64,000 nucleotides of DNA from Streptomyces sp. B21-083 (lineage in GTDB: Bacteria; Actinomycetota; Actinomycetes; Streptomycetales; Streptomycetaceae): positions 4,836,001 through 4,900,000 of the forward strand of contig NZ_JARUND010000001.1 in the NCBI RefSeq assembly GCF_036898825.1, read 5' to 3'. The position numbers and the translations under genes were made by a program. Position 1 is the first letter of the stretch. Every line of letters begins with the position of its first letter. This document shows, piece by piece, positions 1-64,000 of the stretch. The notes under the pieces are model-generated. The model searched no databases. It was not told the DNA's origin and saw only the letters and a program-made list of their open reading frames with translations.

Positions 1-1053
1 GTGCCGCACCGCCCCGCCCCGGCCGCGCACCCCGAAGGTCAGACGCCGGTTGGCCGCGGTGTTCGCGACGGCGGAGACCAGCAGCGCGAGCGCGTTGGCG
101 ATCTGCGAGCCGGCGAAGCCGCGGAAGGCGCTGTAGAGCACCAGGTAGAAGAGGGTCGACATACCGCCGACCACACAGAACCCGACCAGTTGGCGGGCCA
201 GCCCCTTCGGTACGTCCTTGATGTCGCGGTCGCGCGGATCGTCGCCGAAGGGCCGGGTGAGCCGGTCCAGCGGCAGCGAGCCGGTGGTCAGGGCCTTGCC
301 CACGCGCAGCACTCCCTTCAGGTCGTCGGTCGCCGTCCTGACGATGTGGACCGTCGAGTCCGGGTCGTCGACCCAGTCGACCGGCACCTCGTGGATGCGC
401 AGGCCCGCGCGCTCGGCGAGCACCAGCATCTCGGTGTCGAAGAACCAGCCGGTGTCCTCGATGAGCGGCAGCAGGATCCGGGCGACATCACGCCGGATGG
501 CCTTGAATCCGCACTGCGCGTCCGAGAAGCGGGCCTGGAGCGAGCCACGCAGGATCAGGTTGTACGTCCGGCTGATGAACTCCCGCTTGGCACCGCGCAC
601 GACGCGCGAGGAGCGGGCGAGCCGGGAGCCGATCGCCAGGTCCGAGTGACCGGAGATCAGCGGTGCCACCAGCGGCAGCAGGGCGTTCAGGTCGGTCGAC
701 AGGTCGACGTCCATGTAGGCGAGGACGGGCGCGTCGGACGCGGACCACACGGTCCGCAGGGCCCGGCCGCGCCCCTTCTGTTCCAGCCGGAAGGACCTGA
801 CCTCCGGTATCTCCGCCGCCAGCCGCGCCGCCACCCGGGGAGTGGTGTCCGTGGACGCGTTGTCCGCGACCGTGATGCGGAACGCGTACGGGAACGTGCG
901 CTTGAGGTGCTCGTGGAGTCTGAGCACGCATGGCTGGAGGTCCTTCTCCTCGTTGAAGACGGGGATCACTACGTCCAGGACAGGCGTACCGGCTGCCGCG
1001 GCCGGGAGGTGCTCCCGCGCCGGCAGGGTGCCGGAAGAAGAGTCGGTTCGCAT
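1..1053 (-). CDS. GT2 glycosyltransferase fused to GtrA-like membrane domain (C-terminus outside window)
   Basis: The minus strand reads open from an ATG at 1053 to the window edge, 351 codons. The N-terminal ~240 residues form a dolichyl-phosphate-mannose-synthase-like GT2 domain: VVIPVFNEEKDL near residue 30, VADNASTDTT, the metal-binding region AYMDVDLSTDL, and later DAQCGFKAIRRD. After ~residue 280 the sequence becomes hydrophobic and GtrA-like (GLARQLVGFCVVGGMSTLFY). By family the enzyme would load a sugar onto polyprenyl phosphate at the inner membrane and the GtrA part would help flip or hold the lipid-sugar; the sugar is unknown. It starts 14 bp after the sensor-kinase stop, so it is probably co-transcribed with that two-component pair. 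The plus-strand open frame over the same bases is a high-GC shadow. Confidence 0.9.
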   Translation of the reverse strand, partial: MRTDSSSGTLPAREHLPAAAAGTPVLDVVIPVFNEEKDLQPCVLRLHEHLKRTFPYAFRITVADNASTDTTPRVAARLAAEIPEVRSFRLEQKGRGRALRTVWSASDAPVLAYMDVDLSTDLNALLPLVAPLISGHSDLAIGSRLARSSRVVRGAKREFISRTYNLILRGSLQARFSDAQCGFKAIRRDVARILLPLIEDTGWFFDTEMLVLAERAGLRIHEVPVDWVDDPDSTVHIVRTATDDLKGVLRVGKALTTGSLPLDRLTRPFGDDPRDRDIKDVPKGLARQLVGFCVVGGMSTLFYLVLYSAFRGFAGSQIANALALLVSAVANTAANRRLTFGVRGRGGAVRH

Positions 1054-1067
1054 GGGACCGACTTTCG

Positions 1068-2804
1068 TCAGGCCCCCTGTTGCGCCCATGTGGTGGCACT
1101 GTGCTGTGCCTGTGAGTCCGATTGCCAGTCTGTTTCGGCGGTGAGAGCAGGCAGATGCACCGTGAATATGGTCTGCCCGGGCACGCTGTCGACGGTCACG
1201 GCACCGCCGTGCGCGGTCGCCACGGCCTGCACGATGGCGAGCCCGAGTCCTGTCGACCCGGTGTTGCGGGAGCGCGCGGAGTCGCCTCGCGCGAACCGCT
1301 CGAACACATGCGGCAACAGGTCGGCCGGGATGCCCTGTCCGTCGTCCTGCACGTCCACACACAGCCACGGCCCGCGCCGCTGCACGCGCGCGGTGACGGT
1401 CGTCCCGGGCGGGGTGTGCGTACGGGCGTTGGCCAGCAGGTTCACCAGAACCTGCTGGAGCCGGGCCGCGTCCGCCAGCGCGAGCGCGGGCTCGTCGGGC
1501 AGGTCGAGCCGCCAGTTGTGGTCCCGCCCGGCGGCGCGCGCGTCGCTGATGGTGTCCACGACGAGGGGTACGAGGTCGGTCTGGTCGAACTGGAGCGGGC
1601 GCCCCGCGTCCAGGCGGGCGAGGAGCAGCAGGTCCTCGACGAGGAGGGTCATCCGGCCCGCCTCGGACTCGATCCGCCCGAGGGCGTGCCGGGTGTCGGG
1701 ACCGGTCTCCTCACGTCCACGTCTCGTCAGCTCGGCGTATCCGCGGATCGACGCCAGTGGCGTACGCAGCTCATGACTGGCGTCCGCGACGAACTGGCGT
1801 ACGCGCATCTCGCTCTGCTGGCGCGAGTGCAGGGCGCCGTGCACATGGTCGAGCATCCGGTTGAGGGCGGCGCCGACCTGGCCGACCTCGGTGTGCGGGT
1901 CGGTCTCGGACTCGGCGACCCGCTCGTTCAGGGTCACCTCCCCGGTGTGCAACGGGAGTTCGGAGACCCGGGTGGCGGTCGAGGCGACCTTGCGCAGCGG
2001 GCGCAGGGCCACTCCGACGAGGACCGTGCCGGCGATACCGGCGGCGACGAGACCGGCGGCGGTGACGCTGACCTCCACGAGGATCAGCGTGTTGATGGTC
2101 GTGGTGACGGAGTCGGTGGGCAGGGCGACGTAGTAGTTGCCGTTGCCGTTGTTGCTGGCCACGTACTCGACTCGGTACTCGCCGAGCCCTGTGAGGGTGA
2201 CGGTGTGCAGGCCCTCGCTGCGGGAGACGGCGGCCAGTTCGGCCATCTGGGTCTTGTTGAGTTTGACGGCGGTCATGTCTCTGAAGCCGGACTCGCTCGT
2301 GGTCGTGGTCGACGGCATCTTGGCGACGTAAGCCTGGGTCACTCCGCCATCCGCGTCGACGCCGGCGGCGACGGTGTACTCCTGCGTCCCGCCCCTCTTC
2401 ATGAACTCCGAGAGCCGTTCCTGGACGGTCATCGTGAAGGTGCCCGCACCGGAGGGTGCTTTGCCGGCGGTGGTGGACGAGGAATCCGTGGAGGGTGAGG
2501 AAGAGGCCGACCCACTACTGCCAAACGCCCCGTTCGGCGGACTGCCCTTGCCACCGCCCAGCCCGTTCGGCGGCCCGCCGACACGGTTGCCGGCCTCTCT
2601 GACCTGGCTGTCCAGCTGCGTGTAGAGGTGCTGCTGGAGCGCGATGGTCGTCACCGTGCCCATCACGGCGCACACCACGGCGATCAGCGAGACCGCCGAG
2701 ACGACAAGCCGCGTACGCAGGGTCCGCGGCCTGCTCTGCCGCTGCGCCCTCTGCTCCGACCTGCCGAGCCTGCGCTGCCCGCCCGCTTTCCTCTTGCTGC
2801 TCAC
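1068..2804 (-). CDS. Sensor histidine kinase (HAMP-HisKA-HATPase)
   Basis: 578 residues. A basic N-terminus precedes TM1 (about 33-55, LVVSAVSLIAVVCAVMG). An extracytoplasmic sensor region with a Ser/Thr-rich insert (~75-115) follows, then TM2 near residues 240-262 and a HAMP linker. The H box ASHELRTPLASIRGY carries the phosphorylatable His near residue 345. The N box is VNLLANARTHTPPGT and the G boxes are DVQDDGQGIP and STGLGLAIVQAVATAHGG, so all catalytic motifs are intact. It is the cognate kinase of the OmpR-type regulator encoded 67 bp upstream on the same strand, and the glycosyltransferase follows 14 bp downstream. The signal sensed is unknown. Confidence 0.95.
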   Translation of the reverse strand: MSSKRKAGGQRRLGRSEQRAQRQSRPRTLRTRLVVSAVSLIAVVCAVMGTVTTIALQQHLYTQLDSQVREAGNRVGGPPNGLGGGKGSPPNGAFGSSGSASSSPSTDSSSTTAGKAPSGAGTFTMTVQERLSEFMKRGGTQEYTVAAGVDADGGVTQAYVAKMPSTTTTSESGFRDMTAVKLNKTQMAELAAVSRSEGLHTVTLTGLGEYRVEYVASNNGNGNYYVALPTDSVTTTINTLILVEVSVTAAGLVAAGIAGTVLVGVALRPLRKVASTATRVSELPLHTGEVTLNERVAESETDPHTEVGQVGAALNRMLDHVHGALHSRQQSEMRVRQFVADASHELRTPLASIRGYAELTRRGREETGPDTRHALGRIESEAGRMTLLVEDLLLLARLDAGRPLQFDQTDLVPLVVDTISDARAAGRDHNWRLDLPDEPALALADAARLQQVLVNLLANARTHTPPGTTVTARVQRRGPWLCVDVQDDGQGIPADLLPHVFERFARGDSARSRNTGSTGLGLAIVQAVATAHGGAVTVDSVPGQTIFTVHLPALTAETDWQSDSQAQHSATTWAQQGA

Positions 2805-2871
2805 CGTGCTGCCCTCCCACCGGGCTCGACTACCTCTTTCGGAGCGGCACCACCAATGACGCGAGGTCAGG

Positions 2872-3609
2872 TCAGCCGGCGGGCTTGATCAGATACCCGG
2901 CACCGCGCCGGGTGTGGATCATCGGCTCGCGCCCGGCGTCGATCTTCCGTCGCAGGTAGGAGATGTACAGCTCGACGACGTTCGCCTGGCCGCCGAAGTC
3001 GTACGACCACACACGGTCGAGTATCTGGGCCTTGCTGAGCACGCGCCGCGGGTTGCGCATGAGGAAGCGCAGCAACTCGAACTCGGTCGCGGTGAGGTGG
3101 ATACCGTCCCCGGCACGCGACACCTCGTGGCTGTCCTCGTCGAGGGTGAGGTCACCGACGACCAGGACGGAGTCGGACCGCCGGTCGGCGGCACCTGAAC
3201 GCCGGATCAGACCACGCAGCCGTGCCACGACCTCTTCGAGGCTGAAGGGCTTGGTCACATAGTCGTCGCCACCGGCGGTGAGGCCCGCGATCCGGTCCTC
3301 GACGGCGTCCTTCGCCGTCAGGAACAGCACCGGCACCTCGGGCAGTTCGCGCCGCAACCGACCGAGAACGGTGAGGCCGTCCATGTCGGGCAGCATCATG
3401 TCGAGAACGACGGCATCGGGCCGGAACTCGCGCGCGGTCTGCACCGCACCCGTTCCGTCACCGGCGCTGCGGATCTGCCAGCCTTCGTAGCGGAGGGCCA
3501 TGGAGAGCAGTTCGGTGATCGACAGCTCGTCGTCCACCACAAGCACTCGGACGGGGCTCCCGTCCGGCCTCAGCAGTTCGGTGCGCCCCTGGGGCGAGGT
3601 CGTGGTCAT
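2872..3609 (-). CDS. OmpR/PhoB-family response regulator
   Basis: From ATG 3609 the product is 245 residues. The receiver domain has the acidic pair D26/D27 (VLVVDDE), phospho-acceptor D70 (VVLDMMLPDMDG), a switch Thr in VLFLTAKD and the conserved Lys in DDYVTKPFS. The C-terminal winged helix has LTATEFELLRFLMRNP, QILDRVW and VVELYISYLRRKI. An in-frame ATG 23 codons upstream exists, but the 3609 start leaves the usual short N-terminus and has an AAGG about 8 nt upstream. It is the first gene of a regulator-kinase-glycosyltransferase row and should bind DNA when phosphorylated by the adjacent kinase. Confidence 0.95.
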   Translation of the reverse strand: MTTTSPQGRTELLRPDGSPVRVLVVDDELSITELLSMALRYEGWQIRSAGDGTGAVQTAREFRPDAVVLDMMLPDMDGLTVLGRLRRELPEVPVLFLTAKDAVEDRIAGLTAGGDDYVTKPFSLEEVVARLRGLIRRSGAADRRSDSVLVVGDLTLDEDSHEVSRAGDGIHLTATEFELLRFLMRNPRRVLSKAQILDRVWSYDFGGQANVVELYISYLRRKIDAGREPMIHTRRGAGYLIKPAG

Positions 3610-3948
3610 AGCGGAAACCTTGTCGGTGTCCTCTGAGAGCAGGCTTTCTGGAACCTGTGATTTCCCTGAGAAACACACAGGCGCCTCTCAGGGAAGCCCT
3701 GGGAACCGACGCCCCGAAAGCCGGAGGGACAGGCAACGGACAACCCAACCAAGAACATTGGACCCACCGTCCGACCTGTACCTTCGCGCCCACCCGGACC
3801 ACTCCGACTCACCCGACCGGCTACCGGAAAGCCCCGGAGACCACCCTCGGGCATCCTGTGTGCCTCCTGGGCGAACCTGGTCCGAAGTTACGCACCCCAC
3901 TCCCGTACGCCCGATTTGTCACCCCCCTCACCCGCCTCCCCTCGTCCG

Positions 3949-4926
3949 TCACAGCCCGAACAGCCGCGCCCCGTTGTCGTGACACACGGCCCGGAGCCAG
4001 TCGTCGCCGAGGCCCAACCACTCCAGGGCGTGCAGCTGGTGGACGTACGGATACGGAATGTTCGGGAAGTCCGAGCCGAGCAGGATCCGGTCGCCGAGGT
4101 CCGCCAGCCGGGGGAGTTCGGGCCGGGGGAACGGGTTGATCCGCTCCGCGAAGTCGGTGAACGCCATCGTCGTGTCCAACCGCACCTCGCCGTACCGCTC
4201 GGCAAGGCCGAGGAAGTCCCCGTACTCAGGCATCCCCATGTGCGCGACGATCAGCCGCAGCCGGGGATGCCGCGCCAGCACGCGCCCGACCGGTTCGGGC
4301 CCGGTGTGCTTGCCCGGTGCCGGACCTGACCCGCAGTGGATCACCACGGGCGTCCCGGCCTCGGCGAGCAGTCCCCAGGCCGGGTCGAGGAGTTCGTCGG
4401 CGGGGTCGTACGCCCCCACCTGCACATGCGCCTTGAAGACGCGCGCGCCGGACTCGACGGCCTCCCTGACGTACGCCTCGACGCCCGGCTCGGGGAACAG
4501 CGTCGAGGTGTGCAGACAGTCGGGGGTACGGCCCGCGAAGTCCGCCGCCCACTGGTTGAGCCACTGGGCCATGCCGGCCTTGTGCGGGTAGATCATGGCG
4601 GTGAACGCCCGCACCCCGAACGCCCGGACCAGCGCGAGCCGTTCGTCCTCCTCCAGCCGGTAGGTGATCGGCCACTCGATGCCGCCGTTCATCGACCCGA
4701 CAGCGTCGAAAAAGGCCCAGACCTTGCGCAGCACCCGCTCGGGCATGAAATGCGTGTGCACGTCGACCAGACCGGGCAACCCGAGCCGCGTCCAGAACCG
4801 CCGGACCTCGGCGACGTCCATGACTTCGGCGGCGGCCTCGGTGACGTCGGCGGCTTGAGCGAGGCCGGCGACCTCACCGCCGACGTCAGCGTTTCCGTCC
4901 TCCGAGGCTTTGCTCGTGTCTTCCAC
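3949..4926 (-). CDS. Amidohydrolase-2 family metal-dependent hydrolase
   Basis: 325 residues from GTG 4926, chosen because GGGAGGAAG sits 6 nt upstream; another GTG at 4959 gives 336 residues with no clear ribosome site. The TIM-barrel amidohydrolase signature is present: HxH in LVDVHTHFMPER, the metal-ligand His in VVIHCGSGP, IVAHMGMPEYGDFLGLAERY, and the C-terminal Asp in ILLGSDFPNIPYPY. The first ~45 residues are acidic and Ala-rich and probably disordered. Family members include decarboxylases and lactone hydrolases; the substrate cannot be read from the sequence. It is a single gene, with ~340 bp of non-coding DNA separating it from the response regulator upstream. Confidence 0.9.
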   Translation of the reverse strand: MEDTSKASEDGNADVGGEVAGLAQAADVTEAAAEVMDVAEVRRFWTRLGLPGLVDVHTHFMPERVLRKVWAFFDAVGSMNGGIEWPITYRLEEDERLALVRAFGVRAFTAMIYPHKAGMAQWLNQWAADFAGRTPDCLHTSTLFPEPGVEAYVREAVESGARVFKAHVQVGAYDPADELLDPAWGLLAEAGTPVVIHCGSGPAPGKHTGPEPVGRVLARHPRLRLIVAHMGMPEYGDFLGLAERYGEVRLDTTMAFTDFAERINPFPRPELPRLADLGDRILLGSDFPNIPYPYVHQLHALEWLGLGDDWLRAVCHDNGARLFGL

Positions 4927-5018
4927 CGCCGCTTCCTCCCGCTCAGATTCTCGCCGCACGGCGTCTTACGACGCCCTATGGCATCGCCCGACATGCATCA
5001 CCACTTAAATGCCCGGGA

Positions 5019-5912
5019 TCAGAACAGCCCGTCCTGTACCCCCGCCGCCTCCTTCGTCGTCTTGAACTCCCGCACAGGAACGGTCAGTCCACCGCCCCCG
5101 ACCGGCACCAGTTCCCACCCGGTCATCAACCTCGTATCCAACACCACCACCCCCGGCCCGTCCTCGACCGCGAGATGCAGATCGGGCCCGGCAGCCGCCA
5201 CCAGCTCGCCCCCGACGACACCTCCCGCGACCAGCTCCCTCACCGCACCCACGGCCGGCGCCGGCGTCGGCTCCGTCAGCCCGAACACCCCGACGTGGTC
5301 GACGACTTGGCAGGACGCCCGCTCCAGGGACTCGGGCCAGCCACCCAGCCCCACCGCCCGGGCGTGCAGTTCCTCGACCTCCACGGCCCGCTCCGCCGCC
5401 GACCCCGGCAGAGCGGCCCGCACCGCCCGCTTGTCGGCGTACGGAATCCGGTCCGGGACCCGGAGTGCGGCGCGCAGCAGCTCCTCCGTACGCCGGGCGG
5501 CCATCAGCGGGCCGACGCCCAGCCAGCTGAATGCGACGGCACCCTGCTCAAGCAGCCGCGCCGAGCCCCGCTCCAGCGCCGTGATGCCGACCTTGGTCAT
5601 CCCAGGCCCGAACCAGGCCAGATATACGTGATAGGGCCGTGGATCGTCCGCGATCGTGTCGGCGGCGACCGAGTGCGCCCGGTCCAGCCGCGCGCACTCC
5701 TCGCAGCGCGCCCCCGTACTCCGCCCCGACACCCCTGCCCGTATCGGACAGGCATTCCCCCGCGCTCCCACACATGTCCGTACGCCCCCTTCCGTGACCC
5801 CGAAGGCCACCCTCTTCCCCCAGGTCAGCGCGCTGTCACGCCCCCCGTCCCACCGCAGCACGGGACCGTCCGCCGACCATCGCAGCCCCGAGCATCTCCA
5901 CGCCTGTGCCAT
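5019..5912 (-). CDS. DUF2797 family protein
   Basis: 297 residues. It contains the features of the DUF2797 family: a Cys-rich segment (CVGARGNACPIR and CEECARLDRAH, about residues 47-80) that could bind zinc, then YHVYLAWFGPGMTKVGIT and a GIY-YIG-like run through SARLLEQGAVAFSWLGVGPL and ARRTEELLRAAL. The family is widespread in actinomycetes and uncharacterised; the central region resembles GIY-YIG nuclease folds by inference only. It stands alone, 60-90 bp from its neighbours, and its upstream side borders the methyltransferase remnant split by the IS630 element. Confidence 0.85.
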   Translation of the reverse strand: MAQAWRCSGLRWSADGPVLRWDGGRDSALTWGKRVAFGVTEGGVRTCVGARGNACPIRAGVSGRSTGARCEECARLDRAHSVAADTIADDPRPYHVYLAWFGPGMTKVGITALERGSARLLEQGAVAFSWLGVGPLMAARRTEELLRAALRVPDRIPYADKRAVRAALPGSAAERAVEVEELHARAVGLGGWPESLERASCQVVDHVGVFGLTEPTPAPAVGAVRELVAGGVVGGELVAAAGPDLHLAVEDGPGVVVLDTRLMTGWELVPVGGGGLTVPVREFKTTKEAAGVQDGLF

Positions 5913-6048
5913 CCCTTGCGAGATTACGGGATGCCACTGACAACGCCTCCCGGGACGTCAAAACCGCAGGTCAGGAGGGCATGAGCCAGTCGGCGGGCCA
6001 GACAGCCGACCATGCAGGGGGGCCACTCAGACCCGTTCCGGAACGATC

Positions 6049-6231
6049 TCACCGGCCCCACCCGCAACGGCGTTCCCGGGCCCGTTGGACGATCCCGGGA
6101 TCGGAGTCGATGCCGAGCACCGACGCCGTACTCCGCCCGGCCGGCAGCCGCGCCAGGTCGCCGCTGCCGCAGCCGACGCCGAGGACACGGCCGTACCGTC
6201 TGGGCAACTGCCGCGTGATCCACGGGTGGTA
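6049..6231 (-). pseudogene. 3' fragment of SAM-dependent methyltransferase split by IS630-type element
   Basis: Reading on the minus strand from 6231 gives YHPWITRQLPRRYGRVLGV, then GCGSGDLARL (SAM motif I) and SVLGIDSDPGIVQRARER (motif II with its acidic residue), then a TGA at 6049-6051. The 5' part of the gene lies across the insertion sequence at 7402-7481 and joins in the same frame. The fragment stops after only ~60 residues of the fold, so the gene has also lost its 3' end. The 120 bp down to 5930 show nothing recognisable. The class I methyltransferase assignment is firm; the substrate is unknown. Confidence 0.8.
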
Positions 6232-6264
6232 CTCAGGTTGAACTCGTAGTGTCCGGTCGTGTGA

Positions 6265-6882
6265 TCACCGGGGTTCGATGATCAGGCCGGTTCCGGTGAG
6301 GCAGCCGTCGATCAGGTGGGGTCTGAACTGGATCTTCTTCAGCTTGCGTTTGACGATGCGGACGAGGCCGGTGAGGTCAGGGGCAACGAAGTTGGCGATG
6401 GCGCGCTTGAGGAGCGACCACACGCCTTCGGCGGGGTTCAGCTCTGGTGCGTATGACGGCAGCTGGAAGATCCGTAACCAGTCCGCGTGTTCCTCGGCGA
6501 AGGCGGCGAGTTCCTTGGCGAGGTGGACGTTGAGGTTGTCCCAGCACCACACCAGCGGGGCGTTGAGCTGCTGGTGGGCGGTGATGATCAGGTCGCGGTA
6601 CTCGTGCCAGGCGAATGTCTTCGGCTCGCCCTTGCGGCCGTGGTAGACGTGCAGCCGGTAGAAGAAGTGCGGGCGGTCCCCGGGCCGGAAGCAGACCGCG
6701 CCGGCGATGTTGACCCGGCCGTTTCCCCGGCCCCGCACCCGCACCACCGGGCGGGCTCCGCGCGGCGCCCAGGTGCGGCCTTTCGGCGGCCTCAGCCCCT
6801 GGCCGGCCTCGTCCTCGAAGCAGATGTAGGCGCCCAGGTCCGCCGCGGTTCTTTTAACCGCGGCCACACCTCGTCCTTCCAC
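6265..6882 (-). CDS. IS630 transposase, DDE catalytic part (orfB)
   Basis: This frame encodes the catalytic DDE domain. The first Asp is in YICFEDEAGQGLRP, the second in LVWCWDNLNVH and the Glu in LPSYAPELNPAEGVWSLLK. It has no good start of its own and overlaps orfA (6792-7334) by 91 nt in the -1 frame. The overlap holds an A-rich slippery run (TTAAAAG on the coding strand, about 6850-6857), so orfA-orfB is probably made as one protein by -1 frameshifting. It looks intact, so the element may still be mobile. Confidence 0.85.
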   Translation of the reverse strand: MEGRGVAAVKRTAADLGAYICFEDEAGQGLRPPKGRTWAPRGARPVVRVRGRGNGRVNIAGAVCFRPGDRPHFFYRLHVYHGRKGEPKTFAWHEYRDLIITAHQQLNAPLVWCWDNLNVHLAKELAAFAEEHADWLRIFQLPSYAPELNPAEGVWSLLKRAIANFVAPDLTGLVRIVKRKLKKIQFRPHLIDGCLTGTGLIIEPR

Positions 6883-7334
6883 ATCTCGATGGCCTCAGTG
6901 TCCCGCTCGATCGCGTGGCGCACCGGGACCTGGCACGACCAGCCGGGCCGTTTCAGCAGCTTGGCCACCCCCTGAATCGTGTAGCCCTTGTGGAACAACC
7001 TGCCGATCAGGGTCTTGATCCGGCCCAGCGTCCACCGCTGGTCATCGGTGAAGCCGTGGGCCAGCGGCCCCCGCTTCAGCTCCTCTTCCAGCCGGTCCCA
7101 CTCCCGCACCGACAGCCGCTCGCGGGACACCGGCCCCTTCGACTTCAACGCCGCCGCCCCGCCCTCGCGCCACACCTTGCGCCACCGCCGCACCGTCCGC
7201 TCCGTGACCCGCAGATCGGCCGCGATCACCGTGGCCTCATCACCACGCGCGAACCGCTCGGCCGCCTCCAGCCTCAGCCGTTCCCGCTTCTCCTGCTCGA
7301 CGGGCGTATACCCGCCCCTCTGCGCGTACCGCAT
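6792..7334 (-). CDS. IS630 transposase, DNA-binding part (orfA)
   Basis: 180 residues with a helix-turn-helix (about 25-60; DEATVIAADLRVTERTVRR) followed by a second winged-helix region (WTLGRIKTLIGRLF and GYTIQGVAKLLKRPGW). It binds the inverted repeats of the element. The last ~25 residues after WPRLKEPRR are out-of-frame tail that would be replaced by the DDE domain after the -1 shift at TTAAAAG. No other gene lies between it and the right inverted repeat. Confidence 0.85.
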   Translation of the reverse strand: MRYAQRGGYTPVEQEKRERLRLEAAERFARGDEATVIAADLRVTERTVRRWRKVWREGGAAALKSKGPVSRERLSVREWDRLEEELKRGPLAHGFTDDQRWTLGRIKTLIGRLFHKGYTIQGVAKLLKRPGWSCQVPVRHAIERDTEAIEMWKDEVWPRLKEPRRTWAPTSASRTRPARG

Positions 7335-7401
7335 GATCCCGTCGTACCGCAGGGATCACGAACCGTCACGACCTCCGCAGGCTTTACGAGTTCAACCTGA
7401 G

Positions 7402-7481
7402 TAGTGGGCGTTGGGATCCCAGGGGCGGGCGGCGTGAAATCGCTCAAGTGCGCGCAAGACGGACGGCGGCAGGATCGTCAT
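7402..7481 (-). pseudogene. 5' fragment of the IS-split methyltransferase
   Basis: From ATG 7481 the minus strand reads MTILPPSVLRALERFHAARP then WDPNAH, and runs into the insertion sequence at the TA. Joined to the fragment at 6231 it gives ...PNAH-Y-HPWITRQLP..., a continuous methyltransferase N-terminus. The 180 bp upstream of the ATG (7482-7659) hold no gene I can support. Confidence 0.75.
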
Positions 7482-7659
7482 GCCTGAACGCTAAAGGCCC
7501 CGGATCACCTTCCGTCCTTGTGGCCGTCGCAACATCCCACTCCAAATGGAAGTCCCGAGCCACCGCTCGACCCGAGCGACCCTGACGACGACGGTAGGGC
7601 CGGTGTCCCGGTATCCGCCTGAACCGCTCCCGAAGTCGGTCGCCGTCAAACCAAAAAAC

Positions 7660-7743
7660 CAGAGGCCCCGTGGATTCCTCCACGGGGCCTCTGGCCTGCT
7701 GTGCACTCGGCAGGATTCGAACCTGCAACCTTCTGATCCGTAG
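7660..7743. repeat. attachment-site remnant (3' half of tRNA-Arg plus terminator)
   Basis: 84 bp identical to 13333-13416. It contains the hairpin terminator and the last 42 nt of tRNA-Arg(ACG) (7702-7743), broken just 5' of the anticodon loop. This is the distal att copy left when an integrative element entered the tRNA gene; the full tRNA was kept at the other end. Confidence 0.9.
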
Positions 7744-8103
7744 GATCGGGCAACGTCTCACGGAGGGGCTCGGTCCTGGCCTGGCCGGATCGCCGAGATT
7801 GGTGATCAACGGCCTTTGTGTGCCGTCGTTGCCGTCAGAACTGCCGTCAACTCCCGACGGGGACGCGCCACCGCAACGATGTTCCGGCCCAGCGCCCCGA
7901 GTCCTCCTTCACCTGCAAGCACTTCACTGCCACGGTGAACAAGGACTTGGCGGACGCCTCGGCAACTTCGTCAACCGTGTCCTCAGCCCCGCCGAAACCG
8001 ACCTGCTGTAGCGGGGTCCGTCTCCGCTGGCTAGTGTTCTCGCGCATGCTCAAGAGCGTCATCGAACGCCTCCGGTTCAGCGCCTGGCTGGTACGGGGAG
8101 AAC

Positions 8104-8301
8104 TCACGCCGGATTTTCGGGGTCAGCAAGGAGGTAGAAGTCCCAGCCGATGGCATGGTGCCCGCCTCCTGACTGTGGAGCGCCATTGCAAATCCCCTTC
8201 TTTCCGCTTGGGTCTCCATTCCAAAAGAGACTGAAGCACTGGCCGCAGAATCGCCAGTTTGGCTGGGTCGTGTTTACAGCATCGGGAATCTGGACAGCCA
8301 T
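8104..8301 (-). CDS. Small Cys/Trp-rich protein, copy 1
   Basis: 65 residues with the pattern QPNWRFCGQCFSLFWNGD, a Cys/Gly/His middle (GICNGAPQSGGGHHAIGWDF) and a DPENPA tail. It is a clear paralogue of the 63-residue product at 8425-8616. The CxxC pair plus later Cys/His could bind a metal. The WRFC-x2-C...GG-x-H-x3-G pattern resembles short repeat modules I associate with bacterial extracellular or lectin-like proteins, but there is no signal peptide here. Function unknown. It is cargo of the tRNA-Arg relic. Confidence 0.6.
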   Translation of the reverse strand: MAVQIPDAVNTTQPNWRFCGQCFSLFWNGDPSGKKGICNGAPQSGGGHHAIGWDFYLLADPENPA

Positions 8302-8424
8302 TCTTCCTCCAGTTTGCGAGAGATTGAGAGCGAGAGTCGATCAGGGCACCTCAGAGGCATTGTCGGTTTGATGTGCGAGAGCAAGCGCTCAGGATGCCAG
8401 ATGCCGGCAGGTGTCGCTGTTCCC

Positions 8425-8616
8425 TCAGATCGGATTCTCCGGGTCGCTAAGCAGGTGGAAGTCCCAGCCCGCCGCATAGTGCCCTTCATTTTCATGATGG
8501 CCCCCGGCGCAATTACCACTACTGAGGTCGCCGTTCCAGAAGACGACGTAACATACGCGGCAGAATCGCCAGTTTGGCTGGGTGACATTTACGGCGTCAG
8601 GGATGATTACAGCCAT
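8425..8616 (-). CDS. Small Cys/Trp-rich protein, copy 2
   Basis: 63 residues. N-terminus MAVIIPDAVNVTQPNWRFC is nearly that of copy 1, followed by a CxxC (FCRVC), YVVFWNGDLSSGNCAGGHHE and GWDFHLLSDPENPI. Conservation between the two copies of Trp, Cys, Gly and His positions, with divergence elsewhere, argues that both are or were translated. The copies lie head to tail with 123 bp between the upstream stop and the downstream start, and could be co-transcribed. Function unknown. Confidence 0.6.
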   Translation of the reverse strand: MAVIIPDAVNVTQPNWRFCRVCYVVFWNGDLSSGNCAGGHHENEGHYAAGWDFHLLSDPENPI

Positions 8617-8779
8617 TAGTGCGCCGATCCGTGAGAGGAGGGTTTCGCGGAAGTCATTCCCTACAGCGCCCCGGAGAGGGCGTTAAGATCTAGAATTCAC
8701 ACTATCGGCTCAAATTATCACCCATTCATCCTTGTGTAAGACCTCTGAGCGTGTGGTGCCCGGGTGCCGTCCCATGACC

Positions 8780-8931
8780 TCCAGGTCGGCGGAGTGACTT
8801 TGGCCGGGAGCCGCTTTGGCGCGAGTGATCATGGCCCCGTAAGCTTCCGGCGCGTCGGGCAGTCTGTTGACCTGCCCGTTAAAGCACGACGTGGGGGCCA
8901 TGATCTTCGAGGTTCGCGCCAAAGTGGCTGG
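8780..8931. repeat. Dispersed repeat with internal inverted arms (MITE-like), intact copy
   Basis: About 150 bp whose reverse complement matches the two flanks of the ISL3 element (28398-28453 and 29938-30045). Its two arms are imperfect inverted repeats: CTTTGGCGCGA, a variable spacer, then GATCATGGCCCC on one side, and the same reversed on the other. The core encodes nothing convincing, although one frame reads RLPDAPEAYG in both copies. It abuts the left end of the IS5 relic. It is probably a small non-autonomous mobile repeat or part of an older element. Confidence 0.6.
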
Positions 8932-9360
8932 CTAAGACGCCATCTCATTTGGTTCGGTAGGCTGTTGGTCGTGGTCTCGATCGTTGAGCGGCTGGTGCCG
9001 GATGAGTTGTGGGAACTGTTCCAGCGTGTAGTCAGGGCATACCGCCGATCCGCTCACGGCGCGGACGCCGACGGCGAAGGCCGGCCAAACTCCACGCCGA
9101 CAAGGGATACGACTACGACCACCTGCGGCGATAATTACGCGGACGCGGCATCCGGCACCGCATCGCCCGCAAGGGCGTCGAGTCCTCGACCCGCCTGGGC
9201 CGCCACCGCTGGACCATCGAGCGCACGATGTCCTGGCTCGCCGGATGCCGCCGACTGCACCGCCGCTACGAGCGCAAAGCCGAGCATTTCCTGGCCTTCA
9301 CCAGCATCGCCTGCACCCTCATCTGCTACCGCAGACTCACCAAATGAGATGATGTCTTAG
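8932..9360 (+). pseudogene. IS5-family element with internal deletion
   Basis: 429 bp with near-perfect ends: CTAAGACGCCATCTCATTTGG at 8932-8952 and its inverted partner at 9340-9360 (2 mismatches). The left part encodes VERLVPDELWELFQRVV, a typical IS5-group transposase N-terminus. After a deletion near 9063 the right part, in another frame, encodes LHADKGYDYDHLRR, a stop, then RIARKGVESSTRLGRHRW, TIERTMSWLAGCRRLHRRYE and a CTLICYRRLTK end. The catalytic middle is missing, so it cannot transpose itself. Confidence 0.85.
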
Positions 9361-9463
9361 TGGGAAAGATGCGGGCGTCGACGCGGAGCGTAGGGAACCG
9401 ATGACAACGCCGCAGATCGGCGTGCCAAACCCCGCGTCTGCGACATGATCCGCCGGGCAGGCC

Positions 9464-9961
9464 CTAAGCGTCGTAGATGGTACGCAGACGGCTGGCCAGA
9501 GCTTCCTCTGCTGCTGTGAGGTGTTCGTGAGTCTTCATAACGAGATCACCCAGCTCCTCTGGCGTGCCCGGGTCAGCCGTCCCAGCCTCCAACAGGTGCT
9601 GACGGGCGCCCTCGACGAGGGCCCGGATTCCTTTGTCTAGGATGAGCACCTGCAAGCGGGTCAGCTCCTGCGTCTCCCGCCCGAACGCGCCTGGTTCGAG
9701 CACCGGCGATGAGGCATTGACCCTGTGCAGGTGCTCCATAAGCGCAGCACGGTACAAGCGAGACAGGCACTCGCTAGTCTTCACGAGGTGATCGAGTTCG
9801 AAAGCCTCGCGCCGATCCAAGCGTGACTGCTCTCGATCAAGCTCGCGCACCTGCCGTTCACGCTGGAGGGCGGCCTTCTCCCTCTTCCCTTCGCTCAGCT
9901 GGTTCATCCAAGCACCGAGCATGAGCGTGACTACAGGCAGTATGGCTGTGAAGACGTCCAC
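9464..9961 (-). CDS. Membrane-anchored helical protein, unknown
   Basis: 165 residues: an N-terminal hydrophobic helix (FTAILPVVTLMLGAWM, residues ~4-19), then a strongly charged coiled coil (about 25-60; EGKREKAALQRERQVRELDR), then all-helical sequence to the end. The layout, one TM followed by ~140 cytoplasmic helical residues, recurs in the products at 12721-13227 and 32632-33231, all on the minus strand and all in integrative elements. No known domain is recognised. Function unknown. Confidence 0.6.
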   Translation of the reverse strand: MDVFTAILPVVTLMLGAWMNQLSEGKREKAALQRERQVRELDREQSRLDRREAFELDHLVKTSECLSRLYRAALMEHLHRVNASSPVLEPGAFGRETQELTRLQVLILDKGIRALVEGARQHLLEAGTADPGTPEELGDLVMKTHEHLTAAEEALASRLRTIYDA

Positions 9962-10414
9962 GGCGGGAAGCGTACGGCAAGAGCCCCCGAAACCACGGGG
10001 ACCGGCAGCGCGGTTACCTCTAACGTGGTTTTGGACGTAGCCAGCAGTAGTGCGCCGCTGATCTCCATCGTCCCTGCCGGCCGGCCGAGCTCACCGGGTT
10101 GCACGGTTACTTCCCCGCCGTCGGCTGGCCCGCCCTCGATCCCAAGTCGCATGTCCATGGCTGATCAACAGGCGGATCGAGCTACTGGTAACGCGCGAGA
10201 GTCAGGACACACGGGCCTCCGCGTCACGGTGATGCTGCCGCGCTCTCCGGTGCCCTGCGCATCGCGTCCTCGACCGCCTTGTCTAACCTCGGAGCTCTTC
10301 CAGTACTCGGCGATCACCTCGCAGCAACGCACACGCCAACTCGATGACACCCAAATACGCCCTCCCCTTTCCGACGTTTGGCTGCTCCAGGCGAAGTGCG
10401 GAACACACGATAGA
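9962..10414. other. Gene-poor stretch inside the relic element
   Basis: About 450 bp. A minus-strand frame of 75 codons (9931-10158, GIEGGPADGGEVTVQPGELG...) overlaps the start of the helical membrane protein and could be a short gene, but codon use and family support are not enough to call it. Nothing else is seen. Confidence 0.4.
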
Positions 10415-10506
10415 CATCTCGTCAATGTGACGTGAAAACAGTCGAACGTGCGCCTCCCTTCAGATCAGTCTGAGATCCTGGAGTCCGATCGAGAGGGGCC
10501 GAAGGC

Positions 10507-11040
10507 ATGGAGTGGAAGACCCACGGTGAGCGGCAGATCTACACGAACAAGTGGGTGAACCTGTGTCTGGTCGACGTCCAGCAGCCTGACGGGGCCAGGT
10601 GGGAGTACCACGTCGTTCGCCTCCGGCATCTGGCCGTGGCCGCTGTGGTCAACGACCGCCAGGAGGTGCTGATGATGTGGCGGCACCGCTTCATCACCGA
10701 CTCCTGGGCCTGGGAGTTGCCCATGGGCCTGGTCGAGGAGGGCGAGTCGCCTGAGGAGGCGGCGGCCCGCGAGGTTCTGGAGGAGACGGGCTGGCGTCCC
10801 GGTCCCATCAAGCCGCTGATCTACGCGGAGCCGGCCAACGGGATCACCGACTCGCAGCACCACGTCTTCCGTGCGGACGGCGCGACTTACGACGGTCCGC
10901 CCACGGAGAAGAACGAGTCCGACCGCATCGAGTGGATCCCGCTCAGTGAGGTGCGCGGGATGATCGACCGCCGCGAGATCGTGAGCAGCGGGTCCCTCGT
11001 CGGCCTCCTGTACGTGCTCATGGACGAAGCGATCCGCTGA
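10507..11040 (+). CDS. Nudix hydrolase, copy in the relic element
   Basis: 177 residues. A perfect Nudix box spans residues 74-96 (G-x5-E-x7-REVLEETGW), inside a fold with YTNKWVNLCLVDV, VVNDRQEVLMMWRHRF and PANGITDSQHHVFRADGATY. The family hydrolyses nucleoside diphosphates linked to another moiety; the ADP-ribose or NDP-sugar branch is suggested by the overall layout but is not proven. It differs from the AICE copy at 33595-34128 by only two residues. Its 3' end overlaps the end of the convergent regulator pseudogene by 23 bp, the same geometry as in the intact copy. A GAGAGGGG lies 9-16 nt before the ATG in both copies. Confidence 0.9.
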   Translation: MEWKTHGERQIYTNKWVNLCLVDVQQPDGARWEYHVVRLRHLAVAAVVNDRQEVLMMWRHRFITDSWAWELPMGLVEEGESPEEAAAREVLEETGWRPGPIKPLIYAEPANGITDSQHHVFRADGATYDGPPTEKNESDRIEWIPLSEVRGMIDRREIVSSGSLVGLLYVLMDEAIR

Positions 11041-11834
11041 CCGGTGGGAGGAGTTCCCGTAGCCGTGCCTCGAAGGCCAGGGCTACGGGCTCCCGCCTGT
11101 GCGGGGCCAACTGCTCGTAGAACTCCCGGAGATGGCCCGACACCCGCTCGGAGGACACCGCCGATGCGGGCTCCAGCGCTTGCGTGGCGGTGTGGCACGC
11201 CTGGGCAAGCTTCCCTTGGTCCAGTTGCGTACGGGCCAGCCAGAACGTGTGGAACGCCCGGCCGCGTTGGTTGGTGCTGTTCTCCCGCCGCAGGGCATCC
11301 GCGATCAAGGGCTCAGCGGTCGCTGCCTCCCCGAGTCGGCCGTGAGCAATGCCGGTGTCGACTATGAGCTTCAGCTCGTCGAAGTAGGTCACCCATGACG
11401 GGTCGGGATCGTTCGTTCGCCTGGATCTGCTCGAAGTGGCGGTGCGCTTCCCCGATGGCCCGGTGAGTGGAGTCCCGGTTGCCGAGGGTGGCGTGGGCGA
11501 AGGCTTCTCGCATGGACAGCATCGACATGACTCGCGGCGTGGTGCCGAGAGCTGGGCGGGCCTGGTCCTGAGCGGCGGTCACGAGTGCCAGGGAGTCCCC
11601 GGGCTTGTCCTGGTACGTGGCCTGCAAGCTCATGCAGGCCAGGACGTTGGCCATGAACTGGCGGTCGTCGATTTCCTTGGTTGCAGGGTTTCGGTGAAGT
11701 ACGCGCGGGCCTGGTTGTACTGGCGGGCGTCGAAGTAGGTCCAGCCGGTGAGTCGCGCCAACTCGGCCGCGATTCCGTACAGGCCGTTCTGGACGGACGG
11801 CGGTCGGCTCTCCTTCAACAGTCCCACCACATGC
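11018..11834 (-). pseudogene. Broken HTH-TPR regulator (C-terminal part)
   Basis: Homologous to the C-terminal ~60% of the intact regulator at 34106-35446. Two lesions are visible against that copy: a GTTC duplication near 11410-11418 and a CCAG deletion near 11678; each shifts the frame. At 11834 homology stops and integrase sequence begins, so the DNA-binding N-terminus is gone. The partner Nudix gene is intact, so here the pair has lost its regulator. Confidence 0.85.
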
Positions 11835-12682
11835 ACAAGCGGCGCTGCTGCGCCATCGGTAAGTGCTGCAAGAAGCTCCCGTCGGATCGGACCGTCCGCT
11901 TCCTGCTCGTGATCCTGCGCGCCGCTATCCAGCACGCCGTACGTGAGGACGAACTGCCTCGCAACGTGGCCCGGAACGTGGAGCTGAGCATGGGAACGAA
12001 GCGCGAGATCGAACCGCTCACGGCCAAGGAAGGGCGTCAGCTCCTGGCGGCGGCGCGGCAAAACCGGCTGTGGGCCGCGTACGAGCTGGCGGTCCGCATA
12101 GGCCTGCGGCGCGGTGAACTGCTGGGCCTGCGCTGGTCGGACCTGGATCTCTACGTAGGAGTGCTCACCGTCCGGCAGGCGCTCCAACGGGTCGGCGGCG
12201 AGCTGCTGTTCGTCGCACCGAAGACCCAGCGCTCGGCCCGCCGCGTGGCCCTGCCTGCCGAGTGTGTGACGGCGCTTCGTGCTCAGCGAGCCCAGCAGAT
12301 CGCCGACAAGAAGGCAGCGGGGGACAACTGGAAGGGGACTGAACACGGTCTCGTCTTCACCACGAGGAACGGGACCCCGATCGAGCCGCGCAATATGAAC
12401 CGCTCTTTCGAAGCGCTGAGCGTCCGCGCCGGCGTCCGCAGGGTCCGCCTTCACGACCTGCGCCATACCTGCGCGTCGCTCCTCCATGAACAGGGCGCCG
12501 ACGCCCGCATGATCATGGAAGTCCTCGGCCACAGTTCGATCCGCGTGACCATGGACATCTACACCTTCGTACGGCTCGACTCGCAGCGCTCGGCGTTCGA
12601 CCGCGTAGGGGATGCCTTGAGGGGTGACGGCAGCGGCCCTGACGATGACGACGGCGCGGGAGATGACCCGGTAGCCGTCTGA
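11835..12682 (+). pseudogene. Tyrosine integrase, N-terminally truncated
   Basis: The catalytic domain is complete: Arg in IGLRRGELLGLRWSDL, HDLRHTCASLLHEQGAD with the HxxR, the second His in MEVLGHSS, and the Tyr in MDIYTFVRL. Part of the core-binding domain remains (RRCCAIGKCCKKLPSDRTV, LRAAIQHAVREDELPRNVA). The arm-binding and first core-binding residues are missing because the left end is joined to the regulator pseudogene at 11834/11835. The frame stays open back to 11681 through that foreign DNA, so a chimeric protein could be made, but no proper start is seen. This integrase probably catalysed insertion into tRNA-Arg. Confidence 0.85.
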
Positions 12683-12720
12683 TCCGCCTGCTCTTCCCCA
12701 GAGTCTGTCCGGCAGACAAG

Positions 12721-13227
12721 TCAGGAGAGACCTCCGGCTTCTCGCAGGTGATCGGTGATCTCATCCCGTGTCCGCATCAACCGCCGGGCAGGCTCCACCA
12801 GGGCCGAGCCATCTCCAGAGCGCGCAACCTCAACAAGCAGCCCGTAGAGAGGGGCGATCTGATCTTCCAACGACTTGACCAGGCCGAAGGCGCTACGCGG
12901 CCCCACGAGGCGGACCATAGTGCCCTGTCGTCGCACTTGGGCTATGTGGCCGTCTATCGCCGCAACAACCTGTTGCACCTCGACGCTTTGGCCCGCGCCG
13001 AACTGTTCAGCCGTCTGCCGGAGAGTTCGCGCGATGTCCGTTACCGCTTGCAGAAGATCGGCATACGCCTGGAGCGACCGGGCCTCTTGATCGGTATGCC
13101 GAGTCCGCTGCCACTTGCTGCGCTCCATGTACATGTTGCCTGCGAGGGTCAGCGCGACTCCAGCAAGCGCGGAGGCTACCGGGACTACTTGAGTTGCTAG
13201 ATCAGCCACGGCCAAGGAGTCTGCCAC
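12721..13227 (-). CDS. Membrane-anchored helical protein, unknown
   Basis: 168 residues. An N-terminal hydrophobic segment (about 10-32; VVPVASALAGVALTLAGNMYM) is followed by a basic patch (ERSKWQRTRH) and a helical cytoplasmic part with many Leu/Arg/Gln. It is similar in layout, though not obviously in sequence, to the products at 9464-9961 and 32632-33231. It lies between the integrase relic and the att site, a usual cargo position. Function unknown. Confidence 0.6.
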   Translation of the reverse strand: MADSLAVADLATQVVPVASALAGVALTLAGNMYMERSKWQRTRHTDQEARSLQAYADLLQAVTDIARTLRQTAEQFGAGQSVEVQQVVAAIDGHIAQVRRQGTMVRLVGPRSAFGLVKSLEDQIAPLYGLLVEVARSGDGSALVEPARRLMRTRDEITDHLREAGGLS

Positions 13228-13332
13228 TCCTGGGTACTAGGTTGCAGGTACCGGCCAGCCGATCTCATTCGGGGCGCCCCATCAGACGGCGTTCAGGCGG
13301 CTGCCGTGAAACACTGCCGTCAAGGCAAAAGT

Positions 13333-13416
13333 CAGAGGCCCCGTGGATTCCTCCACGGGGCCTCTGGCCTGCTGTGCACTCGGCAGGATTCGAACCTGCA
13401 ACCTTCTGATCCGTAG
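13333..13416. repeat. attachment site at intact tRNA-Arg end
   Basis: Second copy of the 84-bp direct repeat (identical to 7660-7743). It covers the terminator hairpin and the 3' 42 nt of tRNA-Arg(ACG), ending on the 5' side of the anticodon. Crossover therefore took place within or 3' of the anticodon stem, and the element supplied the 3' half that now completes the tRNA. Confidence 0.9.
13334..13365 (-). terminator. Terminator of tRNA-Arg(ACG)
   Basis: 13-bp perfect stem (AGAGGCCCCGTGG paired with CCACGGGGCCTCT) with a 6-nt loop, 10 bp after the tRNA 3' end on the minus strand. The same hairpin is carried in the distal att copy. Confidence 0.8.
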
Positions 13417-13447
13417 TCAGATGCTCTATCCGTTAAGCTACGAGTGC
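13375..13447 (-). tRNA. tRNA-Arg(ACG)
   Basis: 73 nt. The 7-bp acceptor stem pairs GCACTCG with CGAGTGC, the anticodon loop CTACGGA gives anticodon ACG, and the T loop has GGTTCGAATCC. CCA is not encoded. It serves CGU/CGC/CGA Arg codons. The gene is the integration target of the relic element on its 3' side. Confidence 0.95.
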
Positions 13448-13578
13448 CTGTGTTTTCTGTTGTTTTTGCTCTTCCTTCCGGGGTTTTCGACCCGGTTGGC
13501 GTTGCGGGAACAACATTACATGACTGGCGGCGTCAGGTGAAATCCGTTAGCCGCACCCCGCCTGACCTGCGAAAACGA

Positions 13579-13612
13579 CCGAAGCCCCGGTCGGTGAGGA
13601 CCAGGGCTTCGG
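13579..13612 (-). terminator. Terminator of tRNA-Ser(GCT)
   Basis: 9-bp stem CCGAAGCCC / GGGCTTCGG with a 16-nt loop just downstream of the tRNA on the minus strand. There is no strong U tract, which is common in Streptomyces. Confidence 0.6.
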
Positions 13613-13620
13613 ATCAGGTG

Positions 13621-13711
13621 CGGAGGCGGAGGGATTTGAACCCTCGATGGGATGTAAGTCCCAAACCGCATTAGCAGTGCGGCGCCATAGACCGGACTAG
13701 GCGACGCCTCC
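13621..13711 (-). tRNA. tRNA-Ser(GCT)
   Basis: 91 nt class II tRNA. Acceptor GGAGGCG pairs with CGCCTCC, the anticodon loop CTGCTAA gives GCT, and there is a long variable arm (GGGACTTACATCCC region). It reads AGC/AGU Ser codons. No CCA is encoded. Confidence 0.95.
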
Positions 13712-13883
13712 AGCACAACCTCCCGCGCGAGCGCGAGTGGTGCGTGCAGATGATGACACAGACGAGCGCGGTGTCACCAATCGCCTCCCACGGTACTAGG
13801 CAGGTGGGGCGCAGGGCAAAGCCGTTGTGCGGTCGTCGGCCCGGCTCGCGCATCGTCCTTCGGGGTCAGGCGTTAGTCAGGTC

Positions 13884-14510
13884 ATGTTCAAGGTCATCCC
13901 GCACGCCCCTCGCGCCCACGCCACCCGCACCTACGCCCCTCACTCTCACGCCCCTCAATCTCACGTCCCTCCTCCTCCCGGCACCCCCACCGCTCCCACT
14001 CCCACCGTCGCCCCCACCCGCCCCCGCACCGGCGCTCTCCGCCGCCTCGTCTTCGCCGCCACCGCCGGCGTCTCCCTCGCCGCCGCTTCCTTCTCCGCCG
14101 CGTCCACGGCCGCGTACGCCGACGCGGGCCCCCAGACGCGCCCCCTCTCACCCTTCACGCCCCTCCTCGCTCCCCTGGGACGCGCCTCCGACCACCTCAC
14201 CGTCACCGTTCGCGGCACCGGTGGGCGTGCGGACGGACGGTTCGAGTTGGCCTGTCATCCCGGGGACGGGAGTCATCCCGACGTCGAGGAAGCCTGCGGG
14301 TCGCTCGACCGGGGTGCCCGGTGGGGGAAGGATCCTTTCGCCCCCGTACCCCCCGACAGCGTCTGCACGATGATGTACGGGGGTCCGGCGACCGCTCATG
14401 TGACCGGAACGTGGGCCGGGCGTCCTGTCGATGCCACGTTCGACCGCAGCAACGGGTGCCAGATGGCCCGCTGGGACCGGCTCGTACCGCTGCTGCCCGA
14501 TCTTCGGTGA
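13884..14510 (+). CDS. Subtilisin-inhibitor (SSI) family secreted protease inhibitor
   Basis: 208 residues from ATG 13884; other in-frame starts upstream (13827) are possible and no clear ribosome site decides. The first ~50 residues are Pro/His/Thr-rich, and then RRLVFAATAGVSLAAASFSA..AYA looks like a signal peptide with an unusually long n-region. The mature part has the SSI pattern: LTVTVRGTGG, the first disulfide pair (ELACHPGDGSHPDVEEACGSL), the reactive-site loop CTMMYGG (P1 Met after Cys-Thr) and the second Cys in NGCQMARWD. By family it inhibits secreted serine proteases in tight 1:1 complexes and is made in quantity during differentiation. Confidence 0.85.
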   Translation: MFKVIPHAPRAHATRTYAPHSHAPQSHVPPPPGTPTAPTPTVAPTRPRTGALRRLVFAATAGVSLAAASFSAASTAAYADAGPQTRPLSPFTPLLAPLGRASDHLTVTVRGTGGRADGRFELACHPGDGSHPDVEEACGSLDRGARWGKDPFAPVPPDSVCTMMYGGPATAHVTGTWAGRPVDATFDRSNGCQMARWDRLVPLLPDLR

Positions 14511-14768
14511 ACCGCCCGACCAGGACCCCGACCAGCGGAACAAGGCCTCCACGGGCCCTCACACCACAGTCACCGCACCCCCGTAGCGCATAAGCGGTGT
14601 GAAAGGTGCCGTCACAGGGTCTCTGTCACTTCGTCGTGCGACCTCCCTCTCATCCGGCGTCGCGAGCGCAACCACTGCCCTTAGACTCCCTCGCGTGACA
14701 CGTTGCGGGCCGGTAGGCAAGATGGCGTCCGCGGTAGGCAAGGTGCGGTAACAGGGAGGAAGCGTCTC

Positions 14769-17700
14769 GTGAGCAGCAGGCCATCCCGAGGCGCTGCTCG
14801 CCTCGCAGCCATACTCGACGCGCTGCCCGATGCGTTGGTGCTGGTCAACGCCAATGGGACCGTCGTCAACGCCAACACGATCGCCCTCGCGGCGTTCGAG
14901 ACGCCGGGCACCGCCCTCGTTGGGCGCGGGCTGCTCGATCTGCTGCCGCAGTTCGACTCGCGGCTGATCCCCGGCACCATGCGGCGGCCCGATTCCATGG
15001 ACCCGCACGGGCAGACCAAGCCGACCCGGATGATCGCCCGGCGGACGGACGGGACCGAGTTTCCCGTCGAGGTCACCAGTGCGAATCTGGAGAACGGCCA
15101 GCAGGCGTACGACAGCTACGGCTACACCAATGACGAGCTGCTCATGCTCGTCGTACGCGATCTGTCCGGCACCGTCGACACCGAGGCCGAACTCGCGCGT
15201 TCGCAACGTCAGACCGAGATGATCCTGCGTGCCGCGGCGGAGGGTGTCGTCGGGACGGACACCGAGGGGCGGGTCGTTCTCGTCAATCCGGCCGCCGCTC
15301 AGATACTCGGTTACCGGGCCAGCGATCTCGGCGGGCGCGAGCTCCACACCCTCGTCCTGCACTCGCGCGCCGACGGCGAGCCGTTCCCGTACGGCGAGTC
15401 GCCGCTCGCCGACACCCTGCGGTCCGGGCGCAAGCACCGGGTGCGCGGGCAGGTGCTGTGGTCCAAGAGCGGGGACAAGGTCTCCGTCGATCTGACGACC
15501 GCGCCCGTCCGGGACGGCGACCAGCTCGTCGGCGCCGTGATGACCTTCACCGACCGGCGTCCGTACGACTCCCTCGCGGAGGAGAAGGACGCCGCCGACA
15601 AGCTGCACGAGGAGGAGCTGGAGCGGGTCGCCGAGGAGCACGCCTCCGAGCTGACCGCTCTGCGCCAGCAGCACGTCGCCGAGATCGAGCAGCTGCGCGA
15701 GGAGCACGAGGAGGAACTCGCGGCCGGCGAGGACCGGTACGCGGCGCTCGCGGAGCGCGAGAAGGACCGGTACGAGGCCCTGGCCGGCCGGCAGGAGCAG
15801 CTGCTCGTCCTGCTCGGGCGTTCACTGCGCGGGCCGCTCGACGAGCTGCGCCGCGAACTGGCCACCCTCGCCGCCGACGACGCAGGGCAGCTGTGGCCCG
15901 AGGCCAACCAGGTGCTGCACCATCTGTCAGCCGGTTACTCGCGCATCACCACATTGGTCGACAACGTCCTCGCCTACCAGCGGCTGGACACGGGCGTCGA
16001 TTCCGTCACCCGTACGAAGGTGATGCTCGACGCGGTCGTCGCCGCCGGGGTCGACGGGGCCGTCGAGCTGATCGGGCCCGGACGCGTCCAGTTCGCCGTG
16101 CACGCGCCGCCCATCGAGGCCGAGGTCGACCCGCAGCGCCTCGCCACCGCGCTCGCGCACCTCGTCGCGGACGTCGCCGGTGTCGACGCGACCGGCAACT
16201 CGCCGTCCTCGGCGGGCGGTTATCTGGACAACACGGTGGTCGTGGCCGCCGCGCAGCGCGGTGAGGTCGTACGGATCGAGGTGCGCGGGCCGTACACCGG
16301 GGGAGACCCGGTGCACGAGCCGATCGTGCGCGGGATCGTGCGCGCCCACGGTGGAGTGCTCCAGACGCACGAGGTGCCGGGCATGAGCGGCAGCGCGTAC
16401 GTCCTTGAGGTGCCCATCGGGGGCGGGGCGGGCGCGGTCGTCGCCGAGGCCGAGGGCGTACGGACGGGCGTCGGTGCCGAACTCGCCCTGCCCGGGCAGG
16501 AACCGGCCGGCGGCGACAGCAACGGCGACGATGGTGGTGGTGTCAGCGGGCGGCGCCGGGCCCGGCGGTCCTCCGTGGACGCCTTCCTGGAGGCCGATCT
16601 CCCGGAGGGCGCCGCCGAGGCCGAGGCCGACGCGGAGTCCGGTGACTCCGGCGACGAGGTGGTCGCGCCCACCGGGCGGCGGCGCAGGCGTGCGGCCGAG
16701 GAGGCCGCCGTGGCCGCGGCTCCCTCGCCGCAGCCCAACTCACAGGCACCGGCGCAGGCACAGCCCCAGGTGCAGCCCTCGGGCGACGGGGACAGCGGTA
16801 CGGGACGTCGGCGTGGTCGGCCCAGCCCCGTCGACGCGGGCGATGCGAACGGTGGAGGTGTCTCCACCGGCGCCGTCGTCATGGCGGGCGAGCACGGCGC
16901 GGGCACCGCTGCCGTGGGCTCCGGCCTGGGCGGGACGGTGCCGCCCCAGGGCGTGCCCGGCGCTCCGGCGCGGCGCGGCGGAGGCGAGCAGCACGCGTTG
17001 CCGCCCGCGCTGCCGGCGGCTCCTTCCGGGGCCACCGGTGCGGAGGGCGCCGCCGACGAGGGCGCGGACGGGCAGCCGACCGGGCGCCGGCGCCGGGCCC
17101 TGGCGGCGGCGGCCGAGCGCGGTGTCGCGCAGGAGGCGGGCCCCCGTCCGGTGTTCGCGCTGCCTCCGGCCGAGGCCGACCGGACGGACGAGGGCGCCCC
17201 CGTGGCGCCTGGCGGACCCGCCGGGCCGGTCGGCGACCGGTTCGACGACGGTGGCCGTCATGACGGGCTCACGCACGATCCCGACGACGACCACACCCCG
17301 CCCCAGCCTCACCCCACCTCCGCTCCGACCGGTCGCCGCCGCGCGCGCCAGGCGCCGGAGCAACCGGGCGCCGTGCCTCCGGGCGGGATTCCCGTACAGG
17401 CGGCTCCGGTACAGGCGGCTCCGGTACAGGCGGCTCCGGTACAGGCGGCTCCGGTTCAGGCCGCTGCCGTTCCGCAGGGCGGCGTACCGGCGCAGGTCCA
17501 AGGTCAGGCGATGCCTGGACAGGCCATGCCCGGGCAGGCGGTTCCGGCGGCGCAGGCCGCCCACGTCGCCCAGGCGGTGCCCGGACAGGCGGTTCCCGCG
17601 CAGGGGCTTGCCGCGCAGCCGGCGCTCGGACAGCCGGTCCCGCAGGCCGTCCCCGGTCAGGCGCATCCCGGTCAGCCGCTCCCCGGTCAGGCCGTCCCGG

Positions 17701-19334
17701 CGCAGGGGGTCCAGGGTCAGCAGGTTCCCCAACAGGTGGCGCAGCAGGTCCCCCAGGCCGTTCCTCAGGCCATTCCTCAGGTGGCTCCCCAGCAGGTTCC
17801 GGCGCAGGGTACGGCGCCCCAGCCCGCCCCCGCCCAGGGTCTCGCCCCCGGCCAGGCGATCCCGGCCCAGGCTGCCCCTGCTGCCCAGCCTCAGCAGCAA
17901 CCCCAGTCGTGGCCCTCGTCCGACGACGACACGCCGGACGCCGGAACCGCCGTTCAGGCGGCAGGCGCCCCACTTCCTCCCGAACGGGCCGTGCAACCTC
18001 GGCTCGGACAGGCGCTGCCCGCCGAGGCCGCCGCGCCGGTCGACCCGAACTCGACGCAGGGGCGCGCGATCAGTGTGCGCACCCTCGGGCAGGGAGTGGC
18101 GTTCAGTCGGCAGGCGGCGCAGGTTCAGACACCGGGCCAGCCGCAGACCGCGACGCCCCCGCACGGCACCAACGGCTCGAACGGCTCCGGTCGTCGCCGC
18201 AAGCTCGGCACCCGCCCCGAGCCCGTCGGTCAGCCCGAGTCGGCCGCCCGTCCGCACCTGCAGTCGGGCCAGGTCGCGCCCGGCACGCCCCCGGCGGCAC
18301 AGGTCGCGCCCGCCGCACCGGTCCCGGCCCAGCCCTCGCAGGCCGGCCAGGCGCCTCTGCCGGGTCAGCCGTCCCTCGCCGGGCAGGTACCGCTCGCCCA
18401 GGCGCCGTTGCCCGCGCAGCCCTCGCTCGCCGGGCAGACCCAGCTCGCGCCGGGCTCTCCGCGCCTCCCCGGATTCACCGAGGGGGCGGGGCGCTCGTAC
18501 GCCATAGGGGCACCGGACGAGAACGCCGCCGAGGGGCCCGAGCCGCTCGACGGGCCCGGCGGAGCCGTCGAGGTCTCCGACCAGCCGCAGCCCCGGCCCA
18601 TGGACGACGAGCTGCCGCCGGAGCCGCTGGACAACCCGCGTCGGCTGCTGGTGTGGCCCGCGCCGGACGTCACGACGCAGCAGGCGCTCAGCGACCGCGG
18701 GTACCGGCCCGTCATCGTGCACTCGCGCGAGGAGGTCAACGCGCAGATCGCGGCCTTCCCGGCGGCGCTGTTCGTCGATCCGCTGACCGGGCCGATCACC
18801 CGGACCGCCCTCCAGTCGCTGCGCCAGGCCGCCGTGGCCGCCGAGGTGCCGGTCCTGGTCACGGCCGGTCTCGGACAGGCGACGCGTGAGGCGGCGTACG
18901 GCGCCGATCCCGCCGTACTCCTCAAGGCACTCGCCCCGCGTGACAGTGAGCAACATCCGCCGCGGGTGCTGCTCATCGAGGAGCACGCGGAGATCGCGCT
19001 CGCGTTGACGGCGACGCTGGAGCGGCGCGGGATGCAGGTCGCGCGGGCCGCCAGTGACGCCGACGCGGTCACCCTGGCCTCGCAGTTGCGGCCGAACCTG
19101 GTGGTCATGGACCTGCTGCAGGTGAAGCGCCGCAGGGCCGGGATCGTGGACTGGCTGCGGGCGAACGGGCAGTTGAACCGCACCCCGCTGGTCGTCTACA
19201 CGGCCGCCGTCGACCAGGCCGACCTGCCGAGGCTCGCCTCGGGCGAGACGGTGCTGTTCCTCGCCGAACGGTCCACCAGCACCGAGGTGCAGGACCGGAT
19301 CGTCGACCTGCTCGCCCGTATCGGCACCAATTGA
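14769..19334 (+). CDS. Giant PAS-PAS-pseudokinase-tandem-receiver protein
   Basis: 1521 residues from GTG 14769 (AGGGAGG ~9 nt upstream). PAS1 spans ~13-105 (ILDALPDALVLVNANGTVVN) and PAS2 ~150-260. A charged coiled coil follows (~275-345). The kinase-like region ~345-560 lacks the phosphorylatable His: the usual SHELRTP is GRSLRGP. It also lacks recognisable N and G boxes. Residues ~570-1280 are Pro/Ala/Gln-rich low complexity with repeats. Two receiver-like domains end the protein. The first (~1288-1390) has VFVDPLTGP and LLKAL. The second (~1396-1521) keeps an Asp (VVMDLLQVK) and Thr (VVYTAA), but the usual Lys position reads LAERS. It is probably a signalling scaffold without classic autophosphorylation. 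The neighbours do not reveal a partner. Confidence 0.8.
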   Translation: MSSRPSRGAARLAAILDALPDALVLVNANGTVVNANTIALAAFETPGTALVGRGLLDLLPQFDSRLIPGTMRRPDSMDPHGQTKPTRMIARRTDGTEFPVEVTSANLENGQQAYDSYGYTNDELLMLVVRDLSGTVDTEAELARSQRQTEMILRAAAEGVVGTDTEGRVVLVNPAAAQILGYRASDLGGRELHTLVLHSRADGEPFPYGESPLADTLRSGRKHRVRGQVLWSKSGDKVSVDLTTAPVRDGDQLVGAVMTFTDRRPYDSLAEEKDAADKLHEEELERVAEEHASELTALRQQHVAEIEQLREEHEEELAAGEDRYAALAEREKDRYEALAGRQEQLLVLLGRSLRGPLDELRRELATLAADDAGQLWPEANQVLHHLSAGYSRITTLVDNVLAYQRLDTGVDSVTRTKVMLDAVVAAGVDGAVELIGPGRVQFAVHAPPIEAEVDPQRLATALAHLVADVAGVDATGNSPSSAGGYLDNTVVVAAAQRGEVVRIEVRGPYTGGDPVHEPIVRGIVRAHGGVLQTHEVPGMSGSAYVLEVPIGGGAGAVVAEAEGVRTGVGAELALPGQEPAGGDSNGDDGGGVSGRRRARRSSVDAFLEADLPEGAAEAEADAESGDSGDEVVAPTGRRRRRAAEEAAVAAAPSPQPNSQAPAQAQPQVQPSGDGDSGTGRRRGRPSPVDAGDANGGGVSTGAVVMAGEHGAGTAAVGSGLGGTVPPQGVPGAPARRGGGEQHALPPALPAAPSGATGAEGAADEGADGQPTGRRRRALAAAAERGVAQEAGPRPVFALPPAEADRTDEGAPVAPGGPAGPVGDRFDDGGRHDGLTHDPDDDHTPPQPHPTSAPTGRRRARQAPEQPGAVPPGGIPVQAAPVQAAPVQAAPVQAAPVQAAAVPQGGVPAQVQGQAMPGQAMPGQAVPAAQAAHVAQAVPGQAVPAQGLAAQPALGQPVPQAVPGQAHPGQPLPGQAVPAQGVQGQQVPQQVAQQVPQAVPQAIPQVAPQQVPAQGTAPQPAPAQGLAPGQAIPAQAAPAAQPQQQPQSWPSSDDDTPDAGTAVQAAGAPLPPERAVQPRLGQALPAEAAAPVDPNSTQGRAISVRTLGQGVAFSRQAAQVQTPGQPQTATPPHGTNGSNGSGRRRKLGTRPEPVGQPESAARPHLQSGQVAPGTPPAAQVAPAAPVPAQPSQAGQAPLPGQPSLAGQVPLAQAPLPAQPSLAGQTQLAPGSPRLPGFTEGAGRSYAIGAPDENAAEGPEPLDGPGGAVEVSDQPQPRPMDDELPPEPLDNPRRLLVWPAPDVTTQQALSDRGYRPVIVHSREEVNAQIAAFPAALFVDPLTGPITRTALQSLRQAAVAAEVPVLVTAGLGQATREAAYGADPAVLLKALAPRDSEQHPPRVLLIEEHAEIALALTATLERRGMQVARAASDADAVTLASQLRPNLVVMDLLQVKRRRAGIVDWLRANGQLNRTPLVVYTAAVDQADLPRLASGETVLFLAERSTSTEVQDRIVDLLARIGTN
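17392..17466 (+). repeat. 15-bp coding minisatellite
   Basis: Four exact copies of GTACAGGCGGCTCCG plus a diverged fifth, coding for Val-Gln-Ala-Ala-Pro units in the linker of the giant PAS protein. Copy number is likely to vary between strains. Confidence 0.9.
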
Positions 19335-19375
19335 CGGTACTGATCAAAGGTACTAATCGGCCTATTTCTTACGAA

Positions 19376-19413
19376 GGTTGGGGCAGTGTTTCACGTGAAA
19401 CACTGCCCCAACC
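19376..19413. promoter_or_regulatory. parS: parS centromere site within a perfect 38-bp palindrome
   Basis: The centre (19388-19401) is GTTTCACGTGAAAC, the Streptomyces parS sequence bound by ParB. The palindrome extends without mismatch for 19 bp on each side (GGTTGGGGCAGTG...). It lies in the 145 bp between two convergent genes, so it can also act as a bidirectional terminator. Streptomyces parS sites cluster around oriC. Confidence 0.9.
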
Positions 19414-19450
19414 TGTATGTCAGCCCTGTATGTCAGCCCTGTATGTCAGC
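19412..19450. repeat. Three 13-bp tandem repeats next to parS
   Basis: CCTGTATGTCAGC is repeated three times without a gap, followed by a partial fourth (CCTGCAT). It begins at the last two bases of the parS palindrome. No coding frame uses it. Confidence 0.9.
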
Positions 19451-19479
19451 CCTGCATACCGGCCCCGGTCGAGCGGCCG

Positions 19480-21135
<1,656 letters not shown>

Positions 21136-21193
21136 GGCGTCCTCCCGGGGCTTCATTGCCTACTCGGTGGTAAAGGTCGTGCTGATTCTGCGC

Positions 21194-21211
21194 ACATACC
21201 GAGCGGTACGT
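21194..21211. promoter_or_regulatory. Probable repressor operator of the acyl-CoA ligase
   Basis: ACATACCGAGCGGTACGT is an 18-bp near-palindrome (core TACCG-AG-CGGTA) 59 bp upstream of the ligase start. Size and symmetry fit a TetR-family fatty-acid regulator. The regulator gene is not in the window. Confidence 0.5.
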
Positions 21212-21313
21212 CACTAGGCGAGTGCGATCGATCAGATCACGTCCTGCCTCGGGAACTTCCGGCGATCACCAGAGGTTCCCATTCGGGAACCAACGGGCGG
21301 AGCCGAAGCGGAA

Positions 21314-21895
21314 CTACCGGGCGAGCACCAGCTCGGGGTCCTCGCGCAGCTTGCCCAGCGCGCGTGAGACGGCCGACTTGACCGTGCCCACCGACACCCC
21401 GAGCACCTCGGCCGTCTGGACCTCGCTCAGGTCCTCGTAGTACCGCAGCACCACCATCGCGCGCTGACGAGCCGGCAGTTTCATGATCGCGCGCCACATC
21501 GCGTCGTGCAGCACCTGGTGCTCGGCCGGATCGCCGACCGGCGTCCCCTCCGGCTCGGGCAGCTCGTCGCAGACGAACTCGTCGACCTTCCGCTTGCGCC
21601 ACTGCGACGTCCGCGTGTTCAGCAGCGCCCGGCGGACATAGCCGTCCAGCGCGCGGTGGTCCTCGATGCGCTCCCACGCGACGTACGTCTTGGTGAGCGC
21701 GGTCTGCAGCAGGTCCTCCGCGTCGCTCGGGTTCGCCGTGAGCGACCGGGCGGTGCGCAGCAGCACCGGGCGGCGGGCCTTCACGTACGACGAGAACGAC
21801 GGATACGCGGTGTACGAGGTGTAGGACGCGAACGACAGGGTCTGCGTCGCCGGCGTAGCCGCGTTCGAAGCGCTGGTGCAGACGAGTGTGGTCAT
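21314..21895 (-). CDS. SigE-family ECF RNA polymerase sigma factor
   Basis: 193 residues. Region 2 is FSSYVKARRPVLLRTARSLTANPSDAEDLLQTALTKTYVAWERI (~residues 34-78), where the -10 element is recognised. Region 4 is LPARQRAMVVLRYYEDLSEVQTAEVLGVSVGTVKSAVSRALGKL (~140-185), a helix-turn-helix for the -35. The ~30-residue Ser/Thr/Tyr-rich N-terminus (SFASYTSYTAYPSF) is unusual. No anti-sigma gene adjoins, so control is not obvious. The next upstream gene on the same strand is 280 bp away. Confidence 0.93.
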   Translation of the reverse strand: MTTLVCTSASNAATPATQTLSFASYTSYTAYPSFSSYVKARRPVLLRTARSLTANPSDAEDLLQTALTKTYVAWERIEDHRALDGYVRRALLNTRTSQWRKRKVDEFVCDELPEPEGTPVGDPAEHQVLHDAMWRAIMKLPARQRAMVVLRYYEDLSEVQTAEVLGVSVGTVKSAVSRALGKLREDPELVLAR

Positions 21896-21899
21896 GGCT

Positions 21900-22180
21900 C
21901 TACGCTAGGTTCGCCCCCTACTCGGGCGGATCGGCCGCAGGTCCCGAAGCCGGGTCCGCCTCAGGTTGTAGGAGGGGGGCTGCCTCCACCTCCTGAAGGT
22001 GGAGGCCGAGTACGGGGCTATGAGGGTTCACCCCTGAGGGGTGGTACGACGGTATTACGGAGGCTGCTCCTCCGGTAGTAGGGACAACCCCGTGCGCAGT
22101 CCCGTTCACAGTCCTGCGCACCGTCCCGGGCGCGGCCCCGTGCACAGCGGAGTCCCCAGCGGCGGACCGGACGGTCGCGC
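21900..22180. other. Intergenic region rich in hairpins
   Basis: No gene. Three small stem-loops follow each other: GCCTCCACCT..AGGTGGAGGC near 21980-22004, CACCCCTGAGGGGTG near 22030, and GGAGGCTGCTCCTCC near 22060. They may be the terminator of the thiolase operon and leader structure for the sigma-factor mRNA. Confidence 0.5.
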
Positions 22181-23347
22181 TCATCCGGCGGTCGCCAGCA
22201 CCAACCCCGAGGTCGGAACCCCCGTACCCGCAGTGACCAGCACTCTTTCCGTGCCCGGCACCTGGTTCACGGAGGTCCCCCGGAGCTGTCGTACCGCCTC
22301 CGCGATGCCGTTCATACCGTGCAGGTACGCCTCCCCGAGCTGGCCCCCGTGCGTGTTCAGGGGCAGCCCCTCGGCCGCGACGAAATCCGCCGCCTCGCCC
22401 GGTGCGCAGAATCCGAACTCCTCCAGCTGCATCAGCACGAACGGTGTGAAGTGGTCGTACAGGATGGCGACGTCGATGTCGGACGGGCCCACCCCGGCGG
22501 TCCGCCACAGCTGGCGCGCGACCACGCCCATCTCGGGGAGCCCGGCGAGGTCGTCGCGGTAGAAGCTGGTCATCTGCTCCTGCGCGCGCCCCGCGCCCTG
22601 GGCCGCCGCCGCGACGACGGCGGGCCGGTGCCGCAGCTCGCGCGCCCGTTCGACGGAGGTGACGATGACCGCCTGGCCACCGTCCGTCTCCTGGCAGCAG
22701 TCCAGCAGCCGCAGCGGCTCGGCGATCCAGCGCGAGGCGGCGTGGTCGGCGAGGGTGATGGGCCGGCCGTGGAACCAGGCGGCCGGATTGGTCGCCGCGT
22801 ACTTCCGGCCCCGGACGGCGACCTGCCCGAACGCCTCCGCGGACAGCCCGTACGTGTGCAGGTACCGCTGCGCCGCCATCGCCACCCAGGAGGCGGGCGT
22901 GAGCAGCCCGAACGGCAGCGACCAGCCGAGCGCCACCCCCTCGGCCGACGGCTCCCGCCGCTGCACCCCCGACCCGAAGCGCCTGCCCGACCGTTCGTTG
23001 AAGGCCCGGTAGCAGACGACGACCTCGGCCACCCCGGCCGCGACGGCGAGCGCGGCCTGCTGCACGGTCGCGCAGGCGGCGCCCCCGCCGTAGTGGACCC
23101 GGGAGAAGAAGGACAGCTCCCCGATCCCGGCCGCCTGAGCGACGGTGATCTCCGGGCTGGTGTCCATCGTGAACGTGACCATGCCGTCCACGTCGGCAGG
23201 CGTCAGCCCGGCGTCGTCGAGCGCGGCCCGCACCGCCTCCACGGCCAGCCGCAGCTCGCTGCGCCCCGAGTCCTTGGAGAACTCGGTGGCCCCGATACCG
23301 GCGATGGCCGCACGGCCGCCGAGGTCGTCGCGCGCGTGCAGGGTCAC
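22181..23347 (-). CDS. Ltp2-like thiolase-fold lipid-transfer/aldolase protein
   Basis: 388 residues from GTG 23347, overlapping the upstream MaoC stop by 4 nt. It has the SCP2-thiolase layout: AAIAGIGATEFSKDSGRSE, ADVDGMVTFTMD, GGGAACATVQQAALAVAAG at the nucleophile-elbow position, and YDHFTPFVLMQLEEFGFC and LPLNTHGGQLGEAYLHGMNG in the C-terminal half. Together with the two MaoC-fold genes upstream it matches the Ltp2/ChsH1/ChsH2-DUF35 arrangement that removes a short side chain by hydration and retro-aldol cleavage in steroid degraders. The substrate here is unknown. Confidence 0.85.
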   Translation of the reverse strand: MTLHARDDLGGRAAIAGIGATEFSKDSGRSELRLAVEAVRAALDDAGLTPADVDGMVTFTMDTSPEITVAQAAGIGELSFFSRVHYGGGAACATVQQAALAVAAGVAEVVVCYRAFNERSGRRFGSGVQRREPSAEGVALGWSLPFGLLTPASWVAMAAQRYLHTYGLSAEAFGQVAVRGRKYAATNPAAWFHGRPITLADHAASRWIAEPLRLLDCCQETDGGQAVIVTSVERARELRHRPAVVAAAAQGAGRAQEQMTSFYRDDLAGLPEMGVVARQLWRTAGVGPSDIDVAILYDHFTPFVLMQLEEFGFCAPGEAADFVAAEGLPLNTHGGQLGEAYLHGMNGIAEAVRQLRGTSVNQVPGTERVLVTAGTGVPTSGLVLATAG

Positions 23348-23778
23348 GGGGTGCCTTCCGAGGCCGAGGGGGAGACAGAGTCAGGCACCGAGTGGGGTAC
23401 GGAGACGGTCACCGTTCCGGACACGTGCCGGCCGATCCCGTTCACCCCGAGGACGCGTACGACGGCTGTGTCACCGTCGACGTCGACGTCCTCGATGCGG
23501 CCGGTCAACACCATGGTGTCGCCCGGGTAGTTGGGGGCGCCGAGGCGGATGGCGACCTTGCGCAGGACGGCCGCGGGTCCGAACCAGTCGGTGATGTACC
23601 GCCCCACCAGGCCGTTCGTGGTGAGGATGTTCATGAAGATGTCGGGGGACCCCTTCGCCCGCGCCGACTCGGCGTCGTGGTGCACGTCCTGGAAGTCGCG
23701 GGACGCGATCGCCCCGGCGACGATCAGCGTGCGCGTGACCGCGATCTCCAGCGGCGGCAACTCGTCCCCGGCCCTCAT
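23344..23778 (-). CDS. MaoC-fold hydratase, ChsH1-like
   Basis: 144 residues, a single hot-dog domain. The catalytic Asp/His region is IASRDFQDVHHDAESAR (~residues 24-40), followed by a short helix (IFMNILTTNGLVGRYITDWFG). The start ATG overlaps the stop of the larger MaoC-OB gene (ATGA), and its own stop overlaps the thiolase GTG, so the three proteins are translationally coupled and probably form a complex. Expected reaction: hydration of an enoyl-CoA. Confidence 0.88.
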   Translation of the reverse strand: MRAGDELPPLEIAVTRTLIVAGAIASRDFQDVHHDAESARAKGSPDIFMNILTTNGLVGRYITDWFGPAAVLRKVAIRLGAPNYPGDTMVLTGRIEDVDVDGDTAVVRVLGVNGIGRHVSGTVTVSVPHSVPDSVSPSASEGTP

Positions 23779-24809
23779 CCGCCCACCTCCGCGGGCAGGT
23801 CGCCCCGGAACACCGGAAGCTCGGACTGCCCCTCCTCGTACCGTACGAACTCCAGCCGCACCGGCATCCCGATCCGCACCTTGTCGTACGGCACGCCCAC
23901 CACGTTGCTGACGATCCGCACGCCCTCCGCGAGCTCGATCAGCCCGACCGCGTAGGGCGGGTCGAAGGCCGGGAAGGGCGGGTGGTGCAGGATGACGTAC
24001 GAGAAGACGGTGCCCTCACCGGACGCCTCGACGGTGTCCCACTCGCCATTGCCGCAGGCGTTGCACCCCGGCAGCCAGGGGAAACGGAGCGTACGGCAGC
24101 CGAGACAGCGCTGGATGAGGAGCTGGTGCCGGTCGACCCCGTCCCAGAATCCGGCGTTGTCGCGGTTGATGACGGGCCGGGGGCGCGTCAGGGTGACGTG
24201 GGACTTCTGCCCTGACTGCCCCGCCTGCTCCGCGTGCTTCGCGTGTTCCGTCTGCCCCGCAGGCGTCTCGGGGCCGCCCGAGGGAGCGTATGCGCGTGCC
24301 GGCGCGTACTTGAGGATCCGGAAGCGATGGGTGCCCACCGGCTCACCGTCCACCCGTACATCCGTCCGGGTCGTGACGAAGTACCCGGTGCCGAGCTTGG
24401 TGGTCTTGGGCCCGGAGACCGACTCGACGACCGACTCGAAGGCGACCTGATCCCCCGGCCGCAGGGGCCGCAGATACTCCTGCTCGCAGTCGGTGGCCAC
24501 GACCGAGGTGCAGCCCGCGCCGTCAAGGAGGTCGAACAGTTCCTCGTACGCGGCCGAGCGGCCCTGATTCCCGGAGAGGCCGCCCATGGTCCACACCTGC
24601 AGCATGGCGGGCGGCGCGACGGCGTCCGGCCCGGAGTACGCCGCGCTGGTGTCGCCCAGCGCCTCGCACCAGTGCCGGATCATCGGCTCGTTGACGGGAT
24701 CCTTGCCGACGCCGCCGACGACCGCGGGGCACCCTTCGAATGCGGCAAGGAGCGGGGCGAGTTGATCGTGCGGCAGAGGACCGGGGGGACGACCGGGTAG
24801 GTGACTCAC
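23775..24809 (-). CDS. MaoC-fold plus DUF35 (OB-fold, zinc ribbon) protein, ChsH2-like
   Basis: 344 residues. N-terminal hot-dog domain (~12-165; PVNEPMIRHWCEALGDTSAAY, CEQEYLRPLRPGDQ). A Glu/His/Ala linker (~175-205) leads to the C-terminal DUF35: a rubredoxin-like zinc ribbon with CLGC and CNAC, then an OB-fold (GTVFSYVILHHPPFPAF, VSNVVGVPYDKVRIGMPV). In the mycobacterial steroid system the DUF35 part of ChsH2 recruits Ltp2; the same fusion with the same neighbours suggests the same assembly here. First gene of the operon. Confidence 0.88.
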   Translation of the reverse strand: MSHLPGRPPGPLPHDQLAPLLAAFEGCPAVVGGVGKDPVNEPMIRHWCEALGDTSAAYSGPDAVAPPAMLQVWTMGGLSGNQGRSAAYEELFDLLDGAGCTSVVATDCEQEYLRPLRPGDQVAFESVVESVSGPKTTKLGTGYFVTTRTDVRVDGEPVGTHRFRILKYAPARAYAPSGGPETPAGQTEHAKHAEQAGQSGQKSHVTLTRPRPVINRDNAGFWDGVDRHQLLIQRCLGCRTLRFPWLPGCNACGNGEWDTVEASGEGTVFSYVILHHPPFPAFDPPYAVGLIELAEGVRIVSNVVGVPYDKVRIGMPVRLEFVRYEEGQSELPVFRGDLPAEVGG

Positions 24810-24813
24810 AGTT

Positions 24814-24830
24814 TCTGACTGTCCGTCAGA
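24814..24830. promoter_or_regulatory. Probable operator of the MaoC/Ltp2 operon
   Basis: TCTGACTGTCCGTCAGA, inverted 6-bp arms around TGTCC, lies 4 bp upstream of the first start codon on the minus strand, so a bound repressor would cover the translation start or a short leader. It fits a TetR-type site. Confidence 0.45.
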
Positions 24831-24982
24831 TACGCGAGGGTGTCAAGGGTCCGAAAACGCCTGCGCGGCGACACGAAGTACCGAAGTACGTGCCGCCGCG
24901 CAGACGCTTCACCACCCCATGAAGCGCTCCCCACCAGGGAGTTCAGGACCGCAGGGGACCCACACCCCCACCGGCCCACGGC

Positions 24983-25288
24983 TCACCAGAGGTTGGTGAA
25001 GTTGACGACGGCGTTGGACTGGTCGATGGCCGTGAACGCCGAGCCGTTGACCTGCGCGGTGTTGTTCTGGTTCGAGGCGCCCGAGCCGACCGCCTGCTGC
25101 TGCGACGTGGACGAGTTGCCGTTGTTGTTCCCGCCCACGCCGCTGCCGACGATGCCGGCGACGGCCGCGTTCGATCCGTCGTTCGCGAATGCGCCGTTGT
25201 CCGCCGCGGCCACACCGCTGAAGAGCGCGGCGGCGAGGGGCAGAGCCGAAACGGCGGCGAGAACGCGAGCGGTACGGATGCTTGCCAT
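24983..25288 (-). CDS. Small secreted Asn/Ser/Gln-rich protein
   Basis: 101 residues from ATG 25288 (GGAGGAAAG upstream). A signal peptide of ~28 residues (ARVLAAVSALPLAAALFSGVAAA) precedes a ~72-residue mature part rich in Asn, Gly, Ser and Gln (VGGNNNGNSSTSQQQA, SGASNQNNTAQVNGSAF) without Cys. Such composition is seen in surface or biofilm-like proteins, but it lacks chaplin and rodlin signatures. Function unknown. It has its own promoter space and is divergent from the prim-pol gene. Confidence 0.75.
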   Translation of the reverse strand: MASIRTARVLAAVSALPLAAALFSGVAAADNGAFANDGSNAAVAGIVGSGVGGNNNGNSSTSQQQAVGSGASNQNNTAQVNGSAFTAIDQSNAVVNFTNLW

Positions 25289-25691
25289 GTCTTTCCTCCA
25301 GAACATGTACGCCCCGGCTCCAGTGCCGGACCGCACGAAGTACGTGTGATGCGTGAACTGCTCCTGCTGCCAGGGAAGTTGGCCATCCGCCCCTGTGTTG
25401 TTCCGCCGCCGTGCACTGCGTCGCAAGATCAGAATTGCCCACCGAATCCCCGGCGAACCACCCCGGAACCACTTATTCCCCCTGAAGCGTGATGACAAGT
25501 CGATAAACCCCCTTCTGATCATGGAAGTAGCAGGTCAGGCAGACAGGACTGATTCACGCCAAGCCGCCATGAAAGAGACCAAGGGACACAAGGGCCGAAG
25601 CGTTCCCGCACATTTCCGGCCATTCCACCGACATGACCCTGACCGCTCTCCCACCCTTCCCTTTTTCGAACATGAGTACGAACATGGAGGT

Positions 25692-26558
25692 ATGGCCACC
25701 ACAGACCGGCAGGCCACAACGCTGGCCCTCGCGCACGCCCTGTCAGCCGCCGAGCGCGGCCTGGCCGTCATCCCCCTGTCCCGGACGAAGCTCCCGGCCC
25801 TCCGCTCACCCCACCGCGACGACCCGGACCCCGCCCCCTGCCACGGCGAGTGCGGAAGCACCGGCCACGGCGTGTACGACGCCACGACCGACCCGCCCCG
25901 CATCCGCGACCTCTTCGCCGCCGCCCCCTGGGCCACCGGCTACGGCATCGCCTGCGGCCTGCCCCCGCACCACCTCATCGGCATCGACCTGGACACCAAA
26001 TCGGGCACGGACTCCTCCGCCGCCCTGCGCGAACTGGCCCTGCGCCACCTGTTCACGATCCCCGAGACGGTGGTCGTCCTGACCCCGTCCGGCGGCCGCC
26101 ACCTGTGGCTGACCGGCCCCCCGGACGCCGTGGTCCCCAACTCGGCGAGCAGGCTCGCCCCCGGTATCGACATCAGAGGAGCCGGCGGCTACCTCGTCGG
26201 CCCCGGCTCCCGCACAGAACACGGCGTCTACGGCACGGCCCCCGGCACGGCCCACCTGACCCCGGCACCCTGCCCACCGTCCCTCCTGCGCCTCCTCCTC
26301 CCGCCGCCCCGCACCCACCACTCCACGCCTCCCGCACCGGCCGAACACGGCCAGGGCCTGGTCCAGTTCGTCCTCGCCGCCCACGAAGGTCAACGCAACA
26401 CCCGCCTCTTCTGGGCGGCCTGCCGCGCCTACGAGAACGGCATCGGCCCCGCACTGCTGGCCCCGCTCGTGGAAGCGGCCGTCCAGACGGGCCTGACGGA
26501 ACGCGAGGCACGGGCGACCGTGGCTTCGGCAGCGCGGATGACGGGGCGACGGGAGTGA
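25692..26558 (+). CDS. Bifunctional primase/polymerase N-domain protein
   Basis: 288 residues from ATG 25692; the frame is open upstream to 25353 without a convincing start. Prim-pol motifs: AERGLAVIPLSRTKLPALR, WATGYGIACGLPPHHLIGIDLDTKSG (catalytic acidic DxD), VVVLTPSGGRHLWLTGP (SGGxH) and APGIDIRGAGGYLVGPGS. The C-terminal ~80 residues are helical (AAHEGQRNTRLFWAACRAYE). No helicase domain follows, unlike plasmid or phage versions, so it may be a stand-alone accessory polymerase. It sits just before the tRNA-Ser integration site and could be an old element gene. Confidence 0.88.
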   Translation: MATTDRQATTLALAHALSAAERGLAVIPLSRTKLPALRSPHRDDPDPAPCHGECGSTGHGVYDATTDPPRIRDLFAAAPWATGYGIACGLPPHHLIGIDLDTKSGTDSSAALRELALRHLFTIPETVVVLTPSGGRHLWLTGPPDAVVPNSASRLAPGIDIRGAGGYLVGPGSRTEHGVYGTAPGTAHLTPAPCPPSLLRLLLPPPRTHHSTPPAPAEHGQGLVQFVLAAHEGQRNTRLFWAACRAYENGIGPALLAPLVEAAVQTGLTEREARATVASAARMTGRRE

Positions 26559-26785
26559 GGTGACGGATAGCCACTTATCGGGCTTACGCCCGACGGCCCC
26601 CAACACCCCGATCCCGGTGGCAACCGTCGCCACCAGAATCGGCGCCATCGACCCGACCCCCGGCGAACCGGTCATCCTGGCGCACGAGTTCGTATGCCTA
26701 CGGGGGGACACTTGACCGCAGTCTGGCGGCGACCTGACGACGGCCAACAGGCCGGAAATCAAGGGAAGCGGAACCAATCAACGAA

Positions 26786-26820
26786 ACGGCCTCCAACCTG
26801 AACACCAGGTCAGAGGCCGT
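26786..26820 (-). terminator. Terminator of the ancestral tRNA-Ser(TGA)
   Basis: Stem ACGGCCTC / GAGGCCGT with an inner ACCTG..CAGGT pairing, directly after the 3' half-tRNA remnant on the minus strand. An equivalent hairpin follows the complete tRNA at 27691-27723. Confidence 0.7.
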
Positions 26821-26826
26821 TCACGT

Positions 26827-26875
26827 GCGGTGGGTGTGGGATTTGAACCCACGGTGACATCGCTGCCACGACGGC
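26827..26875. repeat. 3'-half remnant of tRNA-Ser(TGA) (att)
   Basis: 49 bp identical to 27730-27778 in the complete tRNA-Ser. It covers the acceptor 3' strand, T arm, variable arm and most of the 3' anticodon stem, then diverges. It marks the distal end of an integration event. Confidence 0.9.
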
Positions 26876-27087
26876 GACCTCTGACCTACAGATTCACGGG
26901 CTCGCTGGCCCACGCATGGCCCACAGGGTGGCTCAGCAGCACCCCGAAGCCCCCAGTTGCGTTGCCGACCAACGATCCTTGGCCACGGTCAATCGGTGCC
27001 CACCTCCGGCCGAACAGGTCGTGTGCTCGCATCCGCACGTCGCCCACAGGACGACTCTGCCGACCTAAGACCACCGCTTGATGATCT

Positions 27088-27546
27088 TTATTGGAGACTT
27101 CGGCGCCGGCCACACCTGGATACGGATCTTCTCAGTGGTCTCGGGGCTTCGTCAGAGTCGACGTCGGCCCGAGCTGCCCGAGCCAAGTTGTGCCGGGACA
27201 CGCGGACGCGGTTCCAGCCGGACGTGACCTCGAACGTAGCCGCATCGGGGGCGTAGTCCGTACAGCCCAGAACCATCAGGCGACCCGACGACACATCTAG
27301 GCCGGCCTCAACGACGTGATCGAATTCCGAGCTGTCACCACTCGGCTCCTTCAGCAAAACGACCATAGTGACGGATACGTTGACATTGACCACCGTGCCG
27401 ATACCCAGCGCAGCCTCTGCAACCGCGAGGTGATCGGCAACGGCCTGGTCCGTCCACGCGTCGCTTAGATCACCGTCCGAATCCGCATCGAATGCGTGGA
27501 TCTGGAAGTAGTCGGCGAAGAGGGTGAGCTCTGTCGTTGTCGTCAT
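27088..27546 (-). CDS. Hypothetical protein of the tRNA-Ser island
   Basis: 152 residues, soluble and acidic in the first half: LFADYFQIHAFDADSDGDLS, WTDQAVADHLAVAEAALGIG, then beta-rich VVNVNVSVTMVVLLKEPS and SGRLMVLGCTDYAPDAATFE with an Arg-rich tail. The alternation suggests a compact alpha/beta fold. I do not recognise the family. It is the only supported gene in the small island, so it may be a cargo or defence-related orphan. Confidence 0.6.
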   Translation of the reverse strand: MTTTTELTLFADYFQIHAFDADSDGDLSDAWTDQAVADHLAVAEAALGIGTVVNVNVSVTMVVLLKEPSGDSSEFDHVVEAGLDVSSGRLMVLGCTDYAPDAATFEVTSGWNRVRVSRHNLARAARADVDSDEAPRPLRRSVSRCGRRRSLQ

Positions 27547-27690
27547 GGCGGCACAGTGCCATGCAGCACTGACAGCCGGAGATGCACCGGCCGTCCACGG
27601 TACGGATCAGACGGCGCCCGTGCCCTCAGCGTGCCCGATCGAGGGGAGCACCGGCGAACGACGGTCGCCCACGGACAGCACGCGGCACGA

Positions 27691-27723
27691 CGGCCCCGGA
27701 CCGATCTACCTGGTCAGGGGCCG
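27691..27723 (-). terminator. Terminator of intact tRNA-Ser(TGA)
   Basis: CGGCCCC / GGGGCCG stem around a 19-nt loop, 9 bp beyond the tRNA 3' end on the minus strand. Its flanks resemble the terminator at 26786-26820 (GGTCAGxGGCCGTTC shared). Confidence 0.7.
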
Positions 27724-27731
27724 TTCGTCTG

Positions 27732-27818
27732 CGGTGGGTGTGGGATTTGAACCCACGGTGACATCGCTGCCACGACGGTTTTCAAGACCGTTCCCTTAGG
27801 CCGCTCGGGCAACCCACC
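27732..27818 (-). tRNA. tRNA-Ser(TGA)
   Basis: 87 nt class II tRNA. Acceptor GGTGGGT pairs with the 3' ACCCACC, the anticodon loop CTTGAAA gives TGA, and there is a long variable arm (GTGGCAGCGATGTCAC) and a GGTTCAAATCC T loop. It is the complete copy, flanked by a 3'-half remnant at 26827 and a 5'-half remnant at 47404. Confidence 0.95.
27779..27818. repeat. attL of the 19.6-kb AICE (5' half of tRNA-Ser)
   Basis: 40 bp identical to 47404-47443: anticodon loop, 5' anticodon stem, D arm and 5' acceptor of tRNA-Ser(TGA). One copy would have come with the element and completes the tRNA. Confidence 0.85.
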
Positions 27819-28007
27819 TGTGCCCCTTCCCACCAGGGATGGACCGGGTACAGCGTACCGGCCTCGCGACGTTCACGGAGGCCGTGGTCCACACGGGGTC
27901 CACTGGCTCTGTTCCGCGCCCCATGCCCACTGGGCCGATCATCAGCCCCCGTTCCGCAGCCCCGGCCGACGCGCGTAAGCATAGAGCTGGGCTGGCCTTG
28001 TCAGCAT

Positions 28008-28033
28008 CCCCAAAGAAAAAGGCCCGCTGGGCC
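28008..28033 (-). terminator. Rho-independent terminator in the AICE left end
   Basis: Read on the minus strand: GGCCC-AGC-GGGCC followed by TTTTTCTTT. This is a rare U-tract terminator for this genome. The gene it serves is not apparent. Confidence 0.6.
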
Positions 28034-28253
28034 CCTCCCCCGACGCCGTTGCCGTCACCTCCGAACGGTGGCGCCAGCTGTCGCAGCAACTACTCGGGCC
28101 GCCAGCCTCAGCGCCACCAATACCGGCATAGCGCGCTCCCCGGCAGCAGCCGAAGGCGAAACCGCCAACCATCGAACGGCGTTGCACACACGCCTCCGTG
28201 TCTACCGAGTTACAACTAGCTACGGGCTCAAGGCGGCTCGCTCCGCTCCCCGC
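28034..28253. other. No gene recognised in AICE left end
   Basis: Between the att site and the ISL3 element (27820-28453) I find no frame with convincing codon use or family similarity. The only structures are the terminator and the long palindrome. Confidence 0.4.
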
Positions 28254-28328
28254 GCGCTGCACGGGCGCCGGCCGGGCCTGCGCTCCTGCCTCCGCCCCGC
28301 TCCAGCCCGGCCGGCGCCCGTGCAGCGC
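28254..28328. repeat. 24-bp perfect inverted repeat with 27-nt loop
   Basis: The left arm 28254-28277 begins GCGCTGCACGGGCGCC, and the right arm 28305-28328 is its exact reverse complement; the loop 28278-28304 is C-rich. It would form a very stable hairpin. Position near the end of an element that uses rolling-circle replication makes a single- or double-strand origin or a strong barrier terminator plausible. Confidence 0.85.
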
Positions 28329-28397
28329 TCAATGCATGCAGCCGCCTGACGCCAGGAAAAGCAACGTCGTGGCTGGGGCGGTCGGCTCCACGGCTTT

Positions 28398-28453
28398 ACG
28401 GAACCACTTTGGCGCGAGCCTCGAAGATCATGGCCCCAATGTCGTGCTTTACC
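28398..28453. repeat. Left half of MITE-like repeat split by ISL3
   Basis: CACTTTGGCGCGAGCCTCGA followed by AGATCATGGCCCC... matches the reverse complement of the end of the repeat at 8780-8931. The repeat resumes at 29938 after the ISL3 element. Confidence 0.75.
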
Positions 28454-29937
28454 GGGTCTTCGAACTTGAGCGGTGTGCGTTTCGGATGCGCTGGCTGACA
28501 GTCACTGCACGTGCTGGGTAGGGGTGTTGGTGGCCCTGGATGCAGGACGCCCGTGGTCCTGGGTGATCATTTCTGTTCTCTACGCAGAATGATCGTCTGG
28601 GAGCCACGGGCTTGGTCAACGATACGACGTTGCTGCTGGACCTCGACGGGGTGTCCGTCATACGGGTCGAGCGGTGCGAGGACGGGGGCCGCCGGGTCCA
28701 CCTGGCCACGGCGGATGCTGCGGCCCGGGCCTGCCCGGCCTGCGGGGTCCTCTCGTCCCGGGTGAAAGGCTCCGCCACCACCCACCCCCGTGATCTCCCT
28801 TATGGCGAGCGTGGGTTGGAGTTCTTCTGGCACAAACGGCGCTGGTTCTGCCGCGAGCCGGCCTGTCCTCGGAAATCGTTCACCGAGCAGATCCCGCAGA
28901 TCCCGGCCGGTGCCCGGCTGACCGGGAGGCTACGGAGTACGGCCGGACGTCGGATACGGGATGGCGGCTCCACAGTCATCCAGGCCGCCCGCGATCTGCG
29001 TCTGTCCTGGCCGACCGTGATGGACGCCTTCAACGCCGTTGCCCACGAGGTCGTCGAAGCGCCGCTGCCCGAGGTCGGGGTGCTGGGCATCGACGAGACC
29101 CGGCGCGGCAGGACCCGCTGGGAGCAGGACCTTGTAACGGGCACGTGGCAGCTGACGCGGGACCGGTGGCACACCGGGTTCGTCGACGCACACGGCTGCG
29201 GCGGGCTGCTCGGCCAGGTCGAGGGCCGCACCGTCGCCGACGTGCTGGCCTGGCTGTCGACCACACCTCTGACCTGGCGCAACAGCATCCGGCACGTGGC
29301 CATCGACATGTCGGCCACCTACCGGGCCGCGATCCGCACCGGCCTGCCGAACGCCGTCGTCGTGGTCGACCACTTCCACATCGTGCAGCTTGCGAACAAG
29401 ATGCTGTCCCTGGTCCGGCGCCGCACCACCGCCGAAATCCGGGGTCGGCGCGGACGCGCCACCGATCCCGAGTGGAAGGCCCGCCGACGACTCCTGCGCA
29501 ATCGCGAGGACCTCACCGACGAGCAGTTCGCGAAGATGTGGAACCCGCTGCTGGCCGAGGGGAAGATCGGCCGAACCCTGCTGACCGCGTGGATCGCCAA
29601 GGAGTCCCTGCGCAACCTTCTCGCCCTGGCCCGCACCGGCGCCGACCGACACCAAGTCGGCCACGCACGATGGAAATTCCTCACCTGGTGCGCAGGCGCC
29701 GACATCCCCGAAGTCCGCACCCTGGCCACCACGGTCGACCGCTGGTGGCCCGAGATCGCTGCGTTCATCGACAGCGGACACAGCAATGCCAAGAGCGAAG
29801 GCATCAACCGCGTGATCAAACTCGTCGCCCGTGCCGCCTTCGGGTTCCGCAACGCCGCCAACCAGCGCCTACGCACACGCTGCGTTACCACCCGCCGAGC
29901 CCGCGGACACCTCCGCACCGCTCAACTTTGAAGACCC
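28454..29937 (+). mobile_element. ISL3-family insertion sequence
   Basis: 1484 bp. Inverted repeats of 22 bp (GGGTCTTC.AA.TTGAGC, then GGTG; 20/22 matching) at 28454-28475 and 29916-29937. Both ends are flanked by the 8-bp target duplication GCTTTACC (28446-28453 and 29938-29945), the length expected for ISL3. It carries one intact transposase gene. Confidence 0.93.
28612..29931 (+). CDS. ISL3-family transposase
   Basis: 439 residues from a TTG start. The N-terminal zinc finger has ACPACGVLSSRVKG and WFCREPACPRKSF; a helix-turn-helix follows (VIQAARDLRLSWPTVMDAF). The DDE catalytic residues are in VLGIDETRRGRTRW, AVVVVDHFHIVQLANKM and the Glu of NAKSEGINRVIKLV. The stop lies within the right inverted repeat, as is common for the family. 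No frameshift is seen, so the element is probably active. Confidence 0.93.
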   Translation: MVNDTTLLLDLDGVSVIRVERCEDGGRRVHLATADAAARACPACGVLSSRVKGSATTHPRDLPYGERGLEFFWHKRRWFCREPACPRKSFTEQIPQIPAGARLTGRLRSTAGRRIRDGGSTVIQAARDLRLSWPTVMDAFNAVAHEVVEAPLPEVGVLGIDETRRGRTRWEQDLVTGTWQLTRDRWHTGFVDAHGCGGLLGQVEGRTVADVLAWLSTTPLTWRNSIRHVAIDMSATYRAAIRTGLPNAVVVVDHFHIVQLANKMLSLVRRRTTAEIRGRRGRATDPEWKARRRLLRNREDLTDEQFAKMWNPLLAEGKIGRTLLTAWIAKESLRNLLALARTGADRHQVGHARWKFLTWCAGADIPEVRTLATTVDRWWPEIAAFIDSGHSNAKSEGINRVIKLVARAAFGFRNAANQRLRTRCVTTRRARGHLRTAQL

Positions 29938-30045
29938 GCTTTACCTGGCAGGTCCACAGACTGCCCGACGCGCCGGAAGCTTACGGGGGCATGATCACTC
30001 ACGCCAAAGCAGCGCCACCCCAAAGCCGCTCCGCCGACCTCACAT
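29938..30045. repeat. Right half of MITE-like repeat split by ISL3
   Basis: Starts with the target duplication GCTTTACC and continues with CTGCCCGACGCGCCGGAAGC and ATGATCACTCACGCCAAAGC, matching 8780-8885 in reverse complement. It ends 24 bp before the stop codon of the Mrr-STAND gene. Confidence 0.75.
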
Positions 30046-30068
30046 TACTCAGCAGCAGCCATCTTGCC

Positions 30069-32459
30069 CTACTCTTCAAGAAGAGTTTGAAAGAGCTCTG
30101 CGATACGACCTGCGTCTCTCGCCGCATTGTCGGATGTAGACCAAGAGTGCGGGCTCTCGGCGTAACTCCGCGCCTCGTCCTCTTCCGCCTCGTACTCATC
30201 GGCCGACTGCCGCCAAGACTCAAGCATTTCTTGGACTGGCGCATCAAATTTTTCCGCAAACTTCTCTACAAAGTTTGCCGCCTCTCTGGACTGCCCGTAG
30301 TCGCTTTCGTAGTGCCAGTGTTCAAACTCGCTATCCGCAAAGCGCATGAAAGCGTCATACATTTCCTCACGCATTTCATCGTTAAAGTCTTGCGGGTTGA
30401 AAATATCAAAAAATAGTTCGACGTCTGCCGAGTCATAGAAATCTTCAAGGGCTCGTTTGAGAAGTCCATCAACAATTTCTGCGGTGCTAAACGAATAATT
30501 CTGCACGGTAAGAGCCAACGTGACGTACGCCTCCACTGAGGCCCTAGGGAGTCTTTCTTGACTTCGGGTTTGCCCCCACGCCTCGGCCTGACACCAAGCC
30601 ACGTCTTCTGGCCCTCCAAACGATATTACGAAATTCATCACCGTGGCAAGCATCTCGGGACGAGGGTCCGAGATGATAAGACGGGTTTTCCCTCTACTTT
30701 TCCGGTCGCCGGATGACCACCGGGCCACTCGCTCTTCGTATAGGTGGCGAATCCCCGAAACCAACCTTGGGGAATTTTCTACCAACACCTCTTTTAGTTC
30801 AGCATAGGAGTTTTCCAGCGGGAGTCTTATAGGGCTATGAACGTCACGGATAAAACGGGTATATTCCAGCTTCTCCCAAGCGACAGAGAGCTGTTTACTC
30901 CGGCGACTCTTTCGATATTTATCGAGACCTGTATAGCGAAGAAGCATCAAGACTTGCTCGATGTCACGGATTTCTCCGAGGGCGGCCTCTGCCATGCCAG
31001 GGGATGCATCCATCTCGTGAAGCAAGAAATCACGACACGACGGGTTGGCTAGCGCGACAGTCTGATGCGCACTTCTTGCTGGATTGGATATTGTGACCCA
31101 AGTTCCATCCAGTACCTTCAGCGCCTGGGTGTACGCATACGGATCTACGGCATGAACGTACTTACGCAAAGCGCTCTCAGTGATCCCTCTAGGAGGGAGA
31201 GTTACGAGAATCGTGAGAATCCTTCGTCCCGTATCCGAGAGGTGATGATAAGAACTGGCCCATAGCTCTGACGGATCGTCCAAGCTTGCACGCAGGTTGG
31301 ACAGCAACACTGAAAGGCTTTTCGAATGGCGCCGAAGAACCTGTTCCAGTATTCGTGGACTGTAGTTCTCGTGGCTAATTACAGAACTATATGCTCGATC
31401 TTCGACCAAGGTACGCCTGTCCGCCTCGGGGAGATCAGAAAAATGTAGATGGTTGTAAAAGATGAGCGCCTTTGTATAGTCAGAATAATCTTCTACATGC
31501 ACCTCAGTAGGAACTAGCGCCGACCGAGCTCGCCTAATCCTGTCACTGCGTTCCTGGGCGTGTCGAAATATCTGCTCCCGCGTTGTCAAGATAAATCGCT
31601 TTGTGCCAGGTGCCGCCCTTCGTACTTTTTCTGCGAATTGCGCAATTCGATGATCTTCGTTTTTGCCTGTAGTCTCGGCCAAATCAGTCTGCCCAAGAAA
31701 ATCATCATAGTAGAAGATCTGAGGGTGATTAGGGTTCCAGAGCTCAAAGCCTTCTTTCACATCTTCGCTGATTTGAACGACTTGCCAATCTTCCTTCCAG
31801 TGAGCCAGGAGGATCATTTCGGCCAAGATGCTTTTTCCGACCCCTGGAGGTCCGGTAATTACACAAATGTTGTGTTCTTTCAAAACCTCCGCCGTTCGAC
31901 CAAAATGATCGGTTATGACATAAAATTTCGATCGACTCTCGATGCTCTCAAGAAGCTCCTCGGTGCGATTCCATAGGCCGCTGTGAATTATTCGAGAAAG
32001 CATCGCCACGGATGTTGTCCAAAGCTTAAAGTGCCTGAGCTCGACCTCCGGGTGGCGCAACAGGAGAGCGTTCAAATCTTCTTGACCCAGAATATCTCCG
32101 GTAGCAACAGGGAGGAACTTCCCAAGCGTGTCCGCCAACTCCTCTTTCAATTCAACCGTCATCGATACGCTGGTAACAAGGACGTAGCGCTTCACTCCTC
32201 GCGCATTAACCCATTTCTGCGCCTCTTTCTTCACTGCACGCCGGAGAGCCGTACGGCCACCCCTGGGGTAATGTTTGCACTGAATCACCACATTGTCGCC
32301 GAACACGGCGCAGCGAAGGTCAACCCCTTTGTCTTTTCCGGGTCCAAAAGACTCAACATGAACGCCAAGCTCTGCACTTAGGATATCCGCCGTGAGAATT
32401 TCGAAATCAACTGGCGACAACGTACTGAAGTCGTATTCAGGCAAAACGTGACCTCCCAC
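30069..32459 (-). CDS. Mrr-like nuclease fused to STAND-type NTPase (probable defence protein)
   Basis: 796 residues. Residues 10-115 are a PD-(D/E)xK Mrr-like endonuclease: LSPVDFEILTADIL, then GVDLR with D47 and VVIQCKHY with K62. A STAND-like NTPase follows: Walker A TGPPGVGKS (202-210), Walker B IFYYDDFLG (~248-256) and sensor KRFILTTREQIF (~287-298), closest in my judgement to the novel-STAND-3 type. The C-terminal ~400 residues are helical without a recognised repeat and probably sense a trigger. It is much AT-richer than the flanks, evidence of recent acquisition. By analogy with other nuclease-STAND proteins it would cut DNA after detecting phage. A helical membrane protein gene lies 172 bp upstream on the same strand. 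Confidence 0.85.
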   Translation of the reverse strand: MGGHVLPEYDFSTLSPVDFEILTADILSAELGVHVESFGPGKDKGVDLRCAVFGDNVVIQCKHYPRGGRTALRRAVKKEAQKWVNARGVKRYVLVTSVSMTVELKEELADTLGKFLPVATGDILGQEDLNALLLRHPEVELRHFKLWTTSVAMLSRIIHSGLWNRTEELLESIESRSKFYVITDHFGRTAEVLKEHNICVITGPPGVGKSILAEMILLAHWKEDWQVVQISEDVKEGFELWNPNHPQIFYYDDFLGQTDLAETTGKNEDHRIAQFAEKVRRAAPGTKRFILTTREQIFRHAQERSDRIRRARSALVPTEVHVEDYSDYTKALIFYNHLHFSDLPEADRRTLVEDRAYSSVISHENYSPRILEQVLRRHSKSLSVLLSNLRASLDDPSELWASSYHHLSDTGRRILTILVTLPPRGITESALRKYVHAVDPYAYTQALKVLDGTWVTISNPARSAHQTVALANPSCRDFLLHEMDASPGMAEAALGEIRDIEQVLMLLRYTGLDKYRKSRRSKQLSVAWEKLEYTRFIRDVHSPIRLPLENSYAELKEVLVENSPRLVSGIRHLYEERVARWSSGDRKSRGKTRLIISDPRPEMLATVMNFVISFGGPEDVAWCQAEAWGQTRSQERLPRASVEAYVTLALTVQNYSFSTAEIVDGLLKRALEDFYDSADVELFFDIFNPQDFNDEMREEMYDAFMRFADSEFEHWHYESDYGQSREAANFVEKFAEKFDAPVQEMLESWRQSADEYEAEEDEARSYAESPHSWSTSDNAARDAGRIAELFQTLLEE

Positions 32460-32631
32460 CGGTCCGTGTATTTGTCGGCGTCCTTCAGTAGGCTAGTTAT
32501 TTCCGTGCTACAAACATGGTTCCAGTTCGCAGAGCGCTGCGCAGGAAGTTGCAGGAATCAGGGGAAGATGCCAACGACGAGACCCGCACTGGTTCGCCGC
32601 CCTCCAGGAACGGTCCGCTGCTGAATGACTG

Positions 32632-33231
32632 TCACGACCCGAGAGGCGCGTCGTCGGGGGTGAAGTCAGGGTCACCGTCGTCTAAGGCCTCGCGTCGCAG
32701 ACGGTCGTAGTCCCGACGCTCGGCTTCCTTCCGTCGGTCGTAAGTCTCCTGAAACTGCTCGACGTTGCGGCTCACCTTCGGTAGCTCTTCCTGGCGTAGG
32801 TATTCGAGCAGCACGCTGATCATGTCCTCGACCATCAAGCGCACCCAACGGACACGCAGCGGATGCCGGGGGCCGGCATACCTGTATGCGCGAGCCAGGT
32901 TGTAGGGCTTCTGGATTCGGTCGGGCAGAGCCTGACCAGGGATGCGACCAATGGCGACAGCAGCCCTGGTGAGCGACGCCGTAGCGTGCTCCTCCCACGG
33001 ATCCGGACTGATCGGCCCTGTCGACACCGTCACTGTCTCCAGGTATTCACGTAGCTGGAGGAGTGTCGTCAGGGCCTCTTCACCTGCCAGTCTGCCGATC
33101 TCGTATCTGCGTACTTCGCGAGCGTCCTCCGACTGTTTCCGGAGAGTGAGCCACGTCCCTGCCAGTGAGGCGCCTGCACCCAAAACCGCGCCACCGAAAC
33201 CCACGAGGGCCGTCGCTATGTCCACGTTCAT
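32632..33231 (-). CDS. Membrane-anchored helical protein upstream of the Mrr-STAND gene
   Basis: 199 residues from ATG 33231; a longer frame opens at 33306 but the 33231 start puts the TM at the N-terminus. One TM at ~6-26 (ALVGFGGAVLGAGASLAGTW) is followed by LTLRKQSEDAREVRRYEIGR and long helices ending in an acidic tail (DDGDPDFTPDDAPLGS). It has the same layout as the products at 9464-9961 and 12721-13227. It lies on the same strand as the nuclease-NTPase gene and could be its partner, but the 172-bp gap leaves room for a separate promoter. Function unknown. Confidence 0.65.
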   Translation of the reverse strand: MNVDIATALVGFGGAVLGAGASLAGTWLTLRKQSEDAREVRRYEIGRLAGEEALTTLLQLREYLETVTVSTGPISPDPWEEHATASLTRAAVAIGRIPGQALPDRIQKPYNLARAYRYAGPRHPLRVRWVRLMVEDMISVLLEYLRQEELPKVSRNVEQFQETYDRRKEAERRDYDRLRREALDDGDPDFTPDDAPLGS

Positions 33232-33502
33232 GGGCCTCTTATTCAGGGATGGAAGAGAGCAGGTGACCGGCAGTCGTGCCAGACGCATGCCAGGTCGTGC
33301 GGGCAACCCCGGGGAACGGCGGGGAGTACGCTGCCGGCCAGTCCGGCCCGGTTAGCAGCTCCGCCGCTGGTCAGCCCGCGAATCACCTGTCAAAGCCCCA
33401 AGCTTCCCAAGCTGAGGCTTCGACGAACATCCTGCGCCGTCGCTCTTTGGATTCTTTCTGGCGTTCGGTCACCCCAACCGGAGCCCGGGCTACCTCACAG
33501 GA

Positions 33503-34922
33503 CATCTCGTCAGCATGACGCGAAAAGCATCGAACTGGCGCCCCCCTCCGGAGCCGTCTGCGATCCTGGAACCCGATCGAGAGGGGCCGAAGGCATGGAG
33601 TGGAAGACCCACGGTGAGCGCCAGATCTACACGAACAAGTGGGTGAACCTGTGTCTGGTCGACGTCCAGCAGCCTGATGGGCGCAGGTGGGAGTACCACG
33701 TCGTGCGCCTCCGGCACCTGGCCGTGGCGGCCGTGGTCAACGACCGCCAGGAGGTGCTGATGATGTGGCGGCACCGCTTCATCACGGACTCCTGGGCCTG
33801 GGAGTTGCCCATGGGCCTGGTCGAGGAAGGTGAGTCCCCGGAGGAGGCGGCGGCCCGTGAGGTCCTGGAGGAGACGGGCTGGCGCCCTGGTCCCATCAAG
33901 CCCCTGATCTACGCCGAGCCGGCCAACGGGATCACCGACTCGCAGCATCACGTCTTCCGTGCGGACGGCGCGACTTACGACGGGCCGCCCACGGAGAAGA
34001 ACGAGTCCGACCGCATCGAGTGGATACCCCTCAGCGAGGTGCGCGGGATGATCGACCGCCGCGAGGTCGTCAGCAGCGGATCCCTCGTCGGCCTCCTGTA
34101 CGTGCTCATGGATGAAGCGATCCGCTGATCGGTGGGAGGAGTTCCCGTAGCCGTGCCTCGAAGGCCAGTGCTACGGGCTCCCGCCTGTGCGGGGCCAACT
34201 GCTCGTAGAACTCGCGGAGATGGCCCGACACTCGCTCGGAGGACACCGCCGACGCGGGCTCCAGAGCTTGCGTGGCGGTGTGGCACGCCTGGGCAAGCTT
34301 GCCCTGATCCAGCTGCGTACGAGCAAGCCAGAACGTGTGAAACGCCCGGCCGCGTTGGTTGGTGCTGTTCTCCCGCCGCAGAGCATCCGCGATCAAGGGC
34401 TCAGCGGTCGCTGCCTCCCCGAGTCGGCCGTGAGCAATGCCGGTGTCGACTATGAGCTTCAGCTCGTCGAAGTAGGTCACCCATGACGGGTCGGGGTCGT
34501 TCGCCTGGATCTGCTCGAAGTGGCGGTGCGCTTCCCCGATTGCCCGGTGGGTGGAGTCCCGGTTGCCGAGGGTGGCGTGGGCGAAGGCTTCCCGCATGGA
34601 CAGCATCGACATGACGCGGGGCGTGGTGCCGAGAGCTGGGCGGGCCTGGTCCTGGGCGGCGGTCACGAGTGCCAAGGAGTCCCCGGGCTTGTCCTGGTAC
34701 GTGGCCTGCAAGCTCATGCAGGCCAGGACGTTGGCCATGAACTGGCGGTCGTCGATTTCCTTGGCCAGTTGCAGGGCCTCGGTGAAGTACGCGCGGGCCT
34801 GGTTGTACTGGCGGGCGTCGAAGTAGGTCCAGCCGGTGAGGCGCGCCAACTCGGCCGCGATTCCGTACAGGCCGTTCTGGATGGACGGCGGTCGGCTCTC
34901 CTTCAACAGTCCCACGACATGC
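33503..34922. repeat. Duplicated Nudix/regulator module (pair of 10415-11834)
   Basis: About 1.42 kb nearly identical to 10415-11834 and in the same orientation. The offset is constant (23088 bp) across the Nudix gene and restored after the compensating 4-bp indels in the regulator. Two direct copies 23 kb apart are a substrate for homologous recombination that would delete the parS/tRNA interval. Confidence 0.9.
33595..34128 (+). CDS. Nudix hydrolase, AICE copy
   Basis: 177 residues; 175 identical to the relic copy (Arg31 and Val for Ile near residue 160 differ). The Nudix box at 74-96 is complete. GAGAGGGG lies 9-16 nt upstream of the ATG. The last 23 nt of the gene also encode the last codons of the convergent regulator, so the two mRNAs are complementary at their 3' ends. 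Conservation of this pair in two elements points to a functional module, perhaps with the regulator sensing or controlling a nucleotide made or removed by the Nudix enzyme. That role is inference. Confidence 0.92.
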   Translation: MEWKTHGERQIYTNKWVNLCLVDVQQPDGRRWEYHVVRLRHLAVAAVVNDRQEVLMMWRHRFITDSWAWELPMGLVEEGESPEEAAAREVLEETGWRPGPIKPLIYAEPANGITDSQHHVFRADGATYDGPPTEKNESDRIEWIPLSEVRGMIDRREVVSSGSLVGLLYVLMDEAIR

Positions 34923-35446
34923 CGGAGCTGACCGACGATGGCCGGCCTCAGAGCTTCGCCGCCGTGCTGGTCGTCCCGTCGCCAGTAGTCCTCGATGGAG
35001 GATCGGAACGCATCAAGTGTGGCGCTGCTGAGGCTCGTTCGTGTGGCCAACGCCAGGATGCTGTCTACGTCCGGTCCCGGCAGAGACGCGGGTGTCTGCG
35101 GCTCTGGCTCCGGCGCTTGCGGTGCCTCGCGCTGGGTGACCACGAGAGCCTGGGGCGTCTCCCAGGGGCGACGAGCAAGCCCGAGCATGTGCCCTGGGAT
35201 GCGCAAGCCGTCCGCGATGCGTTCGACGACGTCCATGTGCAGCAACTGGCGTCGCCCGGCGATCACTTCACCGACTCGGCTGGGTGTCAGCTCGCATCGC
35301 CTGGCGATCTTCGACGGATAGATGCCCGCCCTGGTCTTGACCAGCCGGAAGACTTTGCCGAAGTCCCGTACCCGGCACGCGTTGATCATCTCAGGATCGG
35401 TGAGCAGCCTGGCAGGAAGTTCCTGCGGCCGGTCGGCGTCGGGCAT
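34106..35446 (-). CDS. HTH (XRE-like) regulator with TPR-like C-terminus
   Basis: 446 residues from ATG 35446 (GGGTGGGAG upstream); a 469-residue frame starts at 35515 inside the operator. The HTH lies at ~30-80: FGKVFRLVKTRAGIYPSKIA, ELTPSRVGEVIAGRRQL, ERIADGLRIPGHMLGL. A ~50-residue Pro/Gln/Glu linker leads to a helical-repeat domain (~170-440) with TPR-like units such as TGWTYFDARQYNQARAYFTE and DRQFMANVLACMSLQATYQD. This is the common Streptomyces XRE-TPR layout, where the TPR part often binds a peptide or small molecule. A palindrome lies ~60 bp before the start and suggests autoregulation. Confidence 0.9.
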   Translation of the reverse strand: MPDADRPQELPARLLTDPEMINACRVRDFGKVFRLVKTRAGIYPSKIARRCELTPSRVGEVIAGRRQLLHMDVVERIADGLRIPGHMLGLARRPWETPQALVVTQREAPQAPEPEPQTPASLPGPDVDSILALATRTSLSSATLDAFRSSIEDYWRRDDQHGGEALRPAIVGQLRHVVGLLKESRPPSIQNGLYGIAAELARLTGWTYFDARQYNQARAYFTEALQLAKEIDDRQFMANVLACMSLQATYQDKPGDSLALVTAAQDQARPALGTTPRVMSMLSMREAFAHATLGNRDSTHRAIGEAHRHFEQIQANDPDPSWVTYFDELKLIVDTGIAHGRLGEAATAEPLIADALRRENSTNQRGRAFHTFWLARTQLDQGKLAQACHTATQALEPASAVSSERVSGHLREFYEQLAPHRREPVALAFEARLRELLPPISGSLHP

Positions 35447-35507
35447 CGGGCAAGCTCCCACCCTGCGAGGGCTACGCAACGTCGCTGATTCTCTACTTGC
35501 CGCGATG

Positions 35508-35524
35508 TTACCCAAGTTGGGTAA
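35508..35524. promoter_or_regulatory. Palindromic operator between regulator and divergent small genes
   Basis: TTACCCAAGTTGGGTAA: perfect 8-bp arms around a central G. It sits in the divergent promoter region of the HTH-TPR regulator and the 35573 gene, with a further half-like TACCCAG near 35550. It is most simply the binding site of the HTH protein. Confidence 0.65.
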
Positions 35525-35572
35525 TCAGCCTGACCTTTTGGCGAGGCTACCCAGTTCGCGATGCTCGTGTGC

Positions 35573-35803
35573 ATGGCGAGCAAACAGCAGACCAGACCAG
35601 GCATCGGTGAACTGGCCAAAGACAGCGTCAGGGACCTCATCGGCGTCGTCATGGGCGAGTGCGGGGGCCGTGTGCAGATGCGGCCGATCCGTGGCGGCCT
35701 GGAGTGGGACGCCATCCCGGACGACGTGGTGGCGCTCAGCGCGCGGGAGGAACTGAGCGCACGTCTGACCATCAAGAACGGCAACAGTCTGGGCGGGTTG
35801 TGA
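35573..35803 (+). CDS. Small conserved-type AICE protein, unknown
   Basis: 76 residues from ATG 35573 (an earlier in-frame ATG at 35561 is possible). Sequence KQQTRPGIGELAKDSVRDLI then GVVMGECGGRVQMRPIRGGLEWD and a short C-terminus; one alpha/beta domain, no membrane segment. It is divergent from the HTH-TPR regulator and shares the palindromic operator. Its stop overlaps the next start (TGATG), indicating coupling. I do not recognise the family. Confidence 0.65.
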   Translation: MASKQQTRPGIGELAKDSVRDLIGVVMGECGGRVQMRPIRGGLEWDAIPDDVVALSAREELSARLTIKNGNSLGGL

Positions 35804-35976
35804 TGCGCGCCATCGGCCGGTACGCCGGAGTCCTCTTCATCATCTGCATCAGCGGTTCGTGCGGCCTGGTGATCGGCGCGCCCTCGGTATCCGCCAGTAG
35901 ACCGGCCGCCCCGGACGGGTGCCAGTTCACGGCTCCCCCGTCCCCGTCCGGGGCCGGCCTCCAACCTGCCCCCTGA
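35803..35976 (+). CDS. Small secreted or membrane-tethered peptide
   Basis: 57 residues. The start overlaps the previous stop. A basic N-terminus and hydrophobic segment (YAGVLFIICISGSCGLVIGA) form a signal peptide or anchor, with a Pro/Ser-rich tail and one further Cys (PDGCQFTAPPSPSG). It is probably co-translated with the 35573 product. Function unknown. Confidence 0.5.
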   Translation: MRAIGRYAGVLFIICISGSCGLVIGAPSVSASRPAAPDGCQFTAPPSPSGAGLQPAP

Positions 35977-36052
35977 TCGTCTGCAAGAGCCCAGCTCGGC
36001 GATCAAGGCGGCATGCCCGTGCCACGCACCACCTCACACCGGGAGATTGCAT

Positions 36053-36496
36053 ATGACGGCAACGGCGAACGATCAGCGGACCGGCCGCGCGGTGGCTGGT
36101 GAGGAAGTATTCGAGAGCCTCGCCCACTTCGTGGTCATCCACAACGGGCAGTCGGCCGAGCGCGCGGAGCGGATCGCGGACCAGGCGGTGGCGTTCCTGG
36201 TCACGGCGGCCACCGCCACCGTTCCGATGGTCCCGTCCGATGACGTGGACCTGGGCCTCCACGCGCTCATCCTGCACACGAAGGAGTACGCCGCGCTGTG
36301 CGAGCGGTACGCGGGCCGCTACCTGCACCACAACCCGAAGCGGGGTGGAGGCGCCCGCGACCCTGAGATGGTCGCCGCCTCCGCACGCGCTATGAAGGCG
36401 GCCGGGTTCATGGTCTTCGACGACCTGTGGACCGTGAACGGCGTGAATCTCGCGCAGTGCGATTCGGACTGCGGCCGACCGTACGGTCAGGCCTAG
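36053..36496 (+). CDS. Hypothetical AICE protein with His/Tyr-rich helical region
   Basis: 147 residues from ATG 36053 (GGGAG 8 nt upstream). Helical N-terminus (EEVFESLAHFVVIHNGQSAE), central VDLGLHALILHTKEYAALCE then RYAGRYLHHNPKRGGGARDP, a pattern resembling plant-type glycine-rich-domain (GRDP-like) proteins with conserved His/Tyr/Cys, and a C-terminal SDCGRP. Function unknown. It precedes the kinase-like gene with a small hairpin between them. Confidence 0.65.
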   Translation: MTATANDQRTGRAVAGEEVFESLAHFVVIHNGQSAERAERIADQAVAFLVTAATATVPMVPSDDVDLGLHALILHTKEYAALCERYAGRYLHHNPKRGGGARDPEMVAASARAMKAAGFMVFDDLWTVNGVNLAQCDSDCGRPYGQA

Positions 36497-36514
36497 CCAC
36501 ACGACAACTGCGAC

Positions 36515-36543
36515 GCGGCCGGCCTGAATTCGTGGTCGGCCGC
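36515..36543 (+). terminator. Hairpin between 36496 and the kinase-like gene
   Basis: GCGGCCG / CGGCCGC, 7-bp stem with a 15-nt loop just after the stop codon. It may be a terminator or an attenuating structure before the TTG start at 36574. Confidence 0.5.
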
Positions 36544-36573
36544 GCTCGCCTGAACCCTGGAAGGGATGAGACG

Positions 36574-37410
36574 TTGCCGGGCTCAACCCCTGAACTGCCG
36601 ATCGTGGTGCTCGACGCACTCATGCCCACGACGCAGCGCATGGTCATCAACCGTCGAGGCTCCATAGTCTGGGAGGTGGAGAGCCACCGGGGCCACTACG
36701 CCGTGAAGATCGGCTATCCGGTCGAGGCTACGGCCGACTGGCCTGCCCAGCCCTGGACCGCGCTCGCGCCCGCACGCGAGGGCGCCGTTCTGCTTCGCCT
36801 CGGCGTCGAGCAGAGCGCGTACGGCGAATGGGAACACGGCACCTGGAACTACCAGCCGTGGCACGAAGGACCGGACCTGTACCGGCTGTGGGAGCGCTGC
36901 CGCACGAAGGACTCGCCCATCGCACCGGACACCAGCGAAGCACTGGAATGCGCCGAAGCGCTCGCCGACCTCCACGCCAAAGGCTGGGCACACGGCGATG
37001 TACAGCCCGCCCACTTCATCATCGGCCCGGAACGAACACACCTCATCGACCTCGCCCTCGCCCACGGCGGCCACGTACCCGAGGGACACGACTTCCCCTT
37101 CCGCGGCTGCCTCGTCCACTACGAAGCACCAGAGATCGCACGCAGCGTCCTCGACACCGGAGAAGCCGAGCCGACACCAGAAGCCGACATCTACGCGCTC
37201 GGGGCCTCGCTGCTCATCTCCGCCACGGGCTGGCGGGCGGTCGAGTACCCGGACGACGCTCCGCGACCTGTGCAGCGAGAGGCAGTTGCCAACGGCCGAC
37301 GTCGGCCCGTGAAAGTGCCCGGTGAGCTAGGCGAATTGGTCGACGCGATACTCAGCCACACACCGGGGGATCGGCCCACCATCTTCGAGGTGGTCAAAGC
37401 CCTGACCTGA
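36574..37410 (+). CDS. Protein-kinase-like fold protein
   Basis: 278 residues from TTG 36574 (GGAAGGGATG upstream). Kinase landmarks: a beta-3 Lys in HYAVKIGYPVE, an alpha-C region REGAVLLRLGVEQSAYG, the catalytic loop WAHGDVQPAHFII (HGD in place of HRD), a degenerate DFG in HLIDLALAHGG, and APEIARSVLDTGEAEPTPEA then DIYALGASLLISATGWRAVE typical of Ser/Thr kinases. The DFG change (DLA) makes activity uncertain; phosphotransferases of the aminoglycoside type are an alternative. It is unusual inside an AICE and may tune transfer or act as cargo. Confidence 0.75.
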   Translation: MPGSTPELPIVVLDALMPTTQRMVINRRGSIVWEVESHRGHYAVKIGYPVEATADWPAQPWTALAPAREGAVLLRLGVEQSAYGEWEHGTWNYQPWHEGPDLYRLWERCRTKDSPIAPDTSEALECAEALADLHAKGWAHGDVQPAHFIIGPERTHLIDLALAHGGHVPEGHDFPFRGCLVHYEAPEIARSVLDTGEAEPTPEADIYALGASLLISATGWRAVEYPDDAPRPVQREAVANGRRRPVKVPGELGELVDAILSHTPGDRPTIFEVVKALT

Positions 37411-37464
37411 TCCCCAAAACCCTGCCCACCTCGCGTCAGCAGTGCGCAGACGCCAACAACAAGA

Positions 37465-37510
37465 GACCGGACCACCCCTCAGCCTGGACAGCATTCCGGG
37501 TGGTCCGGTC
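37465..37510 (+). terminator. Strong hairpin terminator after the kinase-like gene
   Basis: 13-bp perfect stem GACCGGACCACCC / GGGTGGTCCGGTC with a 20-nt loop, 55 bp after the stop. Confidence 0.8.
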
Positions 37511-38127
37511 GTGGAATCCCTGATCAGGACCCCGGTGCCGATGGTACCGGGGCGGTCGGCGTGCTCGGATTCGGGCGCGGCGACAACCCCCGACAGCTGT
37601 TGTTGAGTTAGAGAGGACGGCGGTTGAAGGCGGCCATTGGAAGCACGGTTCTGACGTGCACCACCGAAAGTGAGCCAAGACGGCGAGTGCGCCGAACGAG
37701 CACCCGTCACGTATGTCTCCAGCAACCCCGTACTGGCATCAGCCACGCTGCCCGGTTTCGAAACGACGGCCACCCGGACGGCGGGGTCGTGCGCGCTCGG
37801 GCTCGGCCTGGTCCTGGTGCTGGTCGTACTCCTGGTGCTCGGGCTGGGCGAGTTGCTTCCTGGTCTGGCTGTCTGCCTTGGCGGTGCTGCGCGCTGAGTG
37901 GACGGGGGCCGCCGCAGCGGTGGCGGAGACAGGGAGCGGCGGCGGCCCCTGGCCGCCAGCGCGCGCGGGCCGCCGTAGGCGGTCCGCCTTGATCCAGTAA
38001 AGAAACTCTGAACAGCACCGATGGGCAGCGGTCGATCGACCTGGGAGAGGCACGGATGCCGTGGGCATGCCCCGACGGTTCGAGCAAGTGCGGCACGGAA
38101 CGACGGCACGGCGGCAAGCGGGGAGCG
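37511..38127. other. About 600 bp without a supported gene
   Basis: Frames exist on both strands (for example a plus-strand 75-codon frame at 37670-37897 with one hydrophobic stretch LVLVLVVLLVLGLGELL) but codon position bias is mixed and none has a convincing start. A small membrane peptide is possible. Confidence 0.35.
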
Positions 38128-38355
38128 ATGACCGAGCACATACCGGACAACGAAATGGGGTCGACCAGCATTCAGGTCGGGGACACGGATCAAGTAGTCG
38201 CGTTGATCGAGGAGATGCGGGCCATGGTCGTTCGTCTCAGCAGAGAGACCAGGGAGTTGCGAGAGGAAGTGGCCCAGCTCAGGACTACGGCTTCGGCTGC
38301 TGAGCTGCCTTCAGTTCCTCTACCTCGCGCCGCAGTTCCTGATGATCAACGCTGA
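38128..38355 (+). CDS. Small coiled-coil protein overlapping the GntR gene
   Basis: 75 residues from ATG 38128 (GGGGAG 6 nt upstream). The middle is a coiled coil (VVALIEEMRAMVVRLSRETR then ELREEVAQLR). It is convergent with the GntR regulator and overlaps its last 71 nt. The C-terminus of that regulator is also a short coiled coil (ALSVDHQELRREVEELKAAQ), so the two could pair. Coding status is uncertain because of the overlap. Confidence 0.4.
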   Translation: MTEHIPDNEMGSTSIQVGDTDQVVALIEEMRAMVVRLSRETRELREEVAQLRTTASAAELPSVPLPRAAVPDDQR

Positions 38356-38776
38356 GAGCACGGATCTCGTCACGTAGTGCGGTGAGTACTTCGGCAAGGG
38401 TGGTCCCGGCGACTGCGGCAGCTTCGGTGTCGTCGGGCCCGCCCTCCCCCTGGTCGGCCTGGCCGTGCCCCTCGCCCCTGTTCGCCAAGTACCAAGCCGG
38501 AGCGGTGTAGTCCGCCGAGAGCTCCCCGCCGGCACCGTGGTCCGCGACGAAGCTGCCCCGACCATGGATCGTGTAGATCAGCCCCTCGTCCCGCAGGACG
38601 TTGAGCGCAGACCTCGCGGTCATGTTGGCCACACCGAAGCGTTCCTGTAGCTCGCGGATGGACGGCATCTGCTCGCCCGGCTTGATCCGCCCATGCAAGA
38701 TGTCGCGCCGAATCTCGTCGGCGGCGTGCTGATACGGCGGCCGACGGTCCTGCTTGCTCTCTGGCGCGGGGCTCAT
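38285..38776 (-). CDS. GntR-family repressor of AICE transfer genes (KorSA-like)
   Basis: 163 residues from ATG 38776; an in-frame ATG at 38824 lies inside the operator palindrome and is less likely. GntR winged helix at ~12-75: YQHAADEIRRDILHGRIKPG, MPSIRELQERFGVANMTARS, GLIYTIHGRGSFV. There is no effector domain of normal size; an acidic Gly/Asp linker and a short coiled coil end the protein. pSAM2-type elements use such a repressor (KorSA) to keep replication and transfer off. It is divergent from the transfer operon across a 25-bp palindrome. Confidence 0.88.
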   Translation of the reverse strand: MSPAPESKQDRRPPYQHAADEIRRDILHGRIKPGEQMPSIRELQERFGVANMTARSALNVLRDEGLIYTIHGRGSFVADHGAGGELSADYTAPAWYLANRGEGHGQADQGEGGPDDTEAAAVAGTTLAEVLTALRDEIRALSVDHQELRREVEELKAAQQPKP

Positions 38777-38816
38777 GGCCCAAGAGTAGCGATTCTTAGC
38801 ACCCCTAGCACACCCC

Positions 38817-38841
38817 ACTGACATAGGTGGCCTATGTCAGT
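38817..38841. promoter_or_regulatory. Operator palindrome between the GntR gene and the transfer operon
   Basis: ACTGACATAGG-TGG-CCTATGTCAGT, 11-bp perfect arms. It is followed by CCTAGCT / GCTAGGT motifs and a TTGACA at 38866-38871, a likely -35 for the gene at 38948 (candidate -10 TTCAAT at 38889, 17-bp spacing). Binding here would control both directions. Confidence 0.75.
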
Positions 38842-38947
38842 TGATACCTAGCTCACCCGATTCACTTGACACTGCTAGGTCTGCTATGTTCAATGGAGAG
38901 CACGCCCCACCGCCCCGGTGGAGCGCAATCGAGAGGAATCAACTCCC

Positions 38948-39298
38948 ATGGCACGCATCCGTGTTGGCCTGCTCCCCACCTCCTCGTTCATGGTCGGCAC
39001 CCTGCCGGTGCCGAAGTACGCGGACCAGGAGAAGACGCAGTTCGCCACCGACCGTGAGACCGGCGCGAAGCTCTACACGATCACCCTCTTCTTCATGGAG
39101 GAGGACCGCGCCGAGGCTCTGAAGATCACCGTTCCGGAAACCGGTCTGCCCAACGGGCTCCGGCCTGGTGTCCCGGTCATGCCGGTGGAGCTGTTCGCCA
39201 CTCCGTGGGCGCGCATCTTCAACGGCTCGCTCTCGGACGGCATCGCCTACCGCGCGAGCCGACTCGACCTGGTGGCCCCGGCCGCTGAGGCGGCGTGA
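38948..39298 (+). CDS. SCO3933-family regulatory protein
   Basis: 116 residues from ATG 38948. Soluble alpha/beta protein: IRVGLLPTSSFMVGTLPVPK, YADQEKTQFATDRETGAKLY, ITLFFMEEDRAEALKITVPE, then VELFATPWARIFNG. The family is found next to the translocase gene in many Streptomyces integrative elements and is named regulatory, without a known mechanism. First gene after the GntR-controlled promoter. It overlaps the next start by 4 nt (GTGA). Confidence 0.75.
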   Translation: MARIRVGLLPTSSFMVGTLPVPKYADQEKTQFATDRETGAKLYTITLFFMEEDRAEALKITVPETGLPNGLRPGVPVMPVELFATPWARIFNGSLSDGIAYRASRLDLVAPAAEAA

Positions 39299-39507
39299 GC
39301 GGCACCGCTTTCCGGTTCGGCGCTGAGCGCAGCTACCCGCTGCCTCACGCCGGGCCGGATGCCCAGGTCACCGAGTCTCTCGTGACCTCGGTGGCGGCCG
39401 TGCTCGTCGCCTACGGCTTCCCCCGCCTCGACACGTCGGCGGATCGGGCGGCCCTTGAATCGGCCCTCACGGCCTTCCTCTACAACCCGTTGGAGAGTCA
39501 CAGATGA
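39295..39507 (+). CDS. Small AICE protein between SCO3933-like and translocase genes
   Basis: 70 residues from GTG 39295. Helical (QVTESLVTSVAAVLVAYGFP, TSADRAALESALTAFLYNPL), soluble. It overlaps its upstream neighbour by 4 nt (GTGA) and its downstream neighbour by 4 nt (ATGA), so it is certainly translated within the operon. Function unknown. Confidence 0.75.
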   Translation: MSGTAFRFGAERSYPLPHAGPDAQVTESLVTSVAAVLVAYGFPRLDTSADRAALESALTAFLYNPLESHR

Positions 39508-40910
39508 AGGATCCGAACGCACCGGCGCAAGGGATCTTCGGTCACGTCCCGCTCGTCGTCGCCCTGGTGCTCGCCGTGGTCGTCGGATGGGCGGTCTGGT
39601 GGATAGTCCGCTACGTTCGCGCCGATTCCATGACCCGGCAGTCCATACGGCAGGCCATACGCGTGCGGTGGGGCTGGAAGCGGCTCGCACCGATGCTCAA
39701 GCTGTCGGCCACGGACAAGACCCCGACCGCGCTGGCGTCGCTGGCGAACACGAACGGCAAGCCCATCAAGCCGCGTGTCCTCATCCCTGCCCTGAAGGTG
39801 AAGCACGACGCGTATGGGGTGATCGCGCGGGCACAGTGCCTGCCTGGCATCGGGCTTACGCAGTTCCAGAAGGCGGCGCCGCACCTCGCGGACGCCTGGC
39901 GCTGCACGCGGGTGGCGGTCACTCAGTACACGCCTGGGCAGATCCTCATCCGGGGTGTGCGACTGGATCCGTTGAAGTTCCCCACCGAGCACCACCCCAC
40001 GGGTGACGCACCGGAGGAGACAGCCCAGTGGGATCTGGGCTTGGACGAGTACGCGCAACCCGTGTCCGTGAACCTCACGCAGGTGCCCGGCGTGACCGTG
40101 GCCGGCCTTCCCGGTTTCGGCAAGACCAGCCTGATCAACCGGCTTCTCTCCGACTGGGCACCCTCTCCCGCAGTCCAGTTCGCCTGCGCGGACGGCAAGG
40201 TATCGGCTGCGTACGAAGGTGACTACGCCGATTGGGTCCAACGCATGTTTGCCTTCGTGGGCGATGACCTGGAAGAGGCGAACAAGCTGTTCCGGCAGCT
40301 TGTGGAACTGCGCCGCGCGCGGTCGGCATCGGTGCGCCAGGTACTCGGGGTGAAGTCCATGTGGGACGTCGGCCCCTCCGAGAACTGGCCCCTGGTCGTA
40401 CTGATCGTCGACGAAGCGCACACCTACTTCCGCGACCACAAGGGCAGCGACCAGCAGACGAAGAAGCTGGCCGCGCTCGCCGCCGAGAACGCCCGGCTCG
40501 TGGAAGACCTGGTGAAGAAGGGCCGGTCCGTGGGACTGCTCGTCATCCTCACCACTCAGAAGTCCACCGGCGACGCGATACCCACCTTCATCCGCGACGT
40601 GTGCCCCGTGGGCCTGAGCTTCGCCCAGAAGACCGCCGAAGCCGCCGTGGCCGCGCTCGGCGAAGAGATCCGGGAATGGCCGGACGCCAACCCCATCAAC
40701 CTCCAAGACCCCACCTACGTCGGCGTCGCGTCGATGAACCACCAGTCACAACCCGGCTTCGTCCGTATCCGTACGCCCTACGTGCCCGACGCGGAAGCGG
40801 CTCTCATTGCCGAACAGACAGCGAACCTCACCGCCGACCCGGGCGCCCTCCTGGAAGCCTTCCTCGGCCTTCGCCTGGCGGACGTGGACCTGACCAAGCT
40901 CGACGTCTGA
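39504..40910 (+). CDS. FtsK/SpoIIIE-type conjugal translocase (TraB/TraSA-like)
   Basis: 468 residues. One N-terminal TM (VPLVVALVLAVVVGWAVWWI, ~13-33). The motor domain has Walker A VAGLPGFGKTSLINRLLSDW (~200-219) and Walker B WPLVVLIVDEAHTYF (~295-309), plus VGLLVILTTQKSTGDAIP as the arginine-finger/sensor region. In Streptomyces elements a single such hexameric translocase moves double-stranded DNA between hyphae and is sufficient for transfer. Length and placement match TraSA of pSAM2. Confidence 0.92.
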   Translation: MKDPNAPAQGIFGHVPLVVALVLAVVVGWAVWWIVRYVRADSMTRQSIRQAIRVRWGWKRLAPMLKLSATDKTPTALASLANTNGKPIKPRVLIPALKVKHDAYGVIARAQCLPGIGLTQFQKAAPHLADAWRCTRVAVTQYTPGQILIRGVRLDPLKFPTEHHPTGDAPEETAQWDLGLDEYAQPVSVNLTQVPGVTVAGLPGFGKTSLINRLLSDWAPSPAVQFACADGKVSAAYEGDYADWVQRMFAFVGDDLEEANKLFRQLVELRRARSASVRQVLGVKSMWDVGPSENWPLVVLIVDEAHTYFRDHKGSDQQTKKLAALAAENARLVEDLVKKGRSVGLLVILTTQKSTGDAIPTFIRDVCPVGLSFAQKTAEAAVAALGEEIREWPDANPINLQDPTYVGVASMNHQSQPGFVRIRTPYVPDAEAALIAEQTANLTADPGALLEAFLGLRLADVDLTKLDV

Positions 40911-40967
40911 GCCGCAGACCTTCAGCGTCAACACGTTCCCGACGCCCAGGAGAGGAGGTGAACTCCC

Positions 40968-41672
40968 ATGACAACAGAGGACCGGATCACTCAACGCACC
41001 ATCACCGCCGTCATGATCGTCATTGCCGCGCTGGCGTTCGTCTTCTCCTTCGGCAACGTCTGGTCGCTCGCCCTGCGCCTCGGCGTCCCCGGCCCGATCG
41101 CACCGCTCATCGCTCCGATGGTGGACCTATCCGTGGTCGGCCTCCTGGTCGCCCTGCGCTATCTCTCCCTGCGCGGCCTGCCCACCGAACAGATGACGGC
41201 CGCCACCCGTCTCATGCACTTCTCCGGACTGCTGACCCTGGCTCTCAACGTCGCAGAACCGATCGTCGCCGGACACTACGGCCGCGCCGCCGTTGACGCG
41301 GTGGCCCCGCTGCTCCTACTCGGCTGGGGCGCCGTCGGCCCGCAACTCCTCCGCGCCTTCCACACCGTTGCGCACCCCGCCGTACCGGCTTCGCTGCCGA
41401 ACAAGATCGAGCCGGAGCCTGAGACAGCTTCTGACGTATCCCACCCTGTTGCGGTGCCTCTCACCGTTCCGGCCCCGGCACCGGTCGCTCCTCGCACGGC
41501 CCCGGCTCCCATTTCGCCTGCGGTCAAGGTGCCCGAGCCGCTGCTGACCGAAGCACGCTCCATCGCCACGGCCCACCACACCGAGCACGCCGAACCGATC
41601 ACAGCGGCCCAGCTCAAGACGCGACTCGGCATCGGCCTGCCCATGGCCACCGCGCTTCACGCCGCTCTGTAA
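40968..41672 (+). CDS. DUF2637 membrane protein (Spd-type spread protein)
   Basis: 234 residues, AGGAGAGGAGG upstream. Four hydrophobic segments fill the N-terminal 130 residues (TAVMIVIAALAFVFSFGNVW, PLIAPMVDLSVVGLLVALRY, FSGLLTLALNVAEPIVAGHY, DAVAPLLLLGWGAVGPQLLR). A Pro/Ala linker (~150-185) and a C-terminal helix-turn-helix-like end (ITAAQLKTRLGIGLPMATAL) follow. DUF2637 proteins accompany AICE and plasmid transfer genes and are linked to spreading of the element inside the recipient mycelium. Confidence 0.85.
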   Translation: MTTEDRITQRTITAVMIVIAALAFVFSFGNVWSLALRLGVPGPIAPLIAPMVDLSVVGLLVALRYLSLRGLPTEQMTAATRLMHFSGLLTLALNVAEPIVAGHYGRAAVDAVAPLLLLGWGAVGPQLLRAFHTVAHPAVPASLPNKIEPEPETASDVSHPVAVPLTVPAPAPVAPRTAPAPISPAVKVPEPLLTEARSIATAHHTEHAEPITAAQLKTRLGIGLPMATALHAAL

Positions 41673-41825
41673 ACCACACCGTTCGGCTGGCCCCTCCAGC
41701 AAATTCCCTCACCGTCGCCCGCCCCTGGGCCCGACCTGTCATGCCTGCGGGCAGCAGCCCGAGCGCACTGAATCGCTGCTGCCCGCAGGGCCCACCCTCG
41801 TGCCAGAAGGGACACCCCGCCACCC

Positions 41826-43289
41826 ATGCGCCGCCCCCTCGACCTGCGCCACGTCATCAGCCCCGGTCTGCGGGACCTGGTCGAACTGGCCAACACCGAC
41901 AACTTCGACCGAGTCACCGAACAGGTCCGCGACCTGCGGGGCTGCACCAGCCCGGTCAACCTGCACGGCTGGACGACCACCACCGACCAGACCACCAACC
42001 AAGTGGTCCGCTCCTACCGCTCCGAGGACGAACCCTCCGGCCGTCTCCTCACCACCTGCGGCAACCGCCGTGCCTCTCGCTGCCCCGCCTGCTCCCACCT
42101 CTACGCCGCAGACACCTACCACCTGATCAAGGCCGGACTGTCCGGCGGCAAGAACGTCGCCGAAACCGTCCGCGACCATCCCCGCGCCTTCGTCACCCTC
42201 ACCGCCCCGTCCTTCGGCCCCGTCCACAACCGCCCCACGACCAACGCGGGAAAGCCCCGCCCCTGCTCATGCGGCGACAGCCATGCCCAGGACGCCCCCG
42301 AACTTGGCACCCCACTACGCCCGGCAAGCTACGACTACAGCGGCGCCGTGCTGTGGAACGCCCACGCCGGGGCCCTGTGGGCACGCTTCACCACCTACCT
42401 GCGCCGCGCCCTCGCCGAGCACCTCGGCATGACACAGAAGGCACTCAACGCAGCCCTCCGCGTCTCCTTCGCCAAAGTCGCCGAGTACCAACAGCGCGGC
42501 CTGGTCCACTTCCACGCGGTCGTCCGCTTCGACGGTCCCGACGGCCACACCACCTCGCCCCCGCCCTGGGCCACCTTCGATGCCCTCCGGGTCGCCGTCG
42601 GCCTGGCGGTCGAACGTGCCCGGCTCCTCGTCGACTCGGACGCGGTCGGCGAACGGGTCATCCGGTGGGGCGACCGCTTCAAGGTGGATCAGATCTCCGC
42701 CCTGGGGAACGGCGAACTCACGGACGCCAAGGTCGCCGGATACGTCGCCAAGTACGCCACCAAGAACGCAGAGGGCGCGGGCACCGTGGACCGCACCCTC
42801 GTATGCCGCCCCTGCGCCGGACGCGGCCACGTACGCGGCCCCGACGGCTTCCGCGACCTCTGCGCCGACTGCGACGGCACCGGCCAAGCCGAACCCCTCA
42901 CCAACCTCGCCGTCCAGCAGCACGCCCGGCAGATGATCCGTACCGCCTGGGCACTCGGCCACCTCCCCGAGTTCGCCCACCTCAAGCTCTGGAAGTGGGC
43001 GCACATGCTCGGCTTCCGCGGCCACTTCTCCAGCAAATCGCGCGCGTACTCGACCACCCTCGGCGCCCTCCGCGACGTACGCCGTGCCTGGCGTACAGCT
43101 CAGGCCGAAGCCGCCCGCGTCCGGGCCGGCCTTCCGGTCGACGACGAGAACACCACCCTCGTCACCGCCTCCTCCTGGACCTACCTCAGCAGCGGCTACC
43201 GCCCCGACGAAGAACTCCTCGCCGCCCAGGTCCGCCACGACAGGGCCTACACCGAACGCCTCAAGTACGAAGGAGCACCCTGGCTGTGA
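41826..43289 (+). CDS. RepSA-like rolling-circle replication initiator
   Basis: 487 residues. The Cys pairs LLTTCGNRRASRCPACSHLY near residues 77-96 form a zinc site, and the HUH-type metal motif is GLVHFHAVVRF (~224-234). The region AKVAGYVAKYATKNAEGAG (~300) carries candidate catalytic Tyr residues, and a second four-Cys zinc knuckle (VCRPCAGRGH, LCADCDGTG) follows. It matches the RepSA family of pSAM2-type elements, which nick an origin usually lying within or next to their own gene. It overlaps the excisionase start by 4 nt. Confidence 0.9.
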   Translation: MRRPLDLRHVISPGLRDLVELANTDNFDRVTEQVRDLRGCTSPVNLHGWTTTTDQTTNQVVRSYRSEDEPSGRLLTTCGNRRASRCPACSHLYAADTYHLIKAGLSGGKNVAETVRDHPRAFVTLTAPSFGPVHNRPTTNAGKPRPCSCGDSHAQDAPELGTPLRPASYDYSGAVLWNAHAGALWARFTTYLRRALAEHLGMTQKALNAALRVSFAKVAEYQQRGLVHFHAVVRFDGPDGHTTSPPPWATFDALRVAVGLAVERARLLVDSDAVGERVIRWGDRFKVDQISALGNGELTDAKVAGYVAKYATKNAEGAGTVDRTLVCRPCAGRGHVRGPDGFRDLCADCDGTGQAEPLTNLAVQQHARQMIRTAWALGHLPEFAHLKLWKWAHMLGFRGHFSSKSRAYSTTLGALRDVRRAWRTAQAEAARVRAGLPVDDENTTLVTASSWTYLSSGYRPDEELLAAQVRHDRAYTERLKYEGAPWL

Positions 43290-43492
43290 CCACTCCGACC
43301 ACCGCTGACAAGCGGACGCTGACACTGGTCGAAGCACTCGCTGAGATCAGGGTCTCCCGCGCCGCCTTCTACCGAATGCGGGCCCGGGGCCAGGCACCGA
43401 GGCATCTGAAGCTCCCCAACGGTCAGATACGCATCCGCCGGGCCGACCTCGACGCCTGGTTCGACGGCTGCGAGGTGGAGGAAGCATGCTGA
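43286..43492 (+). CDS. xis: Excisionase (MerR-like HTH)
   Basis: 68 residues from GTG 43286, overlapping the rep stop. Helix-turn-helix TLVEALAEIRVSRAAFYRMR (~12-31) and wing APRHLKLPNGQIRIRRADLD typical of actinomycete excisionases. It directs the integrase towards excision. Its stop lies inside the start of the integrase gene, so rep, xis and int form one unit. Confidence 0.9.
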   Translation: MTTPTTADKRTLTLVEALAEIRVSRAAFYRMRARGQAPRHLKLPNGQIRIRRADLDAWFDGCEVEEAC

Positions 43493-44883
43493 CCTACGAC
43501 GTCCAGATCTGGGGCATCCGGAAACGGCCCAACCGCGCGGCGGCACACCAACTCCGTTGGCGCGTAGGCCCCCGCCCCTTCTCCAAGAGCTACAAGATCA
43601 AGGCTCAGGCCGACGGGCGACGCTCGGAACTGCTGACCGCCCTGCGCAACCGCGAGCAGTTCGACACGGAAACCGGCCTGCCCGCCTCGGAGGTCCAGGC
43701 GCTCAACTCCTCCACCTGGTACGCCCACACCCGCGCGTACGCCGAGATGAAGTGGCCCGGCGCCTCGGCCAAGCACCGCGCGAGCATCGCTGACACGCTG
43801 GCCACCATCACGCCGAAGCTCGTCAAGGACAACCGTGGGGCCCCGGCTCCGAAGGTGCTCCGGATCGCGCTCTACTCGTGGGTCTATCGGTTCGTCCTCG
43901 GCGATGAAGGAACACTGAGGCCGCGCCTCGACGTCGAAGAGCCTCCTGCCGACGTCGTGGCCGCGCTGGACTGGATCGGCCGGAAGTCCGTGGACATCAC
44001 CGCCCTCAACACGCCCTCCGTGGTCCGTACGGCGCTCGACGCGCTGAAGCTGAAGCAGGACGGCACGGCCGCTGCCGAGAACACGGTGAACCGCAAGCGG
44101 ACAGTCTTCAGCAACTGCCTCCGGTACGCGGTAGAGCGGGAGTTGCTGACGACTTTGCCCCTCGACAAGGTCGACTGGACCCCGCCCCAGACTGACGACG
44201 AGATCGATTTCCGGTTCGTCCCCGGCCCCAAGCTGGCGAAGGCACTGATCGACGCTGTCGGCGAGCAGGGCGAACGCGGCCGACACCTCATGGCGTTCTT
44301 CGGCTGCCTCTATTACGCAGCCAACCGCCCTGGTGAGGCGGCCAGTCTCCGTGAGGACGACTTCACCCTTCCCGAAGAGGGCTGGGGTGAAGTCCTGCTC
44401 TCCGTGAGCATGGCCCGAGTCGGCTCCGGATGGACCGACACCGGCGAGTCGTTCGATACGCGCGGCCTGAAGAAGCGTGCCCGCAAGGCAACCCGGCCGG
44501 TGCCGATCCCGCCGATTCTCGTGCGCCTGGTCCGCGAGCACATCAAGGAGTTCGGCACCGCCGAAGACGGCCGGCTCTTCCGGGCGACCCAGGGCGGCCA
44601 CCTCCTGTCCAAGGAATACGGGGAGGCGTGGAAGGCGGCCCGCCTCGCAGTGCTGACGGAGTCTGAGGCGTCCTCGCCGCTGGCTGACGTGCCGTACTCC
44701 CTGCGCCACGCGGGCGTCTCGCTCTGGCTTGAGTCCGGCGTCTCCCCTGCCGAGGTCGCACGCCGGGCAGGCCACAGCATCGCGGTTCTGTTCCGCTTCT
44801 ACGCCAAGGCGATCCATCGCAACCAGCAGCGCGCGAACCAGCAGATCGAGCGGGCACTTGACGCTGCTGCTGATGAGCACTAG
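43486..44883 (+). CDS. int: Tyrosine integrase of the AICE
   Basis: 465 residues starting at ATG 43486, overlapping xis by 7 nt. N-terminal arm-type domain (WRVGPRPFSKSYKIKAQADG), core-binding domain (ARVWAYQ-equivalent helices from ~85) and catalytic domain: Arg in YYAANRPGEAASLREDD, HxxR-like YSLRHAGVSLWLESGVSPAE, the second His in RRAGHSIAVLFRFYAKA with the nucleophile Tyr. Arg, His, Arg, His and Tyr are all present. Expected to recombine attP with the tRNA-Ser(TGA) site; att lies 2.5 kb downstream because the OLD gene sits between. Confidence 0.92.
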   Translation: MLTYDVQIWGIRKRPNRAAAHQLRWRVGPRPFSKSYKIKAQADGRRSELLTALRNREQFDTETGLPASEVQALNSSTWYAHTRAYAEMKWPGASAKHRASIADTLATITPKLVKDNRGAPAPKVLRIALYSWVYRFVLGDEGTLRPRLDVEEPPADVVAALDWIGRKSVDITALNTPSVVRTALDALKLKQDGTAAAENTVNRKRTVFSNCLRYAVERELLTTLPLDKVDWTPPQTDDEIDFRFVPGPKLAKALIDAVGEQGERGRHLMAFFGCLYYAANRPGEAASLREDDFTLPEEGWGEVLLSVSMARVGSGWTDTGESFDTRGLKKRARKATRPVPIPPILVRLVREHIKEFGTAEDGRLFRATQGGHLLSKEYGEAWKAARLAVLTESEASSPLADVPYSLRHAGVSLWLESGVSPAEVARRAGHSIAVLFRFYAKAIHRNQQRANQQIERALDAAADEH

Positions 44884-45099
44884 AGGAAGCCCACTAAAGT
44901 AACTAATCAATATAAAAGGCGCTATAGATATCGAAGTATTGCATTTATCCATTATTTGCGCGAAAATCCGCAACTCGCCCCTCATTCGTGAAATGCGATG
45001 TGGGGCGAGTTGTCTGCTTGTAGGCTCCCGTTACCCCAGAGGCCCCTGTTGCCCGCCAGAACCAGACACAGAGGCCCACGCAGCGACATCGGGACGGCT

Positions 45100-47184
45100 A
45101 TGCGCATTTCACGTTTCCGCATCGAGAACTACCGCAGCCTCCGCGATGTCGAGATTTCAATATCTAAGTTTGCATGCCTAATCGGGGAAAATAGCGCTGG
45201 CAAGTCCTCCGTTGTGCAAGCACTGCACACTTTCCTCCAAGGGCCGAAGCTATCCGACGCAGATTACTACGACCGATCTCGCTCGGTCCGCATCCACGCA
45301 ACCTTCTGCGAAGTCGGCGATTCAGACCTCTCTCGGCTTGAAGATGAACACCGAAAGAGGATCGAGAAGCACGTATTTGATGGGCATATGACCCTCATCC
45401 GCGAGTACCCTCATGACGGCAAGATGCAAGTCAAAATTGTCACCTGGATCCCAAGAGAGGAACGCTTCACCAAAACAGCCATGGAAGAAGTGATATCCGT
45501 GGCCGCAGGAGAACACCTGAAGGAGGCGGTGAGCTATCGTTATCCGGAGTACGTAATCCCAGAAAACGGACGGGTAACTAAAGTTGGATTTCGCAGCTGG
45601 TTCGACGAGTACGTCAGCAACCTGCCCAAGGAGGAGATGAAAGAAGGAGAGATTCCCCTTCCTACAGGTATTGCAAGCTCGGCAACTCCATTCCTTCCGG
45701 ACGTAATCTACATCCCGGCCGTGAAGGAACTTAGCGACGAGCTAAAGACCGGCGAAAGCGCAACATTCGGCAAGCTGCTGAGTATTCTTTTCGGACAGAT
45801 CGAACCGCAGCTTGGGCAAGTTGCCAAGCTCTTCTCTGAACTACACACGGCCTTGAATGTGACAGTAGACGATCAAGGCGTGTTGAAAGATGAACGAATG
45901 CCCGAGGTGCAGGCTGTTGAAAACGCAATCGAGCGGAACTTGAAACAGTCTTTCCCTGGGGCCTCGGTCGCGATATCTGTCCCGCCGCCGACACTGCGTA
46001 GCCTCTTGTCAGGCGCGTCCATCGAGATCGATGACGGCGTGAGCGGACACTTCAGTACCAAAGGTGACGGCCTTAAGCGCTCGGTCACGTTCGCAATCCT
46101 GCGAGCCTATGTTGAGCTGCGGTCGGAGACGGCTGATCAGACGGATGCTCGCCCCTGCCTGCTGCTCTTCGAGGAACCAGAAGTCTTCCTTCACCCGCGG
46201 GCTCAGCTCCAACTCTTCGATGCGCTGAAGATCTTCTCGCGCTACAACGACGTGCTAGTGACCACGCATTCTTCACAGTTCTATTCAGCCAGTGCGACCG
46301 GAACGTTCGTGAAGATGGTCAAGGATCAATCCATGTCTCCGCCGGCGGGCCGATCCCTCTCGATCGACCTCACGGACATGGATGCCCGTGACCAATTCCA
46401 GATCGTCACCCAAGAGAATAACGATGCAGCGTTCTTCTCTGACGCCGTACTTCTTGTAGAGGGCGACAGTGACCAAATCCTCATCCCCCACATCGCCCGC
46501 ACCCTGAATCCCGATTGGGACCTCAATAAGCGCGGTGTAGCGGTTGCCAAAGTTGGCGGCAAAGGTAGCGTGGAACGCTACCGGCGCTTCTTCGAATCCT
46601 TCGGCGTATCAGTCTTCACTCTTACCGATCTTGACTCGTTGCTCAAGAGCTTCAACAAGCTGGGAGCTAGTGATGAAGCTGCGGCTCTTCGTCAGAAGCT
46701 AATGGAAACCCTCCATCAAATTGCGGAGGCCAATTTCGCGGCAGACGCAAAAATCAAGAGCGAAAAACTTCGAGACGTCCAGAATTCTCCTGACATAAAA
46801 TCCATCTGGGAAAGCGTCACCAAGAAAGCCGAAGATCACAAGAATGGAATCTGCGAGTGGGAGGTGCTCGCGAAGGAAATCGAGCTCTTCTTCTCCCATA
46901 CGAACTCCCAGAAGCGGCTGGATGAACTCGCAGCTGCCGATCCGCCTCCGCTAAAGGCTGCCAAGCAAGCTCTCATTGACAAGTTGCGGTCTGAGGGCAT
47001 TTTTGTCTTGCAGCGGGGCGCCATCGAGAGTTACTACCCTGAGTCCCTCAAAGGCGAGAAGATTGCGAGAGCGCAGTTGTTTTGCGACACCTACACGACA
47101 GCCGAGGAGCTGCGCGCTCTGGAGTCCTTTGTCGGTGACCACGAGTCTGAGTTCGATCTGATCTTCCGTCGAATCTTCTCGTGA
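45100..47184 (+). CDS. OLD-family ATPase-TOPRIM nuclease (defence cargo)
   Basis: 694 residues from ATG 45100, where the family N-terminus MRISRFRIENYRSLRDVEIS begins. ABC-type ATPase: Walker A IGENSAGKSSVVQALHTF (~28-45), signature-like region near 340, Walker B PCLLLFEEPEVFLHPRAQLQ and the His switch VLVTTHSSQF. The C-terminal TOPRIM nuclease has LLVEGDSDQILIPHIARTL and TLTDLDSLLKSF (E...DxD). No UvrD-like helicase gene follows, so it is a stand-alone (class 1) OLD rather than a Gabija pair. It is AT-richer than its surroundings and lies between int and att, a typical late-acquired defence slot. Confidence 0.9.
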   Translation: MRISRFRIENYRSLRDVEISISKFACLIGENSAGKSSVVQALHTFLQGPKLSDADYYDRSRSVRIHATFCEVGDSDLSRLEDEHRKRIEKHVFDGHMTLIREYPHDGKMQVKIVTWIPREERFTKTAMEEVISVAAGEHLKEAVSYRYPEYVIPENGRVTKVGFRSWFDEYVSNLPKEEMKEGEIPLPTGIASSATPFLPDVIYIPAVKELSDELKTGESATFGKLLSILFGQIEPQLGQVAKLFSELHTALNVTVDDQGVLKDERMPEVQAVENAIERNLKQSFPGASVAISVPPPTLRSLLSGASIEIDDGVSGHFSTKGDGLKRSVTFAILRAYVELRSETADQTDARPCLLLFEEPEVFLHPRAQLQLFDALKIFSRYNDVLVTTHSSQFYSASATGTFVKMVKDQSMSPPAGRSLSIDLTDMDARDQFQIVTQENNDAAFFSDAVLLVEGDSDQILIPHIARTLNPDWDLNKRGVAVAKVGGKGSVERYRRFFESFGVSVFTLTDLDSLLKSFNKLGASDEAAALRQKLMETLHQIAEANFAADAKIKSEKLRDVQNSPDIKSIWESVTKKAEDHKNGICEWEVLAKEIELFFSHTNSQKRLDELAAADPPPLKAAKQALIDKLRSEGIFVLQRGAIESYYPESLKGEKIARAQLFCDTYTTAEELRALESFVGDHESEFDLIFRRIFS

Positions 47185-47297
47185 AATCCCGCAGCTCTGC
47201 GAAGCACAATCCGAGGCACCGGAGCTTGGTCCACGCCTGGTCCACACACGCTGATCAACAACGCGACAGAGCCGCGCCACGGTGAGACAGCCCCACG

Positions 47298-47334
47298 CAG
47301 AAGGGGCACCCCTCAATGAGAGGCACCCCTTCTG
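47298..47334 (+). terminator. Terminator of the OLD gene
   Basis: CAGAAGGGG / CCCCTTCTG, 9-bp stem around a partly paired 19-nt loop, 113 bp beyond the stop. Confidence 0.65.
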
Positions 47335-47403
47335 ACCAGCACGTCTATGACCTGCAACGGCGGTGCGATCCGCACCCTCAGGAACGCTGTCACGCTCTCG
47401 CGT

Positions 47404-47443
47404 TTTTCAAGACCGTTCCCTTAGGCCGCTCGGGCAACCCACC
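47404..47443. repeat. attR of the AICE: 5'-half remnant of tRNA-Ser(TGA)
   Basis: 40 bp identical to 27779-27818 (anticodon loop to 5' end of the tRNA). Chromosomal sequence resumes immediately beyond. It begins at exactly the base where the other remnant (26827-26875) ends in tRNA coordinates. Confidence 0.9.
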
Positions 47444-47503
47444 CGCGCCCGTGATCAACACGGCGCGGGACAAGAGTAACGGGTCTGACCGTGCGTGTGT
47501 GGG

Positions 47504-48985
47504 TCAGTTGTCGCCCTCGCGGGAGCCGAGGGTCAGATCGACCGTCTTTGTCTTGCCGTCTCGTTGGTAGGTGATCTGGACCTTGTCGCCGGGCTTGTGG
47601 GTCCAGATCTCGCCGATCAGGGTCGGGCCGCTGTCGATCACGTGGTCGTCGAGCTTGGTGATGACGTCGCCGGGCTTCAGGCCCGCCGCGGCCGCCGGGC
47701 CGCCCGCCTCGACGGGGTCGGCGGCGTCTGTGCCCTTCTGGCTGATCTGCGCGCCGCCCGTGCCTTCGGTCAGGGTGACCGAGGCGCCGATCTTCGCGTA
47801 GACCGGCTTGCCGGTCTTGATCAGCTGCTGGGCGACGTACTTGGCCTGGTTGATCGGGATGGCGAAGCCCAGACCGATCGAGCCGGACTGGCCCGTGCTC
47901 AGGCCGCCGCTGCTGGAGGACTGGATCGCCGAGTTGATGCCGATGACGTTGCCCGCCGAGTCGAGCAGCGGGCCACCGGAGTTGCCCGGGTTGATCGACG
48001 CGTCCGTCTGCAGGGCGCTCATGTACGACGCCTTGCTGCTGGCGCTGCCGTCACTGGAGGCCACCGGGCGGTTCTTGGCGCTGATGATGCCCGTGGTCAC
48101 CGTGTTGGAGAGGCCGAAGGGGGCGCCGATCGCGATCGTCGAGTCGCCCACGGCCACCTTGTCGGAGTCGCCCAGGGTGAGCGGCTGCAGATCCGAGGGG
48201 GCGTTCTTGAGCTTGATGACCGCGACGTCGTAGCCCTGTGCGTGGCCGACGATCTCGGCGTCGTACTTCTTGCCGTCCGGGAAGGTGGCCGTCAGCTTGC
48301 CGCCGTCGACCGCGTCCGCGACGACGTGGTTGTTGGTGACGATGTGGCCCTGGGTGTCGAAGACGAAGCCCGTACCGGTGCCGCCCTCGCCGCTGGAGCT
48401 CTCCGCCTCGATGGTGACGGTGCTCGGCAGTGCCTTGGCGGCCACGCCCGCGACCGTGCCGGCGTCGCGCTTCAGGTCGCCGCCGGTCTGCTGTGCGGCG
48501 GACACCGTCGTCGACGTGGTGGAGTTGTCGTTGTCCTTGGCCAGCGTGTAGCCGAGGCCGCCGCCCAGGCCGCCGGCGACCAGCGCAGCCACCAGCACCG
48601 CGGCGAACAGCCCGCCGCGCCCGGACTTCGGCTTCGGCTGCTGGTCGTACGTGGCGCCCCAGGGTGCGCCCGTGTCGCCGCCGCCTCCACCGTCCATGTA
48701 CGACGGTGTCGCCGGCGGCGGAGGCGGGGGCCAGGCCGCTGCCTCGTGGCCCGTAGCGGCGCCCTGTGCGGCGTCCGGCGCTCCCGCCGACGCGTACGCC
48801 GGCACCTGGCCCGCGTGCGCCGGTTCCGGCTCCGGTGCGCCCGGGGCGTCCTGGGGCACCGGCGGGAGCGGAGTCGTCCGGGCCTCGGGCGCGGTGGCCT
48901 GCGGGGAGGCAGCAGGAGCTTCCACCGGCACGGGAGGTGCGGACGGGGCCGGGGGTACCGCAGTGCCCTCGTTCTCGGTGCTCAC
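47504..48985 (-). CDS. HtrA/DegP-like membrane serine protease with PDZ domain
   Basis: 493 residues from GTG 48985 (GGAGAAAG ~5 nt upstream). Cytoplasmic Pro/Ala-rich N-terminus (~1-115), one TM (GGLFAAVLVAALVAGGLGGG, ~122-142), then an extracellular trypsin-like domain with the triad His (IVTNNHVVAD), Asp (GYDVAVIKL) and Ser (INPGNSGGPLL). A PDZ domain follows (~400-485; GPAAAAGLKPGDVITKLDD). It is a surface quality-control or stress protease. It is the first core gene beyond the AICE. Confidence 0.93.
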   Translation of the reverse strand: MSTENEGTAVPPAPSAPPVPVEAPAASPQATAPEARTTPLPPVPQDAPGAPEPEPAHAGQVPAYASAGAPDAAQGAATGHEAAAWPPPPPPATPSYMDGGGGGDTGAPWGATYDQQPKPKSGRGGLFAAVLVAALVAGGLGGGLGYTLAKDNDNSTTSTTVSAAQQTGGDLKRDAGTVAGVAAKALPSTVTIEAESSSGEGGTGTGFVFDTQGHIVTNNHVVADAVDGGKLTATFPDGKKYDAEIVGHAQGYDVAVIKLKNAPSDLQPLTLGDSDKVAVGDSTIAIGAPFGLSNTVTTGIISAKNRPVASSDGSASSKASYMSALQTDASINPGNSGGPLLDSAGNVIGINSAIQSSSSGGLSTGQSGSIGLGFAIPINQAKYVAQQLIKTGKPVYAKIGASVTLTEGTGGAQISQKGTDAADPVEAGGPAAAAGLKPGDVITKLDDHVIDSGPTLIGEIWTHKPGDKVQITYQRDGKTKTVDLTLGSREGDN

Positions 48986-49274
48986 AGCTCTTTCTCCTCG
49001 ATCCACGGCTGTCCTTCTCGGTCGCACTCGGTCACGCCCGATCACACGTGCGCGTACCCGTTCATACGGGTGGCGGTCGGTACGTGATTCAGCTTGTGCG
49101 TGTCCTTTTGTATGCCGTCAGCTTTTCCCACAGGCCGTCAGGGCACCATAAGCGGTGCCTGTGGGTCCGGGGCTATTCTTTATATCCGACAAGTCGCACA
49201 ACCGTGAGCATCTGTTACGCGTATCGGGCACCCACGACGTCACGTCCGCCCTTCGACGGTGACACCATGACTCG

Positions 49275-50084
49275 GTGACCCACGCACGACAGCACCCGAT
49301 CCAGGTCGTCGCCCACCGCGGAGCCTCGGAAGAGGCCCCCGAGCACACGCTGGCCGCCTACAAGAAGGCGATCGAGGCCGGCGCCGACGCCCTGGAGTGC
49401 GATGTACGGCTGACCGCGGACGGCCATCTCGTCTGCGTCCACGACCGCCGCGTCAACCGTACGTCCAATGGCCGCGGCGCTGTCTCCGCCCTGGAGCTCG
49501 CCGACCTCGCCGCCCTGGACTTCGGCTCCTGGAAGACCGGGGACGAGGCCCCCGACTGGGAACACCGCCCGGAGGACCGCGAGGACACCTCCGTACTCAC
49601 CCTGGAGCGACTCCTCGAACTCGTCGCCGACGCCGGGCGGCGGGTGGAGCTGGCCATCGAGACCAAGCACCCCACGCGGTGGGCGGGCCAGGTCGAGGAG
49701 CGGCTGCTGTTCCTGCTCAAACGGTTCGGCCTGGACGCCCCTGAGTCGCCGACCGATTCACAGGTACGGGTCATGAGTTTCTCGGCGCGCTCGCTGCACC
49801 GCGTCAGGGCAGCCGCGCCGACCCTGCCGACCGTGTACCTGAACCAGTTCCTCTCACCCCGCCTGCGCGACGGGCGGCTGCCCACAGGGGTGCGGATCGC
49901 CGGCCCCTCCATCCGGATCGTGCGCAGTCACCCGGTGTACATCGAGCGGCTGAAACATGCCGGTCACCAGGTACACGTGTGGACCGTGAACGAGCCCGCG
50001 GACGTCGATCTCTGTGTCGACCTCGGCATCGACGCCGTAATCACCAACCGCCCGGGCGCTGTCCTGCGGCAACTGGGCCGCTGA
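49275..50084 (+). CDS. Glycerophosphodiester phosphodiesterase
   Basis: 269 residues from GTG 49275. GDPD signature: VVAHRGASEEAPEHTLAAY with the catalytic His/Arg, ALECDVRLTADGHLVCVHD with metal-binding Glu/Asp and second His, LAIETKHPTRW, and a C-terminal VHVWTVNEPADVDLCVDLGI. It lacks a signal peptide, so it is a cytoplasmic GlpQ-type enzyme giving glycerol-3-phosphate and an alcohol. Single gene with its own promoter space. Confidence 0.93.
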   Translation: MTHARQHPIQVVAHRGASEEAPEHTLAAYKKAIEAGADALECDVRLTADGHLVCVHDRRVNRTSNGRGAVSALELADLAALDFGSWKTGDEAPDWEHRPEDREDTSVLTLERLLELVADAGRRVELAIETKHPTRWAGQVEERLLFLLKRFGLDAPESPTDSQVRVMSFSARSLHRVRAAAPTLPTVYLNQFLSPRLRDGRLPTGVRIAGPSIRIVRSHPVYIERLKHAGHQVHVWTVNEPADVDLCVDLGIDAVITNRPGAVLRQLGR

Positions 50085-50365
50085 CCAGCCACCCTTCCGC
50101 GACTCCAGACCTCCGGCCGTGAGCCGTCTCTTACCCGACTCCGACTCCGGTTCGCGTCCGGACTCTTGACCTGGCGGTCCGGGTGAGGAAACCTCCACCT
50201 TCGGCCATACCGTCGAAATCCGGCCACTCGGTTACAGGGAGTGCACCGGCGCGTTCGGTCCGTGTTCGATCATCTCGAGTGCGTCACCGAAGGCGGAAGG
50301 GGCGGTTTCCGGTACAGGCCAAAGGGGCATTCACACCGTGGCGTGGGGCAAAGGAGGTCTCGGGG

Positions 50366-50917
50366 GTGGCGTTGGTGGTGGCACAGGAGGTGCCCACGTC
50401 GTCGAGCATGGCCGTTCCCCATGGCCCTGCGGGCGTGGGGAAAGCAAGACACCGGATGCGCGATCAGTTGCGCACGGGCGGTGTGGCGGAATCGGTCATA
50501 GACGACGCGGTCCTGATCCTGTCCGAACTCTTGAGCAATGCGTGCAAACACGGTCGGCCACTGGGCGAGGCGCTGGCCGGTGACGGCGACGTCCGGGCCG
50601 CGTGGCGCGTGGACTCCGGCGGCAGACTCGTCGTCGAGGTGACAGACGGGGGCGGCCCGACCCGCCCGGTTCCGTCGACCCCTTCGGTGACGGCGCGAGG
50701 CGGTCGCGGGCTGAACATCATCACGGCGCTGGCCAACGACTGGGGCGTCCGGGACGACACCCGCGGCGAGGTCACGGTGTGGGCCGTCGTCAACGACGAC
50801 GTCCACGACCCGAGCGCCGGCCACCGGCGTACCGACTTCGCCACCCGCGTCACGGGCCGCTCGATGTCCGCGATACCCGACCTGGACTTCGCGGACGTGT
50901 TCGACGACATGGACTGA
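50366..50917 (+). CDS. HATPase (anti-sigma RsbW-like) regulatory protein
   Basis: 183 residues from GTG 50366 (AAAGGAGG, ~8 nt spacing); the frame extends upstream but reads low-complexity basic sequence. N box VIDDAVLILSELLSNACKHG (~48-67), G box VVEVTDGGGPTRP and G2 ARGGRGLNIITALANDWGVR. A 50-residue acidic tail ends DLDFADVFDDMD. Typical of the many small Streptomyces HATPases that phosphorylate anti-sigma antagonists. No antagonist gene adjoins. Confidence 0.88.
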   Translation: MALVVAQEVPTSSSMAVPHGPAGVGKARHRMRDQLRTGGVAESVIDDAVLILSELLSNACKHGRPLGEALAGDGDVRAAWRVDSGGRLVVEVTDGGGPTRPVPSTPSVTARGGRGLNIITALANDWGVRDDTRGEVTVWAVVNDDVHDPSAGHRRTDFATRVTGRSMSAIPDLDFADVFDDMD

Positions 50918-51054
50918 CGGCACACCGGCAGCGGCCGGTGCGCACAGGTCCGGACGCCGGTGCCGGTGCGTTGTCCACAGGGTCCCGTCGGCCGTCGTAC
51001 GAACGGCTAGGCTCGCGCCAGTACGAGACGAGCCGTAACCGGGAGACACCCACG

Positions 51055-52044
51055 ATGGCCAAGAAGCGACCCCAGACCAAGGCCTCGCGGCCTCAGCTGT
51101 CCGACCGAGCCCGCGCCGGAGGCGCTGATGGGGACTTTCCGGTTGTCGGCGCCCGCGAGCCCTGCCCCTGCGACAGCGGCCGGCGCTACAAGGCCTGTCA
51201 CGGCCGGGCCGCCGCGCACGCGGTGACCGAACTGGTGCACCGGCCCTTCGAGGGCCTGCCCGGAGAGGGCGACTGGGTGGCTCTGCGCGAGCTGGTCCCC
51301 GCCGCCACCGTGGAGCTGACCCTGAAGGGCGGTCTCCCCGAGGGCGTTCCCTCGGTCACACTCGCGACGGTCCTGCCGATGGCCTGGCCCGCCCTACGCC
51401 GTGACGACGGCTCGGTCCTGCTCGGGCTGCAGAACGACACGGCGTCCGGCGACATCAGCCGCGACCTCGCCGACACCCTCCAGCGCGCGCTCACCGCGGC
51501 GCCCGGCACGCCCGTCCAGGGCCGCCGCGCCCCGGCCGAGAGCCCGCGGCTGCAGGACCTGCTCGACCCTGAAGGCGTGTTCGAGCCAGTTGTGCACACG
51601 GGCTTCGAGTTCTGGGTTCCGGACGCCCAGAACGCCACGGCGGACGTCACCGCCTCCCTGGAGCGTGCGAACGACGCGGCCATCCCGACCGTGAAGCTGA
51701 CGGGCGTCGACGCCGCGTACTGGTGCGAGACCCCGGACAAGAACCACCTGCGCTGGGTGATGCCGCACGGCGAGGAGCAGCTGCTCGACGCCCTCGCGCG
51801 GCTGCACGCGGCCGGGCAGGCCGGCCTGGGCGAGGGCACCCGCCTTGTGGGCTCCTTCCGCGCGCACGGCCTCACCGTCCCGGTCTGGGACCTGCCGACC
51901 GGCGTCACCGCGGAGGACGTCGAGAAGCCGGCCGCCGAGTTCGCCGACCGTCTCGCCACCGCGCTGGCCTCGGACGCGCCGCTCACCCCGGAGGAGCGCC
52001 GCGCGCGCGGCGGCCTGACCAACCGCCAGGTGACGCTCAGCTGA
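51055..52044 (+). CDS. DUF5926 protein with SEC-C zinc motif
   Basis: 329 residues from ATG 51055. A basic N-terminus (MAKKRPQTKASRPQLSDRAR) and a SEC-C-like zinc motif (REPCPCDSGRRYKACHG, ~34-50) precede a ~270-residue domain with TVELTLKGGLPEGVPSVTLA, FEPVVHTGFEFWVPDAQNAT and HLRWVMPHGEEQLLDALARL. The family is confined to actinomycetes and uncharacterised; SEC-C elements suggest contact with ribosome or secretion factors. It is monocistronic. Confidence 0.9.
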   Translation: MAKKRPQTKASRPQLSDRARAGGADGDFPVVGAREPCPCDSGRRYKACHGRAAAHAVTELVHRPFEGLPGEGDWVALRELVPAATVELTLKGGLPEGVPSVTLATVLPMAWPALRRDDGSVLLGLQNDTASGDISRDLADTLQRALTAAPGTPVQGRRAPAESPRLQDLLDPEGVFEPVVHTGFEFWVPDAQNATADVTASLERANDAAIPTVKLTGVDAAYWCETPDKNHLRWVMPHGEEQLLDALARLHAAGQAGLGEGTRLVGSFRAHGLTVPVWDLPTGVTAEDVEKPAAEFADRLATALASDAPLTPEERRARGGLTNRQVTLS

Positions 52045-52138
52045 CGCACAGTCGGACTCATCGATTCCGGTGCCTCGGGCGGGGGTGACTCCAGTCACAA
52101 CTCCCCGTGAGAACAACGGAATCGGTGTCCGAATAGCC

Positions 52139-52230
52139 GAGATCGAATTTGCGAACTGCCGATCTCTTGTTAGCGTTGCGGTAGCCCGGTTGCTGGTGCA
52201 TCCCCCGTCGCCAGCAACCGGGTCTTTCTC
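52139..52230 (+). ncRNA. Candidate two-hairpin small RNA or structured terminator
   Basis: Hairpin 1: GAGATCG (52139-52145) with CGATCTC (52160-52166). Hairpin 2: CCCGGTTGCTGG (52185-52196) with CCAGCAACCGGG (52211-52222), a 12-bp perfect stem with a CCCCC-containing loop, followed by TCTTTCTC. It is 95 bp from the DUF5926 stop and 46 bp from the convergent gene. The C-rich loop is reminiscent of the actinobacterial 6C RNA, but only one such loop is seen. Confidence 0.45.
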
Positions 52231-52275
52231 TGCCCGGAGAGTCCCACGGCGTTCTGTACGGAACCGCTCCGCGCG

Positions 52276-52896
52276 TCAACTTCCGTCGGGCGCCCCGGAG
52301 TTGCTCCCCGAGCGCAGCAGCAGCGGCCCTTGTCCCGCTTCCGCCGCTCCTTCCGCCTCGTCCGTGGATTTCCCCGCCGCCGCGAACTCCGCGACGGCCG
52401 TGTACGCCCCCGGCGCACCCGCCGTGCGCTCCCTGGGCGTCTCGCACACCCCCGGCTCGTCCTCGGCGCCCACCGCGCACCGCAGCTGCACGGTGTGGGA
52501 GTCGGGGCCCATGAGGCTCAGCACGGACACGAGTTCACGGCCGGTCGCGTTGCGGTAGTAGGTGCGCGCCCAGGTCTCCTCCCCCTGCGACAGGACACAG
52601 GTCTGTGCCTCGATGCCGTCGGGGGAGGTGAGTTCGGGACCGCAGCGGGCGGCGGTGGCGAGGCCCAGGCCGAGCAGCAGCGGGGAACCGGTGGGATCGG
52701 CGGCAGGGTCGGCGGCTTCTCGCGCCTTGTCGTCCTCAGGGCCCTGTTGAGGACCGTCTTCAGGCGTCAGGGGGAGGAGGGCGTCGCGGTCCGCGTCGCC
52801 CACGGGCCCGGCAGACGCCACGGCCAGCGGCAGGGCGACCGTGAGCGCCACGACGCCCGAGAGCGCGAGCAGACGGAGGTTCATGGAGGTGAACAT
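52276..52896 (-). CDS. Secreted hypothetical protein
   Basis: 206 residues from ATG 52896 (a second ATG at 52884 is equally possible). Signal peptide LRLLALSGVVALTVALPLAV (cleavage near ASAGP). An acidic Asp/Glu/Pro linker (TPEDGPQQGPEDDKAREAAD) leads to a domain with three Cys (AARCGPELTSPDGIEAQTCV and TVQLRCAVGAEDEPGVCETP make four in all, likely two disulfides) and TWARTYYRNATGRELVSVLS. Unknown family, extracellular. It lies 44 bp downstream of the prim-pol gene on the same strand. Confidence 0.8.
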   Translation of the reverse strand: MFTSMNLRLLALSGVVALTVALPLAVASAGPVGDADRDALLPLTPEDGPQQGPEDDKAREAADPAADPTGSPLLLGLGLATAARCGPELTSPDGIEAQTCVLSQGEETWARTYYRNATGRELVSVLSLMGPDSHTVQLRCAVGAEDEPGVCETPRERTAGAPGAYTAVAEFAAAGKSTDEAEGAAEAGQGPLLLRSGSNSGAPDGS

Positions 52897-52940
52897 AACG
52901 ACAGGGAACGGGCGCCCGGTTGCCCGCGCGCCCGACACCC

Positions 52941-53615
52941 CTACAACTCGGGCGCGCTCACACCCGTACGAGTGAGGGCCTCCACCACGGCGTCCACCAC
53001 GGCCTCGACATCGGGCAGCCAGGGCGAGGCCGAGCCGGGCAGCGGAGCCCGCTCCCAGCGGACCTGGCCCTGTCCGGTCTCGGACGGCGGCAGGGCGATG
53101 TAGCCGCCCTCGCTGTGGAAGCGGAGCGAGCCGGGCACGAAGTCCTTCGCGTACAGCAGTTCGCCCAGCTGTTCCATCGTGTACGGCTTCACGAGCAGCG
53201 ACCAGCGGGTGGGAGCCGCGACGACCGGACCCAGGCGCATGCCCTTGCGGTCCAGGGCGTCGAGGGCGCGCGCCGCGGCCGGGGCCGGCAGGCTGACTGC
53301 GCACGGAGCCGCGCCGCCGGTGGCGAGAATAATGGGAGCCGTCGGCCGGTTCGTCCACCACCAGCGCACCATGCGCGCGTCGGTGGTCGCCGCCAGCAGG
53401 CCGGGTTCGAACGGGTGAGCGCCGGGGACCGTGCACTCCGGATCGGGGCAGCCGCAGCGGGCGCGCCCCTGTGGATCCGGTGCCACGCCCGGGAGTACGG
53501 GCCACTGCCATTCGGCCGCGAACGTCAGAGCCGCGCCGAGCACTTCAGGCTTCCCGCCGTCACGCCGGGACAGGAGCCTGCGTCGCCTTCCGAGCCTTCC
53601 GAGGATCTCGCGCAT
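52941..53615 (-). CDS. Second prim-pol-like protein (short)
   Basis: 224 residues. LTFAAEWQWPVLPGVAPDPQ and RCGCPDPECTVPGAHPFEPG resemble the N-terminal pattern of actinomycete bifunctional primase/polymerase proteins, followed by WWWTNRPTAPIILATGGAAP. The acidic catalytic pair expected next (IDxD) is replaced by CAVSLPAPAA, and the SGG-x-H loop by APTRWSLLVKP, so it is probably catalytically dead. It differs clearly from the active-looking protein at 25692. Role unknown. Confidence 0.75.
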   Translation of the reverse strand: MREILGRLGRRRRLLSRRDGGKPEVLGAALTFAAEWQWPVLPGVAPDPQGRARCGCPDPECTVPGAHPFEPGLLAATTDARMVRWWWTNRPTAPIILATGGAAPCAVSLPAPAAARALDALDRKGMRLGPVVAAPTRWSLLVKPYTMEQLGELLYAKDFVPGSLRFHSEGGYIALPPSETGQGQVRWERAPLPGSASPWLPDVEAVVDAVVEALTRTGVSAPEL

Positions 53616-54083
53616 GAGCGCTCGTTCCTTTCCGTTGCACGCCTGGCAACACCGTGGGCCACATCACACCATGTGTCGATCACTTCACTGTGCGTATCTT
53701 CTGGCGCATCCCGATCTGCGGGAGGCAAGGGGAGGCCCCCTTGTTGTGCGCCGAGCGCCGAGCGTTGGCTTCGTCCGCGTCCATACTGCGTTCATCAAAA
53801 GCATGGGCATGGCGCGGGGTGGCGGAGTCTGGCGTTTTGCGTCCCGCGTATTTCTCTCCGCCTCCGCCAAGGGAGGATGGGACACGGCCGTCGGTGGTTA
53901 AGACGCCCGGGTCCGTCGCCAGGTTCCGGGTGGTTGGACAACCACCCCCGGCCTTCACCGAGTACGTACCCACCAAGACCGCTGTGACGCTCCGTCGAAC
54001 CAGGCCAGTCGACCTCAATAACCCGCTACCCGAGTCAGTTTTAGGCCAACTTTGCTTTTTCGCAAGGGGACCACGGCGAACCC
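53616..54083. other. Long promoter-proximal intergenic region
   Basis: About 470 bp without a supported gene. It contains a small hairpin (GGGTGGTTGGACAACCACCC near 53928-53947) and AT-richer DNA near 54040-54060 that may hold the promoter of the phosphatase locus. Confidence 0.5.
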
Positions 54084-54203
54084 ATGGACACCAGGAATCC
54101 CGGCAGGACAATGCTGGACATCCCCTCACGAGTGCGTGTACATGTGGAGACACTGCTAGCGGCGCAGAATCACATGGGGGTTTGCGATGCTATTGAGCAA
54201 TAA
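54084..54203 (+). pseudogene. 39-codon in-frame ORF, probable severed N-terminus of the phosphatase
   Basis: ATG 54084 opens MDTRNPGRTMLDIPSRVRVH, VETLLAAQNHMGVCDAIEQ and ends at TAA 54201-54203. The same frame continues without further stop through APVGRPDA into the phosphatase ATG at 54228. I recall phosphatases of this kind in other Streptomyces whose N-terminus resembles this peptide, with Tyr at the stop position; that comparison is from memory. It is either a nonsense mutation or a leader peptide. Confidence 0.5.
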
Positions 54204-54227
54204 GCGCCGGTCGGAAGGCCGGACGCC

Positions 54228-55643
54228 ATGAACGCCCCTCACCTCCCGAAAGTGGCTGGAATCGATGCCACGGTTCCCTCGCCCGCACACACTGTCGCGC
54301 CCGCGCCCGTAATCCCGGACGCCCCAGCGGACACACCCACACTGACCTGCCCGAACGGCCCCGGCATCCTGCTCCAGGACCGCCTCGCCGGCTGGGTGTC
54401 CGACCTCACAACGCTGCACGAACTCACCGAGCGGCTGGCCCGCACGGCGGCACTCGACGAAGCACTGCGGGAGCTGCTGCAGGCCGGAGCCGCCCTCGTG
54501 GGCGCCCGGCGCGGTCTCGTCGTCCTGGAACCCGGTGACGGTCTCGGCCCCGACACCACCATCGGCCTGGGACTGGCCCGCGCGGACCTCGGGCACATCG
54601 AGACGATCCCGCGCGGCGCCATGCCGTACGGACAGCTCCTCGACACGGCCGCCGGCCTGCCCGGCGGCGAGAGCGAAATCACACACCCGGACCTCCTCGC
54701 CGAGGACGGTCTCGACCCCCGTCACCGCGAGGTGGCCGCCCGCCTGGGCTACGCGGCGAGCTACGCGCTCCCCCTGTCCACGGAGTCCGCGGGCCGCCTC
54801 GGCGCGGCCGTCTGGCTGTACGACGAGCCCGCGGAGCCGGTCGAACGGCAGCGGCACCTCGTCGGCCTGTACGCGCGGTTCGCGACCGAGCACCTGGCCC
54901 GGCTGGTCGAAGTGGAGCGCACGCGCGCGTGCGTGCGCACGATCTCCGAAGAGCTGCTGCCCGCCCGGCTGCCCCGGACGGCCGGGGTCCAGCTCGCCGC
55001 CCGGCACCGCACCGGTCCGCGCGGCGGCGGCGACTGGTACGACGCGCTGCCGCTCCCTGACGCCGCCCTCGGCCTGGCCGTGGGCGCGGTGACCGGCTCC
55101 GGGCCGAGCGCGATCGCCGCGATGGGCCGGCTGCGGGCCTCCCTGCGCGCGTACGCCGTGATGGAGGGCGAGGACCCGGTGGCGGTCCTCTCCGACCTGG
55201 AGCTGCTGCTGCGGCTCACCGAGCCCGCCCGCTGCGCGACCGCCCTGTTCGCCTACTGCGAGCCCGCGCTGCGCAAGGTCACGCTGGCCGGTGCCGGGCA
55301 CTGTCCACCCCTGCTGATCGGCGAGCGGCGCACGGAGTTCGTGGAGACCACCGTGTCGGCGCCGCTCGGGATGCTCGCCTGCTGGGAGGCGCCCAGCGTG
55401 GAGTTCCGTACCGAGCCCGGAGAGACGGTTCTGCTGTACACCGACGGGCTGCTGCACCGGACCGGCGAACCAGTGGACCGGGCCTTCTCCCGGCTGCACG
55501 CGGCGGCGGCGAGCGTCCCCCGGCAGCTGCGGGACGACGCTGGCGCGATCGCGGACCACGTCCTGCGGAACATGCTGCCGGACGGGCTGGACGCGTCGGA
55601 CGGTCAGGAGGATGTCGTACTGCTGTCGGCGCGGTTCGAGTGA
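54228..55643 (+). CDS. GAF-SpoIIE (PP2C-type) serine phosphatase
   Basis: 471 residues from ATG 54228. GAF domain ~55-230 (LTTLHELTERLARTAALDEA, then ASYALPLSTESAGRLGAAVW). SpoIIE/PP2C domain ~245-470: RHRTGPRGGGDWYDALPLPD (metal-binding Asp), LAVGAVTGSGPSAIAAMGRL (a Gly-x-Gly where active enzymes read GDVxGxG, one Asp changed), LTLAGAGHCPPLL-like AGAGHCPPLL, and VLLYTDGLLHRTGEPVD. It would dephosphorylate anti-sigma antagonists. The Asp-to-Ala change in GDV (here GAV) may reduce activity. See the severed upstream ORF. Confidence 0.88.
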   Translation: MNAPHLPKVAGIDATVPSPAHTVAPAPVIPDAPADTPTLTCPNGPGILLQDRLAGWVSDLTTLHELTERLARTAALDEALRELLQAGAALVGARRGLVVLEPGDGLGPDTTIGLGLARADLGHIETIPRGAMPYGQLLDTAAGLPGGESEITHPDLLAEDGLDPRHREVAARLGYAASYALPLSTESAGRLGAAVWLYDEPAEPVERQRHLVGLYARFATEHLARLVEVERTRACVRTISEELLPARLPRTAGVQLAARHRTGPRGGGDWYDALPLPDAALGLAVGAVTGSGPSAIAAMGRLRASLRAYAVMEGEDPVAVLSDLELLLRLTEPARCATALFAYCEPALRKVTLAGAGHCPPLLIGERRTEFVETTVSAPLGMLACWEAPSVEFRTEPGETVLLYTDGLLHRTGEPVDRAFSRLHAAAASVPRQLRDDAGAIADHVLRNMLPDGLDASDGQEDVVLLSARFE

Positions 55644-55730
55644 GCCGCCGGTCGCCGCGCGCACCTCTGGGCCCCGTCCCGTACGACCGTACGATGGACG
55701 GGGTCCAGTGCCGTATCTAGGAGGATGACC

Positions 55731-57197
55731 GTGGCGGACGAGCTCAATCCGGCGATCCCGGAGACTGAGACAGAGCCCGAAGAGCCGATCAAGCAGCGGA
55801 AGAACGGCCTGTACCCCGGCGTGTCCGACGAGCTTGCCGAGAACATGAAGTCCGGCTGGGCCGACACCGAGCTGACGGGCCTGGAGCCCGTCGCTCAGGC
55901 CGAGCACACCGCCGCCCGCCGTGCCGCACTGTCCGCGCGCTTCCCCGGTGAGCGTCTGGTGATCCCGGCGGGCAATCTGAAGACGCGTTCGAACGACACG
56001 GAGTACCCCTTCCGGGCCTCGGTCGAGTACGCGTACCTGACCGGTAACCAGACCGAGGACGGCGTGCTCGTCCTGGAGCCCGTCACGGGCGGTCACAAGG
56101 CGACGATCTATCTCCTCCCTCGCTCCGACCGCGAGAACGGTGAGTTCTGGCTCTCCGGGCAGGGTGAGCTGTGGGTCGGGCGCCGGCATTCACTCACCGA
56201 GGCCGAACAGGTGTACGGCATCCCGGCTTCGGACGTGCGCGAACTGGCCGGCAGGCTGACGGAGGCCACCGGGCCGGTACGAGTCGTACGTGGGTTCGAC
56301 GCGGCTATCGAGGCCGCCCTGACCGACAAGGTCACCGCCGAGCACGACGAAGAACTGCGGGTCTTCCTCTCCGAGGCGCGGCTGGTCAAGGACGAGTTCG
56401 AGATCGGCGAGCTGCAGAAGGCCGTCGACTCGACCGTGCGCGGGTTCGAGGACGTGGTGAAAATCCTCGACAAGGCCGAGGCGACCTCCGAGCGGTACAT
56501 CGAGGGCACCTTCTTCCTCCGCGCGCGTGTGGAGGGCAACGACGTCGGCTACGGCTCCATCTGCGCGGCCGGCCCGCACGCCTGCACGCTCCACTGGGTG
56601 CGCAACGACGGAGCAGTGCGCTCCGGTGACCTGCTGCTGCTGGACGCGGGCGTCGAGACGCACACGTACTACACGGCCGACGTCACCCGGACGCTGCCGA
56701 TCAACGGCACGTACACCGAGATCCAGAAGAAGATCTACGACGCGGTGTACGACGCCCAGGAGGCCGGTATCGCGGCCGTACGGCCCGGCGGCAAGTACCG
56801 CGACTTCCACGATGCGGCGCAGCGGGTGCTGGCCGAGCGGATCGTGGAGTGGGGGCTTGTCGAGGGGCCCGTGGAGCGGGTGCTGGAGCTGGGGTTGCAA
56901 CGCAGGTGGACGCTGCACGGCACGGGGCACATGCTCGGTATGGACGTTCACGACTGCGCCGCGGCGCGGGTGGAGTCCTATGTCGACGGGACGCTCGAGC
57001 CGGGGATGGTGCTGACTGTCGAGCCCGGGCTGTACTTCCAGGCCGATGATCTGACGGTGCCTGTGGAGTACCGGGGTATTGGGGTGCGGATCGAGGACGA
57101 CATTCTGGTGACCGAGGGTGGGAACCGGAATCTGTCGGCCGGATTGCCTCGCCGATCTGATGAAGTGGAGGCTTGGATGGCCTCCCTGAAGAGCTGA
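55731..57197 (+). CDS. pepP: Xaa-Pro aminopeptidase (aminopeptidase P, M24B)
   Basis: 488 residues from GTG 55731, six nt after GGAGG; the ATG at 55725 directly abuts it. N-terminal domain to ~215 (ERLVIPAGNLKTRSNDTEYP, FRASVEYAYLTGNQTEDGVL). The pita-bread catalytic domain carries the metal ligands LLLLDAGVETHTYYTADVTR (two Asp), LHGTGHMLGMDVHDC (His), VLTVEPGLYF (Glu) and YRGIGVRIEDDILVT (Glu). It removes N-terminal residues before proline in the cytoplasm. Confidence 0.95.
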   Translation: MADELNPAIPETETEPEEPIKQRKNGLYPGVSDELAENMKSGWADTELTGLEPVAQAEHTAARRAALSARFPGERLVIPAGNLKTRSNDTEYPFRASVEYAYLTGNQTEDGVLVLEPVTGGHKATIYLLPRSDRENGEFWLSGQGELWVGRRHSLTEAEQVYGIPASDVRELAGRLTEATGPVRVVRGFDAAIEAALTDKVTAEHDEELRVFLSEARLVKDEFEIGELQKAVDSTVRGFEDVVKILDKAEATSERYIEGTFFLRARVEGNDVGYGSICAAGPHACTLHWVRNDGAVRSGDLLLLDAGVETHTYYTADVTRTLPINGTYTEIQKKIYDAVYDAQEAGIAAVRPGGKYRDFHDAAQRVLAERIVEWGLVEGPVERVLELGLQRRWTLHGTGHMLGMDVHDCAAARVESYVDGTLEPGMVLTVEPGLYFQADDLTVPVEYRGIGVRIEDDILVTEGGNRNLSAGLPRRSDEVEAWMASLKS

Positions 57198-57209
57198 TCT
57201 TTCGTCTGC

Positions 57210-57249
57210 GGGTGGTTCGTGGCTGGTCGCGCAGTTCCCCGCGCCCCTC
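57210..57249. repeat. Common Streptomyces intergenic repeat
   Basis: GGCTGGTCGCGCAGTTCCCC then GCGCCCCT follows the aminopeptidase stop. This phrase occurs between genes throughout Streptomyces genomes (established from general knowledge), often as part of a hairpin. Here the second half of the hairpin is missing. Confidence 0.6.
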
Positions 57250-57260
57250 AAGGCATCGGT

Positions 57261-58619
57261 GTGGACCTGCATCTTGAGTTCGCCGTCGGTGAAGGGCGCC
57301 GCGGCGGGCTCGAGCGCGCTCTGCGGGATGCCGTGCGGGACGGGCGGCTGGCGCCCGGGGCTCGGCTGCCTGCCAGTCGGCGGCTCGCCGATGAGCTGGG
57401 GGTCTCGCGGGGGACCGTGAAGGCCGCCTACGACCAGCTGGTCGCCGAGGGGTATCTCACCGCTCGGCAAGGGGCCGGTACGCAGGTCGCCGCACTGCCC
57501 TCCGTCGGTGCCGAGCCGACGGAGGCCGCCGCACGCGCGCGTGTGCCCCGTTTCGATCTGCGGCCCGGAAGCCCGGACGTCGGGACGTTCCCGGCGGGCG
57601 CCTGGCTGCGGGCGCTGCGCCGCGCCGTCGCGACGGCGCCCTCCCCGGCGTACGACTACGGCGACCCGCGCGGCCGGATCGAGCTGCGCACGGCGCTCTC
57701 CGGCTACCTGGGGCGGGCCCGCGGGGTGCTCGCGCCGCCCGCGCGGATCGTGATCACCTCCGGGTACGTGCAGGGGCTCTCGCTCCTCACGCGCGTGCTG
57801 GACGGCGCCGCGATCGCCATGGAGGACCCGGGGCTGCCCTTCCACCGGGAGGTCGTACGGCGGGCCGGCGGGCGCGTCGTACCGGTGGGCGTCGACGAGC
57901 GCGGCGCCCGCGTCGAGGAGTTGACCGGCCCGGAGGTCTCCGCGGTCGTCGTCACGCCCGCCCATCAGTACCCGACCGGCGTGACCCTGCACCCGGAGCG
58001 GCGGCGGGCGCTCACCGACTGGGCACGCGCGCGTGACGGGCTGATCGTCGAGGACGACTACGACGGGGAGTTCCGGTACGACAGACAGCCCGTCGGTGCT
58101 CTGCAGGGCATGGCCCCGGGACAGGTCGCCTATATCGGCACCGCCTCCAAGACACTCGGGCCCGCCCTGCGCCTGGGCTGGATGGTGCTGCCCCCGCATC
58201 TCGTCGACGCGGTCGCCGACGTCAAGCTGCACAGCGACCACCACACCGAGACCATCGGCCAGCTGGCCCTCGCCGAACTGATCACCAGCCACGCGTACGA
58301 CCGGCACGTGCGCGCGTGCCGCCTGCGGTACCGGCGTCGCCGGGACCGGCTCGTCGACCTGCTGGGCGCCCGCCGGAACGTGCGCGGGATCGCGGCGGGA
58401 CTGCACGCCCTCGTGGAGGTGGCCGACGAGGCGGCGGTCCTGGCACGGGCCGAGGAGGCCGGGCTCGCGGTCGGGTATCTCGGGGAGCACTGGCACGGGC
58501 CGGGGACGGCGGCCTCTGAGGGGCGCGCTCAGGGGCTGGTCGTGGGGTACGGGACGCCTCGGGAACGGGTGTATCCGGAGGCGCTGGAGGTGCTCGGGCG
58601 GGTTCTGGAGGGTGGCTGA
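57261..58619 (+). CDS. MocR/PdxR-type GntR-aminotransferase regulator
   Basis: 452 residues from GTG 57261; the upstream GTG at 57219 lies in the dispersed repeat and is less likely. GntR winged helix ~10-75 (LERALRDAVRDGRLAPGARL, LADELGVSRGTVKAAYDQLV). An aminotransferase-I fold ~100-450 has VIVEDDYDGEFRYDRQPVGA and the PLP Lys in YIGTASKTLGPALRLGWMV. Such proteins sense PLP or an amino-compound adduct and often activate pdx genes. The divergent or downstream target is not obvious; the MFS gene follows after 90 bp. Confidence 0.92.
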   Translation: MDLHLEFAVGEGRRGGLERALRDAVRDGRLAPGARLPASRRLADELGVSRGTVKAAYDQLVAEGYLTARQGAGTQVAALPSVGAEPTEAAARARVPRFDLRPGSPDVGTFPAGAWLRALRRAVATAPSPAYDYGDPRGRIELRTALSGYLGRARGVLAPPARIVITSGYVQGLSLLTRVLDGAAIAMEDPGLPFHREVVRRAGGRVVPVGVDERGARVEELTGPEVSAVVVTPAHQYPTGVTLHPERRRALTDWARARDGLIVEDDYDGEFRYDRQPVGALQGMAPGQVAYIGTASKTLGPALRLGWMVLPPHLVDAVADVKLHSDHHTETIGQLALAELITSHAYDRHVRACRLRYRRRRDRLVDLLGARRNVRGIAAGLHALVEVADEAAVLARAEEAGLAVGYLGEHWHGPGTAASEGRAQGLVVGYGTPRERVYPEALEVLGRVLEGG

Positions 58620-58709
58620 GCGCGGTTTCCCTTGGCGCGGAATTGGGCCATAAAAGAGCGTGACTATTGGGCCTGCCCATAGGTCCACCGTGCTTCTAAC
58701 GTCGTCTGT

Positions 58710-59942
58710 ATGACCCACTCCCTCGTCCCGCCCGCAGGCCCGCAGCGTGTGCTCGCCCTGGCCCAGCTGACCAACTCGGTCGGCGACGGGGCGTACTACG
58801 TCACCTCCGCCCTCTACTTCACCCACGTCGTCGGGCTCGCCCCCGCGCGCGTGGGGCTCGGGCTGACGCTCGCCTGGGCGGTCGGTTCGCTGGTCGGGGT
58901 GCCGCTCGGGCGGCTCGCGGACCGGCGCGGGGCGCGCGGGACCGCCGTACTGCTGGCGCTCGCCACCGGGGCCGCGGTGGCGTCCTTCCTGGTCGTGCGG
59001 GGCTTCGTGCCGTTCGTGATCGCGGCCTGCGCCTACGCGTCCGCTCAGTCGGGGCTCGCGGCGGCCCGGCAGGCGCTCCTCGCCGGGCTGGTGACGGCCG
59101 GGGACCGCACGCGGCTGCTCGCGCACCTCCAGTCCACGCTCAACGCCGGTCTGGCGGTGGGCGCCGGGCTCGGCGGGCTCGCGCTGAGCGCCGGGAGCCG
59201 GGCGGCGTATCTCGGGGTGTTCGCGCTGGACGCGGTGAGCTTCCTGGTCTGCGCGGGGCTGCTGCTGCGGCTGCCGTCGGTGGCACCCGTCGCGGCGGTG
59301 AAGTCGCGGGGGCTCGGTGTGCTGCGCGACCGGCCGTACGTCGTCGTGGCCCTGCTCAACACCGTGCTGCTGCTGCGCATGCCGCTGCTCAGCCTCGGGA
59401 TCCCGCTGTGGATCACCGAGCGGACCGACGCTCCCGCCTGGGTCGTCTCCGCGCTGTTCGTACTCAACACCGGCGCGGTGATGGTGTTCCAGGTGCGGAT
59501 GGCGCGCGGGGTGACGGGGCTCAGGTCGGCCACGCGCGCGGTACGGCGCTCCGGTTGGGTGATGCTCGCGGCGTGCGCGGTGTTCGCCCTGTCCGCCGGG
59601 GTGGGTCCCTGGGTGGGCGTCGGTGTCCTGGTGGTCGGCGCGGTGCTTCAGGTCGTCGCCGAGATGGGGCAGTCGGCGGGATCCTGGCAGCTGTCGTTCG
59701 ATCTGGCCCCGGCCGACCGGGTCGGCGAGTACCAGGGCTTCTTCGGCACCGGCGTCACCGTGGCCCGTACCGCGGGGCCCCTCGTCCTCACCGCCCTGCT
59801 GGTGGGCTGGGGGACCCCGGGGTGGCTGCTGCTGGGCGGAGTCACGCTGGTGGCGTCGTACGCCATGGGGCCGGCGGCCCGGAAGGCGGCCGCCGCCGGC
59901 CCGGCGCGCGCGGCCGTCAGGCAGCCCGTGTCGGTGAGCTGA
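58710..59942 (+). CDS. MFS transporter
   Basis: 410 residues with about 12 TM segments. Loop 2-3 carries the MFS motif-A variant VPLGRLADRRGARGT, and ALNAVSFLVC-like ALDAVSFLVCAGLLLRLPSV lies near the central loop. The second half includes TDAPAWVVSALFVLNTGAVM and LAPADRVGEYQGFFGTGVTV. It starts only 14 bp after a TATC/TCTAAC promoter-like stretch and may be nearly leaderless. Substrate unknown; drug/H+ antiporters are the closest by layout. Confidence 0.9.
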   Translation: MTHSLVPPAGPQRVLALAQLTNSVGDGAYYVTSALYFTHVVGLAPARVGLGLTLAWAVGSLVGVPLGRLADRRGARGTAVLLALATGAAVASFLVVRGFVPFVIAACAYASAQSGLAAARQALLAGLVTAGDRTRLLAHLQSTLNAGLAVGAGLGGLALSAGSRAAYLGVFALDAVSFLVCAGLLLRLPSVAPVAAVKSRGLGVLRDRPYVVVALLNTVLLLRMPLLSLGIPLWITERTDAPAWVVSALFVLNTGAVMVFQVRMARGVTGLRSATRAVRRSGWVMLAACAVFALSAGVGPWVGVGVLVVGAVLQVVAEMGQSAGSWQLSFDLAPADRVGEYQGFFGTGVTVARTAGPLVLTALLVGWGTPGWLLLGGVTLVASYAMGPAARKAAAAGPARAAVRQPVSVS

Positions 59943-60300
59943 CCGGCAGCGAGTCCAGGAACAGAGCCCTCGCGAAGAGCCCGGCGCTGCCGCGGGGGCT
60001 CCACGCGCGCGTGGAGGTCGTCGTCGAGGGCGGCCAGTGCCATGGCACCGGCTTCCGTCGACGTGCCGCCCGCTTCCAGGATCCCGCGGGCGACCGCCTG
60101 GACATGGCCCAGGCCGTGCGGGCCCGCCGTGTGCAGCGACTCGGTGTCCTGGAGCGTCGACATGACGGTCAGCAGGGCGTCGAGGCGGGCCTGCGCCTCC
60201 GTCGCGCCGGTCGAGCGGGCGACGCTCAGAGCGTCCAACGCCCGCCGAACGTGCGGAAATCCGGCCCGCGCCTCGCCCGGGCGCCGACCGCGCCGTACTT
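59917..60300 (-). pseudogene. citG-like (triphosphoribosyl-dephospho-CoA synthase) remnant
   Basis: Minus strand: EARAGFPHVRRALDAL, ARLDALLTVMSTLQDTESLH, TAGPHGLGHVQAVARGILEA, GGTSTEAGAMALAALDDDLH in one frame, then after a 1-nt shift near 60005 GSAGLFARALFLDSLPVS. This is the C-terminal third of the CitG/MdcB family with its typical AL.FLDSLP end. The N-terminal two thirds are missing or out of frame. It overlaps the MFS stop by about 26 bp. Confidence 0.7.
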
Positions 60301-60354
60301 CGCCGACACCGAGGAGCCCCGGGAGGCATCGGTCGTCGGCAGGGACGACGGCGT

Positions 60355-60849
60355 TCACACCGCCATCAGCGGCGCGTTCTTCTGCCACTTGAGGATCTTG
60401 TCGAAGCTGACCACCGCGCCGCCCCGGCCCGGCTTGTTGCCGATGGTGACGTGATCGGCGAGTTCCTCGATCAGCGACAGACCCCGGCCGTTCTCCGCGT
60501 CGTACGGGACGGCGGCCACGGGTACCGGGCGGCGCGGGGCCTCCTGGAGCGCCGGGCCCGACGCACCCGCCGAGGCCGCTGGGAAGCCGGGACCCGAGTC
60601 GGTGACCTCGATCCGGCACTTCTCCCCGTCGAGGTACGCGGTGACGCGATAGGCCCCGCGGGAGTCGCCGTACCCGGTGTCCCCGCCGTGCTCGACGGCG
60701 TTCGCACAGGCCTCGCTGAGCGCGACGGAGAGGTCGTAGGAGATGTCGGGGTCGACGCCGGCCGTCTCCATGGTGCCCAGCAGCAGACGTCTGGCGAGCG
60801 GAACGCTCGCCGCCTCACGTCGAAGATGGAGTGACCACCAGATGCTCAT
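60355..60849 (-). CDS. HATPase (anti-sigma-type) regulatory protein
   Basis: 164 residues from ATG 60849 (GGAGG 7 nt upstream). RREAASVPLARRLLLGTMET, N box SYDLSVALSEACANAVEHGG (~45-64), G1 CRIEVTDSGPGFPAAS, G2 ENGRGLSLIEELADHVTIGN and C-terminal GRGGAVVSFDKILKW. All ATP-binding motifs are intact. It is related in type to the protein at 50366 and is a candidate anti-sigma kinase partner of SpoIIE phosphatases such as 54228. Confidence 0.92.
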   Translation of the reverse strand: MSIWWSLHLRREAASVPLARRLLLGTMETAGVDPDISYDLSVALSEACANAVEHGGDTGYGDSRGAYRVTAYLDGEKCRIEVTDSGPGFPAASAGASGPALQEAPRRPVPVAAVPYDAENGRGLSLIEELADHVTIGNKPGRGGAVVSFDKILKWQKNAPLMAV

Positions 60850-61100
60850 GCTCCAGCCTCCAGGCCGCGGCTCGACATACCTGTACGTATTGCCGCGAGT
60901 GGCGGTGTGTAAGCACGCAGTTGACGTGATGCCGCCCATACGGCGGATGCACCCCGGGCTGCAATCGGTGTATGCCGTGCATCAACTGACAGAAGCGATC
61001 TACCGGTTGTACAAGGTTTTACCTGTCGGTATCCGGCTGTACTCCACCTTGTGGACCTGCCGTACGGGTGCCGTGGGGCCAGTGCGATGATGAGCCCGCC

Positions 61101-61958
61101 ATGACTGCCCGCCGCCGGCGCACAGCGCCTTCCGGAAGCACTCTCCGGATGCTGAGGGCCGCGGTGTTCTCCGCGGTCTGTGTCGTGCTGGCCGGGGCTG
61201 GTCACACCTTCGCCTCCTGTGCCTCCGTTCCGCTGTGGACCCTGTTCGCCGGTTTCCTCGGGGTCCTCGCGTGCGCGGCACCCCTCGCCGGACGGACCCG
61301 CTCGCTGCCGGGCATCGTCGCCCTGCTGGCCGTCGGCCAGACCGTCCTGCACACCCTGTTCGGGCTGGGGCAGCACATGACATCGGCGGCGGCCTCCCCG
61401 GCCGCCACGGCGGACGCCACCCTGGTCGCACGGGCCGCCCGGCTGCTGTGCGGTGTGCCGCTCGCGGCGATCAGCCCGGCGCAGGCCCAGAGGATCCTCG
61501 CCGACGCGCGGATCAGTACGGGCGGCGGTACAGGAAGCGGTACGGGGGCGGGTGCCAGTGGCGGGACGGGCATGGACATGGGGTCCATGAGCCACCCCAC
61601 GGACGCCCTCGTGTCCGCCGGGTCCGTCTCCGCCCTGCTGCCGACGCTGCCCATGCTGCTCGGTCACGTCCTCGCGGCCGTCGCCACCGGCTGGCTGCTG
61701 CGTCGCGGCGACCTGGCCCTGCTGCGGCTGATGCGCCTGTCGGCGCACGGAGTGGCCGAGGGGGCGCTCGTACGATCCCTGCGCGGGGCGCTCGCGCTGG
61801 CGCGCGCACTGCGTACGGGCCTTCCGGGTACGCCCGGTACGGCATCGCGCACACCGCGCGCGTGGACCCTCGTATCTCTGCGGCCGTCCGCCACCGCGCT
61901 CCAGCACACGGTGATCCGGCGCGGTCCGCCGGCCTCCTCGCTCGTGCTCGCCGCCTGA
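61101..61958 (+). CDS. Membrane protein of the copper-handling cluster
   Basis: 285 residues from ATG 61101. Four to five hydrophobic segments (LRAAVFSAVCVVLAGAGHTF, LWTLFAGFLGVLACAAPLAG, LPGIVALLAVGQTVLHTLFG, LLPTLPMLLGHVLAAVATGW) and a Met/His/Gly loop (GGTGMDMGSMSHPT, ~155-168) that could bind copper. It heads a run of copper genes (YcnI, Sco, PCuAC) in the same direction. No known domain is firm; a copper-import accessory role is inference from context. Confidence 0.8.
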   Translation: MTARRRRTAPSGSTLRMLRAAVFSAVCVVLAGAGHTFASCASVPLWTLFAGFLGVLACAAPLAGRTRSLPGIVALLAVGQTVLHTLFGLGQHMTSAAASPAATADATLVARAARLLCGVPLAAISPAQAQRILADARISTGGGTGSGTGAGASGGTGMDMGSMSHPTDALVSAGSVSALLPTLPMLLGHVLAAVATGWLLRRGDLALLRLMRLSAHGVAEGALVRSLRGALALARALRTGLPGTPGTASRTPRAWTLVSLRPSATALQHTVIRRGPPASSLVLAA

Positions 61959-62146
61959 CACGACGCGACCGCTCCCCGTCGGGTCCCCAGGGTCTTCGGA
62001 TCCGAGGGTCCGAGGGCCGGAGAGAGGGCCGCCGTCGTGCGGCACGCGCGTGTGTGTGCACCGTTTCGCACGCGTGACCCTCTTCCGCTCCGACCGCCGG
62101 ACTCCCCGGCACGTCGGACCTCACTCGAAGTGGAGCGCCTTCCGTC

Positions 62147-62881
62147 ATGAAGGTTTCCCGTATCGCCGCCGTCGGCGCCCTCGCCGGTGCCACCGTTCTC
62201 GTCCTGTCCGGCCCCGCCTTCGCGCACGTCAGCGTCTCGGCCGAGGGCACCGCCGCCAAGGGCGGCTACGCGACCGTCAACTTCAAGGTGCCGAACGAGC
62301 GTGACAACGCCTCGACCACCAAGCTGGAGGTCAGCTTCCCGGCCGACCACCCGCTCGCCTCGGTGATGCCGCAGCCGATCGACGGCTGGACCGTCAAGGT
62401 CACCAAGTCCAAGCTGGCCAAGCCTCTTGAGATGCACGGCGAGAAGATCTCCGAGGCCGTCTCCAAGGTCACCTGGACCGCCACCGGCAAGGGTGTCGAG
62501 CCCGGCTTCTTCCAGAAGTTCCCGCTCTCCCTCGGCCAGCTGCCCGAGGACACCGACGAGCTCGTCTTCAAGGCGCTCCAGACGTACTCCGACAAGGAGG
62601 TCGTCCGCTGGATCGAGGTCCAGGAGGATGGCGCCGAGGAGCCCGACAACCCCGCTCCGGTGCTGGCGCTGTCCGCTGCCACCGAGGGCCACCACGGCGG
62701 CGCCTCGACCACGACGGAGGAGCCCGCCGAGCAGGCCGCCGCGAAGACCACGACGACGGCCGCCGAGCCCGCCGACAGCAGCGACACGATCGCGCGCGTG
62801 CTGGGCGTCGTGGGCATCGTCGTCGGTGTCGCGGGCGTGGCGTTCGGCGTGCTGGCCGGCCGTCGTCGCACCACCGTCTGA
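62147..62881 (+). CDS. YcnI-family copper-binding protein
   Basis: 244 residues. Signal peptide (VGALAGATVLVLSGPAFA) cleaved before HVSVSAEG, so the mature protein begins with the conserved His that forms the monohistidine copper brace in the family. DUF1775 beta domain ~27-165 (ATVNFKVPNERDNASTTKLE, PQPIDGWTVKVTKSKLAKPL, conserved Trp in VRWIEVQED). An acidic Thr/Glu linker and C-terminal TM (ARVLGVVGIVVGVAGVAFGV) with RRR anchor follow. It likely hands Cu(II) to the following Sco/PCuAC proteins. Confidence 0.93.
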   Translation: MKVSRIAAVGALAGATVLVLSGPAFAHVSVSAEGTAAKGGYATVNFKVPNERDNASTTKLEVSFPADHPLASVMPQPIDGWTVKVTKSKLAKPLEMHGEKISEAVSKVTWTATGKGVEPGFFQKFPLSLGQLPEDTDELVFKALQTYSDKEVVRWIEVQEDGAEEPDNPAPVLALSAATEGHHGGASTTTEEPAEQAAAKTTTTAAEPADSSDTIARVLGVVGIVVGVAGVAFGVLAGRRRTTV

Positions 62882-63003
62882 CCCGCGCTCGCCTCCGGTG
62901 CGCGCCGGGGGCGTGCGGTTGTCCCGTACGCCCCCGGTCGTCCGGTGCACCCCCTGGGTGCGCACCGCACCTCCCACGCACACCACCTTCAGGACATCGC
63001 CCT

Positions 63004-63657
63004 ATGCGCAAGAAGCTGTTCGCCGCGTCCGCCCTGCTCGTCGCGGCCACCCTGACCCTCTCCGCCTGCGGCAGCGGCGACGACTCCGGCCAGTCCGTCG
63101 CCGATGTCTCCGTCGAGGCCGGCTCGGACAAGGCGGCCACGATCCTCGACCAGCCGTTCGAGAAGCCCGACCTCGTCCTCACCGACACCCAGGGCAAGAA
63201 GTACGACCTCCGCGCGGAGACCAAAGGCCGGCCCACGCTCATCTACTTCGGTTACACCAACTGCCCCGACGTCTGCCCGCTGACGATGAGCAACATCGCC
63301 GTCGCCAAGAAGCAGCTGTCCAGGGCCGACCAGGACAAGCTCCGCATCGTGTTCGTCACCACCGACCCGAAGCGGGACACCCCAGCCGCGCTCGGCAAGT
63401 GGCTCAAGGGCATCGACCCCCAGGTCGTCGGTCTGACCGGGGACTTCGCCACCATCCAGGCGGGCGCCCGCACCCTCGGCATCTCCATCGAGCCGACGTC
63501 GAAGGACAAGAACGGCAAGACGATCTCGATGCACGGCACGCAGGTCATCGCGTTCTCCCCGAAGACCGACGGCGGTTACGTGCTGTACGGCGAGGACGCC
63601 ACCGTCGACGACTACATCAAGGACCTCCCCAAGCTGATCAAGGGGCAGAACCCGTGA
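63004..63657 (+). CDS. Sco1/SenC-type copper chaperone lipoprotein
   Basis: 217 residues. Lipobox TLTLSACGSG (Cys20). Thioredoxin-like fold with the copper CxxxC in YFGYTNCPDVCPLTMSNI, TTDPKRDTPAALGKWLKGID, and the third ligand His in TISMHGTQVIAF. It metallates the CuA site of cytochrome c oxidase on the outer side of the membrane. Its stop overlaps the PCuAC start by 4 nt. Confidence 0.94.
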   Translation: MRKKLFAASALLVAATLTLSACGSGDDSGQSVADVSVEAGSDKAATILDQPFEKPDLVLTDTQGKKYDLRAETKGRPTLIYFGYTNCPDVCPLTMSNIAVAKKQLSRADQDKLRIVFVTTDPKRDTPAALGKWLKGIDPQVVGLTGDFATIQAGARTLGISIEPTSKDKNGKTISMHGTQVIAFSPKTDGGYVLYGEDATVDDYIKDLPKLIKGQNP

Positions 63658-64000
63658 GGCGCCCGAAGGTCATGGGGCTCGTGAGGCTTCCCGCTCTGAC
63701 GGCGGCCACGCTGCTGGCCGGAGCGCTCACCCTCACCGGGTGCGGGAGTTCGGACTCCGGGTCCGACGACAGCGCAAGCGCAGGCCTGTCCGTCGGCTCC
63801 GCCTACATGCCCGAGCCGGTCTCGGACTCCATGGCGGCCGGGTTCCTCGTCATCACCAACAAGGGCGCCGCCGGTGACGTACTCACCCGCGTCACCAGCG
63901 ATGTCGCGGGCGACGTCACCGTGCACAGGACCGTCGGCCAGACCATGGAGGAGGCCGAGCGCCTCGACATCCCGGCCCACGGCCAACTCGTGCTGCAGAG
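63654..64000 (+). CDS. PCuAC-type periplasmic copper chaperone (C-terminus outside window)
   Basis: 115 codons in the window from GTG 63654 (GTGA overlap with sco). Lipoprotein signal with lipobox TLTGCGSS, then a DUF461/PCuAC domain beginning GLSVGSAYMPEPVSDSMAAG, FLVITNKGAAGDVLTRVTSD, and VTVHRTVGQTMEEAERLDIP, with the His and Met ligands at their usual places. PCuAC delivers Cu(I) to cytochrome oxidase together with Sco. Confidence 0.93.
   Translation, partial: MRRPKVMGLVRLPALTAATLLAGALTLTGCGSSDSGSDDSASAGLSVGSAYMPEPVSDSMAAGFLVITNKGAAGDVLTRVTSDVAGDVTVHRTVGQTMEEAERLDIPAHGQLVLQ

Follow-up and report, generated by a model that had tools for sequence, protein, structure and literature searches.

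The locus examined here raises the question of whether a Streptomyces gene with a nuclease-like N-terminus and a STAND NTPase is a defense gene, and, if so, of what kind and with which partner. The gene lies in a 64-kb stretch of Streptomyces sp. B21-083, analyzed as a whole and called the window below (GCF_036898825.1, NZ_JARUND010000001.1, positions 4,836,001-4,900,000 of the forward strand), in which an open reading frame on the minus strand (30069-32459) encodes 796 amino acids in its longest reading. Translation probably begins at the TTG at 32444, giving 791 residues, since GGGAGGT lies just upstream of it and the database record from the same genome has 791 amino acids. Residue numbers follow the 796-residue reading unless stated; in the shorter one D47, K62 and K209 become D42, K57 and K204, and F790 becomes F785. 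The gene and its parts are as follows:

30069..32444, minus strand: Mrr_cat-nSTAND3 gene (791 amino acids if translated from the TTG, the likely start; 796 if from the GTG upstream, at 32459)
31974..32438, minus strand: Mrr-like nuclease module, residues 8-162 (Pfam Mrr_cat; D47, Q60 and K62)
31440..31922, minus strand: nSTAND3 NTPase, residues 180-340 (Pfam PF20720; Walker A 203-210, Walker B 249-253, LTTRE 291-295)
30930..31439, minus strand: residues 341-510, conserved and mainly helical (alignment; AF2 secondary structure)
30180..30929, minus strand: fast-evolving all-helical domain, residues 511-760, presumed sensor (AF2 and conservation)
30105..30179, minus strand: acidic linker, residues 761-785, probably disordered (pLDDT and D/E content)
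30081..30104, minus strand: tail motif [I/L]xx[L/M]FxxL, here IAELFQTL, residues 786-793 (tail helix and conservation)

Profile searches bear out the initial annotation of an Mrr-like N-terminus followed by Walker A, Walker B and LTTRE motifs: Pfam Mrr_cat matches residues 13-108 (E 6.7e-9, 36.3 bits against a cut-off of 21), and nSTAND3 (PF20720) matches residues 180-340 (E 6.4e-46, 156.3 bits against a gathering score of 27.2). To assess conservation, we aligned the protein with 70 complete relatives from a genome scan, selected by a length filter of 735-815 residues. The D...QxK motif of the nuclease (D47, Q60, K62), the Walker A lysine K209, the Walker B aspartates D252 and D253, and R294 are invariant in 71/71 rows, as are, among others, E20, G41, D43, G45, E79, Y92, G203, G206, G208, N336, H337, P368 and R369; within LTTRE, T292 is kept in 99% and T293 in 94% of rows. 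Conservation of the catalytic positions in every row argues that the nuclease and the NTPase are under strong constraint, and both are presumably active enzymes. No NCBIfam model matched the protein at its cut-off, and neither Pfam, NCBIfam nor PADLOC profiles assigned it to a housekeeping family.

The PADLOC search placed the protein in a family that is already catalogued, as the single-gene candidate PDC-S73 (E 3.6e-126, 420.8 bits, residues 8-565 against profile positions 3-568 of 752), the match leaving the end of the profile, beyond position 568, unmatched. This speaks against the suggestion that the protein may be a distinct type, as does PMC9122126, in which proteins combining Mrr_cat, STAND and C-terminal repeats are mentioned in P4-satellite hotspots. 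The name PDC-S73 itself occurred in no paper found by our literature search. One database search returned 668 homologues (7,997 candidates scored); those named among the 120 listed are mostly from Streptomyces, the other genera being Kitasatospora, Couchioplanes, Lentzea, Kocuria, Microbacterium, Tumebacillus, Paenibacillus, Cohnella, Nitrincola and a Methanothrix MAG. A scan in which each species was represented by one genome yielded 155 relative loci, of which 80 were kept, spanning by record title actinobacteria, proteobacteria, Planctomycetes, Bacteroidota and others. The gene is patchily distributed. The taxonomic family has it in 19 of 297 genomes, with 14 of these matches at 2e-50 or better, and the genus in 26 of 392 if weak matches are counted. 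Plasmids contribute 31 matching records out of 72,556; 23 of these are typed as conjugative, and in 8 of the 31 the match is confined to the N-terminal module. Among phages, 2 of 50,697 match.

We next considered the C-terminal part, which had been described as some 400 unassigned residues serving as the sensor. The presumed sensor indeed lacks an assigned fold, but the conserved part of the protein reaches to about residue 510 rather than 400, where conservation drops sharply: across residues 511-785, not one of the 275 positions keeps a single residue in 85% of the 71 rows. What follows residue 510 is nonetheless found throughout the family. In the full-length AF2 model residues 511-760 are all-helical, with ten-residue mean confidence values of 73-97 and one block at 57, and the C-terminal half modeled alone (302 residues) has a pLDDT of 86; the C-terminal model gave no clear fold match in the PDB, and as a lone query this half matched only 10 database proteins, itself included. 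The 70 complete relatives are nearly equal in length (median 770, 10-90% range 762-784, within the length filter given above), and this near-constant length despite divergence suggests that residues 511-760 form one fast-evolving domain common to the family rather than a swapped set of domains.

The variable domain is followed by a short tail that is conserved across the family. The pattern [ILVM]xx[LIMV]Fxx[LIMVF] occurs within the last 30 residues of 66/70 complete relatives, against 0.26 matches on average and at most 3 in 1,000 shuffles of the tails, and the four relatives that miss it all carry near-variants. A slightly looser pattern is found in 113/120 sequences of the database alignment, query included, and at 65/73 loci, viral loci counted in. 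As a further control beside the shuffles, the motif occurs in 16/1,068 neighboring ORFs and 0/120 control ORFs. At the level of single residues, F790 is present in 97% of the 71 rows and L793 in 92%. The tail is predicted as a helix with similar mean AF2 confidence in the lone C-terminal half (83) and in the full protein (86). It is tethered by an acidic stretch: D/E makes up 29% of the 25 residues preceding the motif but 15% of the remaining sequence (67 proteins), and AF2 confidence falls below 50 at residues 764-774. Overall, this is a real, well-conserved candidate defense gene of an ordinary kind, apart from the tail, whose presence throughout the family calls for an explanation.

If a tail stays fixed while the adjoining domain varies, one expects it to bind something that is itself conserved, be it the conserved half of its own protein or a conserved protein of the host; a latch or a docking peptide is its probable role. 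In one possible arrangement it would bind a protein of the host, such as a replication or transcription factor, and a phage that displaces or alters this protein would fire the receptor, the variable domain merely tuning or shielding. Conservation of the tail across several phyla next to a domain that is not conserved is what such a guard would show, and its position on an acidic, probably disordered tether also speaks for one. However, residues 1-510 offer a conserved partner inside the protein, and the LFxxL motif lacks the glutamine that sliding-clamp-binding motifs include; on balance, we consider the guard arrangement rather unlikely. With modest confidence we favor the internal partner, the conserved half of the same protein, since no extra component is needed. 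More generally, and as a tentative proposal that may well prove wrong, an LFxxL peptide on an acidic tether could be a control element shared by Mrr-nSTAND3 receptors across bacteria, either a universal latch dislodged by the phage trigger or a bait for one conserved, guarded host protein. Our literature search found no such latch or bait principle of activation for bacterial STAND immunity. The tail also gives a testable handle on the control of activation in a single residue, F790 (F785 from the TTG).

Next, we asked whether the receptor works with a partner gene. The initial annotation had correctly pointed out a second reading frame on the same strand and had taken its product to be part of the locus:

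32632..33231, minus strand: 199-amino-acid protein whose N-terminal part has a single hydrophobic stretch, judged by eye, 172 bp upstream of the Mrr_cat-nSTAND3 gene

Spacing and orientation are what a two-gene system of a nuclease-STAND protein and a one-TM protein would show, but the distribution of the 199-residue protein speaks against it. The protein has only 4 database homologues, and its relatives occur in 22/392 genomes of the genus, weak matches counted; five of these genomes have multiple matches, which overlap in one of the five. In two draws of 392 genus genomes, the same genomes where listed, it coincides with the nuclease gene (26/392) in the window's genome only, where chance predicts 1.5. 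Nor does it match anything at the locus of the closest relative (L031) or at the other family loci examined (1.5-kb flanks for the loci of the genome scan), and its gene has a GC content of 0.63 against 0.51 for the nuclease gene. We therefore rejected it as a part of the system, and a two-gene arrangement is very improbable. No other partner emerged, as no cluster of neighboring genes, by crude ORF calls, recurs beside the gene in more than 2 of 82 loci, which fits the single-gene definition of PDC-S73.

The neighbors of the family are nevertheless informative as to its kind. We compared 121 ORFs of 100-1,199 amino acids directly adjoining family members at 77 loci (121 of the 361 ORFs within three genes) with 120 control ORFs from 20 regions hand-picked on long contigs, the regions coming from 20 of 28 genomes that have a family member; all were called by a longest-ORF rule, which is crude and yields some spurious frames. 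At 1e-10 the neighbors match 233 PADLOC models and the controls 3, and since these models overlap, the corresponding counts of distinct ORFs are at least 8/121 and at most 3/120. Among the 25 models listed, mad3 comes first (8 ORFs), with Old, LmuB, AriA and GajA at 4 each. Pfam domains in the neighbors, for which the control covers PADLOC only, include SMC-like (7), AAA_15 (5), phage-integrase (4), OLD TOPRIM (3) and resolvase (2). The family thus sits in defense-rich neighborhoods, the enrichment that a defense role had led the initial annotation to expect.

In the window, the gene is cargo of a mobile element:

26875..47400: AICE-like insertion of about 20.5 kb within tRNA-Ser(tga) (split tRNA and uninterrupted relatives)
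27731..27818, minus strand: intact tRNA-Ser inside the element, the element's own copy
39504..44883, plus strand: element backbone (FtsK/TraB-like, DUF2637, RepSA-like, tyrosine recombinase)
39504..40910, plus strand: FtsK/TraB-like protein, weak (FtsK_SpoIIIE 22 bits against 24; TraB E 1.8e-4, below cut-off)
40968..41672, plus strand: DUF2637 protein, above cut-off
41826..43289, plus strand: RepSA-like protein (E 7.5e-157, 522.8 bits, below the equivalog cut-off of 700)
43486..44883, plus strand: tyrosine recombinase, recognized by eye (no Pfam or NCBIfam match)
44998..47184, plus strand: OLD-family ATPase-TOPRIM nuclease of 728 amino acids, GC 0.55, second defense-like cargo

The chromosomal tRNA-Ser(tga) is split near its anticodon, with the 3' half at about 26827-26874 and the 5' half at 47401-47449. 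In one relative (L214) prim-pol, an intact tRNA-Ser and htrA all lie within about 0.25 kb, and two others (L211 and L212) show the same gene order with about 0.7 kb between the tRNA and prim-pol, indicating that the intervening 20.5 kb are an insertion; this order is not seen in all relatives, the stretch examined having no tRNA in L208 and no prim-pol in L210. Further backbone genes encode an SCO3933-family regulator and a GntR-type regulator. Integration in a tRNA gene and a RepSA-type replication gene are both features of pSAM2-like AICEs, and the placement of the gene inside an AICE was therefore right in substance. So was the remark on base composition: the gene has a GC content of 0.51, compared with 0.67 for the rest of the element (computed without the 199-residue and OLD genes) and 0.70-0.71 for the flanks, in agreement with the trend of rare actinobacterial defense systems to be AT-rich for their replicon that is described in PMC10482375. 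The closest relative with context, from Streptomyces sp. SM11 (L031, 69% identity), adjoins genes for GntR-UTRA, FtsK/SpoIIIE and a Prim-Pol. This Prim-Pol shares only 28% identity with the chromosomal prim-pol beside the window's element, so the same cargo seems to ride differently built elements. AICE-like carriage together with an OLD-family second cargo, and a relative among other element genes, suggests a route by which the receptor moves between Streptomyces.

Taken together, we think it likely that the gene, cargo of an AICE-like Streptomyces element, encodes an Avs-like immune receptor that forms a single-gene system and belongs to the Mrr_cat-nSTAND3 family (PDC-S73), and that this receptor works along the following lines. 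The STAND NTPase would be closed at rest, and the variable helical domain (residues 511-760) would recognize a molecule made by the phage. ATP binding would then lead to oligomerization, bringing together the N-terminal Mrr-type nucleases, which may cut DNA and so halt either the phage or the cell it has infected. The LFxxL tail, with its acidic linker, would act as a tethered peptide, most likely as an intramolecular latch or an oligomer contact on the conserved half.

A search of the full-length model against the PDB with Foldseek is consistent with this model, and with the nuclease-STAND, Avs-like kind first proposed for the protein: the best match is Avs4 (8dgf, E 5.2e-9), the second is again Avs4, the fourth is an AVAST5 filament, and CED-4 chains are among the first eight; in VIA, ordinary AAA+ ATPases stand level with Avs4. 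These first matches also bear on whether the protein could instead be a modification-dependent type IV restriction enzyme of Mrr-like type, its NTPase a motor and its C-terminal half a reader of modified DNA. The Mrr_cat N-terminus would suit such an enzyme, and 'restriction endonuclease' is often the name under which relatives are deposited, but the NTPase is of the STAND type (PF20720) and Pfam matched no DNA-reader domain in the protein, making a restriction enzyme improbable.

We favor the immune receptor, which can be placed among known systems as follows. Avs4, whose nuclease is Mrr-like, shares no rigid overall match with it (superposition rmsd 22.2, TM-score 0.16/0.09), and at 1534 residues the Avs4 chain is about twice as long, as had been anticipated for the classic Avs proteins. 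PADLOC contains Avs models, but none of the six models matching the protein at E up to 1 bears that name. Avs5 is closer in length (PDB 9nc9 and 9jap, chains of 769 and 833 residues) and also has an nSTAND3 domain, with a SIR2-like effector where the window's protein has an Mrr nuclease. According to PMC12931631, in which 'Mrr' does not occur, Avs5 is an nSTAND3 protein with this SIR2-like effector and requires Walker A, Walker B, an arginine finger and C-terminal helices for immunity. A third point of comparison is the TIR protein WP_010875053 of pNGR234a, whose N-terminal module is 39% identical to residues 8-162 and keeps D, Q and K; in that protein the module is followed by TIR instead of STAND, and the LFxxL tail is absent. 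The PADLOC model Aga_TIR-PNTD1-PNTD2 matches the N-terminal module as well, although the link of such TIR proteins to Argonaute rests on the PADLOC name, the next gene at pNGR234a having no Pfam domain. An Mrr-like module common to TIR proteins suggests that the nuclease module is a reusable part. The family is widespread, is filed in PADLOC only as a candidate, and joins a nuclease to a compact STAND switch at about half the length of Avs4. By its predicted parts, a nuclease, a STAND switch and a helical presumed sensor, we conclude that the protein is Avs-like in kind and, by profile, distinct from Avs4.

The AICE-like element cuts a chromosomal tRNA-Ser near the anticodon, leaving pieces at window positions 26827-26874 and 47401-47449, and an intact tRNA-Ser (27731-27818) lies inside the element, approximately 0.9 kb from its left end. 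Because an 89-nt repeat is present in copies at 26786-26874 and 27690-27778, this region could alternatively be read as a tandem pair of elements. The element carries the following features besides the Mrr-like nuclease gene:

28612-29931, ISL3-family transposase gene, directly downstream of the nuclease gene
33595-34128, + strand, NUDIX protein (weak match to PADLOC PDC-S07, E 1.8e-10)
36427-37410, + strand, protein-kinase-like ORF (matches the MAD6 and PD-T4-6 kinases weakly)
44998-47184, + strand, OLD-family ATPase-TOPRIM nuclease gene (PADLOC Old, E 1.7e-92)

The OLD-family gene, with a GC content of 0.55 and flanked by the putative integrase gene on one side and the right end of the element on the other, is a second defence-like cargo of the element that carries the nuclease gene.

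In the related locus of Streptomyces sp. SM11, the nuclease gene is followed by DNA resembling window positions 28228-28456 (85%) and 8783-8929 (86%), an arrangement from which we infer that the ISL3-family transposon probably inserted downstream of the nuclease gene in the window. Within the stretch resembling the SM11 downstream DNA is an inverted repeat of 24 nt with no mismatches, and the stretch itself has the appearance of a dispersed repeat. The 199-residue protein encoded upstream of the nuclease gene forms a separate family with its relatives; in several genomes of the genus (G604:C272:11473-14386; G571, G024 and G636) these relatives lie no more than a few kb from one another.

A Mrr-like module 39% identical to that of the nuclease gene, with the motif retained, forms the N-terminus of a pNGR234a protein (L251:3998-5917) that also contains a TIR domain, a domain composition suggesting two possible effectors. 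The AICE pSAM2 carries a NUDIX exclusion gene, pif, and by analogy the NUDIX protein at 33595-34128 may be of the same kind.
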